In this document: positions 1 to 64,000 of the stretch, piece after piece
Layout of the letters: each line of letters begins with the position of its first letter
Position numbering within the stretch: the stretch's first letter is position 1
Origin: Maribacter sp. HTCC2170
GTDB taxonomy: Bacteria; Bacteroidota; Bacteroidia; Flavobacteriales; Flavobacteriaceae
Direction of reading: 5' to 3'
Assembly: GCF_000153165.2 (NCBI RefSeq)
Contig: NC_014472.1
Location: 2,290,001 to 2,354,000, forward strand
DNA: 64,000 nucleotides
Notes under the pieces: model-generated
The model's database searches: none
What the model was told of the DNA's origin: nothing
Seen by the model: the letters and a program-made list of their open reading frames with translations, nothing else
Made by a program: the position numbers and the translations under genes

Positions 1-690
1 ATTGAAAAGAAGGATAAGCAATTGGATTTGTATGTTGTGTCAAGCTTGGGTAAATGGGTAACAGTATCCAGCGAAATGTTTATGCCAATGGTTATAGAAA
101 TAGCTAAAAGATATCCCAACAGTAAAATCTTTAATGAGTTGATTCTTAGTGGGTTTGATGGGGTAGAAAATTTGGTGAATAAAATGGAAGAAGACCCTCA
201 ACTTTTTAACGAAAGCCTTTTATCTAAAATAGATGTCGTCGGAGTTCATGAGAAAGAGGATACTGCCAATTGGATATTTACCCGAAAATCATTAGTTGAG
301 GACACCAGGACAAAAGGGGCTAAACTTTTCAGACAGATATGTACTGCTTGTCACGGAATGAACGGTGAGGGACTTGAAGGATTAGCGCCTCCTTTAATGA
401 ATTCAGAATATGCATCCAAACCTATAGAACGAATGGGGTTAATCATTCTTCATGGTTTGGAAGGACCAGTTCATGTTAATGGCAAGGAGTATAATTTGAA
501 TTTAGCTATGCCAGGATTAATAAACAATGAAAAAATTAGTGATAAGGACATTGCTGATATTATCTCCTATGTTAGCAATGCATTTTCTGACACCCCTCAG
601 CAGCTTAAAGAAGGGAAGGTTGCTGAGCTCAGAAAAATAAAATCAAAGAGCGGAGCAGAATTCACAGAAAAGGAACTTCTGGAATATTAG
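1..690 (+). CDS. c-type cytochrome domain protein, C-terminal part (gene cut by window start)
   Basis: The reading frame is open to the first base, so this is the 3' end of a longer gene; a TTG at 22 is probably internal. The visible ~229 residues carry one haem-binding motif, CTACH, followed by GMNGEGLEGLAPPL and a C-terminal helix that ends with a distal Met-containing stretch (LAMPGL). That is the pattern of a class I cytochrome c domain. In Bacteroidota such domains often sit at the end of large exported proteins with a propeller-type sugar dehydrogenase or PVC-type N-terminal region, with HEAT-like helices between. The helical residues before the haem motif fit that, but the catalytic domain is outside the window. 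Its neighbours (ThuA-like and Gfo/Idh/MocA genes) commonly co-occur with such cytochromes. Assignment of the haem domain is firm; the parent family is inferred. Confidence 0.75.
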   Translation: MEKKDKQLDLYVVSSLGKWVTVSSEMFMPMVIEIAKRYPNSKIFNELILSGFDGVENLVNKMEEDPQLFNESLLSKIDVVGVHEKEDTANWIFTRKSLVEDTRTKGAKLFRQICTACHGMNGEGLEGLAPPLMNSEYASKPIERMGLIILHGLEGPVHVNGKEYNLNLAMPGLINNEKISDKDIADIISYVSNAFSDTPQQLKEGKVAELRKIKSKSGAEFTEKELLEY

Positions 691-864
691 GGTTTACCAC
701 GAGGAGAATCATCACTTTTTAAATCATCTATAACGCGCCTTATTCTAAGATTAAATAAGAATGAGGATAGTGGACTGCTATTTCTCTGACATCTTTTAGA
801 ACGAATCATTAAATCATTTAGTTTTTACATTCCTAAGTGAGGAGTTGTTTAAATGAATTTTATT

Positions 865-3072
865 TTAATCTAGGAGAAAATGAGGGTATCGCACATAATA
901 ACCATCTTGATTATTCTTGAATCTAGATTCCATAGAAGGCGAAACCAAATATGAATGTGTATTATTTTTTATTACTTTATTTATATAATCTTCGTAAGAA
1001 ATAATGCCCTGATACTTTTTGATTTCGACTTGTTGTACCTCCAAATTATCTTGCTCAAAGATTTGATAGAATCCCCAATTTTGCATTTCTTCTGGAATCT
1101 CGGGCAAACTTACACTATCTGATGTTTCGCTATCAAATACGGTACTCCATCTATAAGAAATATTAAGTCCATTTATTACGGTAGGCGCATCTGTGCCTAT
1201 TGATATTTTACCCACATTATGCCCTATACCACTTTTAGTTAAGCTAATTTCTTTATTTGAATAGGAGTAGTCTAAACCCCAGTCCACATCTACAAATGTT
1301 TCCAGTGGTACACCAATACGTTCTGTGAAATAGTTATTCACCCTGAGAGAGTACTTGGTTTCATATAGATTGGTGTTAAAAAAGAAAGGGACTCCACCCA
1401 CAGGCATACTACCATATCCATAGTCGTATATTCGATGAGAAACGTTGTTTTGAAATTCCATTTCGGATAAGTATCCATAAATACTTAGGGTTGAAGATTC
1501 GTAATTTCCTGAGTTCAATGTGGTTTGGTAGAATTTTTGCTCCATTCCGTCCTGAATAAAATTATCATAGTTTACTACAAAATTATTCGGGATATCCCAA
1601 TCCACGATTAAATAAGAATGTTGATTCAAAGTCATATTGTTTAGACTTATGTACATTTTTTCTGGATTTATAATGCCCGAAGTAATTGAAGTTGCCTGTT
1701 CTAATACCAACTCATTGGGCTCTGAATAGGAGTTGTTATATCCAAAACCTTGTGCAATCAAACTTATTTGGTCGTCTGGATCAAAATTAGTTTTTGAAAA
1801 AGATCTAGAAAGACCATATTGAATCCTAGGATATGTTTTTAGATTAAATTCGGTAATTGCTTTGTATTTCAAATCCTGTATTGAGGTCAGTTCACTAGAA
1901 TTCCCAAATTGACCAGTAACATACTCTCCAAATGTAATTGAAAATTCTTCTTCCAAATTAATATCGTACTGGGTGCTTAAGACAACTTGCTGGGTGTTTT
2001 GAAATATTCTTTTCGTATCCAGAACTTGACCATCGGTAGAAGAGGCAAAAACATAAATTCTGGCAATTTGAGGGTTATAAAAATCAGTTGGTAAATTAAT
2101 GGTCACTAGTTTTCTATAAATCTCAATAGGAATTTCGATTGACGATTCGTTGCCCAGAATGTCTGTCGCTTTAAACAAAAGTGTATTGATTCCGGTAGGA
2201 TATATATCTGGGTCAAAAGTAAATTCATATGTGGTGGCCAATTTATCAAAAGAGGCCAAATTTGTTTCTCCATTTAGGATTTCAAAGGATACAACATTAG
2301 AATACAGGTCGGAAACCAAAGGAATTAAATCAGTGAGTTCATAGATGATTTGTCCGTTCGTTATAGCTTCAATGGTGATTTCAGGACCAGTATTGTCTAC
2401 AATAAAGCTCACAATGTGAATTCCTGTATTTTCTGCTGGATCTTTTACTTCTATCTTTAAGGTGTTTTCACCGTCTAAAAGCGAAGATGTATCAATGTTG
2501 AATTCAAAGCTACTATCTTCTGTAATATCTGATAGTAGTTCTTCATTGAGATAGACCATAACGGAGGTAATCTCTTCGTTGTCCATAACCTCAAAAGTAA
2601 CATTATTCGTGTCGCCATTTAGAACGGAATTATCTATCAGTGATACTTCCGATATTGTTGGTAATTCATTATCAATGTTAATATTCTGTTCAACTGAAGA
2701 TGTGTTTCCAGCTAAGTCCGTGGCCGTAACTTTTAGTATGTAATCTTCATATTTATTGGTTGAAGTCACCTTAGAAGTATAAGAAGATACATTTATGATT
2801 ATTGAAAATGGGGGCGAGGAATCTTCTCCTACTAGGGTATTATTGATAAAGGCTTCTATTTTACTAATACCTCCTTGATCCTGGGCATTGACATTTACCT
2901 CAATTTGATTGCTTACAACAATGGGCTCACCTGTAGTATTGTTTGGAGTTCCAGCAATTGAAAATTCAACAACAGGTGCTATAACATCAGGTTCTTCTTT
3001 TTTTTGGTCAGAATCTTTGGAACAAGAAATAATAAGAAAAATGAATACAAAAAGTAAAGATGATTTAGGCAT
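865..3072 (-). CDS. Large Ig-like repeat lipoprotein of unknown function
   Basis: 735 residues. The N-terminus is a lipoprotein signal with Cys17 in the context LIISC, followed by an acidic Ser/Asp/Glu stretch typical of Bacteroidota surface lipoproteins. Residues ~30-325 form about three bacterial Ig-like domains (repeated patterns such as DNELPTISEVSLIDNSVLNG and DNTGPEITIEAITNGQ), each roughly 90 residues. The remaining ~400 residues are rich in Tyr, Asn, Ser and beta-strand patterns, and I do not recognise a family there. The gene converges on the cytochrome gene and lies 109 bp downstream of the thuA-like gene on the same strand, so it may be read from the lacI promoter or on its own. 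It may be a surface or matrix adhesin; no catalytic motif was seen. Confidence 0.8.
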   Translation of the reverse strand: MPKSSLLFVFIFLIISCSKDSDQKKEEPDVIAPVVEFSIAGTPNNTTGEPIVVSNQIEVNVNAQDQGGISKIEAFINNTLVGEDSSPPFSIIINVSSYTSKVTSTNKYEDYILKVTATDLAGNTSSVEQNINIDNELPTISEVSLIDNSVLNGDTNNVTFEVMDNEEITSVMVYLNEELLSDITEDSSFEFNIDTSSLLDGENTLKIEVKDPAENTGIHIVSFIVDNTGPEITIEAITNGQIIYELTDLIPLVSDLYSNVVSFEILNGETNLASFDKLATTYEFTFDPDIYPTGINTLLFKATDILGNESSIEIPIEIYRKLVTINLPTDFYNPQIARIYVFASSTDGQVLDTKRIFQNTQQVVLSTQYDINLEEEFSITFGEYVTGQFGNSSELTSIQDLKYKAITEFNLKTYPRIQYGLSRSFSKTNFDPDDQISLIAQGFGYNNSYSEPNELVLEQATSITSGIINPEKMYISLNNMTLNQHSYLIVDWDIPNNFVVNYDNFIQDGMEQKFYQTTLNSGNYESSTLSIYGYLSEMEFQNNVSHRIYDYGYGSMPVGGVPFFFNTNLYETKYSLRVNNYFTERIGVPLETFVDVDWGLDYSYSNKEISLTKSGIGHNVGKISIGTDAPTVINGLNISYRWSTVFDSETSDSVSLPEIPEEMQNWGFYQIFEQDNLEVQQVEIKKYQGIISYEDYINKVIKNNTHSYLVSPSMESRFKNNQDGYYVRYPHFLLD

Positions 3073-3181
3073 TATTCAGGAATTATATTGAATAAATGAA
3101 CGCTAAAAAAAATCATATATTTTCCCACACTGTTTAAAAGTTTAGCTATTTAAATTTAGACCAAATCATCTCTACTTTTAT

Positions 3182-4108
3182 CTATTTTTTCATAGCAGAA
3201 TCGTCACATATTAAATCACCCACCACATACTGCATTCCGTCTAGGAAAAACTGCAACAATTCCGGGTTGTCCATACTTTGGGCATTATGGGAAGGTGAGG
3301 AATAAAATACACGTCCCTTGCCATACTTTTTGATCCAAGATACATAAACAACTTTTTCGGAAACTTCTTTCTTCAAACCATCAAGTTGGTCAACTTCCAT
3401 ATACAACAAAGGACGAAAATTGTAATCAAAATAAGCGTTCTTAAAAAAATATGGTTCGTCAAAATGAGTAAAACCATTGCCATTAAAGGCTTGTACGAGG
3501 GGATGGTTGCCATCTACTTCTTTTAGGTGTATTTGTTGTTGTTTAGGGTGATAATCAAAACTGCCTCCGGTCATTCCACTAAAAGCACTAGAATTGTTCT
3601 GTACAGTAATTGCGCCGTGTAGAATCATGAGACCGCCACCCTTTTTAACATAATTCATCATATTCGCCTCATATTCAGGTGCTTTATTCTTGATTTCCAA
3701 AGCCGTTAGCGAAGAATTTTGTCGAAGCAGGTCTGCAAAAAGATCTCGGTCAGGACCACTGGGATTACAATTGTTGAATATTACTGCATCATACTTTTTA
3801 AGATTCTTTTTTTCGAATTGCTCAATATCATACTTAACATGTACTTCAAACACTCCTGTTTTTTTTCCTAGTATTTTTAGCATTTCTGCATTATGTGGAA
3901 TCGTCCAGTGATCGAAACCTGTAGCCTTTGAGAAAACCAATATTTTCTTTTTGGACACGTTTTTTACTGTTAGTGCTGTTGGCGCCAAACGTTCGATTTT
4001 AAGAATCCATTCTTTGGAAATCTCAACTTCTTTAAAACTTTGAGAGTTTGATGTTAAAATCCCAAGAACCAGTGCTAGGGATAGGGCGATTGATCTGATT
4101 TTTTTCAT
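3182..4108 (-). CDS. ThuA-like domain protein, exported
   Basis: 308 residues from the ATG at 4108. That start begins with a clear Sec signal peptide (MKKIRSIALSLALVLGIL) and lies 16 bp after the lacI stop; a longer in-frame start would overlap lacI and spoil the signal. The mature part has the ThuA (trehalose-utilisation, glutamine-amidotransferase-like) pattern: KILVFSKATGFDHWTIP near the start, a central GGGLMILHGAI, then HP.V and a C-terminal YGKGRVFYSSPSHN. ThuA family members work with Gfo/Idh/MocA enzymes in making or processing 3-keto sugars. It is probably co-transcribed with lacI, which ties it to the divergent susCD operon. Family assignment is firm; the substrate is not known. Confidence 0.85.
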   Translation of the reverse strand: MKKIRSIALSLALVLGILTSNSQSFKEVEISKEWILKIERLAPTALTVKNVSKKKILVFSKATGFDHWTIPHNAEMLKILGKKTGVFEVHVKYDIEQFEKKNLKKYDAVIFNNCNPSGPDRDLFADLLRQNSSLTALEIKNKAPEYEANMMNYVKKGGGLMILHGAITVQNNSSAFSGMTGGSFDYHPKQQQIHLKEVDGNHPLVQAFNGNGFTHFDEPYFFKNAYFDYNFRPLLYMEVDQLDGLKKEVSEKVVYVSWIKKYGKGRVFYSSPSHNAQSMDNPELLQFFLDGMQYVVGDLICDDSAMKK

Positions 4109-4124
4109 GGTGTAATTATTTCTT

Positions 4125-5138
4125 TTATTTTGTGGATTCCCGTACAATCAAACGATGTCTAAGACTAATTGAATTTGCAGATTGTAAGTTAATATTCCCA
4201 TTTAAGTGACTAATTATACTTTGCCCTGCTAGAACTCCCATTTCGTATCCTGGATAATCTATGGTACTCAGGGTGGGGGTGACCAATTCAGAAATGGGGT
4301 CATTGTTAAAGCCAATGACCTTTATATCTTCAGGAATCCGATATTTTTCTTTTTGTAACCCTTTAATGCAATGGGCAGCAAATGTGTCACTAGCAACAAA
4401 TACCCCGTCGATAGGTTTTTGTGTACTTTTTATATGGGCAAGAACATCCTCTACTTTTTTTGAATCCAGGTTTATTTCTAATAACTGTTCTTCTTTAAAA
4501 CCCAGGCCATGGGCAAGCAGTGCATTTCTGAATCCTTCAAAACGATCTGCGTAAACACTTCGGTTTAAATTACCACTAATGTGCAATATGTGCTTACACC
4601 CTTGCGTGATTAAATGTTCGGTAGCTTCAAAACCTGCAGATATATTATCAATAACTATTGTTGAGCTATTGGGCATTTCATGAACTCTATCAAAGAATAT
4701 AAGCGGCAATTCGCTTTGTGAGAAAGGGGAGAAGTGGTCATAACCAGTTGTGTCGCGAGCTAGGGAGACCAAAAGGCCATCAACACCACTATCATACAGT
4801 GTTTTTGTATTTAGCCTCTCTTTCTCCATTGATTCTAAAGATTGGCTTATAATCAAATTATAACCTGCCTCATTGGCAACTTTCTCCATACCGGCAAGAA
4901 CGGTAGACATAAAATATGAATTAAGCCGAGGAACAATGACACCAATAGCATTGGATTTTTGTTTACTGAGGTTGACAGCAAATTTATTGACCTTGTAACC
5001 CAGTTCACTTGCTTTCGAAATGACTCTTTGTTTGGTTTTATTACTAATAGCGGGATGGTTATTTAAACTTCTACTAACAGTTCCTGGGGAAACCTGAAGT
5101 TCTTCTGCCAAATCATAAATTGTAACTTTTTTCCCCAT
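4125..5138 (-). CDS. LacI-family transcriptional regulator
   Basis: 337 residues from the ATG at 5138; a GTG at 5156 would add six residues before the conserved MGKKVTIYDLAEEL start. Residues 4-55 are the LacI helix-turn-helix and hinge (VSPGTVSRSLNNHPAISNKT, then LGYKVNKFA). From ~60 onward it is a periplasmic-binding-protein-like sensor (NAIGVIVPRLNSYFMSTVLAGME, FDRVHEMPNSSTIVIDN, VASDTFAAHCIKGL, TPTLSTIDYPGYEMG). Such proteins bind a sugar or sugar phosphate and leave palindromic operators with a central CG. A good operator of this kind lies upstream of the divergent susC, and a second palindrome overlaps its own likely promoter. It is therefore the probable local repressor and is likely autoregulated. 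Confidence 0.93.
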   Translation of the reverse strand: MGKKVTIYDLAEELQVSPGTVSRSLNNHPAISNKTKQRVISKASELGYKVNKFAVNLSKQKSNAIGVIVPRLNSYFMSTVLAGMEKVANEAGYNLIISQSLESMEKERLNTKTLYDSGVDGLLVSLARDTTGYDHFSPFSQSELPLIFFDRVHEMPNSSTIVIDNISAGFEATEHLITQGCKHILHISGNLNRSVYADRFEGFRNALLAHGLGFKEEQLLEINLDSKKVEDVLAHIKSTQKPIDGVFVASDTFAAHCIKGLQKEKYRIPEDIKVIGFNNDPISELVTPTLSTIDYPGYEMGVLAGQSIISHLNGNINLQSANSISLRHRLIVRESTK

Positions 5139-5295
5139 AAGTAAATCTTTCTCCACTATAATTCTAAAGCTAACTACACTGCCTTACACGCAACTTTGCT
5201 ATGGTTTTACTTCTATTTTATTTATCACAAAATCTAAAATATGTGAAGATACGTATTCAGCCAAATCTATTAAGTGAAAATTAGAATTTCTATGC

Positions 5296-5327
5296 CAAAT
5301 ATATATTTATTGCATTGATTAATGCAA
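5296..5327 (-). promoter_or_regulatory. Candidate lacI-thuA promoter
   Basis: On the minus strand there is TTG (5327-5325), a 21-bp spacer and TATATTTG (5303-5296), an exact match to TAnnTTTG. The start would fall near 5290, giving lacI a leader of about 150 nt. The -33 element is inside the palindrome at 5310-5327. Confidence 0.45.
5310..5327 (-). promoter_or_regulatory. Second palindrome, candidate operator for lacI
   Basis: TTGCATTGATTAATGCAA has perfect 7-bp arms around GATT. It uses the same half-sites as the susC operator but in the opposite arrangement and without a central CG, so the fit to LacI proteins is weaker. On the minus strand its outer TTG (5327-5325) is the -33 of a promoter-like pair for lacI. 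Confidence 0.45.
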
Positions 5328-5462
5328 CAATTATACACAATAATTAGTTAATAAACTTCAAAATATGATTCAAAATTAATCATTAATACACATTTTAACG
5401 ATTATTTATTGATTTGTTGAGTTATTCGGTATAACACTTTAAATGGTTGTTGTTAAATATTA

Positions 5463-5478
5463 ATGCAATCGGTTGCAT
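5463..5478 (+). promoter_or_regulatory. Candidate LacI operator upstream of susC
   Basis: The 16-mer ATGCAATCGGTTGCAT is an inverted repeat with one mismatched pair and a central CG, the hallmark of LacI-family operators. It lies 73 bp upstream of the susC start. Its right half contains the TTG (5473-5475) of a possible -33 box, so binding would block polymerase. The operator form is seen directly; the assignment to the adjacent LacI protein is inferred. Confidence 0.7.
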
Positions 5479-5503
5479 AATAAAATATTATATAATACAT
5501 TTA
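5473..5503 (+). promoter_or_regulatory. Candidate susC promoter
   Basis: TTG at 5473-5475, a 20-bp spacer, then TACATTTA at 5496-5503. This matches the Bacteroidota form TTG-N(17-23)-TAnnTTTG except for the last base. It predicts a start near 5510 and a ~40-nt leader before susC. Confidence 0.4.
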
Positions 5504-5550
5504 ACGATAATTACTAATAAAAACCAATTTCAAACTTTAATTACTCATGT

Positions 5551-8500
5551 ATGAAACATTTACTAGGAAAAATTAAAAAACCAGACCTAATGCTTCTTTT
5601 GCTACTGTGTCTGGGAATCTCATCTTCGGCGATCGCTCAAGAAGGCTTTACCGTAACCGGGAACATAGCGGACGAATTTAATGTCCCTTTACCAGGTGCT
5701 TCGATTATTGAGAAAGGAACGACCAACGGCGTGTCAACTGATTTTGATGGTAACTTTTCCATCGAGGTTGCCAACCAAAATTCCACTTTGGTTATAACCT
5801 ATATTGGTTATGCGGAGCAGGAAATTCCCATTAATGGACAATCACAAATCAGTACTTCAATGGAACCCAGCGCTTCAACCTTAGATGAAATTGTGTTGGT
5901 TGGATATGGTGCGGTGAAAAAGAAAGATTTAACAGGAGCGATATCTCAAATCGATGCTGCTGCTGTTTCACACCAATCTACAAATTCGGTCACTGATGTA
6001 TTAAGGTCAAACATGGCTGGTGTTAGTATTGGGTTTTCAACTTCTCCAAAGGGGGTTAGTAATATTCAGATTCGGGGAAATAATAGTTTATCGGCAGGAT
6101 CTAGCCCGTTGATTGTAGTTGATGGGATGATTTATAATGGTGATTTATCAGATATTAGTCCCTCCGATATAGCCAAGTTAGATGTAATGAAAGATGCCAG
6201 TTCGGCGGCAGTATATGGTGCACGAGGCGCAAGTGGTGTAATTTTAATCACTACCAAACGAGGTACTAGTGAAAAGCCGACCATTACAATTAATAGTAGT
6301 GTGGGTGTTGTTACTGATGGGTCTAACGAACGACCTTATAGTGCGGACGGCTATGTTAATTGGCGTTCAGATGTCTTTAAAAGCATCAACCCGCAAAACA
6401 CTATAGATAATCCTGGCAGATATGATGACCCTAATAATCTACCATCTGGGGTTACGTTGGATCAATGGTTGGCCTATGATGGTTCTGCAGGTGACCCTAC
6501 ACGGGCTTGGTTAAATAGATTGGGTTTTCAGGATGTAGAAATTGGGAATTACCTAGAAGGAAATAGCATTGATTGGTATGACAGAATAAATCAGACTGGT
6601 TTACGAACAGATTGGAATACCAGTATCTCTGGTAGAAAGGAAGGTTTAAATTATTACTGGTCCATAGGACGCACGTCTAACGAAGGTATTACTTCGGGTG
6701 AGAAATTTGAAACTTTGCGTTCGCGCTTGAATTTGGATGCCAAAATCACCGATTTTTTAACTGTGGGTATTAATACTCAATTCGCCAAACGAGATGAAGG
6801 GTTTATTCCGGCTAACAGAGGGCAAATTGAAAGATCTTCTCCCTGGGGTTCTGAATTTGATGATGATGGCAATATTAGATTAAGTCCTCAAGACGATAGT
6901 GGTGCTGGAGCTAGCAATGCTTTTTTAGGACAAATGTTTAATGATAGAATAGATTTGGATCATACATTTAATTCAAGGGTTTATGCCAAGGTGAAATTAC
7001 CCTTAGGGTTTTCCTATGAATTAGGGTATACTAATAGATTAGAGTTTCGTGAATACTATAACCATGCTTCGGCTGCAAGTCCTGCCAATGTTGTGGGTTC
7101 GGCCACGAGACAGGCCCTTAAGATCAATGAATGGCAATTAGACAATATTCTACGCTGGGATAAGACGATAGACAAGCATACGTTCAACCTTATGTTTTTG
7201 GTATATGCTGAAAAATATCAGGATCGTTTCACAAGAGCTAGGGCTAATACTTTTGAGCCTAGCGATGCCTTAGGTTTTGGAAGTTTAGAGGCAGGGGCCG
7301 TACAAACAGTAGATAGTGAAGATATTAAAAGTACAGGAGATGCATTTATGACCCGATTGAATTATAACTATGATTCTAGGTATTTGTTGACACTAACCAT
7401 GAGAAGAGATGGCTATTCTGCATTTGGTGCAAATAACAAGAGGGCCTATTTTCCTTCTATAGCTGGAGCCTGGACCATTTCAAATGAAAACTTTTTTAAA
7501 TCAAACTTTATAGATTTCTTAAAACTTAGATTGTCCTATGGCGAGAATGGGAATAGGGATATTGGAAGATTTGCCTACTTATCACGTCTGAACGCTGGGA
7601 AATACCTTAATGTAGATAGTAGTGGAAATGTGATTACCGTACCAACTTTTGATAATACGACTCAAGAGAATGTAGATTTAAGATGGGAACGAACAAAAGC
7701 GGTCAACCTTGGGTTGGATTTTAGTTTAGCCAACGGTATCGTAGAAGGTTCTTTTGAGGCATACCGAAATATCACGGATGACTTAATTGTGACCAGACAA
7801 TTACCAAACATCATTGGCTTTAATAGTGTAACTACGAATTTAGGGGAAATAGAGAACAGCGGGTTTGAATTCACGTTGTCCACCCAAAATTATAATCTTG
7901 AAAATTTTAAATGGAATTCCAGTTTTAACTTTTCATTGAATAGAAATAAGATCAATGAACTCTATGGTGATATGGATGAAAACGGTAATGAATTGGACGA
8001 TGTAACAAACCGCCGGTTCATAGGTGAGGCAACAGATGTCATTTGGGGGAAAGAGATTTTAGGAGTTTGGCAAGAAGATGAAGCAGCTGACGCTGCTGAT
8101 TGGGGTGTTTTTCCTGGAGATTTTAAACTAAGGGATGTAAATAATGACGGTGTGTATACCGACGAAGACAATATATTTCAAGGTCATCGTTCTCCTAGAT
8201 TTAGATGGGGGCTTACCAATTTGTTCACCTTGAAAAAGAATATCGATTTTTCTTTCGAATTATACTCACACTGGGGACAGAAAAGAGTATTCAATGAAGC
8301 GAAAAATAGAAATGGCTTTATAGATCGTACAAACTCTATTCAGACGCCTTATTGGACTTCAGATAATCCTACTAATGATTACGCTAGGTTATTTTCAAGT
8401 GATGGTAGTGCTAGTTTTAATGTTTATCGAGAATCATCTTTTATTCGACTAAGCAATGTGACATTGGCCTACAGATTTCCAAAGCCTATTTTGGAAAAGC

Positions 8501-8661
8501 TCTCTATTCAAAGCCTTCGGGTTTATGCAAATGCTAGAAACTTAGCGGTTTGGGCACCTCATTGGGATTTATACGACCCTGAAGCTCAAGAGTTTGGAGC
8601 CTTTGATTCAAGACGTCCTTCGGCCCAATTTTTTACATTTGGAATTGATTTAAGTTTATAA
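5551..8661 (+). CDS. SusC/RagA-family TonB-linked outer-membrane transporter
   Basis: 1036 residues, the normal size for SusC proteins. A signal peptide ends near AIAQ (~29). A carboxypeptidase-D-like regulatory domain follows (~32-110, GASIIEKGTTNGVSTDFDGN). Next is the TonB-box/plug region starting DEIVLVGYGAVKKKDLTGA (~112) and running to GARGASGVILITTKRG (~235). The rest is a 22-strand beta barrel with many outer-membrane aromatic-ended strands, closing at FFTFGIDLSL. It imports oligosaccharides or modified sugars across the outer membrane with the SusD lipoprotein encoded 16 bp downstream. It is the first gene of a ten-gene operon, and a LacI-type operator precedes it. Family certain; the ligand is inferred only from the neighbours. 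Confidence 0.97.
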   Translation: MKHLLGKIKKPDLMLLLLLCLGISSSAIAQEGFTVTGNIADEFNVPLPGASIIEKGTTNGVSTDFDGNFSIEVANQNSTLVITYIGYAEQEIPINGQSQISTSMEPSASTLDEIVLVGYGAVKKKDLTGAISQIDAAAVSHQSTNSVTDVLRSNMAGVSIGFSTSPKGVSNIQIRGNNSLSAGSSPLIVVDGMIYNGDLSDISPSDIAKLDVMKDASSAAVYGARGASGVILITTKRGTSEKPTITINSSVGVVTDGSNERPYSADGYVNWRSDVFKSINPQNTIDNPGRYDDPNNLPSGVTLDQWLAYDGSAGDPTRAWLNRLGFQDVEIGNYLEGNSIDWYDRINQTGLRTDWNTSISGRKEGLNYYWSIGRTSNEGITSGEKFETLRSRLNLDAKITDFLTVGINTQFAKRDEGFIPANRGQIERSSPWGSEFDDDGNIRLSPQDDSGAGASNAFLGQMFNDRIDLDHTFNSRVYAKVKLPLGFSYELGYTNRLEFREYYNHASAASPANVVGSATRQALKINEWQLDNILRWDKTIDKHTFNLMFLVYAEKYQDRFTRARANTFEPSDALGFGSLEAGAVQTVDSEDIKSTGDAFMTRLNYNYDSRYLLTLTMRRDGYSAFGANNKRAYFPSIAGAWTISNENFFKSNFIDFLKLRLSYGENGNRDIGRFAYLSRLNAGKYLNVDSSGNVITVPTFDNTTQENVDLRWERTKAVNLGLDFSLANGIVEGSFEAYRNITDDLIVTRQLPNIIGFNSVTTNLGEIENSGFEFTLSTQNYNLENFKWNSSFNFSLNRNKINELYGDMDENGNELDDVTNRRFIGEATDVIWGKEILGVWQEDEAADAADWGVFPGDFKLRDVNNDGVYTDEDNIFQGHRSPRFRWGLTNLFTLKKNIDFSFELYSHWGQKRVFNEAKNRNGFIDRTNSIQTPYWTSDNPTNDYARLFSSDGSASFNVYRESSFIRLSNVTLAYRFPKPILEKLSIQSLRVYANARNLAVWAPHWDLYDPEAQEFGAFDSRRPSAQFFTFGIDLSL

Positions 8662-8677
8662 TAAAAAAAATATAGCA

Positions 8678-10531
8678 ATGAAAACAATAGCAAATAAATA
8701 CTCGATATTATTTTTGAGTTTGGTATGCATTTTCGCCACACTATTTACATCTTGTGAGGAAGAATTTTTGGATGCAGAGCCACAATCTTTTTTTACTCCT
8801 GGGAATGCATTGAATACACCCGGTGGATTGAATAGTGTTTTATCCCAGGCAATGGTCAACCTCAGGGATGAATATTATGGTGACGGAGCCCCTATGATAA
8901 CAGAAAATGTATTTTCTGAAGTTTCTGTAGAGGGAACAACCGATAAATCAGGTCCTGCCCAGGATTTAAATTTATTGATCTTGCCAGATGCAAATTTAAA
9001 CAGCGCAAATACAAATAGAATAGGATGGTTTTGGCAAGAGTTTTATAAGGGGATTAAATTTGCCAATACCGTGATCAATAGATTAGATGATGCTGAGTTT
9101 GATAGTGAAGCCCAGAAAAATGATATTTTGGGAAGAGCCCTTTTTCATAGGGCTTATAGATATTATCGTTTGACACAACAATTTGGGGATGTTCCTTTAA
9201 TATTGAGTGAGATTACCGAGCCAAGATTAGATTTTGTGACTACAGAAAGGGAAACCATATTGCGAAAAATGCAGGAAGATTTGAATGCTGCAGTGCCTAT
9301 GGTAAATGAGGTTTCCAACGGAGGGGATGTGAATCAGGACGCTGTCTTGCATTTATTGACTAAAGTAAATCTTGCACTAGGCGATTTTGATGAAGCTGTA
9401 ACATCTTCATCGCGAATCATTAATGGTGGTTTGCATGGATTAATGACAAGTAGATTTGGTATAGACGCTGCAGTAGCAGAGAAAGATGTGACTTGGGATT
9501 TACACCGCGTTGAGAATAAAAGTGTACCTGGAAACACAGAAGGGATAATGATGGTCATTGATCGTGAAGATTATGAGGGTATTGGAGCTACCAGTAGAGG
9601 TACAAGTATCCAAAGACAGGCTGTGCCCCTATGGTGGCGTTTTATAAATACTCCTGATGGTCAAAATGGTATGACTGATAGTCCAAGTGCCGAAATTAAT
9701 CAAGTTACAAGTGTAGGTAGGGGTATTGGTAGAAATCGTGGTACACATTATAGTACTAAAGAAATCTGGAAAGATGCCAATAATGATGAACGACACAAGT
9801 TGGGCAACTGGTTGGATATGGAAGATTTAGTATATAATGCACCTAGCCTTTTAGAATCTGGAAATACATACTATGGTCAAAACTTGGAGTTGTACCTGCC
9901 AGATGGCACTGCTCTTTGTTCAGACACTATTAGAAACTGGTATGGTTGGCCACAATATAAATTCTTTGTTCCAGACCCTAAAAGAGTAAAACCTCAAGGC
10001 GGTCATGGTGATTGGTACGTGTACCGTATCGCCGAGACTTATTTAATGAGAGCAGAAGCCCATTTTTGGAATGATGATAATGATTTGGCTGCGAATGATA
10101 TAAATGCAGTAAGGCTTAGGGCTAATGCGGACCCTATTACTGCTTCGGATGTAAATATAGATTATATCTTAGATGAGCGTGCGCGGGAGTTATATTACGA
10201 GGAAAATAGAAAAACTGAATTGACCCGGATTGCTTATATTTTTGCTAAAACCGGAAGGTCTGCATATAATGGACAAAGTTATAGTTTAGATAATTTTTCA
10301 ACTAAAAATTTCTGGTATGATCGGATTATGGAAGTAACCGATTTCTACAACCTTGGTATTAGAACTATCCATGGCGATGAATATACCATGAGTCCGTACC
10401 ATGTTTTGTGGCCAATACCGGCATCGGCAATTAATGCCAACACTCAGGGAACCATAAACCAAAATGTAGGTTATCCAGGAGCGGAAAATAATATCCCACC
10501 ACTAACAACCATACCTGAACCCGAGGGGTAA
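8678..10531 (+). CDS. SusD/RagB-family surface glycan-binding lipoprotein
   Basis: 617 residues with a lipoprotein signal ending at Cys26 (LFTSCEEEFLDAEPQ, the typical SusD opening). The SusD fold is indicated by the helical TPR-like N-terminal half (LGRALFHRAYRYYRLTQQFGDVPLI) and the conserved C-terminal segments YRIAETYLMRAEAHFW, INAVRLRANA and LDERARELYYEENRKTELTRI, ending with the WPIPASAINAN motif. It caps the SusC transporter encoded just upstream. It is somewhat longer than the ~500-550 residue average, with an inserted region around 290-420. Confidence 0.96.
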   Translation: MKTIANKYSILFLSLVCIFATLFTSCEEEFLDAEPQSFFTPGNALNTPGGLNSVLSQAMVNLRDEYYGDGAPMITENVFSEVSVEGTTDKSGPAQDLNLLILPDANLNSANTNRIGWFWQEFYKGIKFANTVINRLDDAEFDSEAQKNDILGRALFHRAYRYYRLTQQFGDVPLILSEITEPRLDFVTTERETILRKMQEDLNAAVPMVNEVSNGGDVNQDAVLHLLTKVNLALGDFDEAVTSSSRIINGGLHGLMTSRFGIDAAVAEKDVTWDLHRVENKSVPGNTEGIMMVIDREDYEGIGATSRGTSIQRQAVPLWWRFINTPDGQNGMTDSPSAEINQVTSVGRGIGRNRGTHYSTKEIWKDANNDERHKLGNWLDMEDLVYNAPSLLESGNTYYGQNLELYLPDGTALCSDTIRNWYGWPQYKFFVPDPKRVKPQGGHGDWYVYRIAETYLMRAEAHFWNDDNDLAANDINAVRLRANADPITASDVNIDYILDERARELYYEENRKTELTRIAYIFAKTGRSAYNGQSYSLDNFSTKNFWYDRIMEVTDFYNLGIRTIHGDEYTMSPYHVLWPIPASAINANTQGTINQNVGYPGAENNIPPLTTIPEPEG

Positions 10532-10600
10532 GAAATATAGAATAGTTGAGTTTGAGTTAGTTTTTTGTTAATTTCCGTCGTCAAATCCTTATATTGAAAA

Positions 10601-11818
10601 TTGATGAGATATATTTTCCTTTTTTGTTCTTTTATTACCTTGTTATCATGTAAAGCAGAAAAAGAAATATATCGATTTGAAATACAGGATGGCGACGGTT
10701 TTTTACAGTCCAGCCCAATTTTTTTAGATACCGAAATCAGAGGGAACGAAGATTACAGTCAACTCAAGCTTATTCAGAACAATGTTACCATTCCTTTTCA
10801 AGTAGATGAAAATAAGCTGTGGTTTTTACATACTCCTCGAGGTGGCACATACAGCTTCGAGAAAATTGAAAGTGGTGTCAATGATGAATCTGTTCTGAGC
10901 ACGTTCAAAAAAAATGGGAATCTTCAATTAGTTAAGGGTAATGACCCTTTGCTTACCTATCGCTACCAAATGACTTACCCACCAGAAGGGGTAGATACCA
11001 TTTTCAAGAAATCAGGCTATATTCACCCATTGCTATCACCAAAAGGGGATACACTCACCCGCATACAACCTCCGGATCATTTTCACCATTATGGGATTTG
11101 GGGTCCGTGGACCCATACTCAAATAAAGGGTGAACAAGTTGATTTTTGGAATCTAGGGGATGGTAAAGGAACAGTTCTCTTTGAGGAATTCAATAATACC
11201 ACCACAGGAGAGGTGTTTGCAGGATTTAATGCCACACAGGAGCATATTGATTTTATCACTGGATCTTCACCACAAAATGCCCTCGATGAAAAACTTGATG
11301 TTAAACTTTGGGATTTAGGAAGATCGGATCGATATATGTTTGATTATACATCTACTTTCAGTTCTCCTTTGAAAGATGGTATTATTTTCGAAGCATATAG
11401 ATATGGCGGTGGCATTGGCATGCGATTCGATGAACGATGGCATAAAGATAATTGCACGGTATTGACCTCTGAGGGTCATGATCGATTGACAGCGGATGGA
11501 ACCAATGCCAAATGGTGTATTGTAAAAGGAGAATCATCTGATGGGAATGGGACTAATGGTATTTTATTCATGAGCCACCCTGGTAATAGAATGCATCCGG
11601 AGCCAATGCGAATTTGGCCTATTGATGGCAATAACGGTAGGGGGGATATGTTTTTTGAATTTTGCCCTATTCGTCATAAAGAATGGAAAATCGAACCTAA
11701 TAAAGATTATAAACTTACCTATAGAATGGTTGTTTTTGAAGGGGATTTGACCGCTGAAGAAGCAGAGGGTTACTGGAAAATATTTGCAAATAATCCAAAA
11801 TCGGAAATACTGAACTAA
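10601..11818 (+). CDS. DUF6807 (PmoA-like) lipoprotein
   Basis: 405 residues with a lipoprotein signal ending at Cys17 (LLSCKAEKE). The body matches the DUF6807 family, formerly named methane-oxygenase PmoA-like. The characteristic His-rich segment is PPDHFHHYGIWGPWTH, and later come SEGHDRLTADGTNAKW and ILFMSHPGNRMHPEPMRIWP, with a closing YRMVVFEGDLTAEEAEGYW. The old name is misleading, since these proteins occur in glycan loci and have no link to methane oxidation. The conserved His and aromatic residues suggest a sugar-binding or metal-binding pocket in a beta-sandwich; no reaction is established that I know of. It sits between susD and the oxidoreductase genes and is surely in the same transcript. 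Confidence 0.82.
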   Translation: MMRYIFLFCSFITLLSCKAEKEIYRFEIQDGDGFLQSSPIFLDTEIRGNEDYSQLKLIQNNVTIPFQVDENKLWFLHTPRGGTYSFEKIESGVNDESVLSTFKKNGNLQLVKGNDPLLTYRYQMTYPPEGVDTIFKKSGYIHPLLSPKGDTLTRIQPPDHFHHYGIWGPWTHTQIKGEQVDFWNLGDGKGTVLFEEFNNTTTGEVFAGFNATQEHIDFITGSSPQNALDEKLDVKLWDLGRSDRYMFDYTSTFSSPLKDGIIFEAYRYGGGIGMRFDERWHKDNCTVLTSEGHDRLTADGTNAKWCIVKGESSDGNGTNGILFMSHPGNRMHPEPMRIWPIDGNNGRGDMFFEFCPIRHKEWKIEPNKDYKLTYRMVVFEGDLTAEEAEGYWKIFANNPKSEILN

Positions 11819-11839
11819 AGATTTAAATCTAAACAAGAT

Positions 11840-13216
11840 ATGAAAAGAAGAAAATTCATTAATAAAACAGCCTTAGGTACAGCAGCAATGGTAGGATTTC
11901 CTTCTATTGTTCCTGCCCATGTGTTAGGAAAAGATGCGCCCAGTAATAAAATTAATATTGGGCAGATTGGTTGTGGTAGAATAGCCAAAGACCATGATAT
12001 TCGGGATACAATTCAGTTTGATTCAGCTCGGTATGTTGCAGTTTGCGATGTAGACTCAAAAAGGGCAGAGAACGCAAAGGTTCAGGTAGACAAGTTCTAT
12101 AGCGAAAAGACCGGAAAGAAAAAGTATATGGATACGAAGATCTATGGAGATTACCGGGAAATGCTTTTGAATAAGGACATTGATGCGGTAGTAATAAGTA
12201 CCCCCGATCATTGGCATTCACAACCGGCCATGGAAGCTGCTTTAGCTGGTAAGGACATATATCTTCAAAAGCCGACATCACTAACTGTGAAAGAAGGCCA
12301 ACAATTACGTAAGGCGGTACAAGAAAAAGGGGTTATTTTACAAGTTGGTACCCAACAACGTGCTATGCCCCAATTTAGGGTGGCCGCCGAATTGGTAAGA
12401 AATGGTAGAATAGGGAAGCTACATACAGTAAAAATTGGGTTGCCGGGAGATCCTGCTGGGCCCGTAGCACCAGAAATGCCAATACCATCTAATTTAAATT
12501 TTGACATGTGGCTGGGATCTACTCCAGAGGTTCCTTATACGGAGATAGGCGTGCACCCTCAAAACGATTATAGTCGCCCAGGATGGTTAAGACAGCGAAA
12601 TTATGGGGCAGGAATGATTACAGGTTGGGGACAACACCATTATGATTCAGCAGCGTGGGGAATGAATACTGAACTATCTGGCCCTACATCTGTTGAGGCA
12701 TTGGCGGAATTTCCAAAATCAGGTTTGTGGGATGTACACGGAGATTTTTTAGTTAAACATCAATATGATAATGGTATCACGGTTTATACCAGTGGTGGAT
12801 ATACCAACGGAATTAAATATATAGGCGAAGACGGATGGATTTTTGTTTCTCGTGGCTCATATACGGCCTCTGCATCGGATCCAGTGTCAAAAGAAAAAAG
12901 CAGCAAGGCATTGAATGCTTCAGACCCAAAAATTCTGGGATCTGTAATAGGAGCGAACGAAATACATCTTGAAAAAATCAACGATCAACATGGTAACTGG
13001 CTAGATTGTATAAAAAGTCGAAAAGAGCCTATTTCCTCCATTGAAAAGGGGCATAAGGCTTGTGCCATATGTTTGATCAGTGACATAGCCATGCAAGTTT
13101 CTGAAAAACTAGAGTGGGACCCAATAAGCGAAAACTTTACCAACAATGATCTCGCAAACGCCTTACTAAGGAGGCCACAAAGGTATCCTTATGGAACGGA
13201 TTATGTTAAGCGTTGA
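11840..13216 (+). CDS. Gfo/Idh/MocA-family oxidoreductase, Tat-exported
   Basis: 458 residues. The start MKRRKFINKTALGTAAMVGF is a twin-arginine signal, so the enzyme is exported folded with its nucleotide cofactor. The Rossmann domain follows (INIGQIGCGRIAKDHD, then VAVCDVDSKRAE and VVISTPDHWHSQPAMEAALAGKDIYLQKP). The usual EKP motif reads QKP here. The C-terminal alpha/beta domain has the subgroup motif TGWGQHHYDSAAWGM and LDCIKSRKEP near the end. Family members oxidise sugar carbons, for example at C3, often with bound NAD. It is 21 bp downstream of the DUF6807 gene and followed by a second Gfo/Idh/MocA lipoprotein, suggesting a periplasmic redox step on the imported sugar. Family firm, substrate unknown. 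Confidence 0.92.
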   Translation: MKRRKFINKTALGTAAMVGFPSIVPAHVLGKDAPSNKINIGQIGCGRIAKDHDIRDTIQFDSARYVAVCDVDSKRAENAKVQVDKFYSEKTGKKKYMDTKIYGDYREMLLNKDIDAVVISTPDHWHSQPAMEAALAGKDIYLQKPTSLTVKEGQQLRKAVQEKGVILQVGTQQRAMPQFRVAAELVRNGRIGKLHTVKIGLPGDPAGPVAPEMPIPSNLNFDMWLGSTPEVPYTEIGVHPQNDYSRPGWLRQRNYGAGMITGWGQHHYDSAAWGMNTELSGPTSVEALAEFPKSGLWDVHGDFLVKHQYDNGITVYTSGGYTNGIKYIGEDGWIFVSRGSYTASASDPVSKEKSSKALNASDPKILGSVIGANEIHLEKINDQHGNWLDCIKSRKEPISSIEKGHKACAICLISDIAMQVSEKLEWDPISENFTNNDLANALLRRPQRYPYGTDYVKR

Positions 13217-13239
13217 GTATGTATAATTATTAAGGAAAG

Positions 13240-13266
13240 CTCCTTCCTCCTTTTATGGGGAAGGGG
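13240..13266 (+). other. Intercistronic hairpin between the two oxidoreductase genes
   Basis: CTCCTTCC (13240-13247) can pair with GGAAGGGG (13259-13266), eight pairs with one G-T wobble, around an 11-base loop. The T-tract after it is interrupted, so it looks more like an mRNA processing or attenuation hairpin than a strong terminator. Confidence 0.3.
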
Positions 13267-13294
13267 TTTACTATTTTACTAAAACAAATTCATC

Positions 13295-14680
13295 ATGAAA
13301 TATTTGATTTCTTTTTTGTCAGTAATACTCTTAATCGGGTGTAATGAAAAAAAGCAAAAAGTTGAAAAGATTGAAGAATCTAACTCCGAACTTGTGAAAT
13401 TTATGACTTTGGACCCCGGGCATTTTCATGCAGCTTTGGTTCAAAAAACGATGTATTCCCAAGTTGACTCAACCATTCATATTTTTGCCCCAGATGGCCC
13501 AGAAGTAAAGGATTTTTTAAGAAAAATAGACGCATATAATTCAAGGGAAGACCAACCTACTAAATGGGATGTGAATACCCATTTAGGAAATGATTACCTA
13601 AACCAGATGCTTTCAAAAAAGCCAGGTAATGTTATGGTGGTGGCAGGTAAGAACTCTAAAAAAATAGATTATGTCTTAGAAGCTGTTAAAGCAGGATTAA
13701 ATGTTTATGCCGATAAGCCTCTGGTCATTGACCCAAAAGGTTATGAAAAGTTGAAATTGGCATTTAAAATCGCCGAAAAAAATAATGTTTTGATTTATGA
13801 CATCATGACAGAGCGTTTTGAATCAACTACTATGATGCAAAAACTGTTTTCTCAATCATCAAGTGTATTCGGAAAATTGGTTGATGGAACGCTTGAAGAA
13901 CCAGCGATTAGTAAAGTAAGTGTACATCATTTTTTTAAATATGTTTCAGGTCAACCTTTAGTGCGCCCACCGTGGTTTTTTGATGTTAATGAAGAAGGCG
14001 AAGGTATTGTTGATGTGACTACACATTTGGTTGATTTAGTGCAATGGGAAGCTTTTCCTGAACAAATTATTGATACTGCGAATATTGAAATGTTATGGGC
14101 AAAACGATGGCCTACCATATTGACCAAAAAAGAATTTAGCAAAGTAACAAGTTTGGATTCTTACCCTCAGTATTTAGAAAAGGATATTAATCAAGACGCG
14201 TTGCACGTGTATTCTAATGGGGAAATGAACTATCGAATAAATGGTAAGCACGCTAAAGTATCAGTAGTTTGGAACTATCAGGCACCGGAAGGAACTGGGG
14301 ATACCCACTACAGTATAATGCGCGGCACTAAATGTAATTTGATAATTCGCCAGGGAAAAGAAGAAAAATTTAAACCAACATTGTATATTGAGGTTTTTGA
14401 TGGGAATGGTTTTGAAAATGTATTGCAAGATGTTTTATTAGGGAAGGTTAGAGAGCTTTTCCCAGGTACAACCTCAGATAAAATATCAAATACAATGTGG
14501 AAAATTAATATTCCTGAGGAATTTAAAATTGGGCATGAAGAACATTTTGCTCAGGTAACACAGAATTATTTGAATTATTTGGAAAAAAGACAATTACCGG
14601 TTTGGGAAGAACCTAATATGATTTCTAAATATTATACTACTATCGCAGCATATAAAATGGCGAAGAGCAACAAAAATTAA
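13295..14680 (+). CDS. Gfo/Idh/MocA-type oxidoreductase lipoprotein (Oxidoreduct_C type)
   Basis: 461 residues with a lipoprotein signal ending at Cys16 (LLIGCNEKK). The body has the 'putative oxidoreductase C-terminal domain' architecture: a divergent Rossmann-like N-terminal domain opening FMTLDPGHFHAALVQ, VMVVAGKNSKKIDYVLEAVKAGLNVYADKP in place of the usual EKP segment, then a C-terminal domain with VDVTTHLVDLVQWEAFP and GTGDTHYSIMRGTKCNL. The glycine-rich nucleotide motif is not canonical (DPGHFHA), so it may not bind NAD, or may bind it differently. It is probably anchored in the periplasm or on the outer membrane. The neighbouring Tat-exported Gfo/Idh/MocA protein suggests both act on the same sugar. 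Confidence 0.85.
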   Translation: MKYLISFLSVILLIGCNEKKQKVEKIEESNSELVKFMTLDPGHFHAALVQKTMYSQVDSTIHIFAPDGPEVKDFLRKIDAYNSREDQPTKWDVNTHLGNDYLNQMLSKKPGNVMVVAGKNSKKIDYVLEAVKAGLNVYADKPLVIDPKGYEKLKLAFKIAEKNNVLIYDIMTERFESTTMMQKLFSQSSSVFGKLVDGTLEEPAISKVSVHHFFKYVSGQPLVRPPWFFDVNEEGEGIVDVTTHLVDLVQWEAFPEQIIDTANIEMLWAKRWPTILTKKEFSKVTSLDSYPQYLEKDINQDALHVYSNGEMNYRINGKHAKVSVVWNYQAPEGTGDTHYSIMRGTKCNLIIRQGKEEKFKPTLYIEVFDGNGFENVLQDVLLGKVRELFPGTTSDKISNTMWKINIPEEFKIGHEEHFAQVTQNYLNYLEKRQLPVWEEPNMISKYYTTIAAYKMAKSNKN

Positions 14681-14688
14681 ATCTATTT

Positions 14689-15507
14689 ATGAGTCAATTA
14701 TTTAATATAAAAGAAAAATGCTATGTCTTATCCGGTGGTACAGGAACTCTTGGTGGATCTATTGCAAAATACTTGATAGAAAATGGGGCCAAGGTTATTT
14801 TATTAGGCAGGTCTTCGAAAAAACTGGAAGAAAAATGTGCCGAATTAAATGCGATTAATTCCGGGTATGCTACTTCTTTTGTTGTCAATGTATTAAATGA
14901 AGAAGAACTTATCACTGTTAAAAATAAAATAGCCGCTGTGCATCAAAGCTTGGACGGATTGATAAATCTGGCAGGTGGTAATGTTCCCGGTGCTACATTA
15001 ACTGAAAGTCAGACCATTTACGACATCCAGTTAGAGGACACCAAAAATGTTATTGACATAAATCTATATGGAACGCTGATTCCTACAATTGTTTTGAGTG
15101 AGTTGATGTCCAATCAGGGTTATGGATCAATAATAAATATTTCTTCCATGGCTTCAAAACAGTCCATTTCGAGAGTTTTGGGCTATTCTGTTGCAAAAGC
15201 AGGTGTAGATATTTTTACAAAATGGATGGCCAATGAATTGTCCTCTAAATTCGGGGATAATCTAAGGGTCAATGCAATAGCCCCTGGTTTTTTTATTGGC
15301 AATCAGAATCGCCATTTGTTGACTAAAGAAGATGGGTCATATACTTCTAGAGGTGAGAGTATAATAAAAAATACACCAATGGGTCGTTTTGGTGAGGCTT
15401 CTGAATTAAACGGAATGGTACATTATTTACTTAGTGAAGCGTCAAGTTTTGTTACTGGGGAAATATTTGATATTGATGGCGGATTTAGTTCGTTTTCAGG
15501 TGTTTAA
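14689..15507 (+). CDS. SDR-family oxidoreductase, UxuB (D-mannonate oxidoreductase)-like
   Basis: 272 residues of a classical short-chain dehydrogenase. It has a cofactor motif SGGTGTLGG near residue 16, LINLAGGNVPG in place of NNAG, the catalytic SSMAS serine and YSVAK (Tyr166, Lys170), and the closing SSFVTGEIFDIDGGFSSFSGV. The long insert around NLAGGNVPGATLTESQTIYD and the segment APGFFIGNQNRHLLTKEDGS resemble the SDR-type D-mannonate oxidoreductases (fructuronate reductases) found beside hexuronate genes. It has no signal peptide and so acts in the cytoplasm on what the TRAP system imports. It begins 8 bp after the previous gene and is followed by dctP 29 bp later. The SDR family is certain; the uronate specificity is an inference. 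Confidence 0.88.
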   Translation: MSQLFNIKEKCYVLSGGTGTLGGSIAKYLIENGAKVILLGRSSKKLEEKCAELNAINSGYATSFVVNVLNEEELITVKNKIAAVHQSLDGLINLAGGNVPGATLTESQTIYDIQLEDTKNVIDINLYGTLIPTIVLSELMSNQGYGSIINISSMASKQSISRVLGYSVAKAGVDIFTKWMANELSSKFGDNLRVNAIAPGFFIGNQNRHLLTKEDGSYTSRGESIIKNTPMGRFGEASELNGMVHYLLSEASSFVTGEIFDIDGGFSSFSGV

Positions 15508-15536
15508 CGCTAATTTACTTTATAGTTGGTAGAAAT

Positions 15537-16562
15537 ATGAATGCATATTTGTTAAAAAAAGAATATTTAGGAAAGAATAAGAATTGGAAGCGCTTCTTTT
15601 TGAATGGACTATGGGTAATTCTTTGCGTTTTTCTATATTCTTGTTCGGAAATTAAAGACCAGAAAACACTTTTTTTTGCACATTCCCTTCCAATTACGCA
15701 TCCGGTACATAAGGGTATTCTGGATATGCAAAAATACCTGAACGAAAAGTCAGGAGGAAAGCTGCAAATAAAAATTTTCCCGGATGGTCAACTGGGTACC
15801 GAGCGAGAAGTTTTGGAGTTATTGCAAATTGGCAGTGTCGCAATGACCAAGGTCAGCGCGGCATCCATGTCTAATTTTGCACCAGAGTACCAAGTCACAA
15901 GTATACCTTATCTGTTTAGGGACCGTGAACATATGTTCAAGGTACTGGAGGGTGAAGTTGGTAAAGAACTTTTGAACAGGGGAAGTGATTACCTTTTGCG
16001 TGGCCTTTGTTTTTACGATGCAGGGGCACGAAGTTTTTATTCCAAGAAAAAGCCGGTCAAAACCCCCGATGACCTGGATGGAATGAAAATTCGAGTGATG
16101 AACGACCAAATGTCCGTTGATATGGTGAATACTTTGGGAGGTTCTGCCACACCAATGGCTTATGGTGAACTATATACGGCCTTACAACAAAATGTTGTTG
16201 ATGGTGCAGAAAATAATATTCCTTCTTTCGTTACCTCAAACCATTATGAAGTATGTAAGTATTATACTTTTGATGAGCATACCATGGTACCAGATGTTGT
16301 TGTGGTTGGAACAAAATTTTGGAATTTATTGAATGATGAGGAAAAGGAATGGCTACAGGATTCTGCTTTTGAAAGTGTTACCAGACAGAAGATGTACTGG
16401 CAGGAAACGGTAAAGGAAAATATGGAGGTCTTGAAAAAGGCCAATGTTGAATTCTTTTATCCTGATAAGGCACCTTATGCGATTAAATCTTTACCCGTTA
16501 TGGAAAGATTGATGACGAATCCGAAAATGAAAAGATTGATAGAAAAAATAAAAGCGGAATAA
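15537..16562 (+). CDS. dctP: TRAP transporter solute-binding protein (DctP type), lipoprotein
   Basis: 341 residues. Its N-terminus is a positively charged stretch and a lipobox with Cys36 (FLYSCSE), so it is anchored to a membrane, unlike most soluble proteobacterial DctP proteins. The body is typical: TLFFAHSLPITHPVHKG, GKLQIKIFPDGQLGTEREVLE, then DGMKIRVMN with the conserved carboxylate-binding Arg186, and PMAYGELYTALQQNVVDGAENN. The Arg implies an organic-acid ligand such as a uronate. The stop overlaps the dctQ start by one base, so the three transporter genes are translationally coupled. Confidence 0.94.
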   Translation: MNAYLLKKEYLGKNKNWKRFFLNGLWVILCVFLYSCSEIKDQKTLFFAHSLPITHPVHKGILDMQKYLNEKSGGKLQIKIFPDGQLGTEREVLELLQIGSVAMTKVSAASMSNFAPEYQVTSIPYLFRDREHMFKVLEGEVGKELLNRGSDYLLRGLCFYDAGARSFYSKKKPVKTPDDLDGMKIRVMNDQMSVDMVNTLGGSATPMAYGELYTALQQNVVDGAENNIPSFVTSNHYEVCKYYTFDEHTMVPDVVVVGTKFWNLLNDEEKEWLQDSAFESVTRQKMYWQETVKENMEVLKKANVEFFYPDKAPYAIKSLPVMERLMTNPKMKRLIEKIKAE

Positions 16563-17044
16563 TGAAAAAGGCATACACTTTTTTGAACAAAGTTATTGAG
16601 AACTTACTTGTAATAATTTTTGGTTTGTTAGTCATTGATGTCGTTTGGCAAGTGCTTTCAAGATATGTAGTTGGCCAGTCGAGTTCTTTTACCGAAGAAT
16701 TTGCCCGTTTTTCGCTCATATGGCTCACCGTGCTAGGTGCGGCCTATATAAATGGTCAGAAAGAAGGTCATCTGTCGATGGATTTTTTGCTATCTAAACT
16801 ACCTCCGACAAAACAAAAGAAACGACACAAAGTCATACAGGGTTTAATGGCCTTATTTGCATTGATTATTATGGTAATTGGAGGAATTAACTTGGTTTAT
16901 ATTACCTTAAGTCTAGGGCAGATATCTCCAGCACTACACCTTCCTTTAGGATATGTTTATGCAATTGTTCCCATATGTGGTGTGATAATTATTTTCTTTT
17001 CAGCATATCATATAAAATACACGTATAATACTGAATCATTATGA
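16562..17044 (+). CDS. dctQ: TRAP transporter small permease (DctQ type)
   Basis: 160 residues with four predicted membrane helices and the small-permease signature between helices 1 and 3 (VVWQVLSRYVV, FTEEFARFSLIWLTVLGAAY and KEGHLSMDFL). It forms the membrane complex with the DctM permease and uses an ion gradient to import the DctP ligand. The start is overlapped by the dctP stop, and its own stop overlaps the dctM start by four bases (ATGA), so the subunits are made in step. Confidence 0.95.
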   Translation: MKKAYTFLNKVIENLLVIIFGLLVIDVVWQVLSRYVVGQSSSFTEEFARFSLIWLTVLGAAYINGQKEGHLSMDFLLSKLPPTKQKKRHKVIQGLMALFALIIMVIGGINLVYITLSLGQISPALHLPLGYVYAIVPICGVIIIFFSAYHIKYTYNTESL

Positions 17045-18351
17045 GTATAGAGGCAATTAGTATTATCGTTTTATTTATAAGTTTTATTGGTTTGTTGGCC
17101 TATGGAGTGCCCGTTGCTTACTCTATAGGGATTTCTACCACCTTGACCCTTTTGTTGAATATGGTTTTTATGCCAGCGACTACCACGGTTATGCAACGAA
17201 TGACTACGGGGATAGATAATTTTGCCCTATTGGCAATTCCATTTTTTATACTTGCTGGGGAATTAATGAATAGGGGCGGTATCGCGAAACGCTTAATTGA
17301 ATTTGCTAAATCCTTGATTGGTAGTTTACCAGGAGGCCTTGCTTACGTTAATATTATTGCGGCCATGCTTTTTGGGGCTATTTCAGGTTCTGCCATAGCT
17401 GCAGCATCAGCGATTGGAAGTACTTTGACCGATAAGATGGAAAAAGAGGGTTACCCCAGAGAATTTAGTGCTGCGGTGAATATTAGTTCTTCAACTACAG
17501 GTCTGCTAATTCCACCAAGTAATGTGCTTATCATTTTTGCCTTGGCAAGTGGCGGCACCGCTTCGGTTGCTGCCTTGTTTATTGCAGGCTATATTCCCGG
17601 TATATTGGTAGGCTTAGCAATCATGACCGTTGTGTACGTATATGCAAAACAAAAAAACCTTCCCAGGGCCGAACGTGTGCGTCTGAAAAAATTGTTCCTT
17701 GATTTTAAAAATGCCTTTCTGAGTCTTACGCTGTTGGTCATTGTGGTAGGAGGAATTGTTGCTGGAATTTTTACTGCGACTGAAGCCGCAGCCATTGCTG
17801 TTGTTTATGCAATGTTACTTGGCTTTCTGAACAAGGAATTAAAATTCTCGGATTTTAAGCCTGTTTTACTTAAGAGCGCTAGAACTACGGCCATAGTTAT
17901 GTTTTTAATAGCTACCTCAATGGCGATGTCGTGGTTATTCTCTTTTGAAGGTATCCCGCAAATGTTGACTAGTGTGTTGGTAGATTCGGTCAAAAACCCT
18001 TTCATAGTATTACTTCTAATAAACATTACTTTGCTTATTGTCGGAACTTTTATGGATATGACCCCTGCAGTTCTCATTTTTACACCTATTTTTTTACCGG
18101 TGACAATGGCCATGGGTATGCATCCCGTTCAATTTGGAATGATCATAGTACTTAATTTATGTATAGGGGTTTGTACTCCACCCGTAGGAACCTTGTTGTT
18201 TGTTGGAAGCGGTGTGGCAAAAGTACCGGTAACAAAGGTAATCAAGCCACTATTACCATTGTTGGGCGCCATGGTGGCCATTCTGTTTTTGATTACTTAT
18301 TTCTCTGAAATCTCACTTTGGTTACCTCGTTTTTTCGGATTGATAGAGTAA
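17041..18351 (+). CDS. dctM: TRAP transporter large permease (DctM type)
   Basis: 436 residues, the normal length for DctM, with about 12 hydrophobic segments. Family motifs visible are LLAIPFFILAGELMNRGGIAKRL, GAISGSAIAAASAIGSTL, GLLIPPSNVLIIFALASGG and LNLCIGVCTPPVGTLLFVG. It carries the ion-coupled translocation path in the inner membrane. It is the last gene of the susC-dctM operon; only 12 bp separate its stop from the stop of the convergent gene, and no terminator hairpin is evident. Confidence 0.96.
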   Translation: MSIEAISIIVLFISFIGLLAYGVPVAYSIGISTTLTLLLNMVFMPATTTVMQRMTTGIDNFALLAIPFFILAGELMNRGGIAKRLIEFAKSLIGSLPGGLAYVNIIAAMLFGAISGSAIAAASAIGSTLTDKMEKEGYPREFSAAVNISSSTTGLLIPPSNVLIIFALASGGTASVAALFIAGYIPGILVGLAIMTVVYVYAKQKNLPRAERVRLKKLFLDFKNAFLSLTLLVIVVGGIVAGIFTATEAAAIAVVYAMLLGFLNKELKFSDFKPVLLKSARTTAIVMFLIATSMAMSWLFSFEGIPQMLTSVLVDSVKNPFIVLLLINITLLIVGTFMDMTPAVLIFTPIFLPVTMAMGMHPVQFGMIIVLNLCIGVCTPPVGTLLFVGSGVAKVPVTKVIKPLLPLLGAMVAILFLITYFSEISLWLPRFFGLIE

Positions 18352-18363
18352 AATCTGGGATGC

Positions 18364-18792
18364 TTATGCGTTTATAAAGTCTCGGTACTCGATAAAGAAG
18401 GCTTCGAGTTGCTCCATATTTTTATTGAGAAAAATCATAGTTTCCTGCCAAGAGTTTTTGTTATGGATTGATACATTGTGCTTTTCAACAAAGATTCTTG
18501 AAATCTCTTTATTGTTGTCCAAAATTAAAGCGTCATTGAAGATGACATCAGGGAGATAGTCATCTGTCATGATAGATTTTAGGGAAATCAACTTTTCCCA
18601 AAGATGAATTCTTGTAGCCAAGTCAGAATGCTCAATATCAATAGAGACCATGGCTCTTTTTAATTCAAAATGAAATTTTAATGAAAGTCCCTTTATTTTG
18701 GTGTCGTACAATATCCACTTATGAGGATATGATTTACCGAATGAGACCCAGAAATATTGGCGCAGTCGTTTTGAATCTTCTTTACTGAACAT
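18364..18792 (-). CDS. DUF4268-like protein
   Basis: 142 residues, soluble, no signal peptide. The opening SKRLRQYFWVSFGKSYPHKW, then GLSLKFHFELKRAMVSIDIEH and a C-terminal helical part, resembles DUF4268, a small family also found attached to restriction-type nucleases. No nuclease motif can be seen in this short version. It begins directly after the ZIP-transporter gene stop, so the two are likely co-transcribed. Function unknown. Confidence 0.7.
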   Translation of the reverse strand: MFSKEDSKRLRQYFWVSFGKSYPHKWILYDTKIKGLSLKFHFELKRAMVSIDIEHSDLATRIHLWEKLISLKSIMTDDYLPDVIFNDALILDNNKEISRIFVEKHNVSIHNKNSWQETMIFLNKNMEQLEAFFIEYRDFINA

Positions 18793-19464
18793 TTATAAAG
18801 CGTAGGCTATTATGATACCAAGTATTATCACCACCAATTTTCTCAAATTAAATTTATGACCCTCTGAGCTTTCAAATAATATTACAGTGGAAATGTGCAA
18901 GAAAACACCAATTACCAATGCAGTAATATGCGCATAATATTTAGTTGCGAATTCAAAATTTGAGGCCATAAAATTTCCTGCAGGAGTCATCAAGGAAAAT
19001 AAAAGAATGAAGAACAACGCATTGGAAAATTTCACTTTGGAATTCAACAGGAATATACTCAAGATAATAGCAATCGGTATTTTGTGAATTAATATTCCAT
19101 AAAGAATGGTGCCATGATTTTCAATAGGGAACCCTTCCAACAACGAATGAATAGATAAACTAAAAAATAACAACCATGGAAAATTGGTCTTTTCACTATC
19201 TAAATGAACATGGCCATGCTCTGCACCTTTTGAGAAAAATTCGAGAAAAATCTGTAAAAGGATTCCGAGCATAATAAAGACGCCAATAGTCTTAGAATCT
19301 GATTGTTCATATACTGATGGAAAAAGTTCGAAAATGGTCAGCGCTAGTAAAAAGGCGCCGCTGAAAGCGAGCAGGAGCTTGAAGTTCTCTTTGTTTTTTG
19401 GCCTTACAATGTAAACGAATGCAAAACTTAATAAAACCCCGAGAATAAGCAATAAATAGGTCAT
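18793..19464 (-). CDS. ZIP-family metal transporter
   Basis: 223 residues with seven to eight hydrophobic segments. The metal-binding helices show SIHSLLEGFP (helix 4) and ILIHKIPIAII (helix 5), the H-x-x-x-E and H-K patterns of ZIP transporters. A short His-rich loop (AEHGHVHLD) lies before helix 4. These proteins import divalent metals such as zinc. In Flavobacteria this short form commonly lies next to the RlmL-like methyltransferase gene, as here where the two are divergent. The metal is not determined from sequence. Confidence 0.88.
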   Translation of the reverse strand: MTYLLLILGVLLSFAFVYIVRPKNKENFKLLLAFSGAFLLALTIFELFPSVYEQSDSKTIGVFIMLGILLQIFLEFFSKGAEHGHVHLDSEKTNFPWLLFFSLSIHSLLEGFPIENHGTILYGILIHKIPIAIILSIFLLNSKVKFSNALFFILLFSLMTPAGNFMASNFEFATKYYAHITALVIGVFLHISTVILFESSEGHKFNLRKLVVIILGIIIAYAL

Positions 19465-19527
19465 TAATGCCGGTTTAGGTATGCGTACTAATTATATCCA
19501 CATACTGTGGATGGCATAAAAATACTG

Positions 19528-19535
19528 TATTTTTG
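19528..19535 (+). promoter_or_regulatory. Candidate -7 element upstream of the RlmL-like gene
   Basis: TATTTTTG matches the Bacteroidota -7 consensus TAnnTTTG and lies 20 bp before the start codon. No convincing TTG is found 17-23 bp upstream of it. Confidence 0.4.
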
Positions 19536-19555
19536 TCGCAATCTTTATAAAGCAT

Positions 19556-20719
19556 ATGAACAATAATTTTAGAATGGTCGCCAAGACCTTATTTGGTTTT
19601 GAGGAGCTTTTGGCCAAGGAATTACGCAATCTTGGAGCGGGTAATGTTAAGACAGGTGTAAGAAGCGTTTCGTTTGATGGTGATACGGGATTTATGTACA
19701 AAGCCAATCTATGTCTGCGGACGGCCATAAAAATAATAAAGCCGATACACTCATTTCCTGTTCGGAATGAAAATGAGCTTTATAAAAAGATTTATCAGAT
19801 GGATTGGTCAGAGTATTTATCGGCCGATTCGACCTTTGCGATAGATACCACTTTGTTTTCTGATGTATTCACTCATTCACTTTACGTTTCCCAAAAAATA
19901 AAAGATGCCATTGTAGATAAGTTCCGGGATATGGATGGTCAACGCCCCAACGTAGATGTTAAATTTCCTGATATTCGTATCAATGTACATATTCATAAAG
20001 AGCATTGTAATGTGTCTCTGGACAGCTCAGGGAGGTCTTTGCACCATAGGGGTTATAGAACGGCGACGAATATCGCACCGATAAATGAGGTGCTAGCATC
20101 TGGACTGTTGTTGTTAAGTGGATGGGACGGTCAATCAGACTTTCTCGACCCTATGTGTGGTAGTGGTACTTTTTTGACCGAAGCTGCGATGATTGCCTGC
20201 AATATTCCTGCGAACATAAATAGAAAGGAATTTGCATTTGAAAAATGGGAAGATTTTGACGAGGAACTTTTTGAGAAAATTGTTGATAGTAGTTTAAATA
20301 AAACAAGAGAGTTTCATCATAAAATTGTGGGTTATGATAAGGCGCCATCCGCGGTTCGAAAATCAATAGATAATATTGCCAACGCTAATCTTTCTGAATA
20401 TATTCATGTAGAAAGGAAAAGCTTTTTTGATTCCACAAAGTTCACGGACAATCATTTGCATATGGTATTCAATCCACCCTATGGCGAGCGTTTGAATCTT
20501 GATATGGAAGAGTTCTATGGCTCAATTGGTGATACTTTAAAACAGGAATATCCAGGAACCGATGCCTGGTTTATTACTTCAAATTTGGAGGCACTTAAAT
20601 TTGTCGGATTAAGGCCATCCAGAAAGATAAAGGTGTTCAACAGTCATTTAGAATCCCGTTTGGTCAAGTACGTAATGTATGAGGGGAGTAAAAAAGCCAA
20701 ATTTCAAAACAGATCTTAA
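19556..20719 (+). CDS. THUMP-domain class I rRNA methyltransferase, RlmL-like
   Basis: 387 residues. It has the N-terminal FGFEELLAKELRNLGAGNV start of the RlmL N-half, a THUMP RNA-binding domain (~60-165), the segment SGRSLHHRGYR, then a Rossmann methyltransferase with FLDPMCGSGTFLTEAAMIA and the N6/N2-type catalytic motif NPPYGERL at ~306-313. This corresponds to the N-terminal half of E. coli RlmL, which makes m2G2445 in 23S rRNA; the C-terminal RlmK half is absent, as usual in Bacteroidota. A second ATG six codons in is possible as the start. Confidence 0.92.
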   Translation: MNNNFRMVAKTLFGFEELLAKELRNLGAGNVKTGVRSVSFDGDTGFMYKANLCLRTAIKIIKPIHSFPVRNENELYKKIYQMDWSEYLSADSTFAIDTTLFSDVFTHSLYVSQKIKDAIVDKFRDMDGQRPNVDVKFPDIRINVHIHKEHCNVSLDSSGRSLHHRGYRTATNIAPINEVLASGLLLLSGWDGQSDFLDPMCGSGTFLTEAAMIACNIPANINRKEFAFEKWEDFDEELFEKIVDSSLNKTREFHHKIVGYDKAPSAVRKSIDNIANANLSEYIHVERKSFFDSTKFTDNHLHMVFNPPYGERLNLDMEEFYGSIGDTLKQEYPGTDAWFITSNLEALKFVGLRPSRKIKVFNSHLESRLVKYVMYEGSKKAKFQNRS

Positions 20720-20722
20720 AAT

Positions 20723-20953
20723 ATGAATCCAAAGTTCAAAGCAATGTTCCTAAACTTCTTAGGGTTTGCGATTTTATTCATTATCGCCAGAGTAACATTT
20801 GGTTATTTGCTCTCTATAGATAGATTATATCTTGCACTGATGGCAGCTGTATTTGCCAGTGTATTGGCTCCTAAATTTGCTGTTGCAGATATTGCCGATA
20901 GTAAGAAGGTTATGATGAAATGGATTTTTATCAAGGGTTTTAGAGAAATCTAA
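20723..20953 (+). CDS. Small membrane protein of unknown function
   Basis: 76 residues with two hydrophobic segments (FLNFLGFAILFIIARVTFGY and LYLALMAAVFASVLAPKFAV) and a basic C-terminus. It begins 3 bp after the RlmL-like gene, so it is very probably real and co-transcribed. Its TAA stop directly abuts the TAG stop of the convergent gene, leaving no intergenic base. I do not recognise a named family. Confidence 0.7.
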   Translation: MNPKFKAMFLNFLGFAILFIIARVTFGYLLSIDRLYLALMAAVFASVLAPKFAVADIADSKKVMMKWIFIKGFREI

Positions 20954-21712
20954 CTATTGCTCAATTTCAGCTTCGCTTTCAACTTCTTTTTTCTTGTTCG
21001 CCTTTTTATACAACGGAATCATATAGGTTAGCGAATAGTTGTAGCCAACCCCGAATTTACTTCCGTCTGTTACTTTATTGAACCCGGGAACAAATGGGTT
21101 CGGGAAAGGTTCGTCTTTGGGGTCACTTAACATGAACCCAAATCTAATGCTTCCTCCTAAGTATATATTGGCGAACAACTCCGCCTTTATACCCAATACA
21201 GCCTCAATCCAAGATTTACTTCGGCCATCATATTCAATTGGCTCAGATGAACCGTTCGGAAAACCATCAGGGCTCCAATATCTATTTGTGTCAAAATATT
21301 GAAAATTATTGAGTGTTTGACTAAAGCTGCTAACAGCATATCTACCACCAATGAATATAGTATTGTTCATACCATACCAATTCTCATAGGTATTATAATC
21401 CACTCCCAGTTTTAAATAGCTACCGGAAGAAGTGAAATTAAAAAGGTTTTCTTGTTTGGTCTTTTTTTCATTGCCCAATTCTGCGGCAATGTATAATTTC
21501 TTGGTAAGGCGATAATCCCCTGCTAGTTCAATTCCTGAATAATCATCACTCGTTTGGGAAATAATGATTCGACTAAGGTCAACACCAACCCTAAGTCCGT
21601 ATGTTTGTTTGTGTATGACCGTGTCCTGTGGTTGAAGGTCAATAGTTTCGTCTTGCGCCCATCCACTGAATACGCATAGGAGCAGCAGTATACTAATGGA
21701 ATATCTTAACAT
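20954..21712 (-). CDS. DUF6048 family outer-membrane-like protein
   Basis: 252 residues from the ATG at 21712, which gives a clean signal peptide (MLRYSISILLLLCVFSGWAQ); a longer in-frame start at 21733 exists. The body (YGLRVGVDLSRIIISQTSDDYSGIELAGDYRLTKKLYIAAELGN...) is the conserved DUF6048 family of Flavobacteria, rich in alternating strand patterns that suggest a small outer-membrane beta barrel. It overlaps the end of the DUF6452 gene, a pairing conserved next to rlmD in this group. Function unknown. Confidence 0.85.
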   Translation of the reverse strand: MLRYSISILLLLCVFSGWAQDETIDLQPQDTVIHKQTYGLRVGVDLSRIIISQTSDDYSGIELAGDYRLTKKLYIAAELGNEKKTKQENLFNFTSSGSYLKLGVDYNTYENWYGMNNTIFIGGRYAVSSFSQTLNNFQYFDTNRYWSPDGFPNGSSEPIEYDGRSKSWIEAVLGIKAELFANIYLGGSIRFGFMLSDPKDEPFPNPFVPGFNKVTDGSKFGVGYNYSLTYMIPLYKKANKKKEVESEAEIEQ

Positions 21713-22196
21713 GGGCTGTATTTGAATTTTCAACGGTAGGTGATATTACTTCGATACCCTTAATCCAGTTATCGGTATCTGTTGTTAGAGTAGGTGCTAA
21801 ATTTTCATAGTTGGCAATAAAACCACAGGCTCGTGAAATATAGACTTCTTTTGTATCATGATTAATGGTCAAAGTATCGGTATTTCCAGTTTCAACTTCA
21901 TCCTCGGTCGCCGAATTGGCAATTAACAAATATGTAGTACTTGCAACATCCGGTCTTAAGGGAATGGCCAACGAATCTGCTGTGCTTCTATCTGCATACG
22001 TATTAACCGTTGATGCTTGTCCTGAACCAACAACCCTTAGTGTTGTAACATTTTTAGTGCTTTCTGGGTCCAATGTATCATAAAAGCGAATTACCAGCAG
22101 AGGTGTATTGCCATCAACACAGATGTCATCTTTTTCACAGGCAGAAAAAGCGATAATACAGAATAAGATGATTATGAAAATCCTATTTTTTTTCAT
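21693..22196 (-). CDS. DUF6452 family lipoprotein
   Basis: 167 residues with a lipoprotein signal ending at Cys20 (AFSACEKDDICVDG). The following TPLLVIRFYDTLDPESTKNVTTLRV is the DUF6452 signature. It lies 4 bp after rlmD and overlaps the DUF6048 gene, so rlmD, DUF6452 and DUF6048 form one transcript. The conserved pairing suggests the lipoprotein and the barrel-like protein act together in the envelope; there is no evidence for the reaction. Confidence 0.85.
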   Translation of the reverse strand: MKKNRIFIIILFCIIAFSACEKDDICVDGNTPLLVIRFYDTLDPESTKNVTTLRVVGSGQASTVNTYADRSTADSLAIPLRPDVASTTYLLIANSATEDEVETGNTDTLTINHDTKEVYISRACGFIANYENLAPTLTTDTDNWIKGIEVISPTVENSNTAHVKIFH

Positions 22197-22200
22197 CTAT

Positions 22201-23610
22201 TTAAAACTTTTCCAAAAGTACAACATTTTCTACGTGATGGGTCTGGGGAAACATATCTACAGCTTGTACCTTGCTCACCTTGTACATATGCTTCATCAAT
22301 GCCAAGTCACGAGCTTGGGTAGCACTGTTACAACTTACGTAAACAACCTTTTTTGCGCCAATATTCAATAGTTGTTGTACAACGTCTTTGTGCATACCAT
22401 CTCGTGGTGGGTCCGTTATAATAATATCTGGAGAGCCATGGGCATTGATAAAATCTTCATTGAAAACATTCTTCATGTCCCCAACAAAAAAATCAACATT
22501 GTCAATTTTGTTGTTGGCAGCATTTGCCTTTGCATCTTCAATCGCCTCAGGCACCGATTCTATACCAATTACTTTCTTTGCTTTCTTTGAAACAAATTGG
22601 GCAATGGTTCCAGTACCCGTATATAGGTCATAAACCAGTTCATTGCCAGTAATTCCGGCAAAATCACGTGCAACTTTATACAGTTCGTATGCCTGTTCAG
22701 AATTTGTTTGATAAAAAGATTTGGCGTTTATCTTAAACTGCAAACCCTCCATTTCTTCAATGATGTGATCACGCCCGGCAAAACAAACTATTTCTTGATC
22801 GTATATGGTATCATTCTGTTTTTGATTGATGACATACTGCAAGGAGGTGATTTGCGAGAAGGTTTTAGCCAAATGGTTCAATAAAAGCTCTCTTTTCTCC
22901 TTGGAATCTTCATAAAATTGGATGAGAACCATAATTTCTCCAGTTGATGCTGTACGTATCATTAAGGTACGAAGCATTCCGTATTGATTTCTTGGGTTAA
23001 AAAAAGTGATCTCATTTTTAATGGCAAAATCTTTCACTGCCAGACGAATTTCGTTTGAGGGATCTGCCTGTAGATGACATTTCTTTATATCCAAAATCTT
23101 GTCCCACATACCTGGTATATGAAAGCCCAAGGCGTTCTTTTCCTTTATCTCAACATCAGACTGTATTTCATCCAAGGTTAACCACCTGCTGTCGGAAAAA
23201 GAGAATTCCATTTTATTGCGATAAAAATATTGTTCCTTGGAACCCAAAATCGGCTCCAATTCAGGCAAATCCAAATGCCCTATTCGTCTTAGGTTATTTT
23301 CAACTTCTTTCTGTTTATAGAATAATTGATGGCCATAGTCCATATGTTGCCATTTGCAACCCCCACAAATGCCAAAATGCTCACAAACTGGTTTTGTGCG
23401 CTTGTCGGAATAGGAATGGAATTTTATGGCATTGCCCTCAAAGTAAGCCTTTCTCTTTTTTGTTGTCTGTACATCCACTACATCACCAGGTACGGTGTTG
23501 GTCATGAAAATGACTCTTCCGTCCGGAGCTTTGCCCACAGTTTTTCCTTTCGCTCCTGCATCAATAACCTCGACCTTTTCAAAGATTAGTCTTCTTTTCT
23601 TTTTACGCAT
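22201..23610 (-). CDS. rlmD: 23S rRNA (uracil-C5)-methyltransferase RlmD
   Basis: 469 residues. An N-terminal TRAM domain (EVIDAGAKGKTVGKAPDGRVIFM) is followed by an iron-sulfur motif with Cys76, Cys82 and Cys85 (CEHFGICGGC). The methyltransferase part has DLYTGTGTIAQFVSKKAKKVIGIE, ITDPPRDGMH and the catalytic VSCNSATQ with Cys427. The family makes m5U1939, or the nearby m5U747, in 23S rRNA; Bacteroidota usually carry one or two copies, so the exact position is not certain. It heads the rlmD-DUF6452-DUF6048 operon. Confidence 0.93.
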   Translation of the reverse strand: MRKKKRRLIFEKVEVIDAGAKGKTVGKAPDGRVIFMTNTVPGDVVDVQTTKKRKAYFEGNAIKFHSYSDKRTKPVCEHFGICGGCKWQHMDYGHQLFYKQKEVENNLRRIGHLDLPELEPILGSKEQYFYRNKMEFSFSDSRWLTLDEIQSDVEIKEKNALGFHIPGMWDKILDIKKCHLQADPSNEIRLAVKDFAIKNEITFFNPRNQYGMLRTLMIRTASTGEIMVLIQFYEDSKEKRELLLNHLAKTFSQITSLQYVINQKQNDTIYDQEIVCFAGRDHIIEEMEGLQFKINAKSFYQTNSEQAYELYKVARDFAGITGNELVYDLYTGTGTIAQFVSKKAKKVIGIESVPEAIEDAKANAANNKIDNVDFFVGDMKNVFNEDFINAHGSPDIIITDPPRDGMHKDVVQQLLNIGAKKVVYVSCNSATQARDLALMKHMYKVSKVQAVDMFPQTHHVENVVLLEKF

Positions 23611-23614
23611 GGCG

Positions 23615-23622
23615 CAAAAATA
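23615..23622 (-). promoter_or_regulatory. Candidate -7 element of rlmD
   Basis: On the minus strand this reads TATTTTTG, matching TAnnTTTG, five bases before the rlmD start codon. The message would be nearly leaderless. No clear TTG lies at the right distance. Confidence 0.3.
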
Positions 23623-23688
23623 CTAATAGGATTGCATTTATCATGGTTATCTTTAGATTGAATAGTATTAAATAATTCCCAAAAAAAT

Positions 23689-23715
23689 GAACCTTTTTAA
23701 AAGCTTTCTGTCTTT
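23689..23715 (+). promoter_or_regulatory. Candidate ECF-type promoter of the sigma-factor gene
   Basis: GAACCTT (23689-23695) followed after 14 bp by GTCTTT (23710-23715) resembles the GAAC...GTC arrangement of promoters read by ECF sigma factors. It lies just before an ECF sigma gene, which would fit autoregulation. Weak on its own. Confidence 0.3.
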
Positions 23716-23735
23716 AACATAGAACAATCAATTAA

Positions 23736-24275
23736 ATGACCTCTAATAAAATTTTTGATGCATTGCTTGTATTGCAGTATCAATCTGGGGATAAGAAAGC
23801 CTTGGAAACGTTGGTGAAAAGGCACCATAAAAGATTTTGTAGTCATGCATATTGGTATTTACGGGATATGGATGCCTCAAAAGATGTGGTGCAGGATTGT
23901 TGGGCCATAATTATCAATAAGTTGGTAAAGCTAAGAGACCCTAATAGTTTTTCTAGTTGGGCTATGCGCATAATTACTAGGAAATCTCTGGATTTTATAA
24001 ATCAAAACAAAAATAAGCGAGAAAGACTAAAGCAATTTGAACGGAATAACCAAGAAGAAAACAAAGATGAGGAAAGGAGGACAGAAATGGATAAACTAAA
24101 ATATGCCATTAAAAGCCTGCCTGATAATCAACAAATAGTCTTACGATTATTTTATACACAAGAATACTCATTAAAAGAAATAGGTGGAATTCTCGAAGTT
24201 TCTGTTGGAACAGTCAAATCCAGGTTGTTTCATGCAAGGGAAAAATTAAAAACAATTTTAAAAGATAAATCATGA
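23736..24275 (+). CDS. ECF-type RNA polymerase sigma factor
   Basis: 179 residues. Region 2 (~15-80) contains FCSHAYWYLRDMDASKDVVQDCWAIIINKL and region 4 (~120-175) contains LPDNQQIVLRLFYTQEYSLKEIGGILEVSVGTVKSRLFHAREKL, a complete helix-turn-helix for -35 recognition. A charged linker (NKNKRERLKQFERNNQEENKDEERR) joins them. There is no anti-sigma factor of the FecR type downstream; instead the stop overlaps the start of a DUF6768 membrane protein by four bases, which is the probable partner. Confidence 0.94.
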   Translation: MTSNKIFDALLVLQYQSGDKKALETLVKRHHKRFCSHAYWYLRDMDASKDVVQDCWAIIINKLVKLRDPNSFSSWAMRIITRKSLDFINQNKNKRERLKQFERNNQEENKDEERRTEMDKLKYAIKSLPDNQQIVLRLFYTQEYSLKEIGGILEVSVGTVKSRLFHAREKLKTILKDKS

Positions 24276-24658
24276 ACAAGGACAAAGAAAAAATAGACGA
24301 ACTTATTAAGGAAACCTTGAACCAAGAGGAAGCCAAATTTTATGACGATTTGGAGGAACAAAATCTGATTGGCAAATTGAGCGAAGTTTATAAAGGAAAG
24401 TTGGGTTGGCTTGCAATTATCATGAATGTAGCACATTTGGTTATATTTGGGTTACTTATTTACTGTGTGGTCGAGTTTTTTGAGACCAATGAGACCAATG
24501 AACTGATCAAATGGGCTTCGGCAGGATTTTTATGTATGATAGCAATGGGTATGTTGAAACTTTTTGTTTGGATGCAAATGGATAAAAATGATATACTTCG
24601 CGAAATGAAGCGGTTAGAACTTCAACTGACAACCCTTTCAAGTAAGTTGAATGACTAG
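24272..24658 (+). CDS. DUF6768 membrane protein, probable partner of the sigma factor
   Basis: 128 residues. The N-terminal ~45 residues are charged and helical (MNKDKEKIDELIKETLNQEEAKFYDDLEEQ, then GKLSEVYKGKLGW), followed by two membrane helices (LAIIMNVAHLVIFGLLIYCVV and SAGFLCMIAMGMLKLFVWM) and a C-terminal coiled coil. This is the DUF6768 pattern. Its ATG overlaps the sigma stop (ATGA), so the two proteins are made together. That coupling suggests a membrane anti-sigma role or sigma control, but no zinc anti-sigma motif (HxxxCxxC) is present. Confidence 0.8.
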   Translation: MNKDKEKIDELIKETLNQEEAKFYDDLEEQNLIGKLSEVYKGKLGWLAIIMNVAHLVIFGLLIYCVVEFFETNETNELIKWASAGFLCMIAMGMLKLFVWMQMDKNDILREMKRLELQLTTLSSKLND

Positions 24659-24707
24659 TTAATTTGTAAGATAAACCGATTGTTTTTAGCAATGTAATAA
24701 CATTTTG

Positions 24708-24715
24708 TATTTTTG
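24708..24715 (+). promoter_or_regulatory. Candidate -7 element of the rocD promoter
   Basis: TATTTTTG fits TAnnTTTG. A TTG lies at 24680-24682, 25 bp upstream, slightly beyond the usual 17-23 bp. The transcript would start near 24722 with a leader of about 100 nt. Confidence 0.4.
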
Positions 24716-24729
24716 CGCCACTACACGGG

Positions 24730-24773
24730 ATGATTTCTCTCCTACGCTGAATTTTCGAATCTTCGGAAGGAAA
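24730..24773 (+). other. rocD leader: short upstream ORF and hairpin
   Basis: An ATG at 24730 opens a six-codon frame (MISLLR) with its stop at 24748-24750. TTTCTCTCC (24734-24742), inside that frame, can pair with GGAAGGAAA (24765-24773), nine positions with one mismatch and one G-T pair. A ribosome on the short frame would hold the stem open. The last sense codon is Arg, of interest before an ornithine-catabolism gene. Both elements are seen; regulation is speculative. Confidence 0.3.
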
Positions 24774-24820
24774 AAGGTATAGAAGGAATTGCTAAGTTTT
24801 ATTTTAAATTTTTATTTATC

Positions 24821-26062
24821 ATGTCGGTTTTAGAAAAAATGAGCTCTGAAGAGGCCATTGCTTTGGAAGAAAAGTACGGAGCACAAAATTATCATCCACT
24901 TCCAGTAGTGTTGAGTAAAGGGGAAGGCGTATACGTTTGGGATGTTGAAGGAAAAAAATACTATGATTTCCTTTCCGCTTATTCGGCGGTTAATCAAGGT
25001 CATTGCCATCCCAAGATTATTAATGCCCTAAAGTCACAGGCAGAAAATTTAACCTTGACCTCCCGGGCATTTTATAATGATATGCTCGGTAAGTATGAAA
25101 AGTATGTTACAGAGTTCTTTGGTTTTGATAAGGTATTGCCAATGAACACTGGGGCAGAAGCTGTTGAAACGGCCATTAAATTGGCTCGAAAATGGGGGTA
25201 TGAGAAAAAGGGCATTCATACCAATCAGGCAAAAATTGTAGTTTGTCAGAATAATTTCCATGGAAGAACTATAACTATTATTTCTGCATCAAATGACCCG
25301 GTGGCCACCGAGAATTTTGGACCATTTACACCTGGAATGGTTTCTATACGCTACAATGATATTAATGCATTGCAAGAAGTACTGCAAGATGAAAATGTAG
25401 CTGCGTTTTTGGTTGAACCAATACAAGGTGAGGCTGGTGTTTATGTTCCAGATGAAAATTACATCAGGGAAGCCTATGAATTATGTAAGACCAACAATGT
25501 ATTGTTCATTGCTGATGAGGTACAAACAGGAGTGGCGCGAACAGGAAAGCTTTTAGCAATTGATCATGCCAATATAAAACCTGATATCCTTATTTTGGGT
25601 AAAGCACTTTCGGGTGGGGTGTTTCCTGTATCTGCCGTATTGGCCAATAATGAGGTAATGGAAGTTATAAGACCTGGTAATCATGGGTCAACTTTTGGTG
25701 GTAATCCCCTGGCGTGCGCAGTTGCAATTGCAGCCTTGGAAGTTGTTAAGGAAGAAAACCTTGCCGAGAATGCCGAATCTTTAGGCAAGCTCTTTAGAAG
25801 CGAAATGGAAAAACTAGTGGATCAAACGGATCTGGTTAGACTGGTACGTGGCAAGGGACTTTTGAATGCAATCGTGATAAACGATGCGGAGGATAGTTCA
25901 ACAGCATGGGATATTTGTATGTTATTGAAAGAAAATGGGCTGTTGGCCAAACCTACCCACGGTAATATAATCCGATTTGCACCGCCCTTGGTGATGACCA
26001 AAGACGAGCTTTTGGATTGTGTTTCGATTATCTCGAAAACCATAAAACAGTTTGAAAAATAA
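24821..26062 (+). CDS. rocD: Ornithine--oxo-acid transaminase
   Basis: 413 residues, the usual length. This class III PLP aminotransferase has the ornithine-aminotransferase features [68 protein letters not shown], the Asp of ADEVQTG and the PLP lysine Lys261 in [15 protein letters not shown]. It converts ornithine and 2-oxoglutarate to glutamate-5-semialdehyde and glutamate in arginine and proline metabolism. It is a single-gene unit with a strong terminator just behind it and a ~100-nt leader in front. Confidence 0.95.
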
Positions 26063-26066
26063 AAAA

Positions 26067-26099
26067 AGTCCCCTGAAATTTTCAGGGGACTTTTTTTTT
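26067..26099 (+). terminator. Rho-independent terminator of rocD
   Basis: AGTCCCCTGAAA pairs with TTTCAGGGGACT (26067-26091), followed by a run of eight or more T. The 5' side has a matching A-run, so the hairpin can also stop transcription of the convergent CCC-motif operon on the minus strand. Confidence 0.92.
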
Positions 26100-26112
26100 A
26101 AACATTCATTAA

Positions 26113-26427
26113 TTATTGAAAAGCCCCTTCTGAGGCAGCTCCCGCTATAATTGCGGCTATGGCTCCAAAGTATATTATGGTAAAGACCAATAATATGGCG
26201 GCCAATGCAATACCAATGTAGGACAAAATTTTACCCGTTTTAGCATTTTCATAACCAGAATACCTTTCTGGTTCTTCATGATAGATGCGCTCGGCATTTT
26301 TAGCTTTTGATAAGCCAATGATTCCGAAGATGCCCCCAAAGGGGCCGCAACACAATAATGTAATCACTATCGATAAAATCCCAAAAGTTAAGGCGTTGCC
26401 AGAATTTGGTAATATTTCTCTGTTCAT
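26113..26427 (-). CDS. CCC-motif membrane protein (first type)
   Basis: 104 residues with two or three membrane helices. The first is FGILSIVITLLCCGPFGGIFGIIGL, with adjacent cysteines and the G-rich turn of the family known as CCC-motif membrane proteins. A loop with Tyr and Glu (ERIYHEEPERYSGYENAKTGKI) links to the second helix pair. It lies 20 bp after a paralogue of similar layout, and a DUF2752 gene precedes both. Small, conserved in Flavobacteria, of unknown function. Confidence 0.82.
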   Translation of the reverse strand: MNREILPNSGNALTFGILSIVITLLCCGPFGGIFGIIGLSKAKNAERIYHEEPERYSGYENAKTGKILSYIGIALAAILLVFTIIYFGAIAAIIAGAASEGAFQ

Positions 26428-26447
26428 AAAATATAATTCTAATTAAA

Positions 26448-26774
26448 CTATTGCCATTGTTCCATTACCTCCTGCATTTGTTCCATATAGGCATCCCAAC
26501 CACCCATTTGTTGTACAGAGTAAATAGTCCATATTAACGATAGTACTCCTATAACCAGACCAATGATTGCTACGATTTTAGCAGTTTTCAATGTGCTGAA
26601 GTTGCTGTAGTTTTCTGGATTTTCTTTATATAACCCTTCGTCTTTTTTAACTAAAAACAGTGCTATCCCGGAAAGTAAAATACCTCCTATACCGGCACTG
26701 AAACAGCAGCAGATAAATGACACAATTGATAGTACTATTGAAATTGTTACGTTTGGCAATTTTTGTTGTTCCAT
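26448..26774 (-). CDS. CCC-motif membrane protein (second type)
   Basis: 108 residues. The first helix contains three consecutive cysteines (SIVSFICCCFSAGIGGILLSGIAL), followed by a Tyr-rich loop (EGLYKENPENYSNFSTLKTAKI), a second helix (VAIIGLVIGVLSLIWTIYSV) and a Met/Gln-rich tail. The layout matches the neighbouring protein (helix, YxENPExYS loop, helix), so the two are diverged duplicates. Probably co-transcribed with DUF2752. Confidence 0.85.
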   Translation of the reverse strand: MEQQKLPNVTISIVLSIVSFICCCFSAGIGGILLSGIALFLVKKDEGLYKENPENYSNFSTLKTAKIVAIIGLVIGVLSLIWTIYSVQQMGGWDAYMEQMQEVMEQWQ

Positions 26775-26790
26775 AAATTAGAGTGTTTAG

Positions 26791-27063
26791 TTATATAAAT
26801 TTTAAAATGTAATTCCCAAGAATCAAGACAACGCTTGAAACCATTAATGCAATTGTTATTTTGTTAGCGTATTTTATATTGAAAAAGTTATCCGCAAGTA
26901 AGAAGCCTAAAAGAGGGATAATGGTAAATGTTGCTGGGTACATTTGAAAAGCTTCAACAAATTCACCTTGTAACAAAAGAGAAAAAGAACGCTGTGCGCC
27001 ACATCCCGGACATACAACCCCAAAGAACTTCTTATTTAGGCATGGAAGCATATAGTCTTCCAT
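26791..27063 (-). CDS. DUF2752 membrane protein
   Basis: 90 residues from the ATG at 27063 (MEDYMLPCLNKKFFG...), the usual start of this family; an ATG at 27090 would add nine hydrophobic residues. The signature CPGCGAQRSFSLLLQGEF lies in the first third, followed by two or three membrane helices. The paired Cys of CPGCG may bind a metal or form a disulfide, but no function is known. It is the first gene of the DUF2752/CCC-motif set. Confidence 0.88.
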   Translation of the reverse strand: MEDYMLPCLNKKFFGVVCPGCGAQRSFSLLLQGEFVEAFQMYPATFTIIPLLGFLLADNFFNIKYANKITIALMVSSVVLILGNYILKFI

Positions 27064-27128
27064 TAAAAATAATAAAGCGGCTAACTGCATTTTTATTTTG
27101 ATTCTAATTCTTTGGGGAAAATAACTAT

Positions 27129-27136
27129 TATTTTTG
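27129..27136 (+). promoter_or_regulatory. Candidate -7 element of the Smr gene
   Basis: TATTTTTG (TAnnTTTG) lies 17 bp before the start codon of the Smr-domain gene. The nearest TTG elements are at unusual distances. Confidence 0.35.
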
Positions 27137-27153
27137 GGGTATAAAACAATTTT

Positions 27154-27705
27154 ATGGGGCTTTTTGAAGTAGGTGATAGGGTAGAGGTACTTGACGAAAT
27201 GTTAAGCGGTGAAGTGGTTACGGTGGGTGATTCTGAAATCACGATTGAGACTGAGGACGGTTTTATTATGAAATATACTCCGAGCGAATTACTGAAAGTT
27301 GACGATGACAGCGTTATCAAAGTAACAAACTATGAGGTTGCCCAGATAAAGGCCGATAAAGAAATAACTAAAAGAAAGAATACTACAGCTGTAAAGCTTA
27401 AAGACCGAAACGCCCCAAAAATGGAGGTTGATCTACATATTAACCAATTGGTGAAATCCCCTAAGGGAATGAGTAAGCATGAGATGTTGAACTTGCAAAT
27501 GGAAACGGCAAAAAGGCAATTAGAGTTTGCTATGCGTAAACGAATTCAAAAGGTGGTTTTTATTCATGGTGTGGGTGAAGGTATTTTAAAGGAGGAATTG
27601 AAATACCTTTTTGGTAGGTACGACCACCTTAAATATTATGATGCAGATTACCAGAAATATGGACTTGGAGCTACTGAAGTCTATATTTACCTAAGCAAAG
27701 CTTAG
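27154..27705 (+). CDS. Smr-domain protein (DUF2027-like N-terminus)
   Basis: 183 residues. Residues 1-60 form a small beta domain (VGDRVEVLDEMLSGEVVTVG) like the KOW/Tudor-like N-terminus of flavobacterial Smr proteins. The Smr domain follows from ~90, with VDLHINQLV at its start, KVVFIHGVGEGILKEEL in the centre and the family end segment YGLGATEVYI. Smr domains bind nucleic acid and often have endonuclease activity, here without MutS. The stop overlaps the stop of the convergent gene by four bases. Confidence 0.9.
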   Translation: MGLFEVGDRVEVLDEMLSGEVVTVGDSEITIETEDGFIMKYTPSELLKVDDDSVIKVTNYEVAQIKADKEITKRKNTTAVKLKDRNAPKMEVDLHINQLVKSPKGMSKHEMLNLQMETAKRQLEFAMRKRIQKVVFIHGVGEGILKEELKYLFGRYDHLKYYDADYQKYGLGATEVYIYLSKA

Positions 27706-28208
27706 GGTTGTGTGGTTACAACACCAAAATTATTGATTTGTAAATCAGTGATTCTTTGGTCCTGTGAGGTAATAAAAGTGATTTTATTTAATTCTATTGT
27801 ATGCTCATAAGTGTCAGTAGTGCCTTCTGCTAGAACCGTGGTTATTAATACTTCGCCAGCCTCAGCTTCAATCTCCTCGATAACCAAAGGCTCTGTGGTT
27901 GGGATGTCATCACAGAAATAATTACTGGCAACTTTATCAGAAAAAATGCGATACGTCAATTTGGATTGGCTTGGAACCAAACTTGTAATTGAACCTGATG
28001 ACACTTCATTTTTCAGTACTCCAGATTGTAACTCAAGAATCAAAGCCTCTGTTCCATTAATTTTAAAGAAGACTGTACTCGATGTTGTTATGGTTGATTC
28101 ACAAGTATTTATGGCAACACTATCAAAATCAATGGTTTCAATCTGTAAATCACCATCGTCACAAGAAATGAAAATGGCCAATAGGCAGCAAACAAAAAGG
28201 TTCTTCAT
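27702..28208 (-). CDS. Flavobacterial lipoprotein of unknown function
   Basis: 168 residues with a lipoprotein signal ending at Cys16 (AIFISCDDGDLQIETIDFD). The rest is a mainly beta protein with two spaced Cys (INTCEST and NYFCDDIP) that could pair in the periplasm. I do not recognise the family. It is divergent from the cysteine desulfurase gene and overlaps the Smr gene end by four bases. Confidence 0.7.
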   Translation of the reverse strand: MKNLFVCCLLAIFISCDDGDLQIETIDFDSVAINTCESTITTSSTVFFKINGTEALILELQSGVLKNEVSSGSITSLVPSQSKLTYRIFSDKVASNYFCDDIPTTEPLVIEEIEAEAGEVLITTVLAEGTTDTYEHTIELNKITFITSQDQRITDLQINNFGVVTTQP

Positions 28209-28276
28209 GCTTCAAATTTAAAAGAAATAAACTACAAGTTTGTCCTCTTTGGGATAGATTTTACAATTAATTCGGT

Positions 28277-28284
28277 TATTTTTG
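28277..28284 (+). promoter_or_regulatory. Candidate -7 element of the cysteine desulfurase gene
   Basis: TATTTTTG fits TAnnTTTG and is 26 bp before the start. A TTTG at 28248-28251 lies 25 bp upstream, slightly long for a -33 partner. Confidence 0.4.
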
Positions 28285-28310
28285 GCCTCCTTTTATTTCA
28301 AAAGAGAGTC

Positions 28311-29459
28311 ATGGAAAATATATATTTGGACAATGCTGCGACGACCCAAATTAGGGAAGAGGTTATCATGAAAATGAGTAAAGCCTTGTCTAGCTATTAT
28401 GGAAATCCTTCTTCTACACACGGGTTTGGACGCACGGCTAAAACTGCTGTGGAAAGTGCAAGAAAAACCATAGCAAAGCAAATAAATGCGCATCCCTCAG
28501 AGATAGTATTTACCTCAGGAGGTACTGAGGCCGACAATATGATTCTTAGATGTGCAGTTCGGGACCTGGGAGTGAATACAATTATCACTTCAAGAATAGA
28601 GCATCATGCGGTCTTGCATACATCTGAAGATTTAGTTCAAGAATGTGGGATTGGCTTAAAGTTTGTTGAGTTGGATGCTGATGGTAATCCAGATCTTTCA
28701 CATCTAGAACAATTATTACAAGAAAACGATAGTAAGAAGCTGGTTAGTCTAATGCATGTTAATAACGAGATTGGAAATCTATTGCCAATAGATGAGGTTG
28801 CTATCTTATGCAAGGATAACGATGCATTGTTTCATTCAGATACAGTTCAATCAATTGGTCATTTTGAGTGGGATGTAGCGAAAACACCTATTGATTTTAT
28901 GGCTGCAGCGGCCCATAAATTCCATGGTCCAAAGGGTGTGGGTTTTGCATTTATAAGAATGAATTCAGGATTGAAACCTTTTATCTCGGGTGGTGCCCAG
29001 GAAAGAGGTAATCGAGCGGGAACAGAGTCGGTGCATAATATTATCGGTTTGGAAAAGGCTTTTTCAATGGCCTATGAAGAGTTGTATGAGGAAAGCACAT
29101 ATGTGGCTAATCTGAAAAAATACTTTATTGAGAACATTCAGAAAAATATACCCGAAGTTTCTTTTAACGGGCTTTCCGGAGATTTGCAAAAGAGCACCTA
29201 TACGTTGGTGAACTTATGCTTGCCCATTAGTCAGGAAAAGGCCTTGATGCTTTTATTTCATCTGGATATAAAAGGCATTGCTTGTTCAAAAGGTAGTGCT
29301 TGCCAGTCTGGGAGCGATGCTGGTTCCCATGTTTTGAAAGAGGTGTTGAGCGAAGAAAACCTAAAGAAGCCATCTTTACGTTTTTCTTTCTCAAAATATA
29401 ACAACAAGCAAGAATTGGATTACACAATCAGTGTGTTAAAGGAGTTTGTGGAGAGTTGA
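28311..29459 (+). CDS. Cysteine desulfurase (NifS/IscS-type)
   Basis: 382 residues. It opens with IYLDNAATTQIREEV. PLP binding is shown by the FTSGGTEADN segment, the Asp of LFHSDTVQSIGH and the internal aldimine Lys203 in AAAHKFHGPKG. The mobile-loop cysteine is Cys331 in SKGSACQSGS, which accepts sulfur from cysteine for iron-sulfur cluster or tRNA thiolation. The length fits group I (IscS/NifS-like) enzymes. It is not beside suf or isc genes, so its partner is unclear. The stop is two bases from the next convergent stop. Confidence 0.93.
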   Translation: MENIYLDNAATTQIREEVIMKMSKALSSYYGNPSSTHGFGRTAKTAVESARKTIAKQINAHPSEIVFTSGGTEADNMILRCAVRDLGVNTIITSRIEHHAVLHTSEDLVQECGIGLKFVELDADGNPDLSHLEQLLQENDSKKLVSLMHVNNEIGNLLPIDEVAILCKDNDALFHSDTVQSIGHFEWDVAKTPIDFMAAAAHKFHGPKGVGFAFIRMNSGLKPFISGGAQERGNRAGTESVHNIIGLEKAFSMAYEELYEESTYVANLKKYFIENIQKNIPEVSFNGLSGDLQKSTYTLVNLCLPISQEKALMLLFHLDIKGIACSKGSACQSGSDAGSHVLKEVLSEENLKKPSLRFSFSKYNNKQELDYTISVLKEFVES

Positions 29460-29461
29460 TT

Positions 29462-30115
29462 CTAAGACCTTTTTCTGTCTTTTTTCTTTTCTCGGTCGTA
29501 TGGGAACTTTCTAGTAGCCAATTTCATCATTTTATCAATAAGGTCATTGGTGTTTTTTCCAGATTTCTTGGTTATTTTCTTTTCATATTTCCATAGTAAT
29601 TTCCCAGAAAACCCATCACTTATTTTTATGCCGATCCTGCCATAGTTTGAATCTCCCATAAAATAATCCAAAAAGCTGAACTCTGTTGGCACTCCTTTTG
29701 AAAGAAGAATGTTAAGGTCCATATTACCACTGATTATTCCATCTACCTGTAAAATTTCACTTAGTTGTTTAATAGTATAAACATCAATATTTTCATAGGT
29801 AATGTTCTTTTGTGCTAGAATGGCATTTGTGTTTTTGGTATTCTGGAATTCAACTGAAAATTTCTTCTTTCTTTTTCTTTTCGAGAAGTATGTTTCTAGC
29901 GCATTTTGAACAGCATGACCTTCTTTTTCCTCTAACTGTTTAAGTTCGTTTTTCGAAATACCATCCTTTAAATCCAAGTTTGTTAAAAAAGGAATTATCG
30001 CCAAGACTTTATGATCGGCACTTAGATCATCAAAATTCTTGCTCTCGTATATATTCTTTTGAGCACTTACTGTTAGACTAGTGATCATTAGTAAGTACAG
30101 TACTATTTTTTTCAT
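29462..30115 (-). CDS. Exported protein of unknown function
   Basis: 217 residues with a signal peptide (KKIVLYLLMITSLTVSAQ). The mature part has KVLAIIPFLTNLDLKDG, a long helix with a basic KRKRKKKF patch, then VDGIISGNMDLNILLSKG and a C-terminal IKISDGFSGKLLWKYEKKITKKSG. The order 'value, query of a name, pooled output' is reminiscent of CsgG/GNA1162-type periplasmic lipoproteins, but no lipobox is seen and I do not assign it. It lies 30 bp after the TonB receptor gene and is likely in its transcript. Confidence 0.65.
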   Translation of the reverse strand: MKKIVLYLLMITSLTVSAQKNIYESKNFDDLSADHKVLAIIPFLTNLDLKDGISKNELKQLEEKEGHAVQNALETYFSKRKRKKKFSVEFQNTKNTNAILAQKNITYENIDVYTIKQLSEILQVDGIISGNMDLNILLSKGVPTEFSFLDYFMGDSNYGRIGIKISDGFSGKLLWKYEKKITKKSGKNTNDLIDKMMKLATRKFPYDREKKKDRKRS

Positions 30116-30145
30116 TAAAAGTAATTTTGACGGCCAATAACAAAA

Positions 30146-32614
30146 TTAGAACCGCATTTTTAGTTGCAGATTCAAAACCCGAGCTGTCATAAAATTTGGA
30201 ACGGCAAATTCGTTTTTGCTGTCTATATCCCTGACCCAAGTATTTGTTATCGAATTCTTGTTGTTGAACAAATTAAAAATCTCAAAGCCAACACTCAATT
30301 CCTTGAATTTATTCAACCAATGATTTTCAGGGTAACTCTTGTCTGCGTCTACAAAAATATGGGAAATTCCCAAATCGGCACGCTTATAATCTTTTAATCT
30401 GTTCTGAAAAACATATGGGTCTGAAAAATTAGGCGATCCGCCCGGTAAACCTGTATTATAAACTAGGTTTAGGTACATTTTTAAATTGGGTATATCTGGA
30501 ACATAATCCTGAAACAAAATTCCTAGTTTAAAGCGTTGATCTGTTGGTCGGGAAATATAACCTCTATTATCAATATTCTCTTCGGTCTTTAAATATCCTA
30601 AACTAACCCATGAATCGGTACCAGGAACAAATGCACCATTCAGTCGCACTTCAGCCCCATAAACAAAAGCCTTTGCGTTGTTCGTGGCCGAATATCGAAT
30701 ACGGACATCATGTAAAGTATATGGGTTTACATTATTCAACTTTTTGTAATATGCCTCACTAATCAGTGTGAAGGGTCTTTCCCATAACAGGAAGCTATAT
30801 TCGCTACCAAGTACGTAATGAATTGATTTTTGTGCTTTTACATTTGGCTGAATTGTTCCTGTGGCATCCCTTAGTTCCCTGTAAAAAGGAGGTTGGTGAT
30901 ACATGCCAAGAGAAGCTCTGAACAACATATCCCTTTTCCATTTTGGTTTTATGGCGAATTGTCCCCGAGGACTAAATACAATATGCGAGTTTTTCTCAAT
31001 ATTCTGTCCTTTTACCTGCCAATGCTGTGTTCTAATTCCTAGATTATAATATATATGGCTATTTTCCAGTGTTTGGTTTTGACTAAACTGTGTATAGGCC
31101 GAAAACCTATTGGTCTTCACAAAATTCTTGGCAGAAATACCTTGATACGGTACTAAGGGGGAATCAAATGGCATTTCAGGTTGATTGTTCGAGAATTCTG
31201 GTAATGGTGGTCTTATTGAATATCCTGCGGAATCCAAGAACTCCGATTCTCTCAATTGATCCCGTATATCTTCGTGGGTATATTTTATACCCCACTCCAA
31301 CTTATGATTTGCTTTTGAATAAACCCCTTTTTGTTCTAAATTAAATATAAGAGCATCCAAATCGTTCCTGGCTCTAGTAAATTGGCCGCCAACGCCTCTT
31401 GTAGAAATTACCTTCCCAAGAGTTTCGCTACCTAAATCTGTGTCAATATCCCCCAATTCGTACTGCGCAATTACATCGGAGTATTCTTCCTCGGTGGTAT
31501 GATATATAGATGTTATGAACTTCAATGTCACATCATCATTCAAATGGTAATCAGTTTTGATGGCACCCAAGGCCGTTGCATATCTGTTATTCTCGTTCCC
31601 CGTGTAATGTACCAATAGTGCTTTTGGTTCGGATAAGGTCCCAAAATTGGTTTGGCGGTTCAAAGGTTGGTTTTGATAATCGTTTAAGGAGAGGTTACCT
31701 AAAATGTTCAGATGAACTTTATTTGATATGCGATACGTGAAATAGCTTTGGATATCGGCGAAAACTGGATTGAAATTAGAATTAGTTTGCTGACTGTTTA
31801 CCAAAAGACTGTTATTCCGGTATCGAATACCGGTAACATTTGACAGTTTTTTATTTTTTGATAAGGTTTCTATGGCCAAACTTGCACCAAGTAGACTAAA
31901 ATCCATTTGAGCACCAAATGCCTTCGGATTTTTATAGGTAATATCCAAGACCGATGAAAGCTTGTCCCCGTACTTTGCTTGAAATCCACCAGGGGAAAAA
32001 TCTACTTTTTGTATCAGATTACTGTTAATAAAACTCAGGCCTTCTTGTTGCGCTGAACGTATCAAGAATGGTCGGTACACTTCAATTTCATTTACGTATA
32101 CCAAGTTTTCATCGTAGTTTCCACCACGTACTGAGTATTGGGTGCTTAGTTCATTATTTGATGAAACACCAGGAAGAAGTTTTAGTATGTTCTCTACACC
32201 TGCGTTTACTCCGGGTATTTGACGAACTTTTTTTGTGGAAATAGCATTGATTCCTTGAACGGTTTTTTCGCCCGTTGCCGAAACGGTCACGCCATCAATC
32301 TGGATAATTTCGGTATTTAGAACTGGATTAAAAACGTAAGTTTCGTTAGTGTTGAGGATTAAACTTTCCAAAACAACATCTTTGTGACCCACAAAGGAAA
32401 ACGTGATTCGATTTTCTTGTTCGGCAATAAGCTCTAAAATATAAAACCCAGTCTCGTCTGTAGTAGTGCCATTATTGCCTGATGTAATGTTTACCTGGGT
32501 GAGCGGTGTGTTGTTTTCGCCTAAAACAACTCCTGTAATCGTTGCTGTCTGCGCCATTAATTGTGAAGTAAGGCACAGTATTAACAGTAGGAAAACAGTT
32601 TTAAGGCACTTCAA
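30146..32614 (-). CDS. TonB-dependent outer-membrane receptor
   Basis: 822 residues. It has a signal peptide (LLLILCLTSQLMAQ), a carboxypeptidase-D-like domain (~24-105, GVVLGENNTPLTQVNITSGN), and a plug (QIDGVTVSATGEKTVQGI to GGFQAKYGDKLSSVLDITYK). The ~600-residue barrel ends NLQLKMRF, a phenylalanine-ended terminal strand of the usual kind. It lies 6 bp after an M23 peptidase gene and shares its transcript. There is no SusD partner, and substrate clues are absent. Confidence 0.93.
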   Translation of the reverse strand: MKCLKTVFLLLILCLTSQLMAQTATITGVVLGENNTPLTQVNITSGNNGTTTDETGFYILELIAEQENRITFSFVGHKDVVLESLILNTNETYVFNPVLNTEIIQIDGVTVSATGEKTVQGINAISTKKVRQIPGVNAGVENILKLLPGVSSNNELSTQYSVRGGNYDENLVYVNEIEVYRPFLIRSAQQEGLSFINSNLIQKVDFSPGGFQAKYGDKLSSVLDITYKNPKAFGAQMDFSLLGASLAIETLSKNKKLSNVTGIRYRNNSLLVNSQQTNSNFNPVFADIQSYFTYRISNKVHLNILGNLSLNDYQNQPLNRQTNFGTLSEPKALLVHYTGNENNRYATALGAIKTDYHLNDDVTLKFITSIYHTTEEEYSDVIAQYELGDIDTDLGSETLGKVISTRGVGGQFTRARNDLDALIFNLEQKGVYSKANHKLEWGIKYTHEDIRDQLRESEFLDSAGYSIRPPLPEFSNNQPEMPFDSPLVPYQGISAKNFVKTNRFSAYTQFSQNQTLENSHIYYNLGIRTQHWQVKGQNIEKNSHIVFSPRGQFAIKPKWKRDMLFRASLGMYHQPPFYRELRDATGTIQPNVKAQKSIHYVLGSEYSFLLWERPFTLISEAYYKKLNNVNPYTLHDVRIRYSATNNAKAFVYGAEVRLNGAFVPGTDSWVSLGYLKTEENIDNRGYISRPTDQRFKLGILFQDYVPDIPNLKMYLNLVYNTGLPGGSPNFSDPYVFQNRLKDYKRADLGISHIFVDADKSYPENHWLNKFKELSVGFEIFNLFNNKNSITNTWVRDIDSKNEFAVPNFMTARVLNLQLKMRF

Positions 32615-32620
32615 AGCTTT

Positions 32621-34312
32621 TTATTTTCTATAAAAGGAAACTTCATAGGTGTTGGTGTTCCCTACATTGTCTTTAACGATCACTTTGAGTTCACATTGCT
32701 TTTTATCCAATATCTTATCATCAAAATTATAGGTCAAAGTTTTTGTTTTTGGCTCATATTCCATTAAAATCCATTCTCCGTTCAAGGTAGCCGAGTAAGT
32801 ATCAACACCACTCAGGTCATCTGAAATAAGCAAACTCAAATACCTATAATTGTTTAGCCACTGTTTATGTTTAAAGTTTTTTGACCTTATTTTAGGGGCC
32901 GTGGTATCCTTGACTAAGGTGTAGGTTCCCAAATTACGTGTTCTTGTTGTAAAGGTTTTTCCTCTTTTATAGGTTGATGCGTAATGGGGTTTTAATTTCT
33001 TGTCCAATCTGGCAATAAACAACTTTTTGCGCTCGGCCTCTGAATATTTTGAGGTATCAAAGGTGATGGTGAAGTTCCTATGCGCTGGGACTCTATTATT
33101 ATGAATTGATACAGTATCACTGCCTTTTTTCAAATCAATATGAAAATCTTCATAAAAGGTATTGGTCGGAAAATATACTTTTGCCAATCCCAAATCGTAA
33201 TTATTAGGTCTTTTAGCTATGACATAGTTTTCAGTTTTACGATTGTTTTCTGACATTTTAACCGTTTGTCGTTTGCCCTCAACGGGAATAATCACCTTGG
33301 TCAAATTACCTTCCAAATCATGAATAAGAAGTTCAACAGTATATGATAATCCTTCTTTGACCACTACCTTCCCGTCATTGACCAGTTTATTATAAATACT
33401 TAAACGGTTCCCGGCAGATTTAAAAATCTTTTGTATGCGTTGCCTGTATTTTCCCAGATGGTCATAATCAATGAGCGTATTTATATATCGAGTTTCAGTG
33501 AATGAGAAAGTCTCGAAATCATAATCGGTATAAACTTTACCGTTTACAACCTGCCTTACCGAATAAACACCGTTTTTATTGGCTGCTAAATCCTGACGGT
33601 CAAATCCTATGAAACCAAAACCAATTGTTCCTAAGGCGGTTACCTTATCAGCGAGAAATGTGCCGTCTTTTTGTTTTGTGAATTTTATCTGCGACTTAGA
33701 CGTACGCTGGTTCAATTGGGCATTTTCGGATAGCGGATATCCATAAAGCCCTACCAGGGTTGGATTAGTGGCATCCAAAACCTCAAGGCCATATAGTAGG
33801 GGATTGGTAGGCTTTTCCGAAATGCTACTTCTTATTTCAAAATGCAAATGAGGACCAGATGACCCTCCAGTATTTCCACTATAGGCGATTATTTTATCCT
33901 TTTCAACCTTTACCTCTCCATACTCAGGAAAAACCTCTATTTCATAGGATTTTTTTTCATATTGAAGTTTTTTAATATACGCCTCGATTTCTGGAGAAAA
34001 CTTTTGCAAATGCCCATAGACTGATGTGTACCCGTTCGGGTGAGCAACGTAAAGCACCTTGCCATAACCCCAAAGTGAGATTTTAATCCTTGTGACCGTA
34101 CCGTCGCCAATAGCGTATATGGGAAGGCCTTGCCTTTGCTGTGTTTTAATGTCAATACCGCTATGAAAGTGATTGGATCTGAGCTCTCCGAAAGTGCCGG
34201 CCAAAACCAACGGTATATCTAAAGGAGATCTAAAAGCATCTTTAGGGTAGATATCTTGGGCAGAAATGCCCGTTGAAAATATCAAAAAACAAATAAAAAT
34301 AATTTTGCGCAT
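32621..34312 (-). CDS. M23-family metallopeptidase (LytM-type), exported
   Basis: 563 residues with a signal peptide (FICFLIFSTGISAQ). The M23 domain occupies ~15-170: zinc ligands are in NHFHSGIDIKT (H...D) and in GPHLHFEIR (HxH). The remaining ~390 residues are beta-rich repeats (Y_Y_Y- or Ig-like patterns, VSFYRK end) of unknown role. M23 enzymes cut peptidoglycan cross-bridges or work as inactive activators of amidases; the metal-binding set looks complete. It is followed at 6 bp by a TonB receptor, which may make them one functional unit. Confidence 0.9.
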   Translation of the reverse strand: MRKIIFICFLIFSTGISAQDIYPKDAFRSPLDIPLVLAGTFGELRSNHFHSGIDIKTQQRQGLPIYAIGDGTVTRIKISLWGYGKVLYVAHPNGYTSVYGHLQKFSPEIEAYIKKLQYEKKSYEIEVFPEYGEVKVEKDKIIAYSGNTGGSSGPHLHFEIRSSISEKPTNPLLYGLEVLDATNPTLVGLYGYPLSENAQLNQRTSKSQIKFTKQKDGTFLADKVTALGTIGFGFIGFDRQDLAANKNGVYSVRQVVNGKVYTDYDFETFSFTETRYINTLIDYDHLGKYRQRIQKIFKSAGNRLSIYNKLVNDGKVVVKEGLSYTVELLIHDLEGNLTKVIIPVEGKRQTVKMSENNRKTENYVIAKRPNNYDLGLAKVYFPTNTFYEDFHIDLKKGSDTVSIHNNRVPAHRNFTITFDTSKYSEAERKKLFIARLDKKLKPHYASTYKRGKTFTTRTRNLGTYTLVKDTTAPKIRSKNFKHKQWLNNYRYLSLLISDDLSGVDTYSATLNGEWILMEYEPKTKTLTYNFDDKILDKKQCELKVIVKDNVGNTNTYEVSFYRK

Positions 34313-34533
34313 AGTCTAAAGTAGGATTTGTGTCGACCAATTATCATGCCCTGATGTGGGTTCCACAAAAAATGAAAAGGCGTTACACCTTTTAAAAAAA
34401 CATAAATTTAAAGAGATGAAAAGAATTAACCGCTTCTAACTTTAAAAATCTCCCAATAAATGTTAATGTTTCAATGACAGACCGCCTATTTTCAGACCTT
34501 AAAGTATTACTTAAAGAATAATTCAAAAAAGTA

Positions 34534-34564
34534 TTGGTCAGTCGTCTTATGTATGTTAACTTTG
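34534..34564 (+). promoter_or_regulatory. Promoter of the zap operon
   Basis: TTG at 34534-34536, a 20-bp spacer and TAACTTTG at 34557-34564 match the Bacteroidota consensus TTG-N(17-23)-TAnnTTTG in full. Transcription would begin near 34571, about 17 nt before the start at 34588. Confidence 0.65.
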
Positions 34565-34587
34565 TGTAATACGCATTGAGTTTGTAT

Positions 34588-34878
34588 ATGAGTGAATTGG
34601 TTAAAATTGTTGATTCCCTAGAAAACAAGATTAGCAAGTTGTTGCATAAGTTGGAATTATTGCAACAGGCTAATCAAAAGTTGGAAGAGGAATTGGTTTC
34701 AACAAGAAACGACAAGGATTTAACTTCAAAAACGGTTTCTGAATGGGAACAGAAGTACAATTCGCTTAAGCTTGCAAATTCTATGCTTGGCAGTAATACA
34801 AATAAAACAGAAGCTAAGCTTAAAATAAATACATTGATTAGGGAGTTGGACCATTGCATTGGGCAACTCGCCGAATAA
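34588..34878 (+). CDS. Coiled-coil protein upstream of zapA
   Basis: 96 residues from the ATG at 34588 (a TTG at 34576 is less likely). The whole protein is a predicted coiled coil: LVKIVDSLENKISKLLHKLELLQQANQKLEEELV and further heptads. This small protein sits just before zapA in Flavobacteria and is comparable in form to ZapB, but I see no sequence identity to confirm that. It overlaps an alternative upstream start of zapA. A role in Z-ring assembly is an inference from position. Confidence 0.8.
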   Translation: MSELVKIVDSLENKISKLLHKLELLQQANQKLEEELVSTRNDKDLTSKTVSEWEQKYNSLKLANSMLGSNTNKTEAKLKINTLIRELDHCIGQLAE

Positions 34879-34891
34879 TGTTCAGAACAAT

Positions 34892-35188
34892 ATGTCAGAA
34901 AAGCTCAAAATAAAGCTTTCTATCGCCGATAGGGTATACCCATTGACGATTGATCCCAGCCAAGAGGAAGGGCTTAGGAAAGCAGCAAAAAATATAGAGC
35001 AATTGGCAAAAAAATTTGAGCAGAATTATGCCGTTAGGGATAAACAGGATGTGCTCGCAATGTGCGCACTACAGTTTGCCTCTAAAATAGAACAAAAAGG
35101 CATTGATCAATCAGAAGGAACCCATGAAGCCACAGATCGCTTGCGAGCATTGGACGAGTTGGTAAATTCAAAGCTTGGTATTAAATAA
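34892..35188 (+). CDS. zapA: Cell division protein ZapA
   Basis: 98 residues from the ATG at 34892, the start that fits the family (MSEKLKIKLSIADRVYPLTIDPSQEEGLRKAA); a TTG at 34859 is in frame but would overlap the coiled-coil gene. The globular head (~1-45) and the C-terminal helix (ALQFASKIEQKG.., tail) match ZapA, which cross-links FtsZ filaments. It lies 13 bp after the preceding coiled-coil gene, and a 6S RNA gene follows, as in many bacteria. Confidence 0.92.
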   Translation: MSEKLKIKLSIADRVYPLTIDPSQEEGLRKAAKNIEQLAKKFEQNYAVRDKQDVLAMCALQFASKIEQKGIDQSEGTHEATDRLRALDELVNSKLGIK

Positions 35189-35212
35189 GTTCTTTTAAAT
35201 AACAATAAGTTA

Positions 35213-35381
35213 CTGCCCACATTGGTATTATCTTTTGACGAACTCAACATTAATTTGTTTAAAAAGGGTGAGTTTAGATTGTAAAAGCAGGCCTTCTCGA
35301 TAAAGGATCCTTGATCAGTCTGGTAACCCTAAACCTGTTTTCTGGAGTTTGTACAAAACTTCTCCAATGTGGGCTTTTTTT
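35213..35381 (+). ncRNA. ssrS: 6S RNA (flavobacterial type)
   Basis: The zapA-rny interval folds into a long rod. GCCCACATTGG (35215-35225) pairs perfectly with CCAATGTGGGC (35363-35373); further in, ACGAACTC (35238-35245) pairs with GAGTTTGT (35345-35352), with TTG/CAA (35235-35237 / 35354-35356) next to it across a small bulge. GTTTAG (35272-35277) pairs with CTAAAC (35329-35334). A T-run (35374-35381) closes it. Length ~168 nt, a long closing stem, a large central bubble and the place behind zapA are what is known for 6S RNA, which sequesters RNA polymerase. Ends are estimated from the stem and T-run. Confidence 0.8.
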
Positions 35382-35399
35382 ATACTAAATTTTGAAATT

Positions 35400-36968
35400 A
35401 TGGACAGTACCACACTTATATTAGTCGGAATCGCGGGCCTTGTTATAGGATTTGTGATTGCCAAGTTTATGGAAAAAGGCAAAGCATCTAAGACCATTAC
35501 AAATGCGAAAAAAGATGCAAATTCTATTTTAAAAGAAGCTAAGACTGAAGGCGAGAATATCAAGAAAGATAAAATCTTTCAAGCCAAGGAAAAATTTTTG
35601 GAGCTCAAGGCCGAACATGAGAAAGTAATAATAAATAAGAACAAGAAAATGTCCGAGGCTGAAAAGCGTACAAGGGATAAAGAATCACAGATAAGTAATG
35701 AACTGTCCAAAAACAAAAAACTGAACAATCAGTTAGAGGGTAAACTAAAAGACGTTGCCCATAAAGAGGACTATTATGACAAAAAACATACTGAACTTGA
35801 AAAGCTGCATAAAAACCAAGTACAGCAGCTAGAAGTGATTTCAGGATTATCGGCAGAAGACGCGAAGAGCCAGTTAATGGAATCATTGAAAGAGACAGCC
35901 AAGACTGATGCTATGGCCTATTTGCAAACGACAATGGAAGAGGCAAAGCTAACAGCACAGCAGGAAGCTAGAAAAGTTGTTATAAATACAATTCAACGAA
36001 TAGGTACTGAGGAAGCAGTTGAGAACTGCGTTTCTGTATTCAATTTGGAATCTGACGATGTTAAAGGAAGGATTATTGGTCGTGAGGGTAGAAATATCCG
36101 GGCCATAGAAGCTGCAACTGGGGTTGAGATAATTGTTGACGATACACCAGAGGCCATTATACTTTCCTGCTTTGATTCTGTACGTAGGGAAATTGCTAGG
36201 TTATCATTGCATAAATTGGTTACAGACGGAAGGATTCATCCAGCGCGTATTGAAGAAATTGTTCGTAAGACGGAAAAACAAATTGAACAGGAGATAGTTG
36301 AAATAGGAAAACGTACGGTGATTGATTTGGGCATTCATGGATTGCATCCCGAATTGATCAAAGCGGTAGGTAGAATGAAATATCGTTCTTCTTATGGGCA
36401 AAACCTATTGCAACACTCAAGAGAGGTGGCCAAACTTTGCGGAGTAATGGCAGCTGAGCTAGGATTGAACCCTAAGTTAGCAAAAAGGGCAGGGCTCTTA
36501 CATGATATTGGTAAAGTGCCTAATACTGAGGCTGAGGTTGAAACTCCACACGCTATTTTAGGTATGCAATGGGCGGAAAAATATGGAGAAAAACCAGATG
36601 TGTGTAATGCCATAGGAGCTCACCACGATGAGGTTGAAATGAAGACATTGATTTCACCGATTATCCAAGTCTGCGATGCAATTAGTGGTGCCAGACCTGG
36701 CGCAAGACGACAGGTACTGGATTCTTATATTCAACGTTTGAAAGATTTGGAAGAAATCGCTTTTGGATTTGGAGGAGTTCAAAAGGCTTACGCTATTCAA
36801 GCAGGAAGAGAATTAAGGGTCATTGTTGAAAGTGAAAAGGTAAGTGACGATAAGGCCGCACAATTATCATTTGAGATCTCACAGAAAATACAAACCGATA
36901 TGACCTATCCCGGACAAGTTAAAGTAACTGTTATTCGAGAGACTCGTTCAGTGAATGTTGCAAAATAA
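35400..36968 (+). CDS. rny: Ribonuclease Y
   Basis: 522 residues from the ATG at 35400, where an N-terminal membrane anchor ([19 protein letters not shown]) begins; a longer frame reaching back to 35349 lies over the 6S RNA terminator and is not used. A long coiled coil (~25-200) follows, then a KH domain with [19 protein letters not shown] (~215-260) and an HD domain with LLHDIGKV (His368, Asp369) and GAHHDEVE. It is a membrane-bound endoribonuclease starting mRNA decay. A strong terminator follows the stop. Confidence 0.95.
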
Positions 36969-36990
36969 TACACTTAATAATGAAGTATAT

Positions 36991-37018
36991 AAAAAGGGGC
37001 CAAACGGCCCCTTTTTAT
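36991..37018 (+). terminator. Rho-independent terminator of rny
   Basis: AAAAAGGGGCC (36991-37001) pairs with GGCCCCTTTTT (37006-37016) around the four-base loop AAAC. A T-run on each strand suggests it works both for rny and for the minus-strand glucan operon that ends at 37040. Confidence 0.9.
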
Positions 37019-37039
37019 TTGGTTGGAATTATCTTGTGA

Positions 37040-40000
37040 CTAATCTAAAACTACTTCAACCTGTATTTGTTCTATAGTGTTGTTTCTTTCAAATATTTGT
37101 CGACTAAGGTCTTCAGTCAAAGTTAGACCGCTAACAATTTCTGTTGAACTGTTAGTATTCACTAGGATTATTTGGTTCTTGACAGAACGTTTATATACCA
37201 CTGGAACTTGACAATAGGTAAAACAGAGGGATTCTTTTTCTACTACAATTTCTTTAGTTTTTTGAAGTACATTATTGTATTTAAAAGTTTTGCCTTTTCT
37301 TAAAAATTCCTCTTTTCTTAAAAGGACTGGTCTAAATTGAAGTTTGCCTTTTTTTACAAAAACCCCCAACTCTCCAAATCTACTCAAAATATCTTCTTTT
37401 ACCTGACCTGTCATGCCTGGTTGCTGAGCGCCTTTACCTGAAGGTGTATGGGAATACGGGTCGGTTGGAAATGCACCGTACAATTCCGGGGATTTATGAA
37501 CACCTATGCCTTCATTTATTTCATAATAATGGTCCAGTAATTTTCCGATTGTTATAGGGTCTTCGTTCTCAGACATGGCTTTTAGGCATATTTCCTGTAC
37601 GGCTAACACTAACTTTGATACCATATGCCAATAGATTGAACCAAGCCCCTCATATCCAAAAAACGTTCCTGATCTACCCGTAAAGGATTTATGGTCGAAA
37701 ACCATTTCAAACACCTCTAACAATTTTTGCCTTTCATTCGTTATTAAAAGGCCGTATTCTTTTTGATCCAGTTGTGATAAGGCATTTATAAGGCTTCCTG
37801 CGTTATTGAAATTCCCATTGAAATGGAAACCTCCAGATTGATCTTTTTCAATTATCTGTTTGTTTTCATCTTCAAGGAGTTTTTTCAATAATTGCGAGTT
37901 TTTGACATCGTCAAGTGGAATATTGTTTTTCTCTTTGAATCTGGTCAGTTCTTTGTTAGGATATAACAAATAACTGTATTGGTCCGTTCTAAATAAAGAA
38001 CTGTTCTTCAACCCATCCAAAAGTTCCAACGCCTCTTCTGAGTTTAAATATCCTGAACTTAGGATTGCAACTTGACCTTCTAACATTTCATTCAAATGGG
38101 ATACAGAAACTTCCTTTTCGTTATCAATGGTCATTAAATTATAAGAATGATACATTTTGTCTCCCCTCTTATTGGCCTTGATTGTATGGTCAAGGAACTT
38201 TTTAGAGATGTTAAAAAAGTGTATTAACTTATTTTTATGTACTACCTTCTTTTTATCTTCGAAACCTTTTTTATAGATAGATGATCTATATGAACTAGCG
38301 GCATTTCCTAAACCATCCAATATAGTTTTTCGATCTTTATTTGTTATTTCGCTATTAAGAACATGTTGGTAGCGATCGAAGGTTGAAACTACATCATTAA
38401 AGAAGGTCGAGAGTTCTACGGAAATAGTTGTCTCTTCTATAGAGTCGTTTGTGACAAGCTCTTCTAAAAAATTGATAAATCTTCTTAAATAATACAAGGT
38501 TACCATAGAAACCCCATTACCAACCAATGCATTGTTTGCATCATTCCATTCAGGCCTTTGGGTGTTTAACCATATCCCGCCTTCAGGAATAAAGTTTGAT
38601 GTTTTGGCTAGGAGAGTAACTAATAGTTTCTCGATTAAATTTACGTAGTAAATTGACTGGTCCTTACTTGTAATCAATGCGCCATCTGCCCCGATTTCCT
38701 TTTTTCTATGAGATAATAGCTCATCCAAATTTGTGTCAAAATCTATAGTGTCTTTCGGGTTATTAAGTGTGTCAGAATAACTCTTTATTTTATATGGGAC
38801 ATTTGCATACACGAATAATTCTTGGTTAAAATAGCTTATCAATTTGTTTGGATAATGATTCTCGATAAACTCCAAGAATTTCAAAAGGTATATAATTTGA
38901 TGATCTCCCCAATACCCAATATAAGACCATGGGTCGTTTTCTTCAATGACTTCCCAATCAAACCCATCTTTGGTGACGCGATAGGGATTATAACCTTCGA
39001 AAGTGGTTGCATTTAAAAATTTATGGATCATACTTTCAATAAACTCTGGATAGGAATGGGCCAAAGCTTCCCAGTTTTGAAAGATATCACGCCAATTGCC
39101 CTCATAGTCAAGAATCTTTGAGCCGTCGATTTCACTTCTGGTGTTTATTGAAAATTTGTTCCAGGGTCTACTTGGGTCACCATGACGTCGACTGAACTTC
39201 AATGGCATATATTCAAAACACAGTCTTTTAAAGTCGACATCTTCGTTTTGTTTGATTAATTCTTTTAATTCAGGCAGTGTAAATATATTAGGAAGGTTAC
39301 TTACTAATTGTGATTGTCTTTTCGCTACTTGTTTATTGGCCTTGACGATATATTTGGTGAAATCTACTTTCTCTATTTGATAGTTATTATCGAATATTCC
39401 ACCCCTCATTATGTTGAAAAGCGTGTTTGAAAAGTGCCTTGTGTTTCTTTGTTTATCGGCCGACAATTGCTGCCCGTCAGCTGCATCTGTCAATTCCAAT
39501 AGATGGTTTGTTCCACTATCAATATCACGCTGAACAAGTTCTATGGGCTTCTTTTCGGTTTTTATTATCTCTGAAATTTCAGAGATGGCAGAAATTGTTT
39601 GATTTACATTGGCTATGATCAGCCAGTTTTTATTTGAACCAGACCCTAATTGTAATTCTGTCTTTATAAAATAAGCTCCCTTTTCTGCTTTTATGTCAAT
39701 TTCTGATTCAATGGGCTTACCTCTTCTAAAAGCATTTAATTGTAAAGAGGAGATTAAAAATTCCTGAACGTTAATTCCGGCAGACCAAGCAATAGTAGAT
39801 TTCAGAGCTTCACTGGGTTCGGCCTTATCTACAATAATTGCGCTTAGGGCATAAATTCCGACGCCAGAATCTATTTCCAATTCATTTTTCTTATATGCAT
39901 CTACCAAATTGCTTCTTGTGTTTTGCATTTCGGTTGTAACACCATAAGGTAAAATGTTCTGGATACCATCAATAATAGTAGCATTTATCTGTCCGCTGGA

Positions 40001-40504
40001 ATTATTTATTAAAGAAGACTTTTTTACAAATCCGAATTTGTTGCTAGAATTCCATTGATATCTAAATGTGAGTCCTAAATCTTTGTTTAATTCCTCAAAA
40101 ATCACCTTATTGCCATAACTGTTCTTGTAAAGGTTTCGGGTGATTTTATAAATACCAGCATATTTATCCGAGAAGGGTTCCCATAGATAGGACTTGTTTT
40201 CTTTATGAATTTGTAAAATTGTTTTACTACCGGTGATTTCAGCTGATTCAGTAATCTTGTCATCCGTATAATATGGGAAAAGAGCGTGATCACTATCCTT
40301 TCTGCCTGCCGTTAAACCTCCATTACTGGATAAGAACATCCAGTGATTGGAATCACTGACTATGCTCATAAAAAAGGGCCTCATTGCATCGCTGTTAGTA
40401 ATCTTATAATAGTTTTCTCCATCCAGGTTTATTAGTTCCCCAGTTACTTTCAACTCTTTGAAAGAAGAAGTTTTGTCACCTATATATATTGGGCTTTTGC
40501 GCAT
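37040..40504 (-). CDS. Beta-1,3-glucan phosphorylase-like protein (GH149/GH161 type)
   Basis: 1154 residues, no signal peptide, so cytoplasmic. The layout fits GH94-related inverting phosphorylases: an N-terminal beta-sandwich region with FFMSIVSDSNHWMFLSSNGG, a large (alpha/alpha)6 section, and the signature HGDPSRPWNKFSI and PEWNDANNALVG. In this last motif Asp655 stands where the WND aspartate is the general acid in GH94. The length, near 1100-1150, points to GH149, described from Euglena and Bacteroidota and acting on beta-1,3-oligoglucans with phosphate to give glucose-1-phosphate; GH161 is the alternative. It is the last gene of the glucan locus. I judge this from motif memory, without alignment. 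Confidence 0.68.
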   Translation of the reverse strand: MRKSPIYIGDKTSSFKELKVTGELINLDGENYYKITNSDAMRPFFMSIVSDSNHWMFLSSNGGLTAGRKDSDHALFPYYTDDKITESAEITGSKTILQIHKENKSYLWEPFSDKYAGIYKITRNLYKNSYGNKVIFEELNKDLGLTFRYQWNSSNKFGFVKKSSLINNSSGQINATIIDGIQNILPYGVTTEMQNTRSNLVDAYKKNELEIDSGVGIYALSAIIVDKAEPSEALKSTIAWSAGINVQEFLISSLQLNAFRRGKPIESEIDIKAEKGAYFIKTELQLGSGSNKNWLIIANVNQTISAISEISEIIKTEKKPIELVQRDIDSGTNHLLELTDAADGQQLSADKQRNTRHFSNTLFNIMRGGIFDNNYQIEKVDFTKYIVKANKQVAKRQSQLVSNLPNIFTLPELKELIKQNEDVDFKRLCFEYMPLKFSRRHGDPSRPWNKFSINTRSEIDGSKILDYEGNWRDIFQNWEALAHSYPEFIESMIHKFLNATTFEGYNPYRVTKDGFDWEVIEENDPWSYIGYWGDHQIIYLLKFLEFIENHYPNKLISYFNQELFVYANVPYKIKSYSDTLNNPKDTIDFDTNLDELLSHRKKEIGADGALITSKDQSIYYVNLIEKLLVTLLAKTSNFIPEGGIWLNTQRPEWNDANNALVGNGVSMVTLYYLRRFINFLEELVTNDSIEETTISVELSTFFNDVVSTFDRYQHVLNSEITNKDRKTILDGLGNAASSYRSSIYKKGFEDKKKVVHKNKLIHFFNISKKFLDHTIKANKRGDKMYHSYNLMTIDNEKEVSVSHLNEMLEGQVAILSSGYLNSEEALELLDGLKNSSLFRTDQYSYLLYPNKELTRFKEKNNIPLDDVKNSQLLKKLLEDENKQIIEKDQSGGFHFNGNFNNAGSLINALSQLDQKEYGLLITNERQKLLEVFEMVFDHKSFTGRSGTFFGYEGLGSIYWHMVSKLVLAVQEICLKAMSENEDPITIGKLLDHYYEINEGIGVHKSPELYGAFPTDPYSHTPSGKGAQQPGMTGQVKEDILSRFGELGVFVKKGKLQFRPVLLRKEEFLRKGKTFKYNNVLQKTKEIVVEKESLCFTYCQVPVVYKRSVKNQIILVNTNSSTEIVSGLTLTEDLSRQIFERNNTIEQIQVEVVLD

Positions 40505-40586
40505 ACGTTTCTAATAATTTAAAATAAAAACCTCAATAAAAAAGGGTGTATTTTTAAAGAGGTCTTTTGTTGTATTTATGTTTTTG

Positions 40587-41906
40587 TTATTTCACCATAA
40601 AAGGAATATTGGCCGTGGCAGAATGATCGGCACCATCATTGGCATAAATAAATAATCTATATGCCCCACTTTTAGGAGTTTTAAAAGATAGCTCGCCATC
40701 TTTTTGGCTTACAATTTTTATTTTCAATGCTTCTGGGCGTTCTTCATGATCTCCACCATCTTTAAGGTCAGTACTTTCCGGTAAGATTTCCCATGTATAA
40801 TTAATTGCATCATTTTCAAAATCCTTTATTTTCACTAATGCGTTCGCGATTTCGTTAGATTTTAGTTCAATATTGTCGTAAGCAGTTTTATTATTCAGCG
40901 AATAGGATTCTATTTGCGGGGTCCTATTTTTTGGCCATTCATCATTCCATATATAATGCATAACATCAACCGATTCTGTCTCCTTGCCATCTTCCAAGAA
41001 AATCCCATACCAAGTCGGCGTACGTTCTTGTTTGTTGCCCCATAAAAACACATAGGAACCGATACATTGCAGTGAATCGGCTTCTATACCACCTTTAAAG
41101 CGTTTCATATAATTTGCGGCTTTGACTGTGCTATTGTCCTCAATAGGTGCTCCCCATGAGGTGGTGGGAACCTCCCAATGACCAGTAGCACCCCATTCAG
41201 TAACCATGTAGGCTCCTTCCCAACCAAATTCCCGAACCAATTTGGGGAGATTTGGAAGATCACCATACATCTGAACCGCAAGAATATCCAAGTCAGAACA
41301 TCTTTCTTTTATCAGCGTTACCTCTTTTTGAGCTATACCCGCCAAACTAGTTGTCGTCAAATGATTAGGATCTACTTCATGTATCATTTTTGAAATATTG
41401 TTCACAGCATCCCAAACTTTTGGATTGGAATAATGTAAGTTGAGTTCATTGCCAATTCCCCAAATGAGTAAAGCCGGGTGGTCTTTTAATTCTAGAACCT
41501 GTTCTTTTATTTCACTTAATTGTTTAGCTACTGCTTTTTCATCATTGTAATCAAAACCATGTCTTTCGCGTGCTACTTCAATGCCCATTGTCACCATTAA
41601 GCCATTTTCATGGGCTTCATCCAATACTTCTTTGGCAGATCTTTCACCATTTTCGGTACGCCAAGTTCTAAAAGAGTTTGCATTGTGTTGGGAAAGTTTT
41701 GAAATATCGCCAAATTCAAGACCGGCACCATCTATATAAAACTCTTTGTTGTTAACTAATAGTTGAAATTTGCCGTTTGAATTTTTGAGTTCAACTTTCG
41801 CGGGCCCTGGTTTTGATGCTGAGTTTTGATCTACTGGATTATTTGAGGCCTTTTCTTTACAGGAAAAGAGAACCAAAAATGACATTATTACTAACAGTCT
41901 ATTCAT
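40587..41906 (-). CDS. Clan GH-A glycoside hydrolase lipoprotein (GH2-TIM-barrel-like)
   Basis: 439 residues with a lipoprotein signal ending at Cys16 (LVLFSCKEK). The (beta/alpha)8 barrel carries the acid/base Glu154 in IWGIGNELNLH and the nucleophile Glu237 in MVTEWGATG, 83 residues apart as expected for clan GH-A. Residues ~330-439 form a beta-sandwich ending IPFMVK. Annotation of such proteins is often 'glycoside hydrolase family 2 TIM barrel'; GH17, GH158 or GH5-type beta-1,3-glucanases are related possibilities. Its lipid anchor and the neighbours GH16, MFS and phosphorylase suggest it trims beta-glucan oligosaccharides in the periplasm or at the surface. Family left open. Confidence 0.8.
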   Translation of the reverse strand: MNRLLVIMSFLVLFSCKEKASNNPVDQNSASKPGPAKVELKNSNGKFQLLVNNKEFYIDGAGLEFGDISKLSQHNANSFRTWRTENGERSAKEVLDEAHENGLMVTMGIEVARERHGFDYNDEKAVAKQLSEIKEQVLELKDHPALLIWGIGNELNLHYSNPKVWDAVNNISKMIHEVDPNHLTTTSLAGIAQKEVTLIKERCSDLDILAVQMYGDLPNLPKLVREFGWEGAYMVTEWGATGHWEVPTTSWGAPIEDNSTVKAANYMKRFKGGIEADSLQCIGSYVFLWGNKQERTPTWYGIFLEDGKETESVDVMHYIWNDEWPKNRTPQIESYSLNNKTAYDNIELKSNEIANALVKIKDFENDAINYTWEILPESTDLKDGGDHEERPEALKIKIVSQKDGELSFKTPKSGAYRLFIYANDGADHSATANIPFMVK

Positions 41907-41913
41907 TTGAAAT

Positions 41914-43455
41914 TTATTTTCTGATTAATAGCTCTTCGACTTCTTCTAGTGTTTTCCCTTTTGTTTCAATCACGAATTTGTAGACAAAGATGATGGCGCA
42001 GAACGAAAGTAAGGCATAAATTGCAAAGGTTGTTGTTGGTCCTAAATTTGATAGCTCCCAAGGAAAAACCTGTGTTACAGAAAAACTGACCAATGAATTA
42101 AAAAAACCAACCACCGAAATAGCTATACCTTTAATTTTACTTGGAAACACTTCTGAAATTAACGTCCACATTACTGGTCCCAAAGAAATTGCAAAAGAGG
42201 CAACATAGAGTAAAATGGCTATAAGAACTAGAGTTGCGTTGATTTTTATGGTATTTGTAATCTCATTTCTTTTAAATTCCAAGAACTGATCTGCGTTTAG
42301 TTTGGTTTCAACTTCTGCAAAAAGAGCAGCTTGCCCATCAAAAGATTTTCCACTAAGATCAGTTAAAGCATTTTTGATTTCGTTATTACTTATCTTATTT
42401 AATGTGTTTTCGTTGAGGTCATAGGTGGCATTGTTAAAGGCAAATGCAGCCATAAGTAAAGCTATGGTCATAAAGGTCGTACCTATAAGTAAAAGCGGTT
42501 TTCTCCCTAATTTGTCTATTAACCAAATGGCAACTAAGGTGAAAACTAAATTTGTGAGACCAACAACTATTGCCTGAAGAAAAGAAGAATCAGTACTTCC
42601 TCCTGCTTGTTCAAAAATAGTTGGGGCATAATAAAAAACTGCATTGATGCCCGTAATCTGTTGAAAAAATGCTATGCCTAAGGCAATGATCATTATAGTG
42701 GCATATTTACTTTTAAAAATATCTGAGAATTTACCTTTTTCTTCTTTTTTAGCAATTCCTCTTTGAATTTCAGCTATTGTTAACTCAGCATATTCTTCAC
42801 CCCCAATTTTTTGAAGAATTTTCCGTGCCAATTTGATTTTATTCAATTTTAAGATTAACCATCTAGGGCTTTTAGGAACGGTCCAAAGGGCCAAAAAGTA
42901 AATTAACGCTGGAATGGCTTCGACACCTAACATCCACCTCCAACTTTCGCCATCCATGTTTACCAAGAAATAATTTGAAAAGTATGCAACTGAAATACCA
43001 ATAACGATATTTAATTGATTGAAAGAGACTAAACTACCTCTCAATTTGGGAGGCGCAATTTCGGCAATATAGATTGGAGCAATTAATATGGCTCCACCTA
43101 TGCCTATACCTCCAATAATTCTGGCAATAATAAACTCGGTATAACCTGTTGCGAATGCCGACCAAGAAGCTGAAATTGTAAACAGGGCAGCTACAATAAT
43201 TAGCACACTTTTTCTCCCAAATTTATCTGCCAAAGGGCCAGCGACCAAATTACCGGCCATGGCCCCAAAAACAACACAACCCACAGAAAAGCCTAACATC
43301 CATTCAGTCATTTCAAAGTAAATCGTGATTCCTTTAACAGCACCAGAGATTACGGCACTATCAAAACCTAATAAAAACCCGCCCAATGCGACTATTAAGC
43401 TTATGAGTATGGTATAAGATTTATTCATTTTAATTACTTCTTCGGGTTGTTCCAT
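41914..43455 (-). CDS. Sugar porter-family MFS transporter
   Basis: 513 residues (another ATG is at 43428, after nine hydrophilic residues). Twelve membrane helices with sugar-porter motifs: GFLLGFDSAVISGA, DKFGRKSVLI, PKSPRWLI, QQITGINAVFYYAPTIFEQAG, DKLGRKPLLLIG and the closing ETKGKTLEEVEELL. An extra ~60 residues lie between helices 9 and 10 (YDLNENTLNKISNNEIK onward). It imports sugars across the inner membrane, usually by proton symport. The gene starts 137 bp after GH16 and is followed 7 bp later by the GH-A lipoprotein gene. In this locus glucose or short beta-glucan oligosaccharides are the likely ligand. Confidence 0.93.
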   Translation of the reverse strand: MEQPEEVIKMNKSYTILISLIVALGGFLLGFDSAVISGAVKGITIYFEMTEWMLGFSVGCVVFGAMAGNLVAGPLADKFGRKSVLIIVAALFTISASWSAFATGYTEFIIARIIGGIGIGGAILIAPIYIAEIAPPKLRGSLVSFNQLNIVIGISVAYFSNYFLVNMDGESWRWMLGVEAIPALIYFLALWTVPKSPRWLILKLNKIKLARKILQKIGGEEYAELTIAEIQRGIAKKEEKGKFSDIFKSKYATIMIIALGIAFFQQITGINAVFYYAPTIFEQAGGSTDSSFLQAIVVGLTNLVFTLVAIWLIDKLGRKPLLLIGTTFMTIALLMAAFAFNNATYDLNENTLNKISNNEIKNALTDLSGKSFDGQAALFAEVETKLNADQFLEFKRNEITNTIKINATLVLIAILLYVASFAISLGPVMWTLISEVFPSKIKGIAISVVGFFNSLVSFSVTQVFPWELSNLGPTTTFAIYALLSFCAIIFVYKFVIETKGKTLEEVEELLIRK

Positions 43456-43592
43456 GATATGGTTTTAGTTGAATTATTAAAGTCTGGCTGTTATTTATTA
43501 GAGTTTTTGGTATGAATTAAATATAGGTATTAAAACAAAAAGATCAATAGAATTCAAAAGGCTTTTTTACTTCAAAATGTGCTACCCATTAT

Positions 43593-44702
43593 TTATTGGT
43601 ATACTCTCACATAATCAATTTCAAGAATGTCTTCGGTGAAATTTTCCGGTACATCACCTCCTAAAGTTCCTCCCATAGCCAGATTCATCAATAAATAATG
43701 TAGATGGTTATAAGGCTTATTTGAAGAATTAGGCAAATCATAGATCAACTCGTTATCTACAAATACTTTTATGTTATTGCTGTTCCATTCCATAGAATAA
43801 ATGTGAAATGCACTTGAAGTATCAGAAATTGTATTTGTGCCACCAGAATTCATATATTCACCGGAGTTCATGTCTCCCCAATGAAAATGGGCAATAACAC
43901 TATTTTTATTCCATCCATTTTGCTCCATAATATCAATTTCTCCACAAGCTGGCCAACCCACGTTGCCATATTGGTCGCCAAAATAATTCCCTGTTTCATT
44001 GATATTCGCTCCAAGAGTCCAAAACGCGGGCCATGTACCTTCTTCAGCAGGAAGTTTAGCGCGAAACTCAACACGTCCATAGGTAAAGACAAATTTTGAA
44101 TTTAACCTTGCTGAAGTATATGATTTGGTAGAATTGTTTGTAGTGTATTGCTCTTTTAAAGCTACAATTTTTAGGGTGCCATCACTCACAAATGAATTGG
44201 TGGCTCTGTCCGTGTAATGCTGCAGCTCATCATTATACCAGCTCCCATTATTTGGGGGGATGACTTGATAGTGCCACTTTTCAGGGTCAGGACTTCCTTC
44301 GTACTCAAATTCATCTGAGAAAATTAAGGTTGTAAAGGCTTCATCGGATTTGGAAACTTCCACAATTATGGTTTCATTGATAAACTCCCCTGTTTCTGAA
44401 TAAGCCCATGCCGTAACAGAATATGAATGCGTACCATCTTGGGTAAAGACATGCTCTATTGAGCCAGAAGGGCTTTCTTGCAAATCCCCATTTTCAAATC
44501 TGAATGCATATCTGACAGCATTTTCGGCGGATGCAGAAACCTGTACCACTCCAGAACCATCCCCGTTTGGGTTTGTAGCGTCCGAGCCAACAATGGTTAC
44601 GTTCAACACTAGTTTGGATGGTATGTTGTTGGGCTGAGAATCTCCTTCACTACAAGAAATTACAAGCGTTAGGATGATCAAGGCCCTGTTTAAATAGTTC
44701 AT
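43593..44702 (-). CDS. GH16 endo-beta-1,3-glucanase (laminarinase-like) lipoprotein
   Basis: 369 residues with a lipoprotein signal ending at Cys17 (LVISCSEG). A PKD/Ig-like domain fills ~28-120, followed by the GH16 domain (~125-369): LIFSDEFEYEGSPDPEKWHY, then YTSARLNSK and the catalytic motif GEIDIMEQNG with nucleophile Glu255, Asp257 and acid/base Glu260. The ExDxxE spacing with a Met bulge is typical of laminarinase-type GH16. The lipid anchor places it on the surface or in the periplasm, so it cuts long glucans for SusC import. It lies 179 bp after the SGBP gene, with a hairpin between. Confidence 0.94.
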   Translation of the reverse strand: MNYLNRALIILTLVISCSEGDSQPNNIPSKLVLNVTIVGSDATNPNGDGSGVVQVSASAENAVRYAFRFENGDLQESPSGSIEHVFTQDGTHSYSVTAWAYSETGEFINETIIVEVSKSDEAFTTLIFSDEFEYEGSPDPEKWHYQVIPPNNGSWYNDELQHYTDRATNSFVSDGTLKIVALKEQYTTNNSTKSYTSARLNSKFVFTYGRVEFRAKLPAEEGTWPAFWTLGANINETGNYFGDQYGNVGWPACGEIDIMEQNGWNKNSVIAHFHWGDMNSGEYMNSGGTNTISDTSSAFHIYSMEWNSNNIKVFVDNELIYDLPNSSNKPYNHLHYLLMNLAMGGTLGGDVPENFTEDILEIDYVRVYQ

Positions 44703-44778
44703 TTTAAATATTTGGTAAATTATATTTTACTTCATGGTTTTTATGGCACATTTTTTAACACATGTACTGCAATTTATT

Positions 44779-44809
44779 GATATGCCCCTATTTTTCTTAG
44801 GGGCATATC
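44779..44809 (-). other. Intercistronic hairpin in the glucan operon
   Basis: GATATGCCCCT (44779-44789) pairs perfectly with AGGGGCATATC (44799-44809) around a 9-base loop. On the transcribed minus strand no T-run follows, so it is more likely an mRNA 3'-end stabiliser or partial terminator between the susCD-SGBP part and the GH16 part. Confidence 0.65.
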
Positions 44810-44881
44810 TGTTAACTAGGCTAACTCAAATTAAATCCAATTACACTGCCGTATGCAGTTTCCTTTTATACCGTTATAGAT

Positions 44882-46720
44882 CTATTGATAGAAATAGATA
44901 TTATCAAAATAAACTGTACCGTTGCCATCAAACTTCATTTGGATCACATCCATTAAATCCACTACGCCTGAAAACTCGGTAAGTGGGATATCCACACTGA
45001 CCCACTCTCCTGTTGTTATGGCAAATGAATGTGATGTTTCTACGGGACCTGAACTGATAAGGAAACCATTAAAGGCCGAGGAATCCGCGGTCCAATAGTC
45101 TATATGCAGCATGCTCATTCCCGAAACATCCAAAGGTACGGCGAATTGAGTTCCTTGGTAGTTCAAGTTTTCATATTTCAGGGTGTTGTCACCGGCAACA
45201 TCTACCTGTGTCACCACTGTGGCTTGGCCCCAATTCGGGTTAAAATCAGTCCCGGACACATCTGTATAAGCGTCACTGAACACTGAAATTACATCAGCCT
45301 CTGCAGCGGTTGGTGTTGGTGCAGCACTATTTGGCTCCGTAGCGGGCGCATTATAGAAATAGATATTATCCAAATAAATAGTTCCATTGCCATCAAACTT
45401 CATTTGAACGACATCCATTAGATCTACTACCCCTGAAAATTCGGTAAGTGGAATATCCACACTGACCCATTGTCCTGTTGTTATGGCAAATGAATATGCT
45501 ATTTCTACTGGTCCTGAGCTGATAAGGAAGCCGTTAAGAGCCGAGGAATCCGCGGTCCAATAGTCCATATGCAGCATGCTCATTCCCGAAATATCCAAAG
45601 GTGCGGCGAATTGTGTACCCTGGTAGTTCAAGTTTTCATATTTTAGGGTGTTATCGCCAGCAATATCTACCTGTGTCACCACTGTGGCTTGGCCCCAATT
45701 CGGGTTGAAGTCTGTTCCGGTCACATCAGTATAATCGTCGCTGAACACCGAAATGACATTGGCTTCTGCAACAGTTGGTGTGGGTGCGGCACTGGTTGGT
45801 CCTGTTGGTTGTCCTTGGTGGAAATATATATTATCCAAATAGATGGTCCCATCACCATCAAACTTCATTTGAATGACATCCATTAGATCTACTACGCCTG
45901 AAAACTCTGTGAGTGGAATGTCCACACTGACCCATTCTCCAGTTGTTAAAGCAAAAGCATGTGCTGTTTCTACTGGACCTGAGCTGATAAGGAAACCATT
46001 AAATCCGGCTGAATCCGCTGTCCAATAATCAACGTGCATAAAAGACATTCCTGAAACGTCTATTGAATTTTCCAATGCAATTCCTTGGTAATTTAGATTC
46101 CCATATTTCAAAGTATTGTTTCCATCAATATCCTCTTGTGTTGTTACCGTGGCTTGTCCCCAATCAGGATTAAAATTTGTACCTGTAACATTGGTATAAG
46201 TATCACTAAATATAGAGATTACATCTGATTCCGCTAATGTTGGCATTGGTGCAGCAGTAGTTGGCCCTGTTGGTTGTCCTTGATGGAAATAGATATTATC
46301 CAAATAAATGGTTCCATTGCCATCAAACTTCATTTGAACAACATCCATTAAATCCACTACACTTGAAAATTCTGATAAAGGGATATCAACACCTACCCAT
46401 TCGCCAGTGGTTACCGTAAAAGCATGAGGTGCTTCTAGAGGACCAGGGCTTATAAGGAAACCATTAAATCCTGTTGAATCAGCGGTCCAATAATCAACGT
46501 GCATGAAAGACATTCCCGAAACGTCTATCGAATTTTCCAATGCGATTCCTTGGTAATTTAGATTCCCATATTTCAAAGTATTGTTTCCATCAATATCCTC
46601 TTGTGTTGTTACTGTGGCTTGTCCCCAATCAGGATTAAAATCTGTGCCACTAACATTAGTATAAGTATCACTAAATATAGAAATTACATCTGATTCTGAT
46701 AATGTTGGTTCAGGCGCTGA
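44882..46720 (-). repeat. Four tandem 465-bp repeats inside the SGBP gene
   Basis: The starts of the repeat unit (Ala-Ala-Pro or Ser-Ala-Pro codons) lie at 46720, 46255, 45790 and 45325: an exact 465-bp (155-codon) period three times in a row. The last copy ends with the stop after 444 bp. Copies 1 and 2 resemble each other most, as do 3 and 4, so the array likely grew in two steps. Confidence 0.95.
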
Positions 46721-47392
46721 AGTTGTAGGTTCTGTAGCCTCAACTGCCCCTCCCTCGGCCATGGTTATATCATCAAAATAATGTGTGGTATCAGCATCCT
46801 TATCACTATTGAAATCAAAAAAGAGTACCAACCTATCATATTTGTCAGAATCACTTGATGAAAAAGCAAAAGACAATTCTTCCCATTCGTTTGCAACCGT
46901 TGTAGTGCCCTGAACTTCTTTGTTTATTGAACCATCAGCACTATCCTCTAATTTTAGAAGTACGGTCTGATCGGCAGCTGGAGAATATACTTTTACTTTA
47001 ATAGTCTGTTTCTCCGAGAAATCTACCTTACCGGTCAAGTCGAAAAAGAAACCAGCCCAAGGTTCTACACCTGTAGTCTGTATATACTCAACTACCTTCT
47101 CTGAAGTGTTTATTCCAGAACCATTTGGGTTTTCAACAAACTCTATTGTTAAGGAGCCGTCCTTTTCCCCAAAAAAATCAATTTCAGGCCCTCCACATTC
47201 AAAATCTATTCCGGCAGAAATGTCATTTACTACAGGATCCTCTGGACAACCTTCAATAATTGGTAAAGGTTCTGGTGCAACATAGGCCGAAGGTGGCGGA
47301 ATGTCATCTTCTATTTCGCAGGAAATGATGACGCATATCATTCCCATCCCAAAAATTAAAGCTAAAAGGGGTAATCTTGTGCTAAGCTTCAT
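44882..47392 (-). CDS. Surface glycan-binding lipoprotein with four tandem CBM-like repeats
   Basis: 836 residues from the ATG at 47392 (a longer start at 47416 adds eight residues before the signal). A lipoprotein signal ends at Cys25 (VIISCEIEDD). Residues ~45-215 form a beta-sandwich (VKVYSPAADQTVLLKLED, HYFDDITM) like CBM-type domains. Four consecutive repeats of 155 residues follow, each with VISxFSD..YTNV, WGQATV, LKY.NLNYQG, SGM..xH.DYWTADS, GEWV.VDIPL.EFS and MKFDGNGT.Y.DNIYF. That beta-sandwich form is common to family CBM4/11-like modules, with a Trp/Tyr cluster for glucan binding. The place after susD identifies it as the locus's surface glycan-binding protein. Confidence 0.85.
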   Translation of the reverse strand: MKLSTRLPLLALIFGMGMICVIISCEIEDDIPPPSAYVAPEPLPIIEGCPEDPVVNDISAGIDFECGGPEIDFFGEKDGSLTIEFVENPNGSGINTSEKVVEYIQTTGVEPWAGFFFDLTGKVDFSEKQTIKVKVYSPAADQTVLLKLEDSADGSINKEVQGTTTVANEWEELSFAFSSSDSDKYDRLVLFFDFNSDKDADTTHYFDDITMAEGGAVEATEPTTSAPEPTLSESDVISIFSDTYTNVSGTDFNPDWGQATVTTQEDIDGNNTLKYGNLNYQGIALENSIDVSGMSFMHVDYWTADSTGFNGFLISPGPLEAPHAFTVTTGEWVGVDIPLSEFSSVVDLMDVVQMKFDGNGTIYLDNIYFHQGQPTGPTTAAPMPTLAESDVISIFSDTYTNVTGTNFNPDWGQATVTTQEDIDGNNTLKYGNLNYQGIALENSIDVSGMSFMHVDYWTADSAGFNGFLISSGPVETAHAFALTTGEWVSVDIPLTEFSGVVDLMDVIQMKFDGDGTIYLDNIYFHQGQPTGPTSAAPTPTVAEANVISVFSDDYTDVTGTDFNPNWGQATVVTQVDIAGDNTLKYENLNYQGTQFAAPLDISGMSMLHMDYWTADSSALNGFLISSGPVEIAYSFAITTGQWVSVDIPLTEFSGVVDLMDVVQMKFDGNGTIYLDNIYFYNAPATEPNSAAPTPTAAEADVISVFSDAYTDVSGTDFNPNWGQATVVTQVDVAGDNTLKYENLNYQGTQFAVPLDVSGMSMLHIDYWTADSSAFNGFLISSGPVETSHSFAITTGEWVSVDIPLTEFSGVVDLMDVIQMKFDGNGTVYFDNIYFYQ

Positions 47393-47449
47393 TTTAGTGT
47401 TTCTATTTGTATTCATTTCACAATTTTTTAATTAATATTATATCGGCCA

Positions 47450-49066
47450 TTAGTTATATCCCTGGTTTTGAGGATAGCTAGGCCCCAATAAATCCATTTG
47501 TTGCTGAGGTATTGGCCAATTTTGCATATACTCCCTTAGGATTTCCTTAGGATTTCCTTCAGGGTACGACTCATTCATATTATCGTTGTTCATATGATCT
47601 AGTAAAAACTCATATAAATTACCGGTTCTTTTGAGGGTATACCAACGTTGCCCTTCAAACCCAAGTTCGCGGGCCCTTTCGTCCAAAACTGCCTGCAGAT
47701 CAACTGTGGTTATAGAAGCTGCATTGGCTCTATTTCGAACAGCATTAATGTATTCCAGGGCTTTGGTATTATTTGCCAACATCATATGTGCTTCGGCACC
47801 TATTAAATAGGTTTCGGCCAATCTATAGATCATAATATTTTTGAAGTGGTTTCTATCAGTGGGTTCTACATTTTCATCAAAGAATTTTAAGACTCCAGGG
47901 TTTTGTCTCCTATAGTAGAGCATAAACTCATTTTGATCGGTTTCACTATTTTCATAAAGATCCAATGGGTCACCCAACTGCTTGCCCGCTGGAAGCGAAG
48001 GCTCATCGTTATAGGCATATTTGAAAATATAATAGGTATTGTCCTTTCTGTCGTCATTGGGGTCCTCATTCAACAAATTAATCGCATAATCATTCAATGA
48101 TAGGAAACCTACGCCAGCCCCTCCGTTTTCAATCGATTGTATCATACCAGGAGCATCTGCATAGGATGATACCAGGTTCCAGTTCATGATATGTGGACTG
48201 CCTCCACCAATGGTCTCTTTTTCAAAATTGAGGGCAAATAAAGTTTCTGAATGATTTAATTCTCCGGCAAACACTTCAGCAGTAGTAGTGGTTAGGCTAT
48301 GGTAGCCACTGTTAGCGACAGCATCTGCCTGTGCAGCTGCTTCTGTCCAATCATTTTCCCACATGGCCACCTTGGCCCTTAGATGTCTTGCCGCACCTTG
48401 GCCCCATCTACCAAACTGTTCTGTGTTGTATTCGAGGTTGACAATGGCAAAATCCAAATCTGCCTTTAAGAGTGAAAAAATTTCCCCTTCAGAAGATTTG
48501 TCTTGTGGCACATCAAAAGCATTTTCAGGAGTCGTAGGCTCCGTGGTGATATAAATATTATTAAAAAGCCTATACAGGATAAAATAAGAATTGGCCCGCA
48601 TGCATTTAGCTTCGGCCAAGATTTGATTTTTTATCTTTTCATCAATACCCTGTATTTTCTCCGCTCCTTGAATAATGGCATTGGATCTATCAACTATTTT
48701 GTAATAGTTCACCCAATAGGCATTAAGCCCAGAGGTAGTTCCAAAATCTCCCAAACTGGCGCCCCAAAGTAATCTACTATATAGGGAAGCCTCACCGGTT
48801 ATTCCTACTCCAAGATCACTCTTGGCCTGTGGAATAAGTGGGTATGTGCCATTTAAGCTTAGGTCTTGGTAAAGATTTCTATTCAAGGAATATAATCCTA
48901 CGACAGCAGATTCAAGACCTTCAGGAGTTGTATACAGAAAATCAACAGAAGTGTTTGAAAGAAGCTTGTCCTCTAAAAAATCCTCTTGGCATGAAGTGAA
49001 AAGCAAAAGGCAACCTAGTATTGTATAAAAGCTTTTTGATAACATATTATTATTTATATTTTTCAT
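47450..49066 (-). CDS. SusD-family surface glycan-binding lipoprotein
   Basis: 538 residues; a second ATG at 49045 would also leave an intact lipoprotein signal (LLLFTSCQEDFLEDKLL, the typical SusD opening). It shows the SusD helical fold: KCMRANSYFILYRLFNNI, then IYRLAETYLIGAEAHMML, INAVRNRANA, LDERARELGFEGQRWYTLKRTGNL and the end NWPIPQQQMDLLGPSYPQNQGYN. It caps the SusC transporter encoded 11 bp upstream. Confidence 0.96.
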   Translation of the reverse strand: MKNINNNMLSKSFYTILGCLLLFTSCQEDFLEDKLLSNTSVDFLYTTPEGLESAVVGLYSLNRNLYQDLSLNGTYPLIPQAKSDLGVGITGEASLYSRLLWGASLGDFGTTSGLNAYWVNYYKIVDRSNAIIQGAEKIQGIDEKIKNQILAEAKCMRANSYFILYRLFNNIYITTEPTTPENAFDVPQDKSSEGEIFSLLKADLDFAIVNLEYNTEQFGRWGQGAARHLRAKVAMWENDWTEAAAQADAVANSGYHSLTTTTAEVFAGELNHSETLFALNFEKETIGGGSPHIMNWNLVSSYADAPGMIQSIENGGAGVGFLSLNDYAINLLNEDPNDDRKDNTYYIFKYAYNDEPSLPAGKQLGDPLDLYENSETDQNEFMLYYRRQNPGVLKFFDENVEPTDRNHFKNIMIYRLAETYLIGAEAHMMLANNTKALEYINAVRNRANAASITTVDLQAVLDERARELGFEGQRWYTLKRTGNLYEFLLDHMNNDNMNESYPEGNPKEILREYMQNWPIPQQQMDLLGPSYPQNQGYN

Positions 49067-49077
49067 AATATTTTTTT

Positions 49078-52059
49078 TTAAAACCCTACTTTGACCCCAA
49101 GTGTTATGTTTTTGGTTTCAGGAAATGCAGTTCCACCACTATTGTTTAGCGGGTTTTGTTCTGGACTATATGATCTAAAATCTGTTAAAGTGAACAAATT
49201 AGTTCCCGTTACATATACTTTTGCATTTTGAAATCCAATTTTTGAAAGCGTCTCTTTAGGAATATTATACCCCAATGACAATGTTCTCAATCGTACATAT
49301 GATGCGTCCCTTACCGCGAATGGGAAAAGGTGCAAATGGGTGTCAGGTTTAGGTCTAGGATAGTCCGTTGAAGGAAATTCTGGAGTATAATACTTTGTCC
49401 GAATTCCATTGATTGACCCTTTCCACAACTCCCCATTGGCGAGAACGGGATTTAATTTTGTTGCTCCTTCGACGATGTAGATATCGGCAAATAAGTCAAA
49501 GTTCTTGAACGTAATGGAATTGGTGATCGAACCGTACCAATTAGGATCTGTACTCGTAAATACATTATCTCTATTATCAATCTGACCATTCCCATCTTGA
49601 TCTATGACCCTAACATCCCCAGGGTTTGCCAAAGGGTTACCTGAACCTGCAATGTCATCACCTACTTGATAGATTCCATCGTATTTAGGCAACCAAATGT
49701 TGTTGATAGGTTGACCTACAGATAATCGTCTTCCTGAAGCAATGTCCGTGATATCAATTTCATTGCCATTTTCATCAAGTTCTCCTGTAAGCGCGAGCAC
49801 CTCAGTCCTGTTCCTTGAGAATACCATTCCTAACGACCATCGTAAGTTCTCATTTCGTATAATATGAGATGTCAATGATGCTTCAATTCCGCGGTTCTCA
49901 ATTTCACCTGCGTTAAAGCGAATTACGTTGAACCCGGTAGTACCCGCAATTGACCTATCCAATAATAAATCAGTGGTGTTCGCTTTATAGTATTCAAAAG
50001 TACCCTCAAAGCGGTTTTTGAACAACTTAAAATCAAGACCAGTGTTCAGGGTAGTAGTGGTTTCCCACCTCAAGTCTGGATTGGGCAAACGTGATGAGGC
50101 AGTTGCTCCTGCCACGGTTTGATCGCCAAAAACATAAGGTATGTCATCGGCTACACCCAAGGACTCCAACGAATTGATGCCTTGATTTCCAGTGGTCCCG
50201 TAGCTGACTCGTAATTTCATTTCGTTTATGGCATCCACATTTTCTAAAAATGCCTCGTTCTGCATTTTCCAAGCCAGAGAAACTGCAGGGAAGAATCCCC
50301 ATTTATTGTTCTCGGCAAATACTGAGGCACCATCAGCTCGTGCCGTTGCCTCTAATAAATAGCGATCAAGATATCCATATCGTACCCTGCCCAAAAAAGA
50401 GAGTAATTTACGTTGTGAAACGCCCCTAACGCTATTGAGAAGTACAGTTGCATTTCCATTAAAACCAAGGGCATCATTGGTAAATCCCGATTTGTCAATT
50501 TGGGTGTATTCATTTCGTTGTTCATCAAAAGCTTGAACCGCAGTAAAGTCCAGACTATGGTTTTCATTGATCTGTGGTGTATAATTGAGGATGTTTTCCA
50601 CCAAGACCTGTTTAAATAACTGGTTAGAAATAACCGCAAGCCCATCTACCCCTTCATCTCCTGCTGAATGTAAGGATGTTCTGTAAATTCCCCTATTAGT
50701 ATTTCTGTTCCTCAAAAATGTCTTTAATGTGTAGCTCAGATTGGGTGTAAAGTTGTACACCAAGCTGAGGTTAACATCTGTAAGGTTTGTTTTGGTCTCG
50801 TCGGTTGATTCCCTTTGATCCCATAGCGGGTTTACCGCGGTATTTGATGGACCTAAATAAAATTTGAGTAATTCGCCCTCTTCGTCCAATGGTTTGGCCA
50901 GGGGTGTTATGGTAGTAAAGTTTAGGCCGCCTGTTTCTTGATTCTGTGTAGAATTTTGATAGTTGAAAATTCCTCTAAATAAAAGTTTGTCCGTTAATTC
51001 CTGCTCCAAGTTCAGTTTTAAAGTACCTCTGTCAAAACTAGAATTTGGGATTATACCTTCTTGGGAGAAATAATTGACACTTGAAAAAACCCTGGTTTTT
51101 TCAGTACCCGATGAAAAGCTCAAAGCATGGCTTTGTATTACTGCGTCCTGTAATACCAAATCTTCCCAATCTACAAAATCATTATTTCCTATGGCATCAA
51201 TCTCAAAAGGAGAAAATATGTTTTCATCCCTCAAGTATTCCCCAGTAAATCTATTTCGGTTGGCTTCCCTTTTTAAATCAATGTATTGCTGACCAGTATA
51301 TTGATTAAAATTTTTGGACAATGACTGTACTGTAGTATAGCCGTGGTAGTCAATAGATACTTTGCCAGTCTTCCCCGTTTTAGTAGTAACCAGTATAACA
51401 CCATTTGATGCTCTTGAACCATAAATTGCGGTTGCAGATGCATCTTTTAGGATTTCAATATTGGCTATATCGTCTGGTGATACATCATTTAAACTGTCAA
51501 ATGGTAAGCCATCAACTATTACTAACGGAGAGTTTCCATTTGGAGCTACGGAAACATTACCCCGAATGACAATATTAGATGATCCACCTGGTCTTGCATC
51601 GCCTAGATTAACTTGGACACCTGCCGCTCGACCCCGTAACATCTCCGATACGTTTGTGGTAGGTACGGAAGTGGCGTCATCAACTTCAACGCTAGTTACA
51701 GAACCAACTACGTTGCTCTTCTTTTGTGTACCATAACCCACTACAACAACTTCATCCAAAGCACTTACATCTTCCTGAAGATTTATTGTTATAGGATTGG
51801 AGTTACTTACCGTAACTTCTTGGGTTACAAATCCTAAATAGGAGAAAGATATTATATCTCCAATGGTCATGTCTTGGATGGTAAAATTTCCATCAAAATC
51901 TGTAGTGGTTCCTTTTACTGTATTTTTTACAATTATACTTACACCCGGTAAAGGTTCATTGTAACTTGCATCCAAAACAGTTCCACTTATCGTTAGGTCT
52001 TGACCCCATATACTTGGTATGCAACAAATAATAGTAAGAAATAAAAAAATGCGCTTCAT
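49078..52059 (-). CDS. SusC/RagA-family TonB-linked outer-membrane transporter
   Basis: 993 residues. It has a signal peptide (FLFLTIICCIPSIWGQ), a carboxypeptidase-D-like domain (~22-100), the plug start DEVVVVGYGTQKKSNVVGSV (~100) through YGSRASNGVILVTTKTG, and the barrel ending KNITLGVKVGF. It is the transporter of the glucan locus and probably imports laminarin-derived oligosaccharides of several sugars. The upstream 236 bp must hold its promoter; the regulator gene precedes it in the same direction. Confidence 0.97.
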   Translation of the reverse strand: MKRIFLFLTIICCIPSIWGQDLTISGTVLDASYNEPLPGVSIIVKNTVKGTTTDFDGNFTIQDMTIGDIISFSYLGFVTQEVTVSNSNPITINLQEDVSALDEVVVVGYGTQKKSNVVGSVTSVEVDDATSVPTTNVSEMLRGRAAGVQVNLGDARPGGSSNIVIRGNVSVAPNGNSPLVIVDGLPFDSLNDVSPDDIANIEILKDASATAIYGSRASNGVILVTTKTGKTGKVSIDYHGYTTVQSLSKNFNQYTGQQYIDLKREANRNRFTGEYLRDENIFSPFEIDAIGNNDFVDWEDLVLQDAVIQSHALSFSSGTEKTRVFSSVNYFSQEGIIPNSSFDRGTLKLNLEQELTDKLLFRGIFNYQNSTQNQETGGLNFTTITPLAKPLDEEGELLKFYLGPSNTAVNPLWDQRESTDETKTNLTDVNLSLVYNFTPNLSYTLKTFLRNRNTNRGIYRTSLHSAGDEGVDGLAVISNQLFKQVLVENILNYTPQINENHSLDFTAVQAFDEQRNEYTQIDKSGFTNDALGFNGNATVLLNSVRGVSQRKLLSFLGRVRYGYLDRYLLEATARADGASVFAENNKWGFFPAVSLAWKMQNEAFLENVDAINEMKLRVSYGTTGNQGINSLESLGVADDIPYVFGDQTVAGATASSRLPNPDLRWETTTTLNTGLDFKLFKNRFEGTFEYYKANTTDLLLDRSIAGTTGFNVIRFNAGEIENRGIEASLTSHIIRNENLRWSLGMVFSRNRTEVLALTGELDENGNEIDITDIASGRRLSVGQPINNIWLPKYDGIYQVGDDIAGSGNPLANPGDVRVIDQDGNGQIDNRDNVFTSTDPNWYGSITNSITFKNFDLFADIYIVEGATKLNPVLANGELWKGSINGIRTKYYTPEFPSTDYPRPKPDTHLHLFPFAVRDASYVRLRTLSLGYNIPKETLSKIGFQNAKVYVTGTNLFTLTDFRSYSPEQNPLNNSGGTAFPETKNITLGVKVGF

Positions 52060-52295
52060 GTGTTGTGTATTTTGAAGTCACAATGTATTTCATAATAAAA
52101 AGGAATCCTTAAATTCTACCACTACAAAAAACATACATGGCAATAAAAAAGTAATAAAATTGCATAATTGATGGATTATCCCTTGGGAAACGGGGATTTC
52201 TATAATTCTTAAATGCTAAAAAAATTTAACAATCAATTAAGAGAATCACTTTTGTATAGGTAATGTTGTGGTTAAATGGACTTTTGTAGTATGCC

Positions 52296-55106
52296 CTAAA
52301 GGTTTAAAATGTAGTCGGTAAGGCTGTTTTCGTGCGGAAGTGCCATTTTTTTGCGTAGACGATAGCGTTTTACCTCTACACTACGTACCGAAATATTGAG
52401 TAACGGCGCTATTTCCTTTGAAGTTAAATTCAATCTAAGATAAGCGCATAATCTTAAGTCGTTGGGTGTTAAATTTTGGTGATGCGATTTAATATTCTTT
52501 AAAAAATCCTTATCGGCATTGTTGAATGCTTCTTCAAAAAATTGCCAGTCATCAGTATTATTGATATTTCTGTTTATCGTCTTTATTACCGATTTTATCT
52601 TTGGAGTATTTTCTACTTGTTTTAATTGATCTTTGATGCTATTCAGGAATTCATTCTTCTTAATAAGACTCATTGTAGAGATGGCCAACTCTCGATTTTT
52701 GTTTGCTATGTCCATCTTTAATTTTTCGTTTTTGATTTGTATGATTTCCTGCTGGGCCTTTAGTTTCTTTTGTTTAAGCTTTTTCAAGTTTTCTTTTATC
52801 AACAATGCATGTTGCTTTTTATAATATGATTTATATAGTTTATGGATTATAAATACTAATACACAAATACTTAGAATATAACATAGTATTGCCCAATTGG
52901 AATAGTACCAGGGCCTTTTAATTTTGAATGCGAAGGAATCTATATTTTTTGACAATTGATTTCCAACTAATGCTCTAACTTTAAATGTATACTCACCGAA
53001 TCGCAAATTTTTAAATGATACGTCGGGGCTATCGAACCATTCGCTCCATTGGTCGTTTACCCCATATAATTGGTATTGATAATTAACCTCTGCGTATTTA
53101 TCAAATTCCGAAACACTAAAAGAGAACTTGAAATTATTTTCATGGGATGGGAATTCCGAATTAGTCCCTAAAGAAACTTTATCTTCAGGAGCATGTAGAG
53201 ATTCGTTATAAACCGAATTAATCTTAACCGAAAGTTCCTTGGGTTTTATTTTATCCACATTCAAAATGGTGTAACCATCTGAAGCACCGATCAAAAAACG
53301 ATTGTCCTCTATATTAGTCAAGAATTCAAATCCTGAAATTCCTAAGCTTCTTCTAAAAGTGCTTGGGATCGGAATTTTAAAAGATTCAGGAGTATTCTTG
53401 AAATTACTTGGGGTTACAGCTATTATATTTTTATTGGAAAAACCCCATAGCTTATTGGTTTTCTGGTCCGGAATCAATATTCCTAAAATATCCTCATCTG
53501 AATTGTAAAACAAGCTGGTCAATAATGAATCAGCTTCGAAATTTTGCTTATCTACATTGAATTTTAATATTCTTCTATCAGAATTTGAAGTATATAATAG
53601 ATTGTCATGATAACGAACCAAACTCGACCCATATCCCTTGGGTGACTCATTCTCAATGTTTAATACCTTATTGAAACTTGAATCTAACTTTAGTTTAAAG
53701 ATACCTTTATACTCGTTGTTAACGATTATTTGATTGTCATCTGTGAATTCAAAAAATCTACTTGAAAAATCAAACCCCCTCAATCTATTTCTAAATTGCC
53801 ACTGACCCTTTATTTTTTCAAGCACGCTCAAACCCTCATAATTTCCTTGCAACAACAGATTCTCGTACCCTCTTATCCTTTTAATATTCCAGGTGCCAGG
53901 ATAATCTGATATCAATTTTGCCTTATCTTTATCAATAGTGTAAGTGCCATTATTATGAGCACAAAATAAGGTGTTTTCCATAACCAAAAGACACCATACT
54001 TGGCCTTCTGTTTTTTCGATTAATTGAAACTCATTTTGGGTATTTGCTTTTTTATAAAATAACCCTTGATTTGTTCCTATATACAGATTTTCATTGAAGA
54101 CTTGCGCAGCATAAACATTACCCACTTCCCCTTTTAGATCTTTATATTCAGTAAAAGGTGAATCTAAATTTATAACACTTATCCCATTGTCCAAACCTAA
54201 CCACAGATTCTCATCTTGGTCTTGAAACATTGATAATACTGTATTATTGTTGAGGCCTTTTTCTTTATTAATCTTATTGATTAGATTGCCGTTTGGATCA
54301 ATATGGTAAATACCATTCGAGATGGTCCCTAACATAAAACTACCATCATGCAATTGAACACTACTGTAAACATTTATTAAGGACAAATCTTCATCTGCTT
54401 CAATATTCCACTTGCTAAGACCAGTATCATTCAAAAAGTAAAACTCCCCATTTTCACTAAGAAACAGAATTTTGTTTTCAATTTGAAAAGCCCCTACCAA
54501 TACATAATCTTTAAAAACAGGGTCGCTTGACACTAAAATAGGTTCACCATTTTCAATTTTATAAATTCCTTCACTTAGTTTTTGAAATAATACACTTTTA
54601 CCAACATTGAAAATTTTTGCTCTTCTAGTTTCAGAATTAATAATTTGAATAGATTCATCAATTGAATTGTAAATGTATATACGGTCCAAAGATTGAAATA
54701 ATACCCAATCATCAACTTTTAGTATGTTCCAAAATTGTTCATCGTCGATTAAGGAGTCTTTAAGTTTAGGAACCAATGAATTATATTGTAAATCACCGAA
54801 TTTATCTTTTTCCCAGTATCCAAACTCCATATAACATCCAGTATAAACAAGTTCATCAATAACCTTCACTGATCTTATGACAGAACCGTTTGGAGTCTTA
54901 AATAACTGCCACTTGGCCCCGTCATATCGTAATAGGCCGGCATTATTGGCAATAAAAATATGCTTGTTGTAATCTTGGGAAACCATCCAGTTCTGGTTAC
55001 CTGCATTATAGTCCTTGGCTTTATAAGATGTAATAGGAGGTAATTCTTGAGCATGTAGATTCAAACAAACAAGTGAGAAATAAAATAAAGGCCAAATTGA
55101 TTTCAT
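52296..55106 (-). CDS. One-piece transmembrane sensor/regulator: propeller + Y_Y_Y + LuxR-type HTH
   Basis: 936 residues. It has a signal peptide (LFYFSLVCLNLHAQ), then ~680 residues of beta-propeller repeats (DENLWLGLDNGISVINLDS and similar), a Y_Y_Y-like domain (~640-725, YQLYGVNDQWSEWFDSPDVSF), one membrane helix (~737-757, WAILCYILSICVLVFIIHKL) and a coiled coil. The C-terminus is a LuxR-type helix-turn-helix (~880-925, LTPNDLRLCAYLRLNLTSKEIAPLLNISVRSVEVKRYRLRKKM). There is no histidine kinase, so it senses sugar outside the membrane and binds DNA directly, as SusR does. It lies upstream of susC in the same direction and is the likely activator of the glucan locus. Confidence 0.9.
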   Translation of the reverse strand: MKSIWPLFYFSLVCLNLHAQELPPITSYKAKDYNAGNQNWMVSQDYNKHIFIANNAGLLRYDGAKWQLFKTPNGSVIRSVKVIDELVYTGCYMEFGYWEKDKFGDLQYNSLVPKLKDSLIDDEQFWNILKVDDWVLFQSLDRIYIYNSIDESIQIINSETRRAKIFNVGKSVLFQKLSEGIYKIENGEPILVSSDPVFKDYVLVGAFQIENKILFLSENGEFYFLNDTGLSKWNIEADEDLSLINVYSSVQLHDGSFMLGTISNGIYHIDPNGNLINKINKEKGLNNNTVLSMFQDQDENLWLGLDNGISVINLDSPFTEYKDLKGEVGNVYAAQVFNENLYIGTNQGLFYKKANTQNEFQLIEKTEGQVWCLLVMENTLFCAHNNGTYTIDKDKAKLISDYPGTWNIKRIRGYENLLLQGNYEGLSVLEKIKGQWQFRNRLRGFDFSSRFFEFTDDNQIIVNNEYKGIFKLKLDSSFNKVLNIENESPKGYGSSLVRYHDNLLYTSNSDRRILKFNVDKQNFEADSLLTSLFYNSDEDILGILIPDQKTNKLWGFSNKNIIAVTPSNFKNTPESFKIPIPSTFRRSLGISGFEFLTNIEDNRFLIGASDGYTILNVDKIKPKELSVKINSVYNESLHAPEDKVSLGTNSEFPSHENNFKFSFSVSEFDKYAEVNYQYQLYGVNDQWSEWFDSPDVSFKNLRFGEYTFKVRALVGNQLSKNIDSFAFKIKRPWYYSNWAILCYILSICVLVFIIHKLYKSYYKKQHALLIKENLKKLKQKKLKAQQEIIQIKNEKLKMDIANKNRELAISTMSLIKKNEFLNSIKDQLKQVENTPKIKSVIKTINRNINNTDDWQFFEEAFNNADKDFLKNIKSHHQNLTPNDLRLCAYLRLNLTSKEIAPLLNISVRSVEVKRYRLRKKMALPHENSLTDYILNL

Positions 55107-55371
55107 ACCGTTATATACAAACTTCTTAAGTTAAAAATAATAAGGTGACCTACAAAGAATACCTGGAGAATTTAATACTATTTTTAGCGCCTAAATTTAT
55201 CTTGATAGGAAGTTGTTCACTTGGGAAGAGTAAGCCTCAAGTAGATGTTGAAATATTTTGGTTTTATAGTTGGCAAAGTTACAATGACCTTTTAGAAGTC
55301 CATATGATTTTTATCATACTTTCAAAACGCTTATCTGTCTATTTTTAATAAAGAAATATAAATTGGCAGAC

Positions 55372-55797
55372 ATGAAAAAAGGAACTCCCATATCGGCAAT
55401 AATGACCAAAAATGTCATTACGTTGAATACCTCGGATAATTTGGAAAAGGCTGAAAGTCTATTTAAAAAATATCATATTAGGCATATTCCAGTAGTGTCT
55501 GGAAACAAGATTATTGGAATGTTGAGTTATACTGATTTGCTTAGAATCAGTTTTGCCGATGCCGTATATGAGGATGAGGAAACTGTTGATACAATGGTAT
55601 ACAATATGTTCAGTATAGAGCAGGTTATGGCAAAGAACTTGATTAGTGTGTCTACAAACACAATTGTAAAAGATGTTGCAGAGATATTGTCCAAAAAAGA
55701 ATTTCATGCAATACCTGTTGTGGATGACGGTAAATTAAAAGGCATTGTAACTACAACAGATCTTATAAACTTCCTTATTCAGCAATATGATGATTAG
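55372..55797 (+). CDS. CBS-domain protein
   Basis: 141 residues from the ATG at 55372 (a TTG nine bases upstream is in frame). Two CBS domains fill the protein: TPISAIMTKNVITLNTSDNLEKAESLFKKYHIRHIPVV (~5-60) and IEQVMAKNLISVSTNTIVKDVAEILSKKEFHAIPVVDDG (~80-138). CBS pairs bind adenosyl nucleotides and regulate partners; no partner is fused here. In front lies a ~265-bp non-coding region, and behind it a terminator that overlaps the convergent DUF349 gene. Confidence 0.9.
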   Translation: MKKGTPISAIMTKNVITLNTSDNLEKAESLFKKYHIRHIPVVSGNKIIGMLSYTDLLRISFADAVYEDEETVDTMVYNMFSIEQVMAKNLISVSTNTIVKDVAEILSKKEFHAIPVVDDGKLKGIVTTTDLINFLIQQYDD

Positions 55798-55826
55798 ACA
55801 TGGAGTTTAGTCTTAAAATGATTTAG

Positions 55827-55868
55827 AAAGACCGTTATTCTTCCTCAGAAGAATCGGTCTTTTCCTTT
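55827..55868 (+). terminator. Terminator of the CBS-domain gene, overlapping the DUF349 gene end
   Basis: AAAGACCG (55827-55834) pairs with CGGTCTTT (55855-55862); inside, ATTCTTC (55837-55843) pairs with GAAGAAT (55848-55854) around CTCA. A T-rich tract follows on the plus strand. Most of the hairpin lies inside the last codons of the convergent DUF349 gene. Confidence 0.7.
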
Positions 55869-58036
55869 TCAGAAGTTTCTTCAGCCTCTTTAAGAATATT
55901 ATGCTGCAAAACGTTCAACTTTTTCAACTTGGCCTGCCAAGTTTCTAAAGCCTCTTTATGTTTCCCAACTTTTTTCACTACCTCTTTCACCATTGGATTG
56001 TCTTCTGATGCATTTGAGAAGAACAATAGGTTATTTTCTAATTGGCGTATCTCGTTTTTACTTTCATCAATCTTTTTGCGAATAAAAGAACGTTCATTTG
56101 CAATGGCCCTATCATTATCTGTACCGGCCAGGCGTTGAATTTTATTGCCATATTTAAGAAGTTCAGATTCTTGACGGCTGACGTCTAATTTTCTAAAAAT
56201 CGCATCTAATATTTTATTGAACTTCTGGTTGATGTTCTTTTTGTTGAATGGTACACGTCCATAGGTTTTCCATTCTTCAACGAATGCTTTAATGCCCTCT
56301 AGATCTTTGTCCCGATCACCAGTCAATTCAAAGGTTCTTAGCCTTTCAAGGCATGCATTCTTTTTCTCAAAATTCTCTATTTCATCTTTGTGGGCCTCAT
56401 TTTTCAAGGCGTGCAAACGGTCAAAATAATGATTACATGCATCCTTAAATTCTTTCCATATTTTATCGGAGTATTTTCGAGGTACATGGCCAATTTTTTT
56501 CCACTCGTTCTGAATTCGTTTCATTTCCGAAGTGGTCGAATTCCATTCTTCACTATCCTTTAATGAGATGGCCAAATTGAGCAATTCGCGCTTTTTGTCA
56601 AGATTTTCCTGCTGTCCCTTTTTTAAATTTTTGTAATAAGCGTTTTTATTTCTGTTGAATTTACGTACTGCCTCCTTGAAATTTGCCCAAGTTTGTTCGT
56701 TTACTTTTTGGGGAACTTTGCCAGCTTTAAAAAAGGTATCACGTAACTCTTCAATTTGTTTTATTTGTAGCTGCAAAGCTTTGTGGTTGCCGGCAACTGT
56801 GTTGGAAATTGCATCGATAGCGGCAATGATCTCATTCTTCTTAACAAGATTCTCCTCATGGATTTTATCCATGTTTTTGTAATAATCCTGTCTTCTATGA
56901 TGAAGTACTTTTGTGGCATTGCTAAAGCGTTCCCAAATCTCCTCTCTATGTTCTTTATCAACGGGACCAATATCCTCTTTCCAAATTTTATGGAGGGTCT
57001 GTAATTCCCGAAAAGCTTTATTCAGATCTTCCTCTTTTTCCAAAGCCTCTGCCCGTTCAACCAATTTCTGTTTTTCCTCAAGATTATGTTTAAAATCAAG
57101 GTCACGAAGCTCTCTGTTTATGTGCAGAAAATCATAAAAAATCTCAATATGGTGATGGTAGGTTCGCCAAACATCATTGTAATTGTTCCTCGGCACTGGT
57201 CCAGCATTACGCCATCTTTCCTGAACGTCTTTAAAATGTTTGTATGTAGTGTTGATGTCTTCTTCAACATTCACCAAACTTTTTAATTCGTCGATTATAG
57301 CCAACCTATTGGCCAAATTATCTTTTAAATTATTTTCAAGATTTTTATAGTATTGATTGCGTTTTTCTCGATACTCGGAATAAACTTCGTTGAATTGTCT
57401 TTTTGCAACGGAGTTATATCTAAAATCAATCTCATTACCTCCATTACTTATGAATTCCTCTTTTTTATGTTCTAAGAATTCTTGAAATTTCAGGTCAAAT
57501 TCGTGTTTAATACCATCAACATGTTTTTTGATAGCCTGAATTTTTTCGTTTTTGACCAATTTTTGAAGTTCTCCCACTAAATTCTCCATTGACATTGCAT
57601 GATAATCCAAAATGGGAATGTGGTGTCTACGATGATTATCTTTGTCCTCAGCGTCCTCTGCGTTGGATTCATCAATCTCATTTAAGACTGCTTCTTTAGA
57701 TTCTTCACCTTCTTTATTTGAGGTGGGTTCTGGATTTTCAATTACAGGTTCAGTCCTTTCAGCGGTCTCTGAGGCATCCTGATGTGAAGGTTCTTTCGTT
57801 TCTTCCTTAGCCGGTTCCAAGTCGGTAGATGATTCAACAACCTCTTGGTCTTTAGTCTGTTCAGTAGTTAATTCAGTGTTTTCCACATCTTCCGATGTAG
57901 TAGCTATTTCGGTGTTAACTTCCAGAGATTCAACTTCAGTTCTTTTCTCCGATACTTCTTGGGTGGTTTCGGTAGTTTCTGAATTTATTTCTTCACCTGC
58001 GGTTTCTTGCAGTTCTTGATCTTTCTCTTCTTGCAT
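55835..58036 (-). CDS. DUF349 repeat protein
   Basis: 733 residues. The first ~135 residues are very acidic and rich in Glu, Thr and Ser, of low complexity and probably disordered. From ~150 the protein holds about five to six DUF349 repeats of ~75 residues, each with the pattern W...G.VPR...D.IW..F......F and Y...N (for example RWRNAGPVPRNNYNDVWRTY, EWKKIGHVPRKYSDKIW). It is wholly helical, likely cytoplasmic, of unknown function. The C-terminus ends in an acidic tail whose codons contain the terminator hairpin. Confidence 0.92.
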   Translation of the reverse strand: MQEEKDQELQETAGEEINSETTETTQEVSEKRTEVESLEVNTEIATTSEDVENTELTTEQTKDQEVVESSTDLEPAKEETKEPSHQDASETAERTEPVIENPEPTSNKEGEESKEAVLNEIDESNAEDAEDKDNHRRHHIPILDYHAMSMENLVGELQKLVKNEKIQAIKKHVDGIKHEFDLKFQEFLEHKKEEFISNGGNEIDFRYNSVAKRQFNEVYSEYREKRNQYYKNLENNLKDNLANRLAIIDELKSLVNVEEDINTTYKHFKDVQERWRNAGPVPRNNYNDVWRTYHHHIEIFYDFLHINRELRDLDFKHNLEEKQKLVERAEALEKEEDLNKAFRELQTLHKIWKEDIGPVDKEHREEIWERFSNATKVLHHRRQDYYKNMDKIHEENLVKKNEIIAAIDAISNTVAGNHKALQLQIKQIEELRDTFFKAGKVPQKVNEQTWANFKEAVRKFNRNKNAYYKNLKKGQQENLDKKRELLNLAISLKDSEEWNSTTSEMKRIQNEWKKIGHVPRKYSDKIWKEFKDACNHYFDRLHALKNEAHKDEIENFEKKNACLERLRTFELTGDRDKDLEGIKAFVEEWKTYGRVPFNKKNINQKFNKILDAIFRKLDVSRQESELLKYGNKIQRLAGTDNDRAIANERSFIRKKIDESKNEIRQLENNLLFFSNASEDNPMVKEVVKKVGKHKEALETWQAKLKKLNVLQHNILKEAEETSEKEKTDSSEEE

Positions 58037-58132
58037 GTTAAATTGAGTTAGTTATGCTTAAGATTGCTATTGTAAGATACTAACAACCGCAGTAATACCA
58101 AAAGGTATTGGTAGTTCTTTTTTAAAGCGTAA

Positions 58133-58879
58133 TTACGAATTCCATATTTTCCAAGATTTTTCCGCCTGTAACTCAAGCATCTTAAGCCCATTACAGATAG
58201 ATGCCCCTTGTTTCTGACCTTCTAACAAGAAAGCTGTTTTTTCAGGATTGTAAATTAAATCGAAAAGCAAGTGCTTTTTAGCGATATATTCATAGGGTAT
58301 ATTTGGCTTATCTGCAATATTGGGAAAAGTGCCCTGCGGAGTACAATTGACCAAAATGGTATGTTTTCTTAAAACTTTATCACTGAGCTCTGAGTAGCTC
58401 AATTGATTTTTTCCTGGGGTTCTAGAAACATATTTAAATTTTATGCCCAGTTCGTTAAACACAAATGCCACAGCTTTAGAGGCACCTCCTGTACCTAGGA
58501 TAAGAGCCTTTTTATGTCGTTTTTTTAGAAATGGTTCTATCGACTTTTTAAATCCGTAAATATCTGTATTATAACCTTTAAGGCCTTTTTTAGTAAATTT
58601 TAAGGTGTTTACCGCACCTATTTTTTTTGCTTTTTTGTTCAGCTTATCTAAATATGGGATAATAGCCTCTTTATAGGGGATGGTCACATTCAAACCTTTG
58701 AGGGAATTGTTTTGATTGATAAGATTTTGAAAATCCTCTATGCTAGTTAAATCAAAATTTTCATAAGAATGATGCTGTAAATCCAATCCTTTGAATTTTT
58801 CAGTAAAATATCCTTTAGAAAACGAATAGGAAATATTCTTACCAACAAGTCCAAATCTACTTTTTTCTATATTCTCCAT
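58133..58879 (-). CDS. aroE: Shikimate dehydrogenase
   Basis: 248 residues, slightly short. Substrate binding is shown by the segment FGLVGKNISYSFSKGYF (~8-24), the catalytic lysine in NVTIPYKEA and the Asp of GYNTDIYGF; NADP(H) binding by ILGTGGASKAVAFVF. The closing LEGQKQGASICNGLKMLELQAEKSWKIW is typical of AroE. It reduces 3-dehydroshikimate in aromatic amino-acid synthesis. Its start overlaps the preceding DUF368 gene by 23 bases, so the pair is translationally linked. Confidence 0.94.
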   Translation of the reverse strand: MENIEKSRFGLVGKNISYSFSKGYFTEKFKGLDLQHHSYENFDLTSIEDFQNLINQNNSLKGLNVTIPYKEAIIPYLDKLNKKAKKIGAVNTLKFTKKGLKGYNTDIYGFKKSIEPFLKKRHKKALILGTGGASKAVAFVFNELGIKFKYVSRTPGKNQLSYSELSDKVLRKHTILVNCTPQGTFPNIADKPNIPYEYIAKKHLLFDLIYNPEKTAFLLEGQKQGASICNGLKMLELQAEKSWKIWNS

Positions 58880-59879
58880 ACCACTCCAGTCCTAATAAAA
58901 TGAATATCCCTACGATTACAAAGAAAATGGCCCACCATGTTTCCGGGTCGCCAAAATTTGGCAAATACCTTTCATAATTTAAGATAATCTCCTTGCCATT
59001 AGAATCTAAAAATACCTTTCCAGTTTCATCTGTCTTAAATATGGTTCGTTTCCAAGGCCACACAACGCCTAATGAACCTGTGATAAATCCGATAATCACT
59101 GCTGTACTTATATGTTTAAAATGTTTTAATACGTAAGTGAGTATATGAGATAGGGTAACTAAACCTGCAGCGGAACCTAGCGTGAATACCGTTAAGATTT
59201 TTAGAGTGTTCAACCGTTCACTATTTTTTACAAAACTAAAATCGCCACGCAGCATTTCGGCAAACGTATCATATAGGGCATTGACCGAATCTACCAATAG
59301 TAACACATAATTACCCAAAAGAATTAATATGAATGATCCTGAAAGCCCCGGTAATGTCATCCCGGAAACACTGATCATTCCACAAATGAAAATAAACCAA
59401 AGGTTGTCATTTTCTTTTGCAGGACTCAAAAAACTTATTGAAATACCTACTATTAAGCCCAAAAATCCTGCTACTACTGTTTTTTTGTTCCAATGTTTAA
59501 AATCTTTGGAGATATAATAAATTGAACCCAAGATCATTCCGAAGAATGCCGCCCAGACAAAAAGTTCTTTACGTTCAAGAAAATAATCGAGTAGCTTTGA
59601 AACGCTGAAATAGCTTACCAACATTCCGAAAATCAGCAAAGTCAAGAATTGCCCGTTTACATACTGATAGAAGCTTTTGAACCTTCCGTTGAACAAAAGC
59701 CTGAATGCCTTAAGGTTTATTTTTTGGAGCGAATAGATGAATTCCTCATAAAACCCACCAACAAAGGCCACAATGCCTCCAGAAACCCCTGGAACCTTAT
59801 TGGCAGCGCCCATTGCAAGTCCCTTAAGCACCAAAAATAATTTATCAAAAAATGTTCTGGGTTCGTACATGCGAAGCAA
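58857..59879 (-). CDS. DUF368 polytopic membrane protein (copy 2)
   Basis: 340 residues, about nine membrane helices. Family motifs are KGLAMGAANKVPGVSGGIVAFVGGFYEEFIYSL near the N-terminus and TLPGLSGSFILILLGNY further on. DUF368 proteins resemble DedA/PopT-type undecaprenyl-phosphate flippases in recent reports on the family. Here two copies are in tandem; this one has an extended loop before the last helix. It follows copy 1 by 3 bp and overlaps aroE. Confidence 0.93.
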   Translation of the reverse strand: MLRMYEPRTFFDKLFLVLKGLAMGAANKVPGVSGGIVAFVGGFYEEFIYSLQKINLKAFRLLFNGRFKSFYQYVNGQFLTLLIFGMLVSYFSVSKLLDYFLERKELFVWAAFFGMILGSIYYISKDFKHWNKKTVVAGFLGLIVGISISFLSPAKENDNLWFIFICGMISVSGMTLPGLSGSFILILLGNYVLLLVDSVNALYDTFAEMLRGDFSFVKNSERLNTLKILTVFTLGSAAGLVTLSHILTYVLKHFKHISTAVIIGFITGSLGVVWPWKRTIFKTDETGKVFLDSNGKEIILNYERYLPNFGDPETWWAIFFVIVGIFILLGLEWYGEYRKK

Positions 59880-59882
59880 TGA

Positions 59883-60803
59883 CTATTTTTTCGAAGCTAC
59901 TTTCTCAAGTATAAAAATAAAGGAAAAACCTATGATTGTGGCGATTATTGCAAACATTAACTGTGGATCGCCATCGAAGGTGAACGGAGTAACGGATTCG
60001 TCAATCTCAATAACCTTTTCGCCAATGGTCCTCGTTTCAATAATCTTTTTCCAAGGCCAGATCTTATTCAAGGAACCAAGAATAAAACCTGTTAGAATTG
60101 ATAGGGTTATGTTCCTGTGATGATCGAACATCCATTTTAAGACCTTTGCAAAACTTAGAACGCCAAAAAGCATACCTAGCGCCATTGTAATCAATATTTT
60201 AAAATCTTTTTCATCAACGGCTTCAATAACTGTCTTATAAGTTCCCAACAATACAAGAATAAAAGAACCGGAGATTCCTGGCAATATCATTGCACAAATG
60301 GCTATTGCTCCAGAGAAAAATATGTAAGGCAAACTTGCTGTATTGGGAGAAGGGGGTATTGTTGTTATAAAATAGGCGCCAACAGCTCCTAAAATGAGCA
60401 AGACTATGATGGTTGCTGACCATTTTTTTATGGCCTTCGCAACAATGAGAACACTGGCGAGAACCAAACCAAAGAAGAAAGACCAGAGCATAATTGGTTC
60501 ATTTTCAAGTAGCCACCGTATTATTTTGGTAAATGACAGAATACTAATGGCCATACCTAAAAGTAATGTAAGGAGGAAGTTTCCATTTAATGCCCGCCAA
60601 AAACTTTTAAACCCATCGGTCCTCCATACCTTAAGAGTTTTTAAGCTTATATTGTTAATGGTGGAAATGAATTCCTCGTAGATGCCGGCAACAAAAGCAA
60701 TTGTACCTCCTGAAACCCCTGGGACCAATTCAGCGATTCCCATGGCCATTCCTTTAAGGGTGATAATTACGTATTGTAGTAAATTCCGATTTTCCATAGA
60801 CAA
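59883..60803 (-). CDS. DUF368 polytopic membrane protein (copy 1)
   Basis: 306 residues with eight to nine membrane helices and the same two motifs as copy 2: KGMAMGIAELVPGVSGGTIAFVAGIYEEFI and ILPGISGSFILVLLGTY. The two proteins share layout across their whole length and clearly arose by tandem duplication. A function in moving lipid carriers (C55-P recycling) is known for some family members. It lies 19 bp after the TPR gene and begins the TPR-DUF368-DUF368-aroE run. Confidence 0.93.
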   Translation of the reverse strand: MSMENRNLLQYVIITLKGMAMGIAELVPGVSGGTIAFVAGIYEEFISTINNISLKTLKVWRTDGFKSFWRALNGNFLLTLLLGMAISILSFTKIIRWLLENEPIMLWSFFFGLVLASVLIVAKAIKKWSATIIVLLILGAVGAYFITTIPPSPNTASLPYIFFSGAIAICAMILPGISGSFILVLLGTYKTVIEAVDEKDFKILITMALGMLFGVLSFAKVLKWMFDHHRNITLSILTGFILGSLNKIWPWKKIIETRTIGEKVIEIDESVTPFTFDGDPQLMFAIIATIIGFSFIFILEKVASKK

Positions 60804-60822
60804 AAAGGCAAAAGTAGTCTAT

Positions 60823-62223
60823 TTATCTTGAAGCTTTTTTGTTGTTTGATATTATGTTCTGCGTCCATTCTGTTTTATAAAACTCAGGAAACTCTTCAGA
60901 GAACAATTGTAGCTTTTCTGAATCTTTTTTCAATGCATCTATTAAACGGATACGTGCATTTATTTTATCATTTGCTAGCAAATGGAATCCCGCTGTTTTA
61001 TACAGAATATCAGCACTTTCCGGATAAAATTCCTGTCCTTGTGCCAGTATATGTAAGCCAGAGGCAAAATCCCTATTTTCTTTGGCCACGCTGGCCCAAC
61101 TTAACCAAGTGTCCAATTCGTAATTACCCAAATCAACAGACTGCTTAAATGAAAAATCTGCCTGGTCAAAGTTTTCAAGGGCAGCATTTATTTTTGCACC
61201 TTTTTTCCAATAGGTTGGGTTCTCACCATCAATATTCAAGGCTTTATTTATGTAATACAATGCCTTTTCGTAATTACCATTATTAAAATAGAAATCTGTT
61301 ATGGCTAACCAACCTTTGTCCAACAAGGGGTCTTCATGTACTGTTTGATAGTAGTAGTACTTGGCCATTTCATCATTACACAAACGCTCATAGCACTTTC
61401 CTATTCTTAAGTATGCATGTGAAGTTGGATCTTCAATCTTAATAGTAGTCTCGTAACTTTCAATAGCTTCATCATATTTGCCTAATTTTTCAAGAACCTT
61501 ACCCTTTTCAAAATAAGCTCCGATAAATGAATCATCCGAAATAATGGCAAAGTCAAAAGCCGTTAAGGCTTCTTGGAACATTCTTTTTGAAAAGTATTGT
61601 TTTCCTAATTGGTGCCATGCTACTTCGCAATAAGGGTTTCGGTCTAAATAATCATTTAGGTATACGATGGCACCTTCAAAATCCTCTAAAAACTCGAAAC
61701 AGTAAATAACGTTGTAGAGTGATGAATAGTCCTGTTCATCAAAACTCACACATTTCATAAAGCTTTCTTTGGCGAGTTTAAAATCATCCATAAAAAGATA
61801 TTCCATGCCTAATAGGGAATGTATATCATAGCTTTTATCGGCAAGACCAAGTGCTTTTTGTAACAAAGTAACTGCAGCTTCGTGATTATCTTTTTTTGAA
61901 TAAATGTTCGCTCTTTGGATATAGATTTCTTCGTTAGTCCCATCCACTAGTTGAAGTTTATCCAGTAATTGTTCTGCAGCATCAAGGTTATTTTCGAAAA
62001 CGAGTACCTCAACATTCAATAGCTTTAGTTCTATAGAATCGGGATGTTGCTTTAAACTGATTTTGATTGCCTTCTTGGCTAAGGCTATTTTACCGTGGTT
62101 GAGGTAATGGTGAATAATATCTTCAAAATCTTCAGCATCAAAGAAGTAGACATCATCTGTCTTAAGCATTGATTCAAACTTCGCAATGGGCTGGTTCGGC
62201 CTTTCGTTAGCTTCTAACGCCAT
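60823..62223 (-). CDS. Tetratricopeptide-repeat protein
   Basis: 466 residues, no signal peptide, so cytoplasmic. About ten TPR units run through the protein from ~25 to 430, clear in segments such as GALAFDSSLE-like helices, GAYFEKGKVLEKLGKYDEAIESYETTIKI and GWLAITDFYFNNGNYEKALYYINKALNID. TPR folds are scaffolds for protein contacts. The gene is just ahead of the DUF368 pair, probably in the same operon; its partner is unknown. Confidence 0.9.
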   Translation of the reverse strand: MALEANERPNQPIAKFESMLKTDDVYFFDAEDFEDIIHHYLNHGKIALAKKAIKISLKQHPDSIELKLLNVEVLVFENNLDAAEQLLDKLQLVDGTNEEIYIQRANIYSKKDNHEAAVTLLQKALGLADKSYDIHSLLGMEYLFMDDFKLAKESFMKCVSFDEQDYSSLYNVIYCFEFLEDFEGAIVYLNDYLDRNPYCEVAWHQLGKQYFSKRMFQEALTAFDFAIISDDSFIGAYFEKGKVLEKLGKYDEAIESYETTIKIEDPTSHAYLRIGKCYERLCNDEMAKYYYYQTVHEDPLLDKGWLAITDFYFNNGNYEKALYYINKALNIDGENPTYWKKGAKINAALENFDQADFSFKQSVDLGNYELDTWLSWASVAKENRDFASGLHILAQGQEFYPESADILYKTAGFHLLANDKINARIRLIDALKKDSEKLQLFSEEFPEFYKTEWTQNIISNNKKASR

Positions 62224-62323
62224 AGGAACTATTTGGTTAAACTATGGAATTAAAAATAGTCTTTTGGATCTACGTTTGATTCCCGATTAGGGCTATATTA
62301 TTAACAAATTAGTTAACAAGTTT

Positions 62324-63502
62324 TTATTTGTAATCGTTGAGTATCTGAAGAATGGTTTCACAACCTTTTTCTATTTCCTCAATGGTAATGGTCAAAGGCG
62401 GTGAAATTCTAACTGCCCTTTGCTCAAATAGTAGCCAAAAGAGTATTAGGTTCTTTTTTGTAGCTGATAGAATAAGAAAATCAGCAAGTTCTTGGCTTTC
62501 CATTATTAAGGCTAACATAAGTCCTTTGCCACGGATCTCCTTGATATACTTATGCTTTAACAGTTTACGGATTGTTTTTTCTTTTTCTAAAGTTTCTTCT
62601 ATCAGATTGCTCCCAGTAATTTCCTGTAACGTTGCCAAACAGGCAGATGCTATCACTGGATTGCCACCAAATGTGGTGATGTGACCTAGCCTTGGATTAT
62701 CTTTTAAGGTCGACATTATCTCATAAGATGACGTAAAAGCACCGACGGGAAGACCGGATGCCATTCCCTTACCAATGACCAAGATATCTGGAATGCAATT
62801 GTACTGTTCAAACGCAAAGAGACTTCCTGAACGACCAAAACCAGGTTGAATTTCATCTAGTACCAATAATGCGCCGACCTCTGTGCATCGTTTTCTGACT
62901 TTTTCTAGATAACCTTCAATTGGTTCAACAAATCCAGCACCACCTTGTATGGTCTCCAGTACGACAGCAGCCGTTCTGGAAGTAATCTTTTGAATATCTA
63001 CTTCCGAATTAAAATCAATAAAGGAAATGTCTGGAATCAAAGGCCTAAAGGTACTTTTTCGTTCCTCATAACCCATAATACTTAGACTACCCATGGTGTT
63101 ACCATGGTACCCCTTATTTGCAGCTACGATTTCTGTTCTGCCCGTAAATCGCCGGGCCAATTTTAATGCTCCTTCTATAGCCTCTGTGCCTGAATTCACC
63201 AAATAGGTAGTTTCTAAAGGAGCTGGAAGGAGTGAGGCCAAAAGCTTGGTATATTCGATTGCAGGTTCTTGAATGTACTCACCATAAACCATTACGTGCA
63301 TATACTTATCCAGCTGGTCTTTTACGGCCTTAACGACCTTTGGGTGACAGTGTCCAAGACTGCAGGCGGAAACACCGGCGACAAAATCAAGATGCGCATT
63401 ACCGTTCTTATCATAGATGTATGAACCTTTGGCATCCACAATTTCCAATGAAAGGGGATGACTTGTTGTTTGGGCTTGATATTTAAGAAAATCATCTTTC
63501 AT
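62324..63502 (-). CDS. Class III PLP aminotransferase (aspartate aminotransferase family)
   Basis: 392 residues. It has FVAGVSACSLGHCHPKVVKAV, NSGTEAIEGALKLARRFTGR, VVLETIQGGAGFVEP, LDEIQPGFGRSG and the PLP lysine Lys245 in VIGKGMASGLPVGAF. The family includes acetylornithine, 4-aminobutyrate and ornithine aminotransferases, and substrate cannot be told from sequence here. It lies directly after the OstA-like gene (8 bp), a pairing common in Bacteroidota, so a role tied to the envelope is possible. Confidence 0.9.
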   Translation of the reverse strand: MKDDFLKYQAQTTSHPLSLEIVDAKGSYIYDKNGNAHLDFVAGVSACSLGHCHPKVVKAVKDQLDKYMHVMVYGEYIQEPAIEYTKLLASLLPAPLETTYLVNSGTEAIEGALKLARRFTGRTEIVAANKGYHGNTMGSLSIMGYEERKSTFRPLIPDISFIDFNSEVDIQKITSRTAAVVLETIQGGAGFVEPIEGYLEKVRKRCTEVGALLVLDEIQPGFGRSGSLFAFEQYNCIPDILVIGKGMASGLPVGAFTSSYEIMSTLKDNPRLGHITTFGGNPVIASACLATLQEITGSNLIEETLEKEKTIRKLLKHKYIKEIRGKGLMLALIMESQELADFLILSATKKNLILFWLLFEQRAVRISPPLTITIEEIEKGCETILQILNDYK

Positions 63503-63510
63503 AATCTGCC

Positions 63511-64000
63511 TTATAAAGCCTTCTTCTGTTTTGATTTTTTCTTTGGATCAATAGCTTGATCATTTGATTTGGGAATATTGTTTACCGGGTCGCCCTCATT
63601 GGAATTGCGTTCTTCTTCCTCGGCATCAATATCAATGGGATTTGAAATTCCTCGTATGATCGGAAGTACAATATTATTATCGTCATAATCAAAAATGTCA
63701 TCTTTGGACATAATTCGCTCATCACCACGCCAAATAAAACCTTTTAGAATTCTTTCATTCACAGATAATTCTGTTTCTGGAAAAATATCGCCTTCTGGGT
63801 CAGTAAAAAAAGTAAGGTCTTCAATGTCATTGTTAGCCATTGTAATGCGGATCTTACTGCATTTGGTCTTGTTTATTCCAACAAGTTCATCGTCATCATT
63901 GTAAACGTAATAAACGACCTCAGTATTCTTGATTAAATCAATGACTTTAAGTTGATTATCCTCAAATTTACCGAACAAGTCTATGCCTTTTGCTTGGTTG
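63511..64000 (-). CDS. OstA-like (LptA-related) protein, C-terminal part (gene cut by window end)
   Basis: The frame continues to the window edge, so this is only the last ~163 residues; a TTG at 63978 is not the true start. The visible part has KVIDLIKNTEVVYYVYNDDDELVGINKTKCSKIRI and LTFFTDPEGDIFPE, the end pattern of flavobacterial OstA-like proteins, which relate to the LptA/LptD lipopolysaccharide transport fold. A long Asp/Glu/Asn-rich linker and a basic tail (PKKKSKQKKAL) close it. The aminotransferase gene follows 8 bp later. Confidence 0.85.
   Translation of the reverse strand, partial: NQAKGIDLFGKFEDNQLKVIDLIKNTEVVYYVYNDDDELVGINKTKCSKIRITMANNDIEDLTFFTDPEGDIFPETELSVNERILKGFIWRGDERIMSKDDIFDYDDNNIVLPIIRGISNPIDIDAEEEERNSNEGDPVNNIPKSNDQAIDPKKKSKQKKAL

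Follow-up and report, generated by a model that had tools for sequence, protein, structure and literature searches.

A predicted LacI-family operator at the divergent susC promoter of Maribacter sp. HTCC2170 and conserved direct half-sites beside lacI

In the lac system of Escherichia coli, an operator lies over the promoter of the sugar operon and beside the repressor gene, and the same arrangement is found at the locus described here; unlike lac, this locus has no tetramerisation tail in its repressor and no second matching operator, and the spacing of the two palindromes that had been proposed as its operators, sites A and B, is unphased. CcpA, a global regulator, is a dimer, as is PurR, and it is at the central CG that the hinge leucine inserts; the LacI-family regulator of this locus aligns with CcpA over its full length, its hinge leucine falling on that of CcpA, but in contrast to CcpA it has a single predicted site in its own genome. 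In the parts of Ravcheev et al. 2014 (PMC4052901) drawn on here, 1251 of 1303 LacI-family regulators have an even palindrome as their site, and for 1173 of the 1303 the site is centred on CG. With the local regulons covered in those parts (PMC4052901), the present locus shares an even inverted repeat with a central CG beside the gene of a local regulator, whereas on their lacI side the loci of this group carry half-sites in direct orientation around a -7-like box and no second palindrome. Bacteroides UxuR, UxaR, KdgR and UxmR, as treated in the portions of PMC3878776 and PMC4052901 used here, belong to the same phylum and protein family, and uronate genes adjoin orthologs of the present regulator; in contrast to the UxuR-type loci, the operon in question carries susCD and TRAP transporter genes and no uxuA, and the likeness noted here is one of phylum, family and neighbours. 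Within the literature searched, an operator of this kind was not found described for Flavobacteriaceae, nor was an account of this group of sugar regulators.

The window, a stretch of 64,000 nucleotides, corresponds to positions 2290001–2354000 of the genome of Maribacter sp. HTCC2170, which consists of one 3.87-Mb contig and contains six LacI-family genes. One of them, lacI (4125–5138, minus strand), encodes a 337-aa regulator with a LacI helix-turn-helix and a periplasmic-binding-like, sugar-binding domain (PF00356, PF13377) and is followed on the 3′ side, on the same strand, by a ThuA-like gene (3182–4108). Between the lacI start at 5138 and the divergent susC start at 5551 lies an intergenic region of 412 bp with 23% G+C. 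On the plus strand, the susC-like TonB-dependent receptor gene (5551–8661) is followed by genes for a susD-like lipoprotein (8678–10531), a DUF6807 protein (10604–11818), two Gfo/Idh/MocA oxidoreductases, one with a PF19051 C-terminus (11840–13216) and one with a PF16490 C-terminus (13295–14680), a short-chain dehydrogenase (14689–15507) and the TRAP transporter components dctP, dctQ and dctM (15537–18351); since the gaps are short, the run from susC to the TRAP genes is predicted to form one transcript. The single same-strand run (5551–18351) thus combines susCD and TRAP transporter genes with those for a DUF6807 protein and two Gfo/Idh oxidoreductases. In two genomes of the same genus, lacI is 86–87% identical to that of the window; at the nearest orthologs (L063 and L064) the divergent gene is a DUF6807 gene, against susC in the window, and in the two nearest relatives susCD is missing at the corresponding place.

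For comparison, 89 non-redundant upstream regions of at least 250 bp were assembled from orthologs with a LacI identity of at least 45%, leaving out six duplicate loci (confirmed as identical) and loci below 45% identity. The close set comprises 29 loci with at least 59% identity, the window counted in, and the distant set 60 loci with 45–60% identity. Operators were scored as the best match over 14 positions within 600 bp upstream, with dinucleotide shuffles as background; L120, which has no upstream DNA, was dropped from the operator and -7 box counts. Leaders were compared by local alignment, a first MAFFT alignment being poor in the leader outside site A.

Site A, or O1 (ATGCAATCGGTTGCAT, 5463–5478), is an even inverted repeat with a central CG that is kept 5′ of orthologous regulators, at a promoter, and, relative to the predicted susC start, it spans roughly -45 to -30. 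Operator scores of at least 12/14 were found in 76 of the 89 orthologous loci, compared with 0.2 expected from dinucleotide shuffles, and in 28 of the 29 close loci (window included) the score was at least 11/14 with a central CG, the exception being L046 with a score of 10. The core around site A comprises 25 identical bases in L063 and 23 of 24 in L064, despite the differing adjacent gene. In the HTCC2170 genome, RYGCAAYCGRTTGCRY with at most one mismatch occurs in a single place, which is site A; the 13 exact matches in 12 relatives include 12 at orthologous lacI genes, and one-mismatch sites elsewhere number six, the same number as for a reversed-pattern control. Because site A is conserved in orthologs, keeps a fixed distance to the -7 box and is unique in the genome, its reading as a real, single and local operator of the susC-side promoter is well supported by comparison of sequences, and so is repression of the operon at this predicted site; site A is ordinary in kind, but its support is unusually strong. 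A sister genome (G009, contig C121, 2899–2914) has an operator with one mismatch some 1.2 kb away from a fragment of uxuA, which may be either another site of the regulon or a chance match.

The promoter geometry on this side is regular. In the window, the TTG of site A (5473–5475) is followed by 20 bp and then by the -7 box TACATTTA (5496–5503, plus strand), so that the two parts of a Bacteroidetes primary-sigma promoter, a TAnnTTTG -7 box and a TTG on its 5′ side, are present, with five of six letters matched in the box; with the G of the -7 box numbered -5, as in the part of PMC6847099 consulted, +1 is predicted near 5508. A perfect TAnnTTTG after the operator TTG was found in 26 of the 29 close loci, with a spacer of 19 bp in 13 and of 20 bp in 13, and none was found at any other spacer among the 5–44 bp tested in these loci; the remaining three are the window (TACATTTA), L046 (CATATTTG) and L123 (no box). 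An earlier note on this DNA had taken the palindrome at 5463–5478 to contain the -33 TTG of a susC promoter, and this reading is strongly supported, as operator and fixed -7 box distance are both conserved among orthologs and the palindrome itself recurs in 28 of the 29 close loci (window included). According to the sections of PMC6847099 used, the -33 motif is much less apparent in Flavobacterium johnsoniae, and therefore the conserved TTG may serve the repressor instead of the polymerase. A lacI promoter using site A on the opposite strand was ruled out, a perfect box being present in one of 29 close loci. Among the 26 perfect susC-side boxes of the orthologs, G stands at the third place (TAG-) in 21 and only at the fourth in two, places (-10 and -9) at which G is virtually absent in F. 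johnsoniae in the same sections of PMC6847099. In 58 distant loci, the -7 region 3′ of the distal operator approximates AAnTTTA as compared with TAnnTTTG, its last letter being A in 38 and G in 10 of the 58.

The second palindrome, site B (TTGCATTGATTAATGCAA, 5310–5327), is imperfect. On the minus strand, its TTG at 5327–5325 is followed by 21 bp and then by TATATTTG at 5303–5296, and on re-reading, the letters, coordinates and spacers that had been given for both palindromes and their boxes were right. The half-sites of B point outwards (TTGCAT..ATGCAA) around an AT centre; when the 412-bp intergenic region was shuffled 1000 times by dinucleotides, 274 shuffles (27%) held an 18-mer with at least eight of nine pairs; no 16-mer over site B is among the eight top operator scores of this region; and a search of orthologous loci found palindrome B in none of the orthologs compared. 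Orientation, centre, chance frequency and lack of conservation rule B out as an operator, and the proposal of a LacI operator on a lacI -33 TTG is not supported in that form: the palindrome is everted, has no CG and has no ortholog counterpart, and the lacI start would fall inside it. Both arms of B are exact site A half-sites, and TTGCAT-N0-12-ATGCAA was seen in six of 1000 shuffles, a coincidence that was spotted post hoc. The earlier-proposed lacI -7 box TATATTTG (5296–5303, minus strand), one of three perfect TAnnTTTG boxes on the lacI strand in the 420 bp 5′ of lacI, where such boxes evidently arise with ease, is not conserved in orthologs; it is a better match than the conserved box at 5328–5335 and may be used as an alternative start, which would lie near 5291. 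Palindrome B is judged to be incidental, except that its right arm forms part of the lacI-side element at 5323–5344.

This element (TGCAACAATTATACACAATAAT, 5323–5344) came from local alignment of the window leader with ortholog leaders, in which, besides site A, the stretch at about 5318–5345 repeatedly matched the stretch directly before lacI. Its ortholog form TGCAACAATATTACGCAACAAA consists of GCAACAA twice, 13 bp apart and in one direction, and the window matches it at 17 of 22 positions, a score reached in none of 200 shuffles; the template was picked from orthologs and not from the window. Scores of at least 16/22 were found in 19 of the 29 close loci, in none of 31 other LacI genes and in none of 58 distant orthologs (L127 and L124 dropped). 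The HTCC2170 genome has exactly one match with at most two mismatches, at 5324–5343. Across nine genomes, which except for the window's own and G401 had been chosen because their lacI carries the element, nine of 12 such matches lie at orthologous lacI genes, and eight genomes match, all but G401.

On the lacI strand, the element reads TTGCG-TAnnWTTG-TTGC, with a TTGC-type half-site on either side of a -7-like box in most loci. In the window this box is TATAATTG (5328–5335, minus strand), which would put the lacI +1 near 5323, inside site B; in 27 of the 29 loci, a box with five (23 loci) or six (four loci) of six letters stands at the one aligned place. A conserved TTG 17–23 bp 5′ of this box was not found (8 of 29 loci). 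The half-site letter of the element (TGCAA or CGCAA) tracks that of site A (4,1 / 2,12; Fisher p 0.017, kinship uncorrected) in the 19 of 29 loci that were usable, ten without a clean GCAA being left out and the window not being among the 19, and this covariation hints that one protein reads both sites. The conserved half-sites at the lacI promoter stand in direct orientation and do not form an inverted operator. Autoregulation through this element, not through palindrome B, is plausible, since the element carries the half-site of site A and a second operator, mostly close to lacI, is present in 39 of the 60 distant loci; it is uncertain because LacI proteins are described, in the text of PMC4052901 used here, as binding inverted and not direct half-sites. 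The claim that one protein represses both the sugar operon and itself is well supported for the operon, through site A, and not supported for self-repression through B, which may instead act through the lacI-side element. The window also has extra lacI leader DNA (5139–5309), with the element 185 nt from lacI against a median of 20 nt; in a comparison with nine genomes, the leader at 5139–5310 gave only its self-match in the HTCC2170 genome and one weak 37-bp match in G011.

Between the centres of the element and of site A, the median distance is 134 bp, with 15 of 23 loci within 2 bp of it, a range of 124–149 bp and 137 bp in the window; the count covers the 23 loci with an element score of at least 15/22, the six others (128, 129, 136, 137, 148 and 153 bp) being left out. 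The distance from lacI to the element, by comparison, varies from 7 to 185, and since the window is the extreme of this range, its extra ~165 bp lie outside the held segment; L046 behaves likewise, with the element at +126 and 135 bp to site A. The held distance could reflect shared ancestry with few insertions and no functional constraint, to which we assign somewhat less than an even chance. Several loci are close kin and only eight of 23 are off by more than 2 bp; moreover, a protein search for new independent orthologs found none, a scan of 395 genomes from the order for the composite pattern returned only three lacI loci, all known before, in two genomes, and two genus searches gave one new locus, a near relative, with a spacing of 134 bp. 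Two things speak against common descent as the whole reason: the intervening DNA is no more alike than shuffled sequence (median similarity 0.626 against 0.613, 253 pairs), and both the window and L046 have their larger insertions outside the held segment. Because kinship is uncorrected and an independent ortholog set is lacking, a functional constraint on the ~134-bp distance is put at a little better than even. A dimeric LacI might occupy two unlike sites 134–137 bp apart, an inverted operator on the target promoter and direct half-sites around the -7 box of its own gene, in a joint complex that perhaps includes another DNA-bending protein and, with no need of a tetramer, controls the two divergent promoters together; we regard such a complex as improbable.

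A circuit in which LacI binds both A and palindrome B, each on a -33 TTG, and perhaps loops the DNA as a tetramer has in its favour that its letters and spacers are right, that TATATTTG matches the -7 box perfectly, that the site A half-site recurs in each arm of B (six in 1000 shuffles), and that distant orthologs do have two operators. The everted, CG-less B is missing in orthologs, however, and palindromes of its grade arise in 27% of shuffles. The centres of A and B are indeed 152 bp apart, as had been stated, but at 10.5 bp per turn this is 14.48 turns, which places them on opposite helix faces and therefore argues against simple looping. Among solved structures, CcpA chains are nearest to the LacI protein, which aligns with them from residue 4 through its final residue, 337; the alignment ends where CcpA ends, so that no space remains for a tetramer helix at the C-terminus and the suggested LacI tetramer is not supported. 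With one operator in the region, no tetramerisation segment and 14.5 turns between A and B, the marks of a lac-type looping pair are missing, tetramer looping is not supported, and the two-palindrome circuit as a whole is very unlikely. Alternatively, LacI may act on the sus operon alone through site A, the lacI-side element being the site of another regulator or a conserved core promoter. LacI operators do not look like direct repeats, only the close group has the element, and in the portions of PMC3878776 used, direct-repeat motifs are given in Bacteroides for SusR-like and AraC-like HTCS regulators, with longer spacing (67–77 and 21 bp). Yet the half-site is common to the element and site A and weakly covaries, the distance between the two is held, and at several distant orthologs a lacI -7 box adjoins a true operator; this alternative is possible but the less likely course.

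Among the 60 distant loci, by the thresholds applied here, at least two operators lie within 600 bp in 39, one in 19 and none in two, and the second operator is usually near lacI. At Pontibacter and Rufibacter loci, for instance, the near operator abuts a TATATTTG- or TACTTTG-like lacI box. A two-operator circuit like that of the earlier note therefore exists in the group, but the family to which the window belongs appears to have the direct half-site element in place of the second operator. Phasing of operator pairs, taken from 33 distant-ortholog pairs that were listed by hand and include many close kin, gave R 0.42 (p 0.014), with 10.5 bp not singled out. One locus of the comparison, L119 from Flavobacterium sp. 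SUN052, has a lacI of 53% identity and a GH67-like neighbour and resembles Cytophagales-type loci rather than those of Flavobacteriaceae, which suggests transfer or a misassigned contig.

The neighbours of the orthologs hint at use of uronate or glucuronoxylan. The sister genome G011 encodes UxuA (mannonate dehydratase) 4.5 kb from lacI on the operator side, and G222 does so at 5.6 kb. Seven proteins of divergent genes in distant relatives were domain-scanned, and such genes encode UxuA (L078), a GH67 alpha-glucuronidase (L072), GH10 (L074), GH43 (L093) and GH3 (L109) proteins; the longest ORF of L135 is, by its letters, presumably a glucuronate isomerase (UxaC). The operon in the window is without uxuA, and the best uxuA of the genome is about 400 kb away, without this operator. 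Because uronate genes adjoin the regulator in relatives and LacI-type uronate regulators have been proposed in Bacteroides (table 2 of PMC3878776, in the part used), a uronate-type inducer is suggested as the best guess.

In the mechanism that we prefer and hold to be probable, the local LacI-family repressor would bind one operator, site A (5463–5478), over the -33 region of the divergent promoter, and the bound repressor would block RNA polymerase until a sugar-type inducer, probably derived from uronate, arrives; the controlled run would be susC-susD-DUF6807-Gfo/Idh-SDR-TRAP. The core promoter of lacI would be the element at 5323–5344, with direct half-sites flanking the -7-like box; there the repressor would also damp its own gene, and palindrome B would be a by-product of this element. 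The comparisons given above show that site A is conserved and unique in the genome, that it keeps a fixed distance to the -7 box, that the lacI-side element is conserved and that the spacing of the two is held; binding, repression, the inducer and autoregulation we infer from them.

This reading supplies a widespread group of sugar regulators in Bacteroidota, linked to uronate or glucuronoxylan use, with a specific and testable predicted operator and promoter, and the comparative support for a TTG-N19/20-TAnnTTTG promoter geometry is unusually clean. It also points to a lineage in which direct half-sites, at a held distance from site A, appear to have taken the place of a second operator beside lacI; this lacI-side element and its spacing from site A are what most merits bench work.

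Follow-up and report, generated by a model that had tools for sequence, protein, structure and literature searches.

The stretch of Maribacter sp. HTCC2170 DNA analysed here, referred to as the window, is 64,000 nucleotides long and carries on its minus strand, between positions 37040 and 55106, an intact locus of eight open reading frames. Read from the 5' end these encode a membrane-spanning regulator, a SusC-like transporter, a SusD-like lipoprotein, a glycan-binding lipoprotein, a GH16 enzyme, a sugar porter, a GH158 enzyme and a GH149 phosphorylase, and the gene assignments are made with high confidence. The intergenic gaps, counted from the GH149 end, measure 82, 7, 137, 179, 33, 11 and 236 bp (range 7-236 bp), and the coordinates, order and tight spacing bear out the preliminary description of the eight genes as one module. 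A susC/susD pair and at least one CAZyme gene lie in one co-directional cluster, which qualifies it as a polysaccharide utilisation locus (PUL). GH3, GH17 and GH30 are not found among the eight genes, so that the earlier remark on a missing GH3 holds for the locus itself. A promoter and terminator scan returned sites no more numerous than in shuffled sequence. Its neighbour, in tail-to-tail orientation, is an RNase Y-like gene (window 35349-36968); at the corresponding place in Maribacter polysiphoniae (L075 13453-17697) nadB-like and nadA-like genes lie between the locus and the RNase Y-like gene.

Probable sensing, binding and cleavage of the glucan

The regulator (52296..55106) combines a beta-propeller (Reg_prop)/Y_Y_Y sensor with one transmembrane segment, located by a TM scan at residues 739-757, and a weak C-terminal helix-turn-helix of the LuxR/GerE type; the Y_Y_Y domain matches its Pfam model at 4e-8, and the Reg_prop and GerE matches are weak. 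The sensor is not a two-component histidine kinase: the protein is a single piece in which the Y_Y_Y sensor part is followed by the membrane segment and the weak LuxR-type domain. Next to it lie the genes for the SusC-like TonB-dependent transporter (49078..52059; TIGR04056, 831.7 bits) and the SusD-like surface lipoprotein (47450..49066; PF07980, 6e-31).

The surface glycan-binding lipoprotein (44882..47416; Pfam CBM_4_9 and SGBP_B_XBD) has 844 residues, with a CBM4_9-like N-terminal part followed by four tandem SGBP-B-like repeats of about 155 residues each, which start at residues 261, 416, 571 and 726. At the DNA level the repeats have a 465-bp period, 3.9 copies and 82% matches. This suggests a tandem duplication and multivalent glucan binding, and a role as a multivalent laminarin binder is plausible. 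Its only solved relative is PDB 8qx6, of which we found no mention in the literature searched.

Two endo-acting enzymes are encoded. The GH16 lipoprotein (43593..44702) carries a PKD-like N-terminal part and matches PDB 4bq1 and 4bow at an E-value of 1e-133, with 184 of 249 residues identical to 4bq1 (74%) and a nearly equal match to 4bow; both structures are of Zobellia LamA, a GH16 endo-1,3-beta-glucanase. Its assignment as an endo-beta-1,3-glucanase (laminarinase) draws on this closest characterised relative together with the catalytic motif EIDIME at residue 255, which has the form ExDxxE. The second enzyme, a lipoprotein of 439 residues (40587..41906) that the preliminary description had left unnamed, is a GH158 endo-beta-1,3-glucanase: PDB 9oro matches residues 25-438 (4.5e-84) and PDB 6pal residues 45-438 (3.1e-71), so that the homology covers both the catalytic and the Ig-like domain. 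The catalytic candidates N153-E154 (acid/base) and E237 (nucleophile) are the counterparts of N136, E137 and E220 of BuGH158, and the Bacteroides enzyme is highly specific for laminarin (PMC7157763). Membership of GH2 was rejected for this protein, given a weak match to the Pfam GH2 TIM-barrel against full-length matches to the solved GH158 enzymes. A search of viral contigs with the GH158 sequence gave no matches.

The GH149 phosphorylase

The last gene (37040..40504) encodes a protein of 1154 residues, which the preliminary description had called GH94-clan-like and signal-less; both statements stand. Its best profile match is the GH149 model NF058639 of NCBIfam, with 1812 bits against a cut-off of 1150 and coverage of model positions 3-1133 of 1134, and it aligns over its full length with the solved GH149 enzyme Pro_7066 (PDB 6hq6; 1624 bits). 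GH149 shares clan GH-Q with GH94 (PMC6484121), and the motifs of the clan are in place: R472-D473, WND at 653-655 with D655, E952 and H960. These align with the active-site residues R470, D471, W651-N652-D653, E951 and H959 of Pro_7066, which has been biochemically characterised as well as solved (PMC6771811). No Pfam family covers the protein. Identity with GH94 or GH161 was rejected, since GH161 structures score about 62 bits, far below the 1624 of GH149. The protein thereby passes the check set in the preliminary description, under which a best profile hit outside GH94/149/161 would have spoken against the reading. A simple hydropathy and lipobox scan detected neither a signal peptide nor a hydrophobic segment, and the gene is present in a single copy in the genome. 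By homology the protein is a GH149 beta-1,3-glucan phosphorylase of predicted cytoplasmic location and activity, and phosphorolysis is its likely reaction in vivo.

Taken together, gene order, families and catalytic residues make it highly probable that this is a laminarin-type beta-1,3-glucan utilisation locus in which GH149 would phosphorolyse imported oligosaccharides; from the same features we infer the substrate, which is likely laminarin, as well as the localisation of the proteins, the transport route and the direction of the GH149 reaction. In the proposed pathway the regulator would sense a glucan cue, and SusD and the multivalent lipoprotein would bind laminarin at the cell surface. 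Endo-cuts by GH16, which probably acts at the surface, and by GH158, at the surface or in the periplasm, would then yield some glucose besides short beta-1,3-oligosaccharides; the pieces would enter the periplasm through SusC. Free glucose would be taken up with a proton, most likely by the sugar porter encoded beside GH158, and the laminari-oligosaccharides would reach the cytoplasm through a carrier that may be encoded outside the locus, a GPH permease at 627-629 kb of the genome being one candidate. There, GH149 and phosphate would shorten them to release glucose-1-phosphate, which phosphoglucomutase would pass on to glycolysis, saving one ATP per bond. The genome holds two phosphohexomutase-family genes, so the use of glucose-1-phosphate is possible in principle.

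Beyond the locus, Pfam searches of the genome returned no match for GH17 (the same model detects GH17 in related loci) and none for GH30; with no GH30, branched laminarin may be used incompletely. A genome-wide absence of GH3 was rejected, as three GH3 genes lie outside the locus, two of them NagZ-type-like and one (652 residues) beta-glucosidase-like, and at the level of the genome glucose may therefore also be released by hydrolysis.

Transport route and alternative readings

The porter (41914..43455) belongs to the sugar-porter (SP) family of MFS transporters (TIGR00879, 373 bits), and its best relatives in the PDB are the xylose/H+ symporter XylE and then the glucose transporter GlcP. The preliminary description had it importing intact short beta-1,3-glucans, a claim that the residues of its pocket (D32, R112, Q147, I154, Q265, Q266, N271, F274, W430 and N453) do not favour. 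All of D27, R133, Q168, Q288, Q289, N294 and W392 of XylE are retained; Q175 of XylE is replaced by I154, L297 by F274, Q415 by N453, as in GlcP, and W416 by S454. In a 2026 study, XylE carrying Q175I and L297F together transported D-glucose almost as well as the wild type transported xylose (PMC13095657). The match of I154 and F274 to this glucose-converting double mutant favours glucose import and weakens the case for import of intact oligosaccharides, and the same pair is kept in nearly all of the GH149-linked porters compared here, the exceptions being the divergent L006 and L008. Judged by its pocket, the protein is thus probably a D-glucose/proton symporter, a better reading than that of an oligosaccharide importer. 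A porter restricted to glucose leaves the locus itself without an obvious oligosaccharide route to GH149, and it is here that the GPH-type permease, encoded beside GH16 and GH94, enters as a candidate.

In an alternative reading, that of the preliminary description, intact laminaribiose and longer oligosaccharides would enter through the MFS porter, and the eight genes would make up a closed phosphorolytic pathway by themselves. The SP porter does adjoin GH149 in many loci, several of which have no GPH permease nearby (L024, L032, L075, L112 and L113), and the serine at the position of XylE Trp416 might widen the pocket. The fungal cellodextrin transporters belong to the SP family too, which speaks for the same reading. 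Yet the core hexose-contacting residues of XylE and GlcP are retained, with I and F occurring naturally at the two glucose-converting positions; the closest relatives of known structure transport monosaccharides; and most GH149 clusters have a GPH permease in place of the SP porter. Oligosaccharide import by the porter of this locus is consequently doubtful on its sequence, and the closed pathway as a whole rather unlikely.

The identity of the glucan raises a different question. Family assignments do not by themselves prove laminarin over mixed-linkage glucan, because GH16_3 enzymes can degrade either glucan. If the substrate were a mixed-linkage beta-1,3/1,4-glucan, GH149 would act on the 1,3 bonds and a GH94 cellobiose phosphorylase on the 1,4 bonds, and the genome does contain a second phosphorolytic cluster at G000:C1 ~624.7-629.5 kb (L103:16684-19119, L104:1-1345, L085) with a GH16 lipoprotein (best PDB match 5wut, ULam111), the GPH permease and a GH94 cellobiose phosphorylase (1350 bits to 3qde), adjoining prmA-like and tpiA-like genes. 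At the same prmA-tpiA site Eudoraea chungangensis (L024 7054-17222) has the porter, GH158 and GH149, then a single GT17-like gene and then a GH94 that is 78% identical to that of the window genome, an arrangement which also fits the mixed-linkage reading. This linkage of GH149 to GH94 is, however, seen in one relative only, the GH16 of the locus most closely resembles a solved endo-1,3-beta-glucanase, and the laminarin specificity of the Bacteroides GH158 (PMC7157763) points the same way; a mixed-linkage substrate is accordingly judged quite improbable. Most improbable is that GH149 works in the synthetic direction, joining imported glucose and glucose-1-phosphate into beta-1,3-gluco-oligosaccharides. 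Its reaction is reversible and glucose is used as an acceptor (PMC6484121), and a porter that appears glucose-specific would fit, but the gene lies within a SusCD/GH16 degradation locus, and in the sea the expression of homologous loci accompanies the use of laminarin (PMC6246565, PMC10108472). Laminarin breakdown with phosphorolysis of the imported pieces is the reading we retain. Elsewhere in the genome, at 724-742 kb (L105), a GH16 gene (L105:8521-9342) stands among lipoprotein genes and a sulfatase-like gene; the region is possibly another algal polysaccharide locus.

Relatives and comparison with known laminarin loci

GH149 occurs in 108 of 301 sampled Flavobacteriaceae genomes and in 8 of the 12 genomes of the genus of the window, which includes M. 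polysiphoniae. Eighteen genomes of the sample carry a close GH158 (62% identity or more), which in 11 of them, spread over several genera, is the immediate upstream neighbour of GH149 and shares its strand; these 11 belong to the 108 genomes with GH149. For comparison of gene content we used 80 GH149 loci, 56 of them of at least 19 kb, where L075 and L112 represent the same locus. GH17 lies near GH149 in 49 of these 56, mostly accompanied by GH30 and a GPH permease, the latter in some cases as a fusion with GH17. The order porter-GH158-GH149 recurs in L008, L024, L032, L036, L075/L112 and L113, and also in L076, where a small ORF interrupts it; a GH158-like match in L110 was left out, being a 156-residue fragment of 28% identity.

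The locus looks like a mosaic when its parts are compared one by one. The congener L111 shares the SusCD-GH16 half at about 90% (SusC 93%, SusD 92%, GH16 89% identical) and has GH17 and GH30 in place of GH158, and the GH158 of the window is 78% identical to those of the congeners L112 and L113, for which SusC identity drops to about 33%; the GH149 of the window is only 67-70% identical to those of all three. We speculate, although we regard it as unlikely, that porter, GH158 and GH149 travel together as a beta-glucan cassette exchanged between SusCD loci and the fixed prmA-tpiA site, where pairing with GH94 would let some flavobacteria degrade mixed-linkage beta-1,3/1,4-glucan by way of two phosphorylases.

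Phosphorylase-bearing laminarin loci are already known. GH149 was defined together with Bacteroidetes PULs in 2018 (Kuhaudomlarp, PMC5827456) and has since been described in a laminarin PUL of Formosa (PMC6246565), in the highly expressed 'variant 1' PULs of blooms, which in Gammaproteobacteria sometimes include GH158 (PMC10108472), as well as in laminarin PULs of Muricauda (PMC13188888). These reports, and the frequency of GH149 among the sampled genomes, run against the earlier view of a phosphorolytic ending as a departure from most laminarin loci. Of the preliminary description, the beta-1,3-glucan locus and its cytoplasmic phosphorylase of clan GH-Q are supported, whereas its unusualness and the role given to the porter are not. 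Less usual is the minimal content of GH16, SP porter, GH158 and GH149, and the present analysis adds this GH158-GH149 variant without GH17, GH30 or GH3, as well as a sequence-based case that the linked porter carries glucose. Laminarin is among the largest marine carbon flows, and phosphorolysis changes the energy yield of its use.

The locus resembles the GH149-bearing laminarin PULs of Bacteroidetes (PMC5827456, PMC10108472 'variant 1', PMC6246565; compare variant B of PMC6298971) in its SusCD pair, GH16, MFS transporter and cytoplasmic GH149. Those PULs contain one or more of GH17 (often fused to an MFS transporter), GH30_1 and GH3, whereas the locus described here has none of these and carries GH158 and an SP-type porter instead. 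Nor does it fit any of the flavobacterial variants A-D, which are defined by GH3 with two GH16 (A), by GH16, GH30 and GH17 (B) or by GH5, GH16 and GH30 (C/D) (PMC6298971), as it is without GH3, GH17 and GH30. With the 1,3-glucan locus of Bacteroides uniformis (PMC7157763) it shares SusCD, a second surface-binding protein, GH16_3 and GH158, but the B. uniformis locus ends with a GH3 beta-glucosidase rather than GH149 and is controlled by an HTCS in place of the LuxR-type membrane regulator. The Muricauda PULs (PMC13188888) agree in GH16, GH149, MFS transporter and a first gene annotated as LuxR, and contain a gene there called 'GH2'; they invariably have a pair of GH17 genes on either side of GH30 and an MFS gene, in contrast to the window locus. 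A likeness within the genus is found in M. polysiphoniae (L075/L112), where porter (89% identical), GH158 (78%) and GH149 (70%) follow in the same order, with an extra GH30 before the porter and different SusCD and GH16 (27-44% identical). For five other Maribacter strains, work published in 2024 had reported only dispersed laminarin-use genes (PMC11345257), and the clustered laminarin-type locus presented here, together with those of other sampled members of the genus, qualifies this picture.
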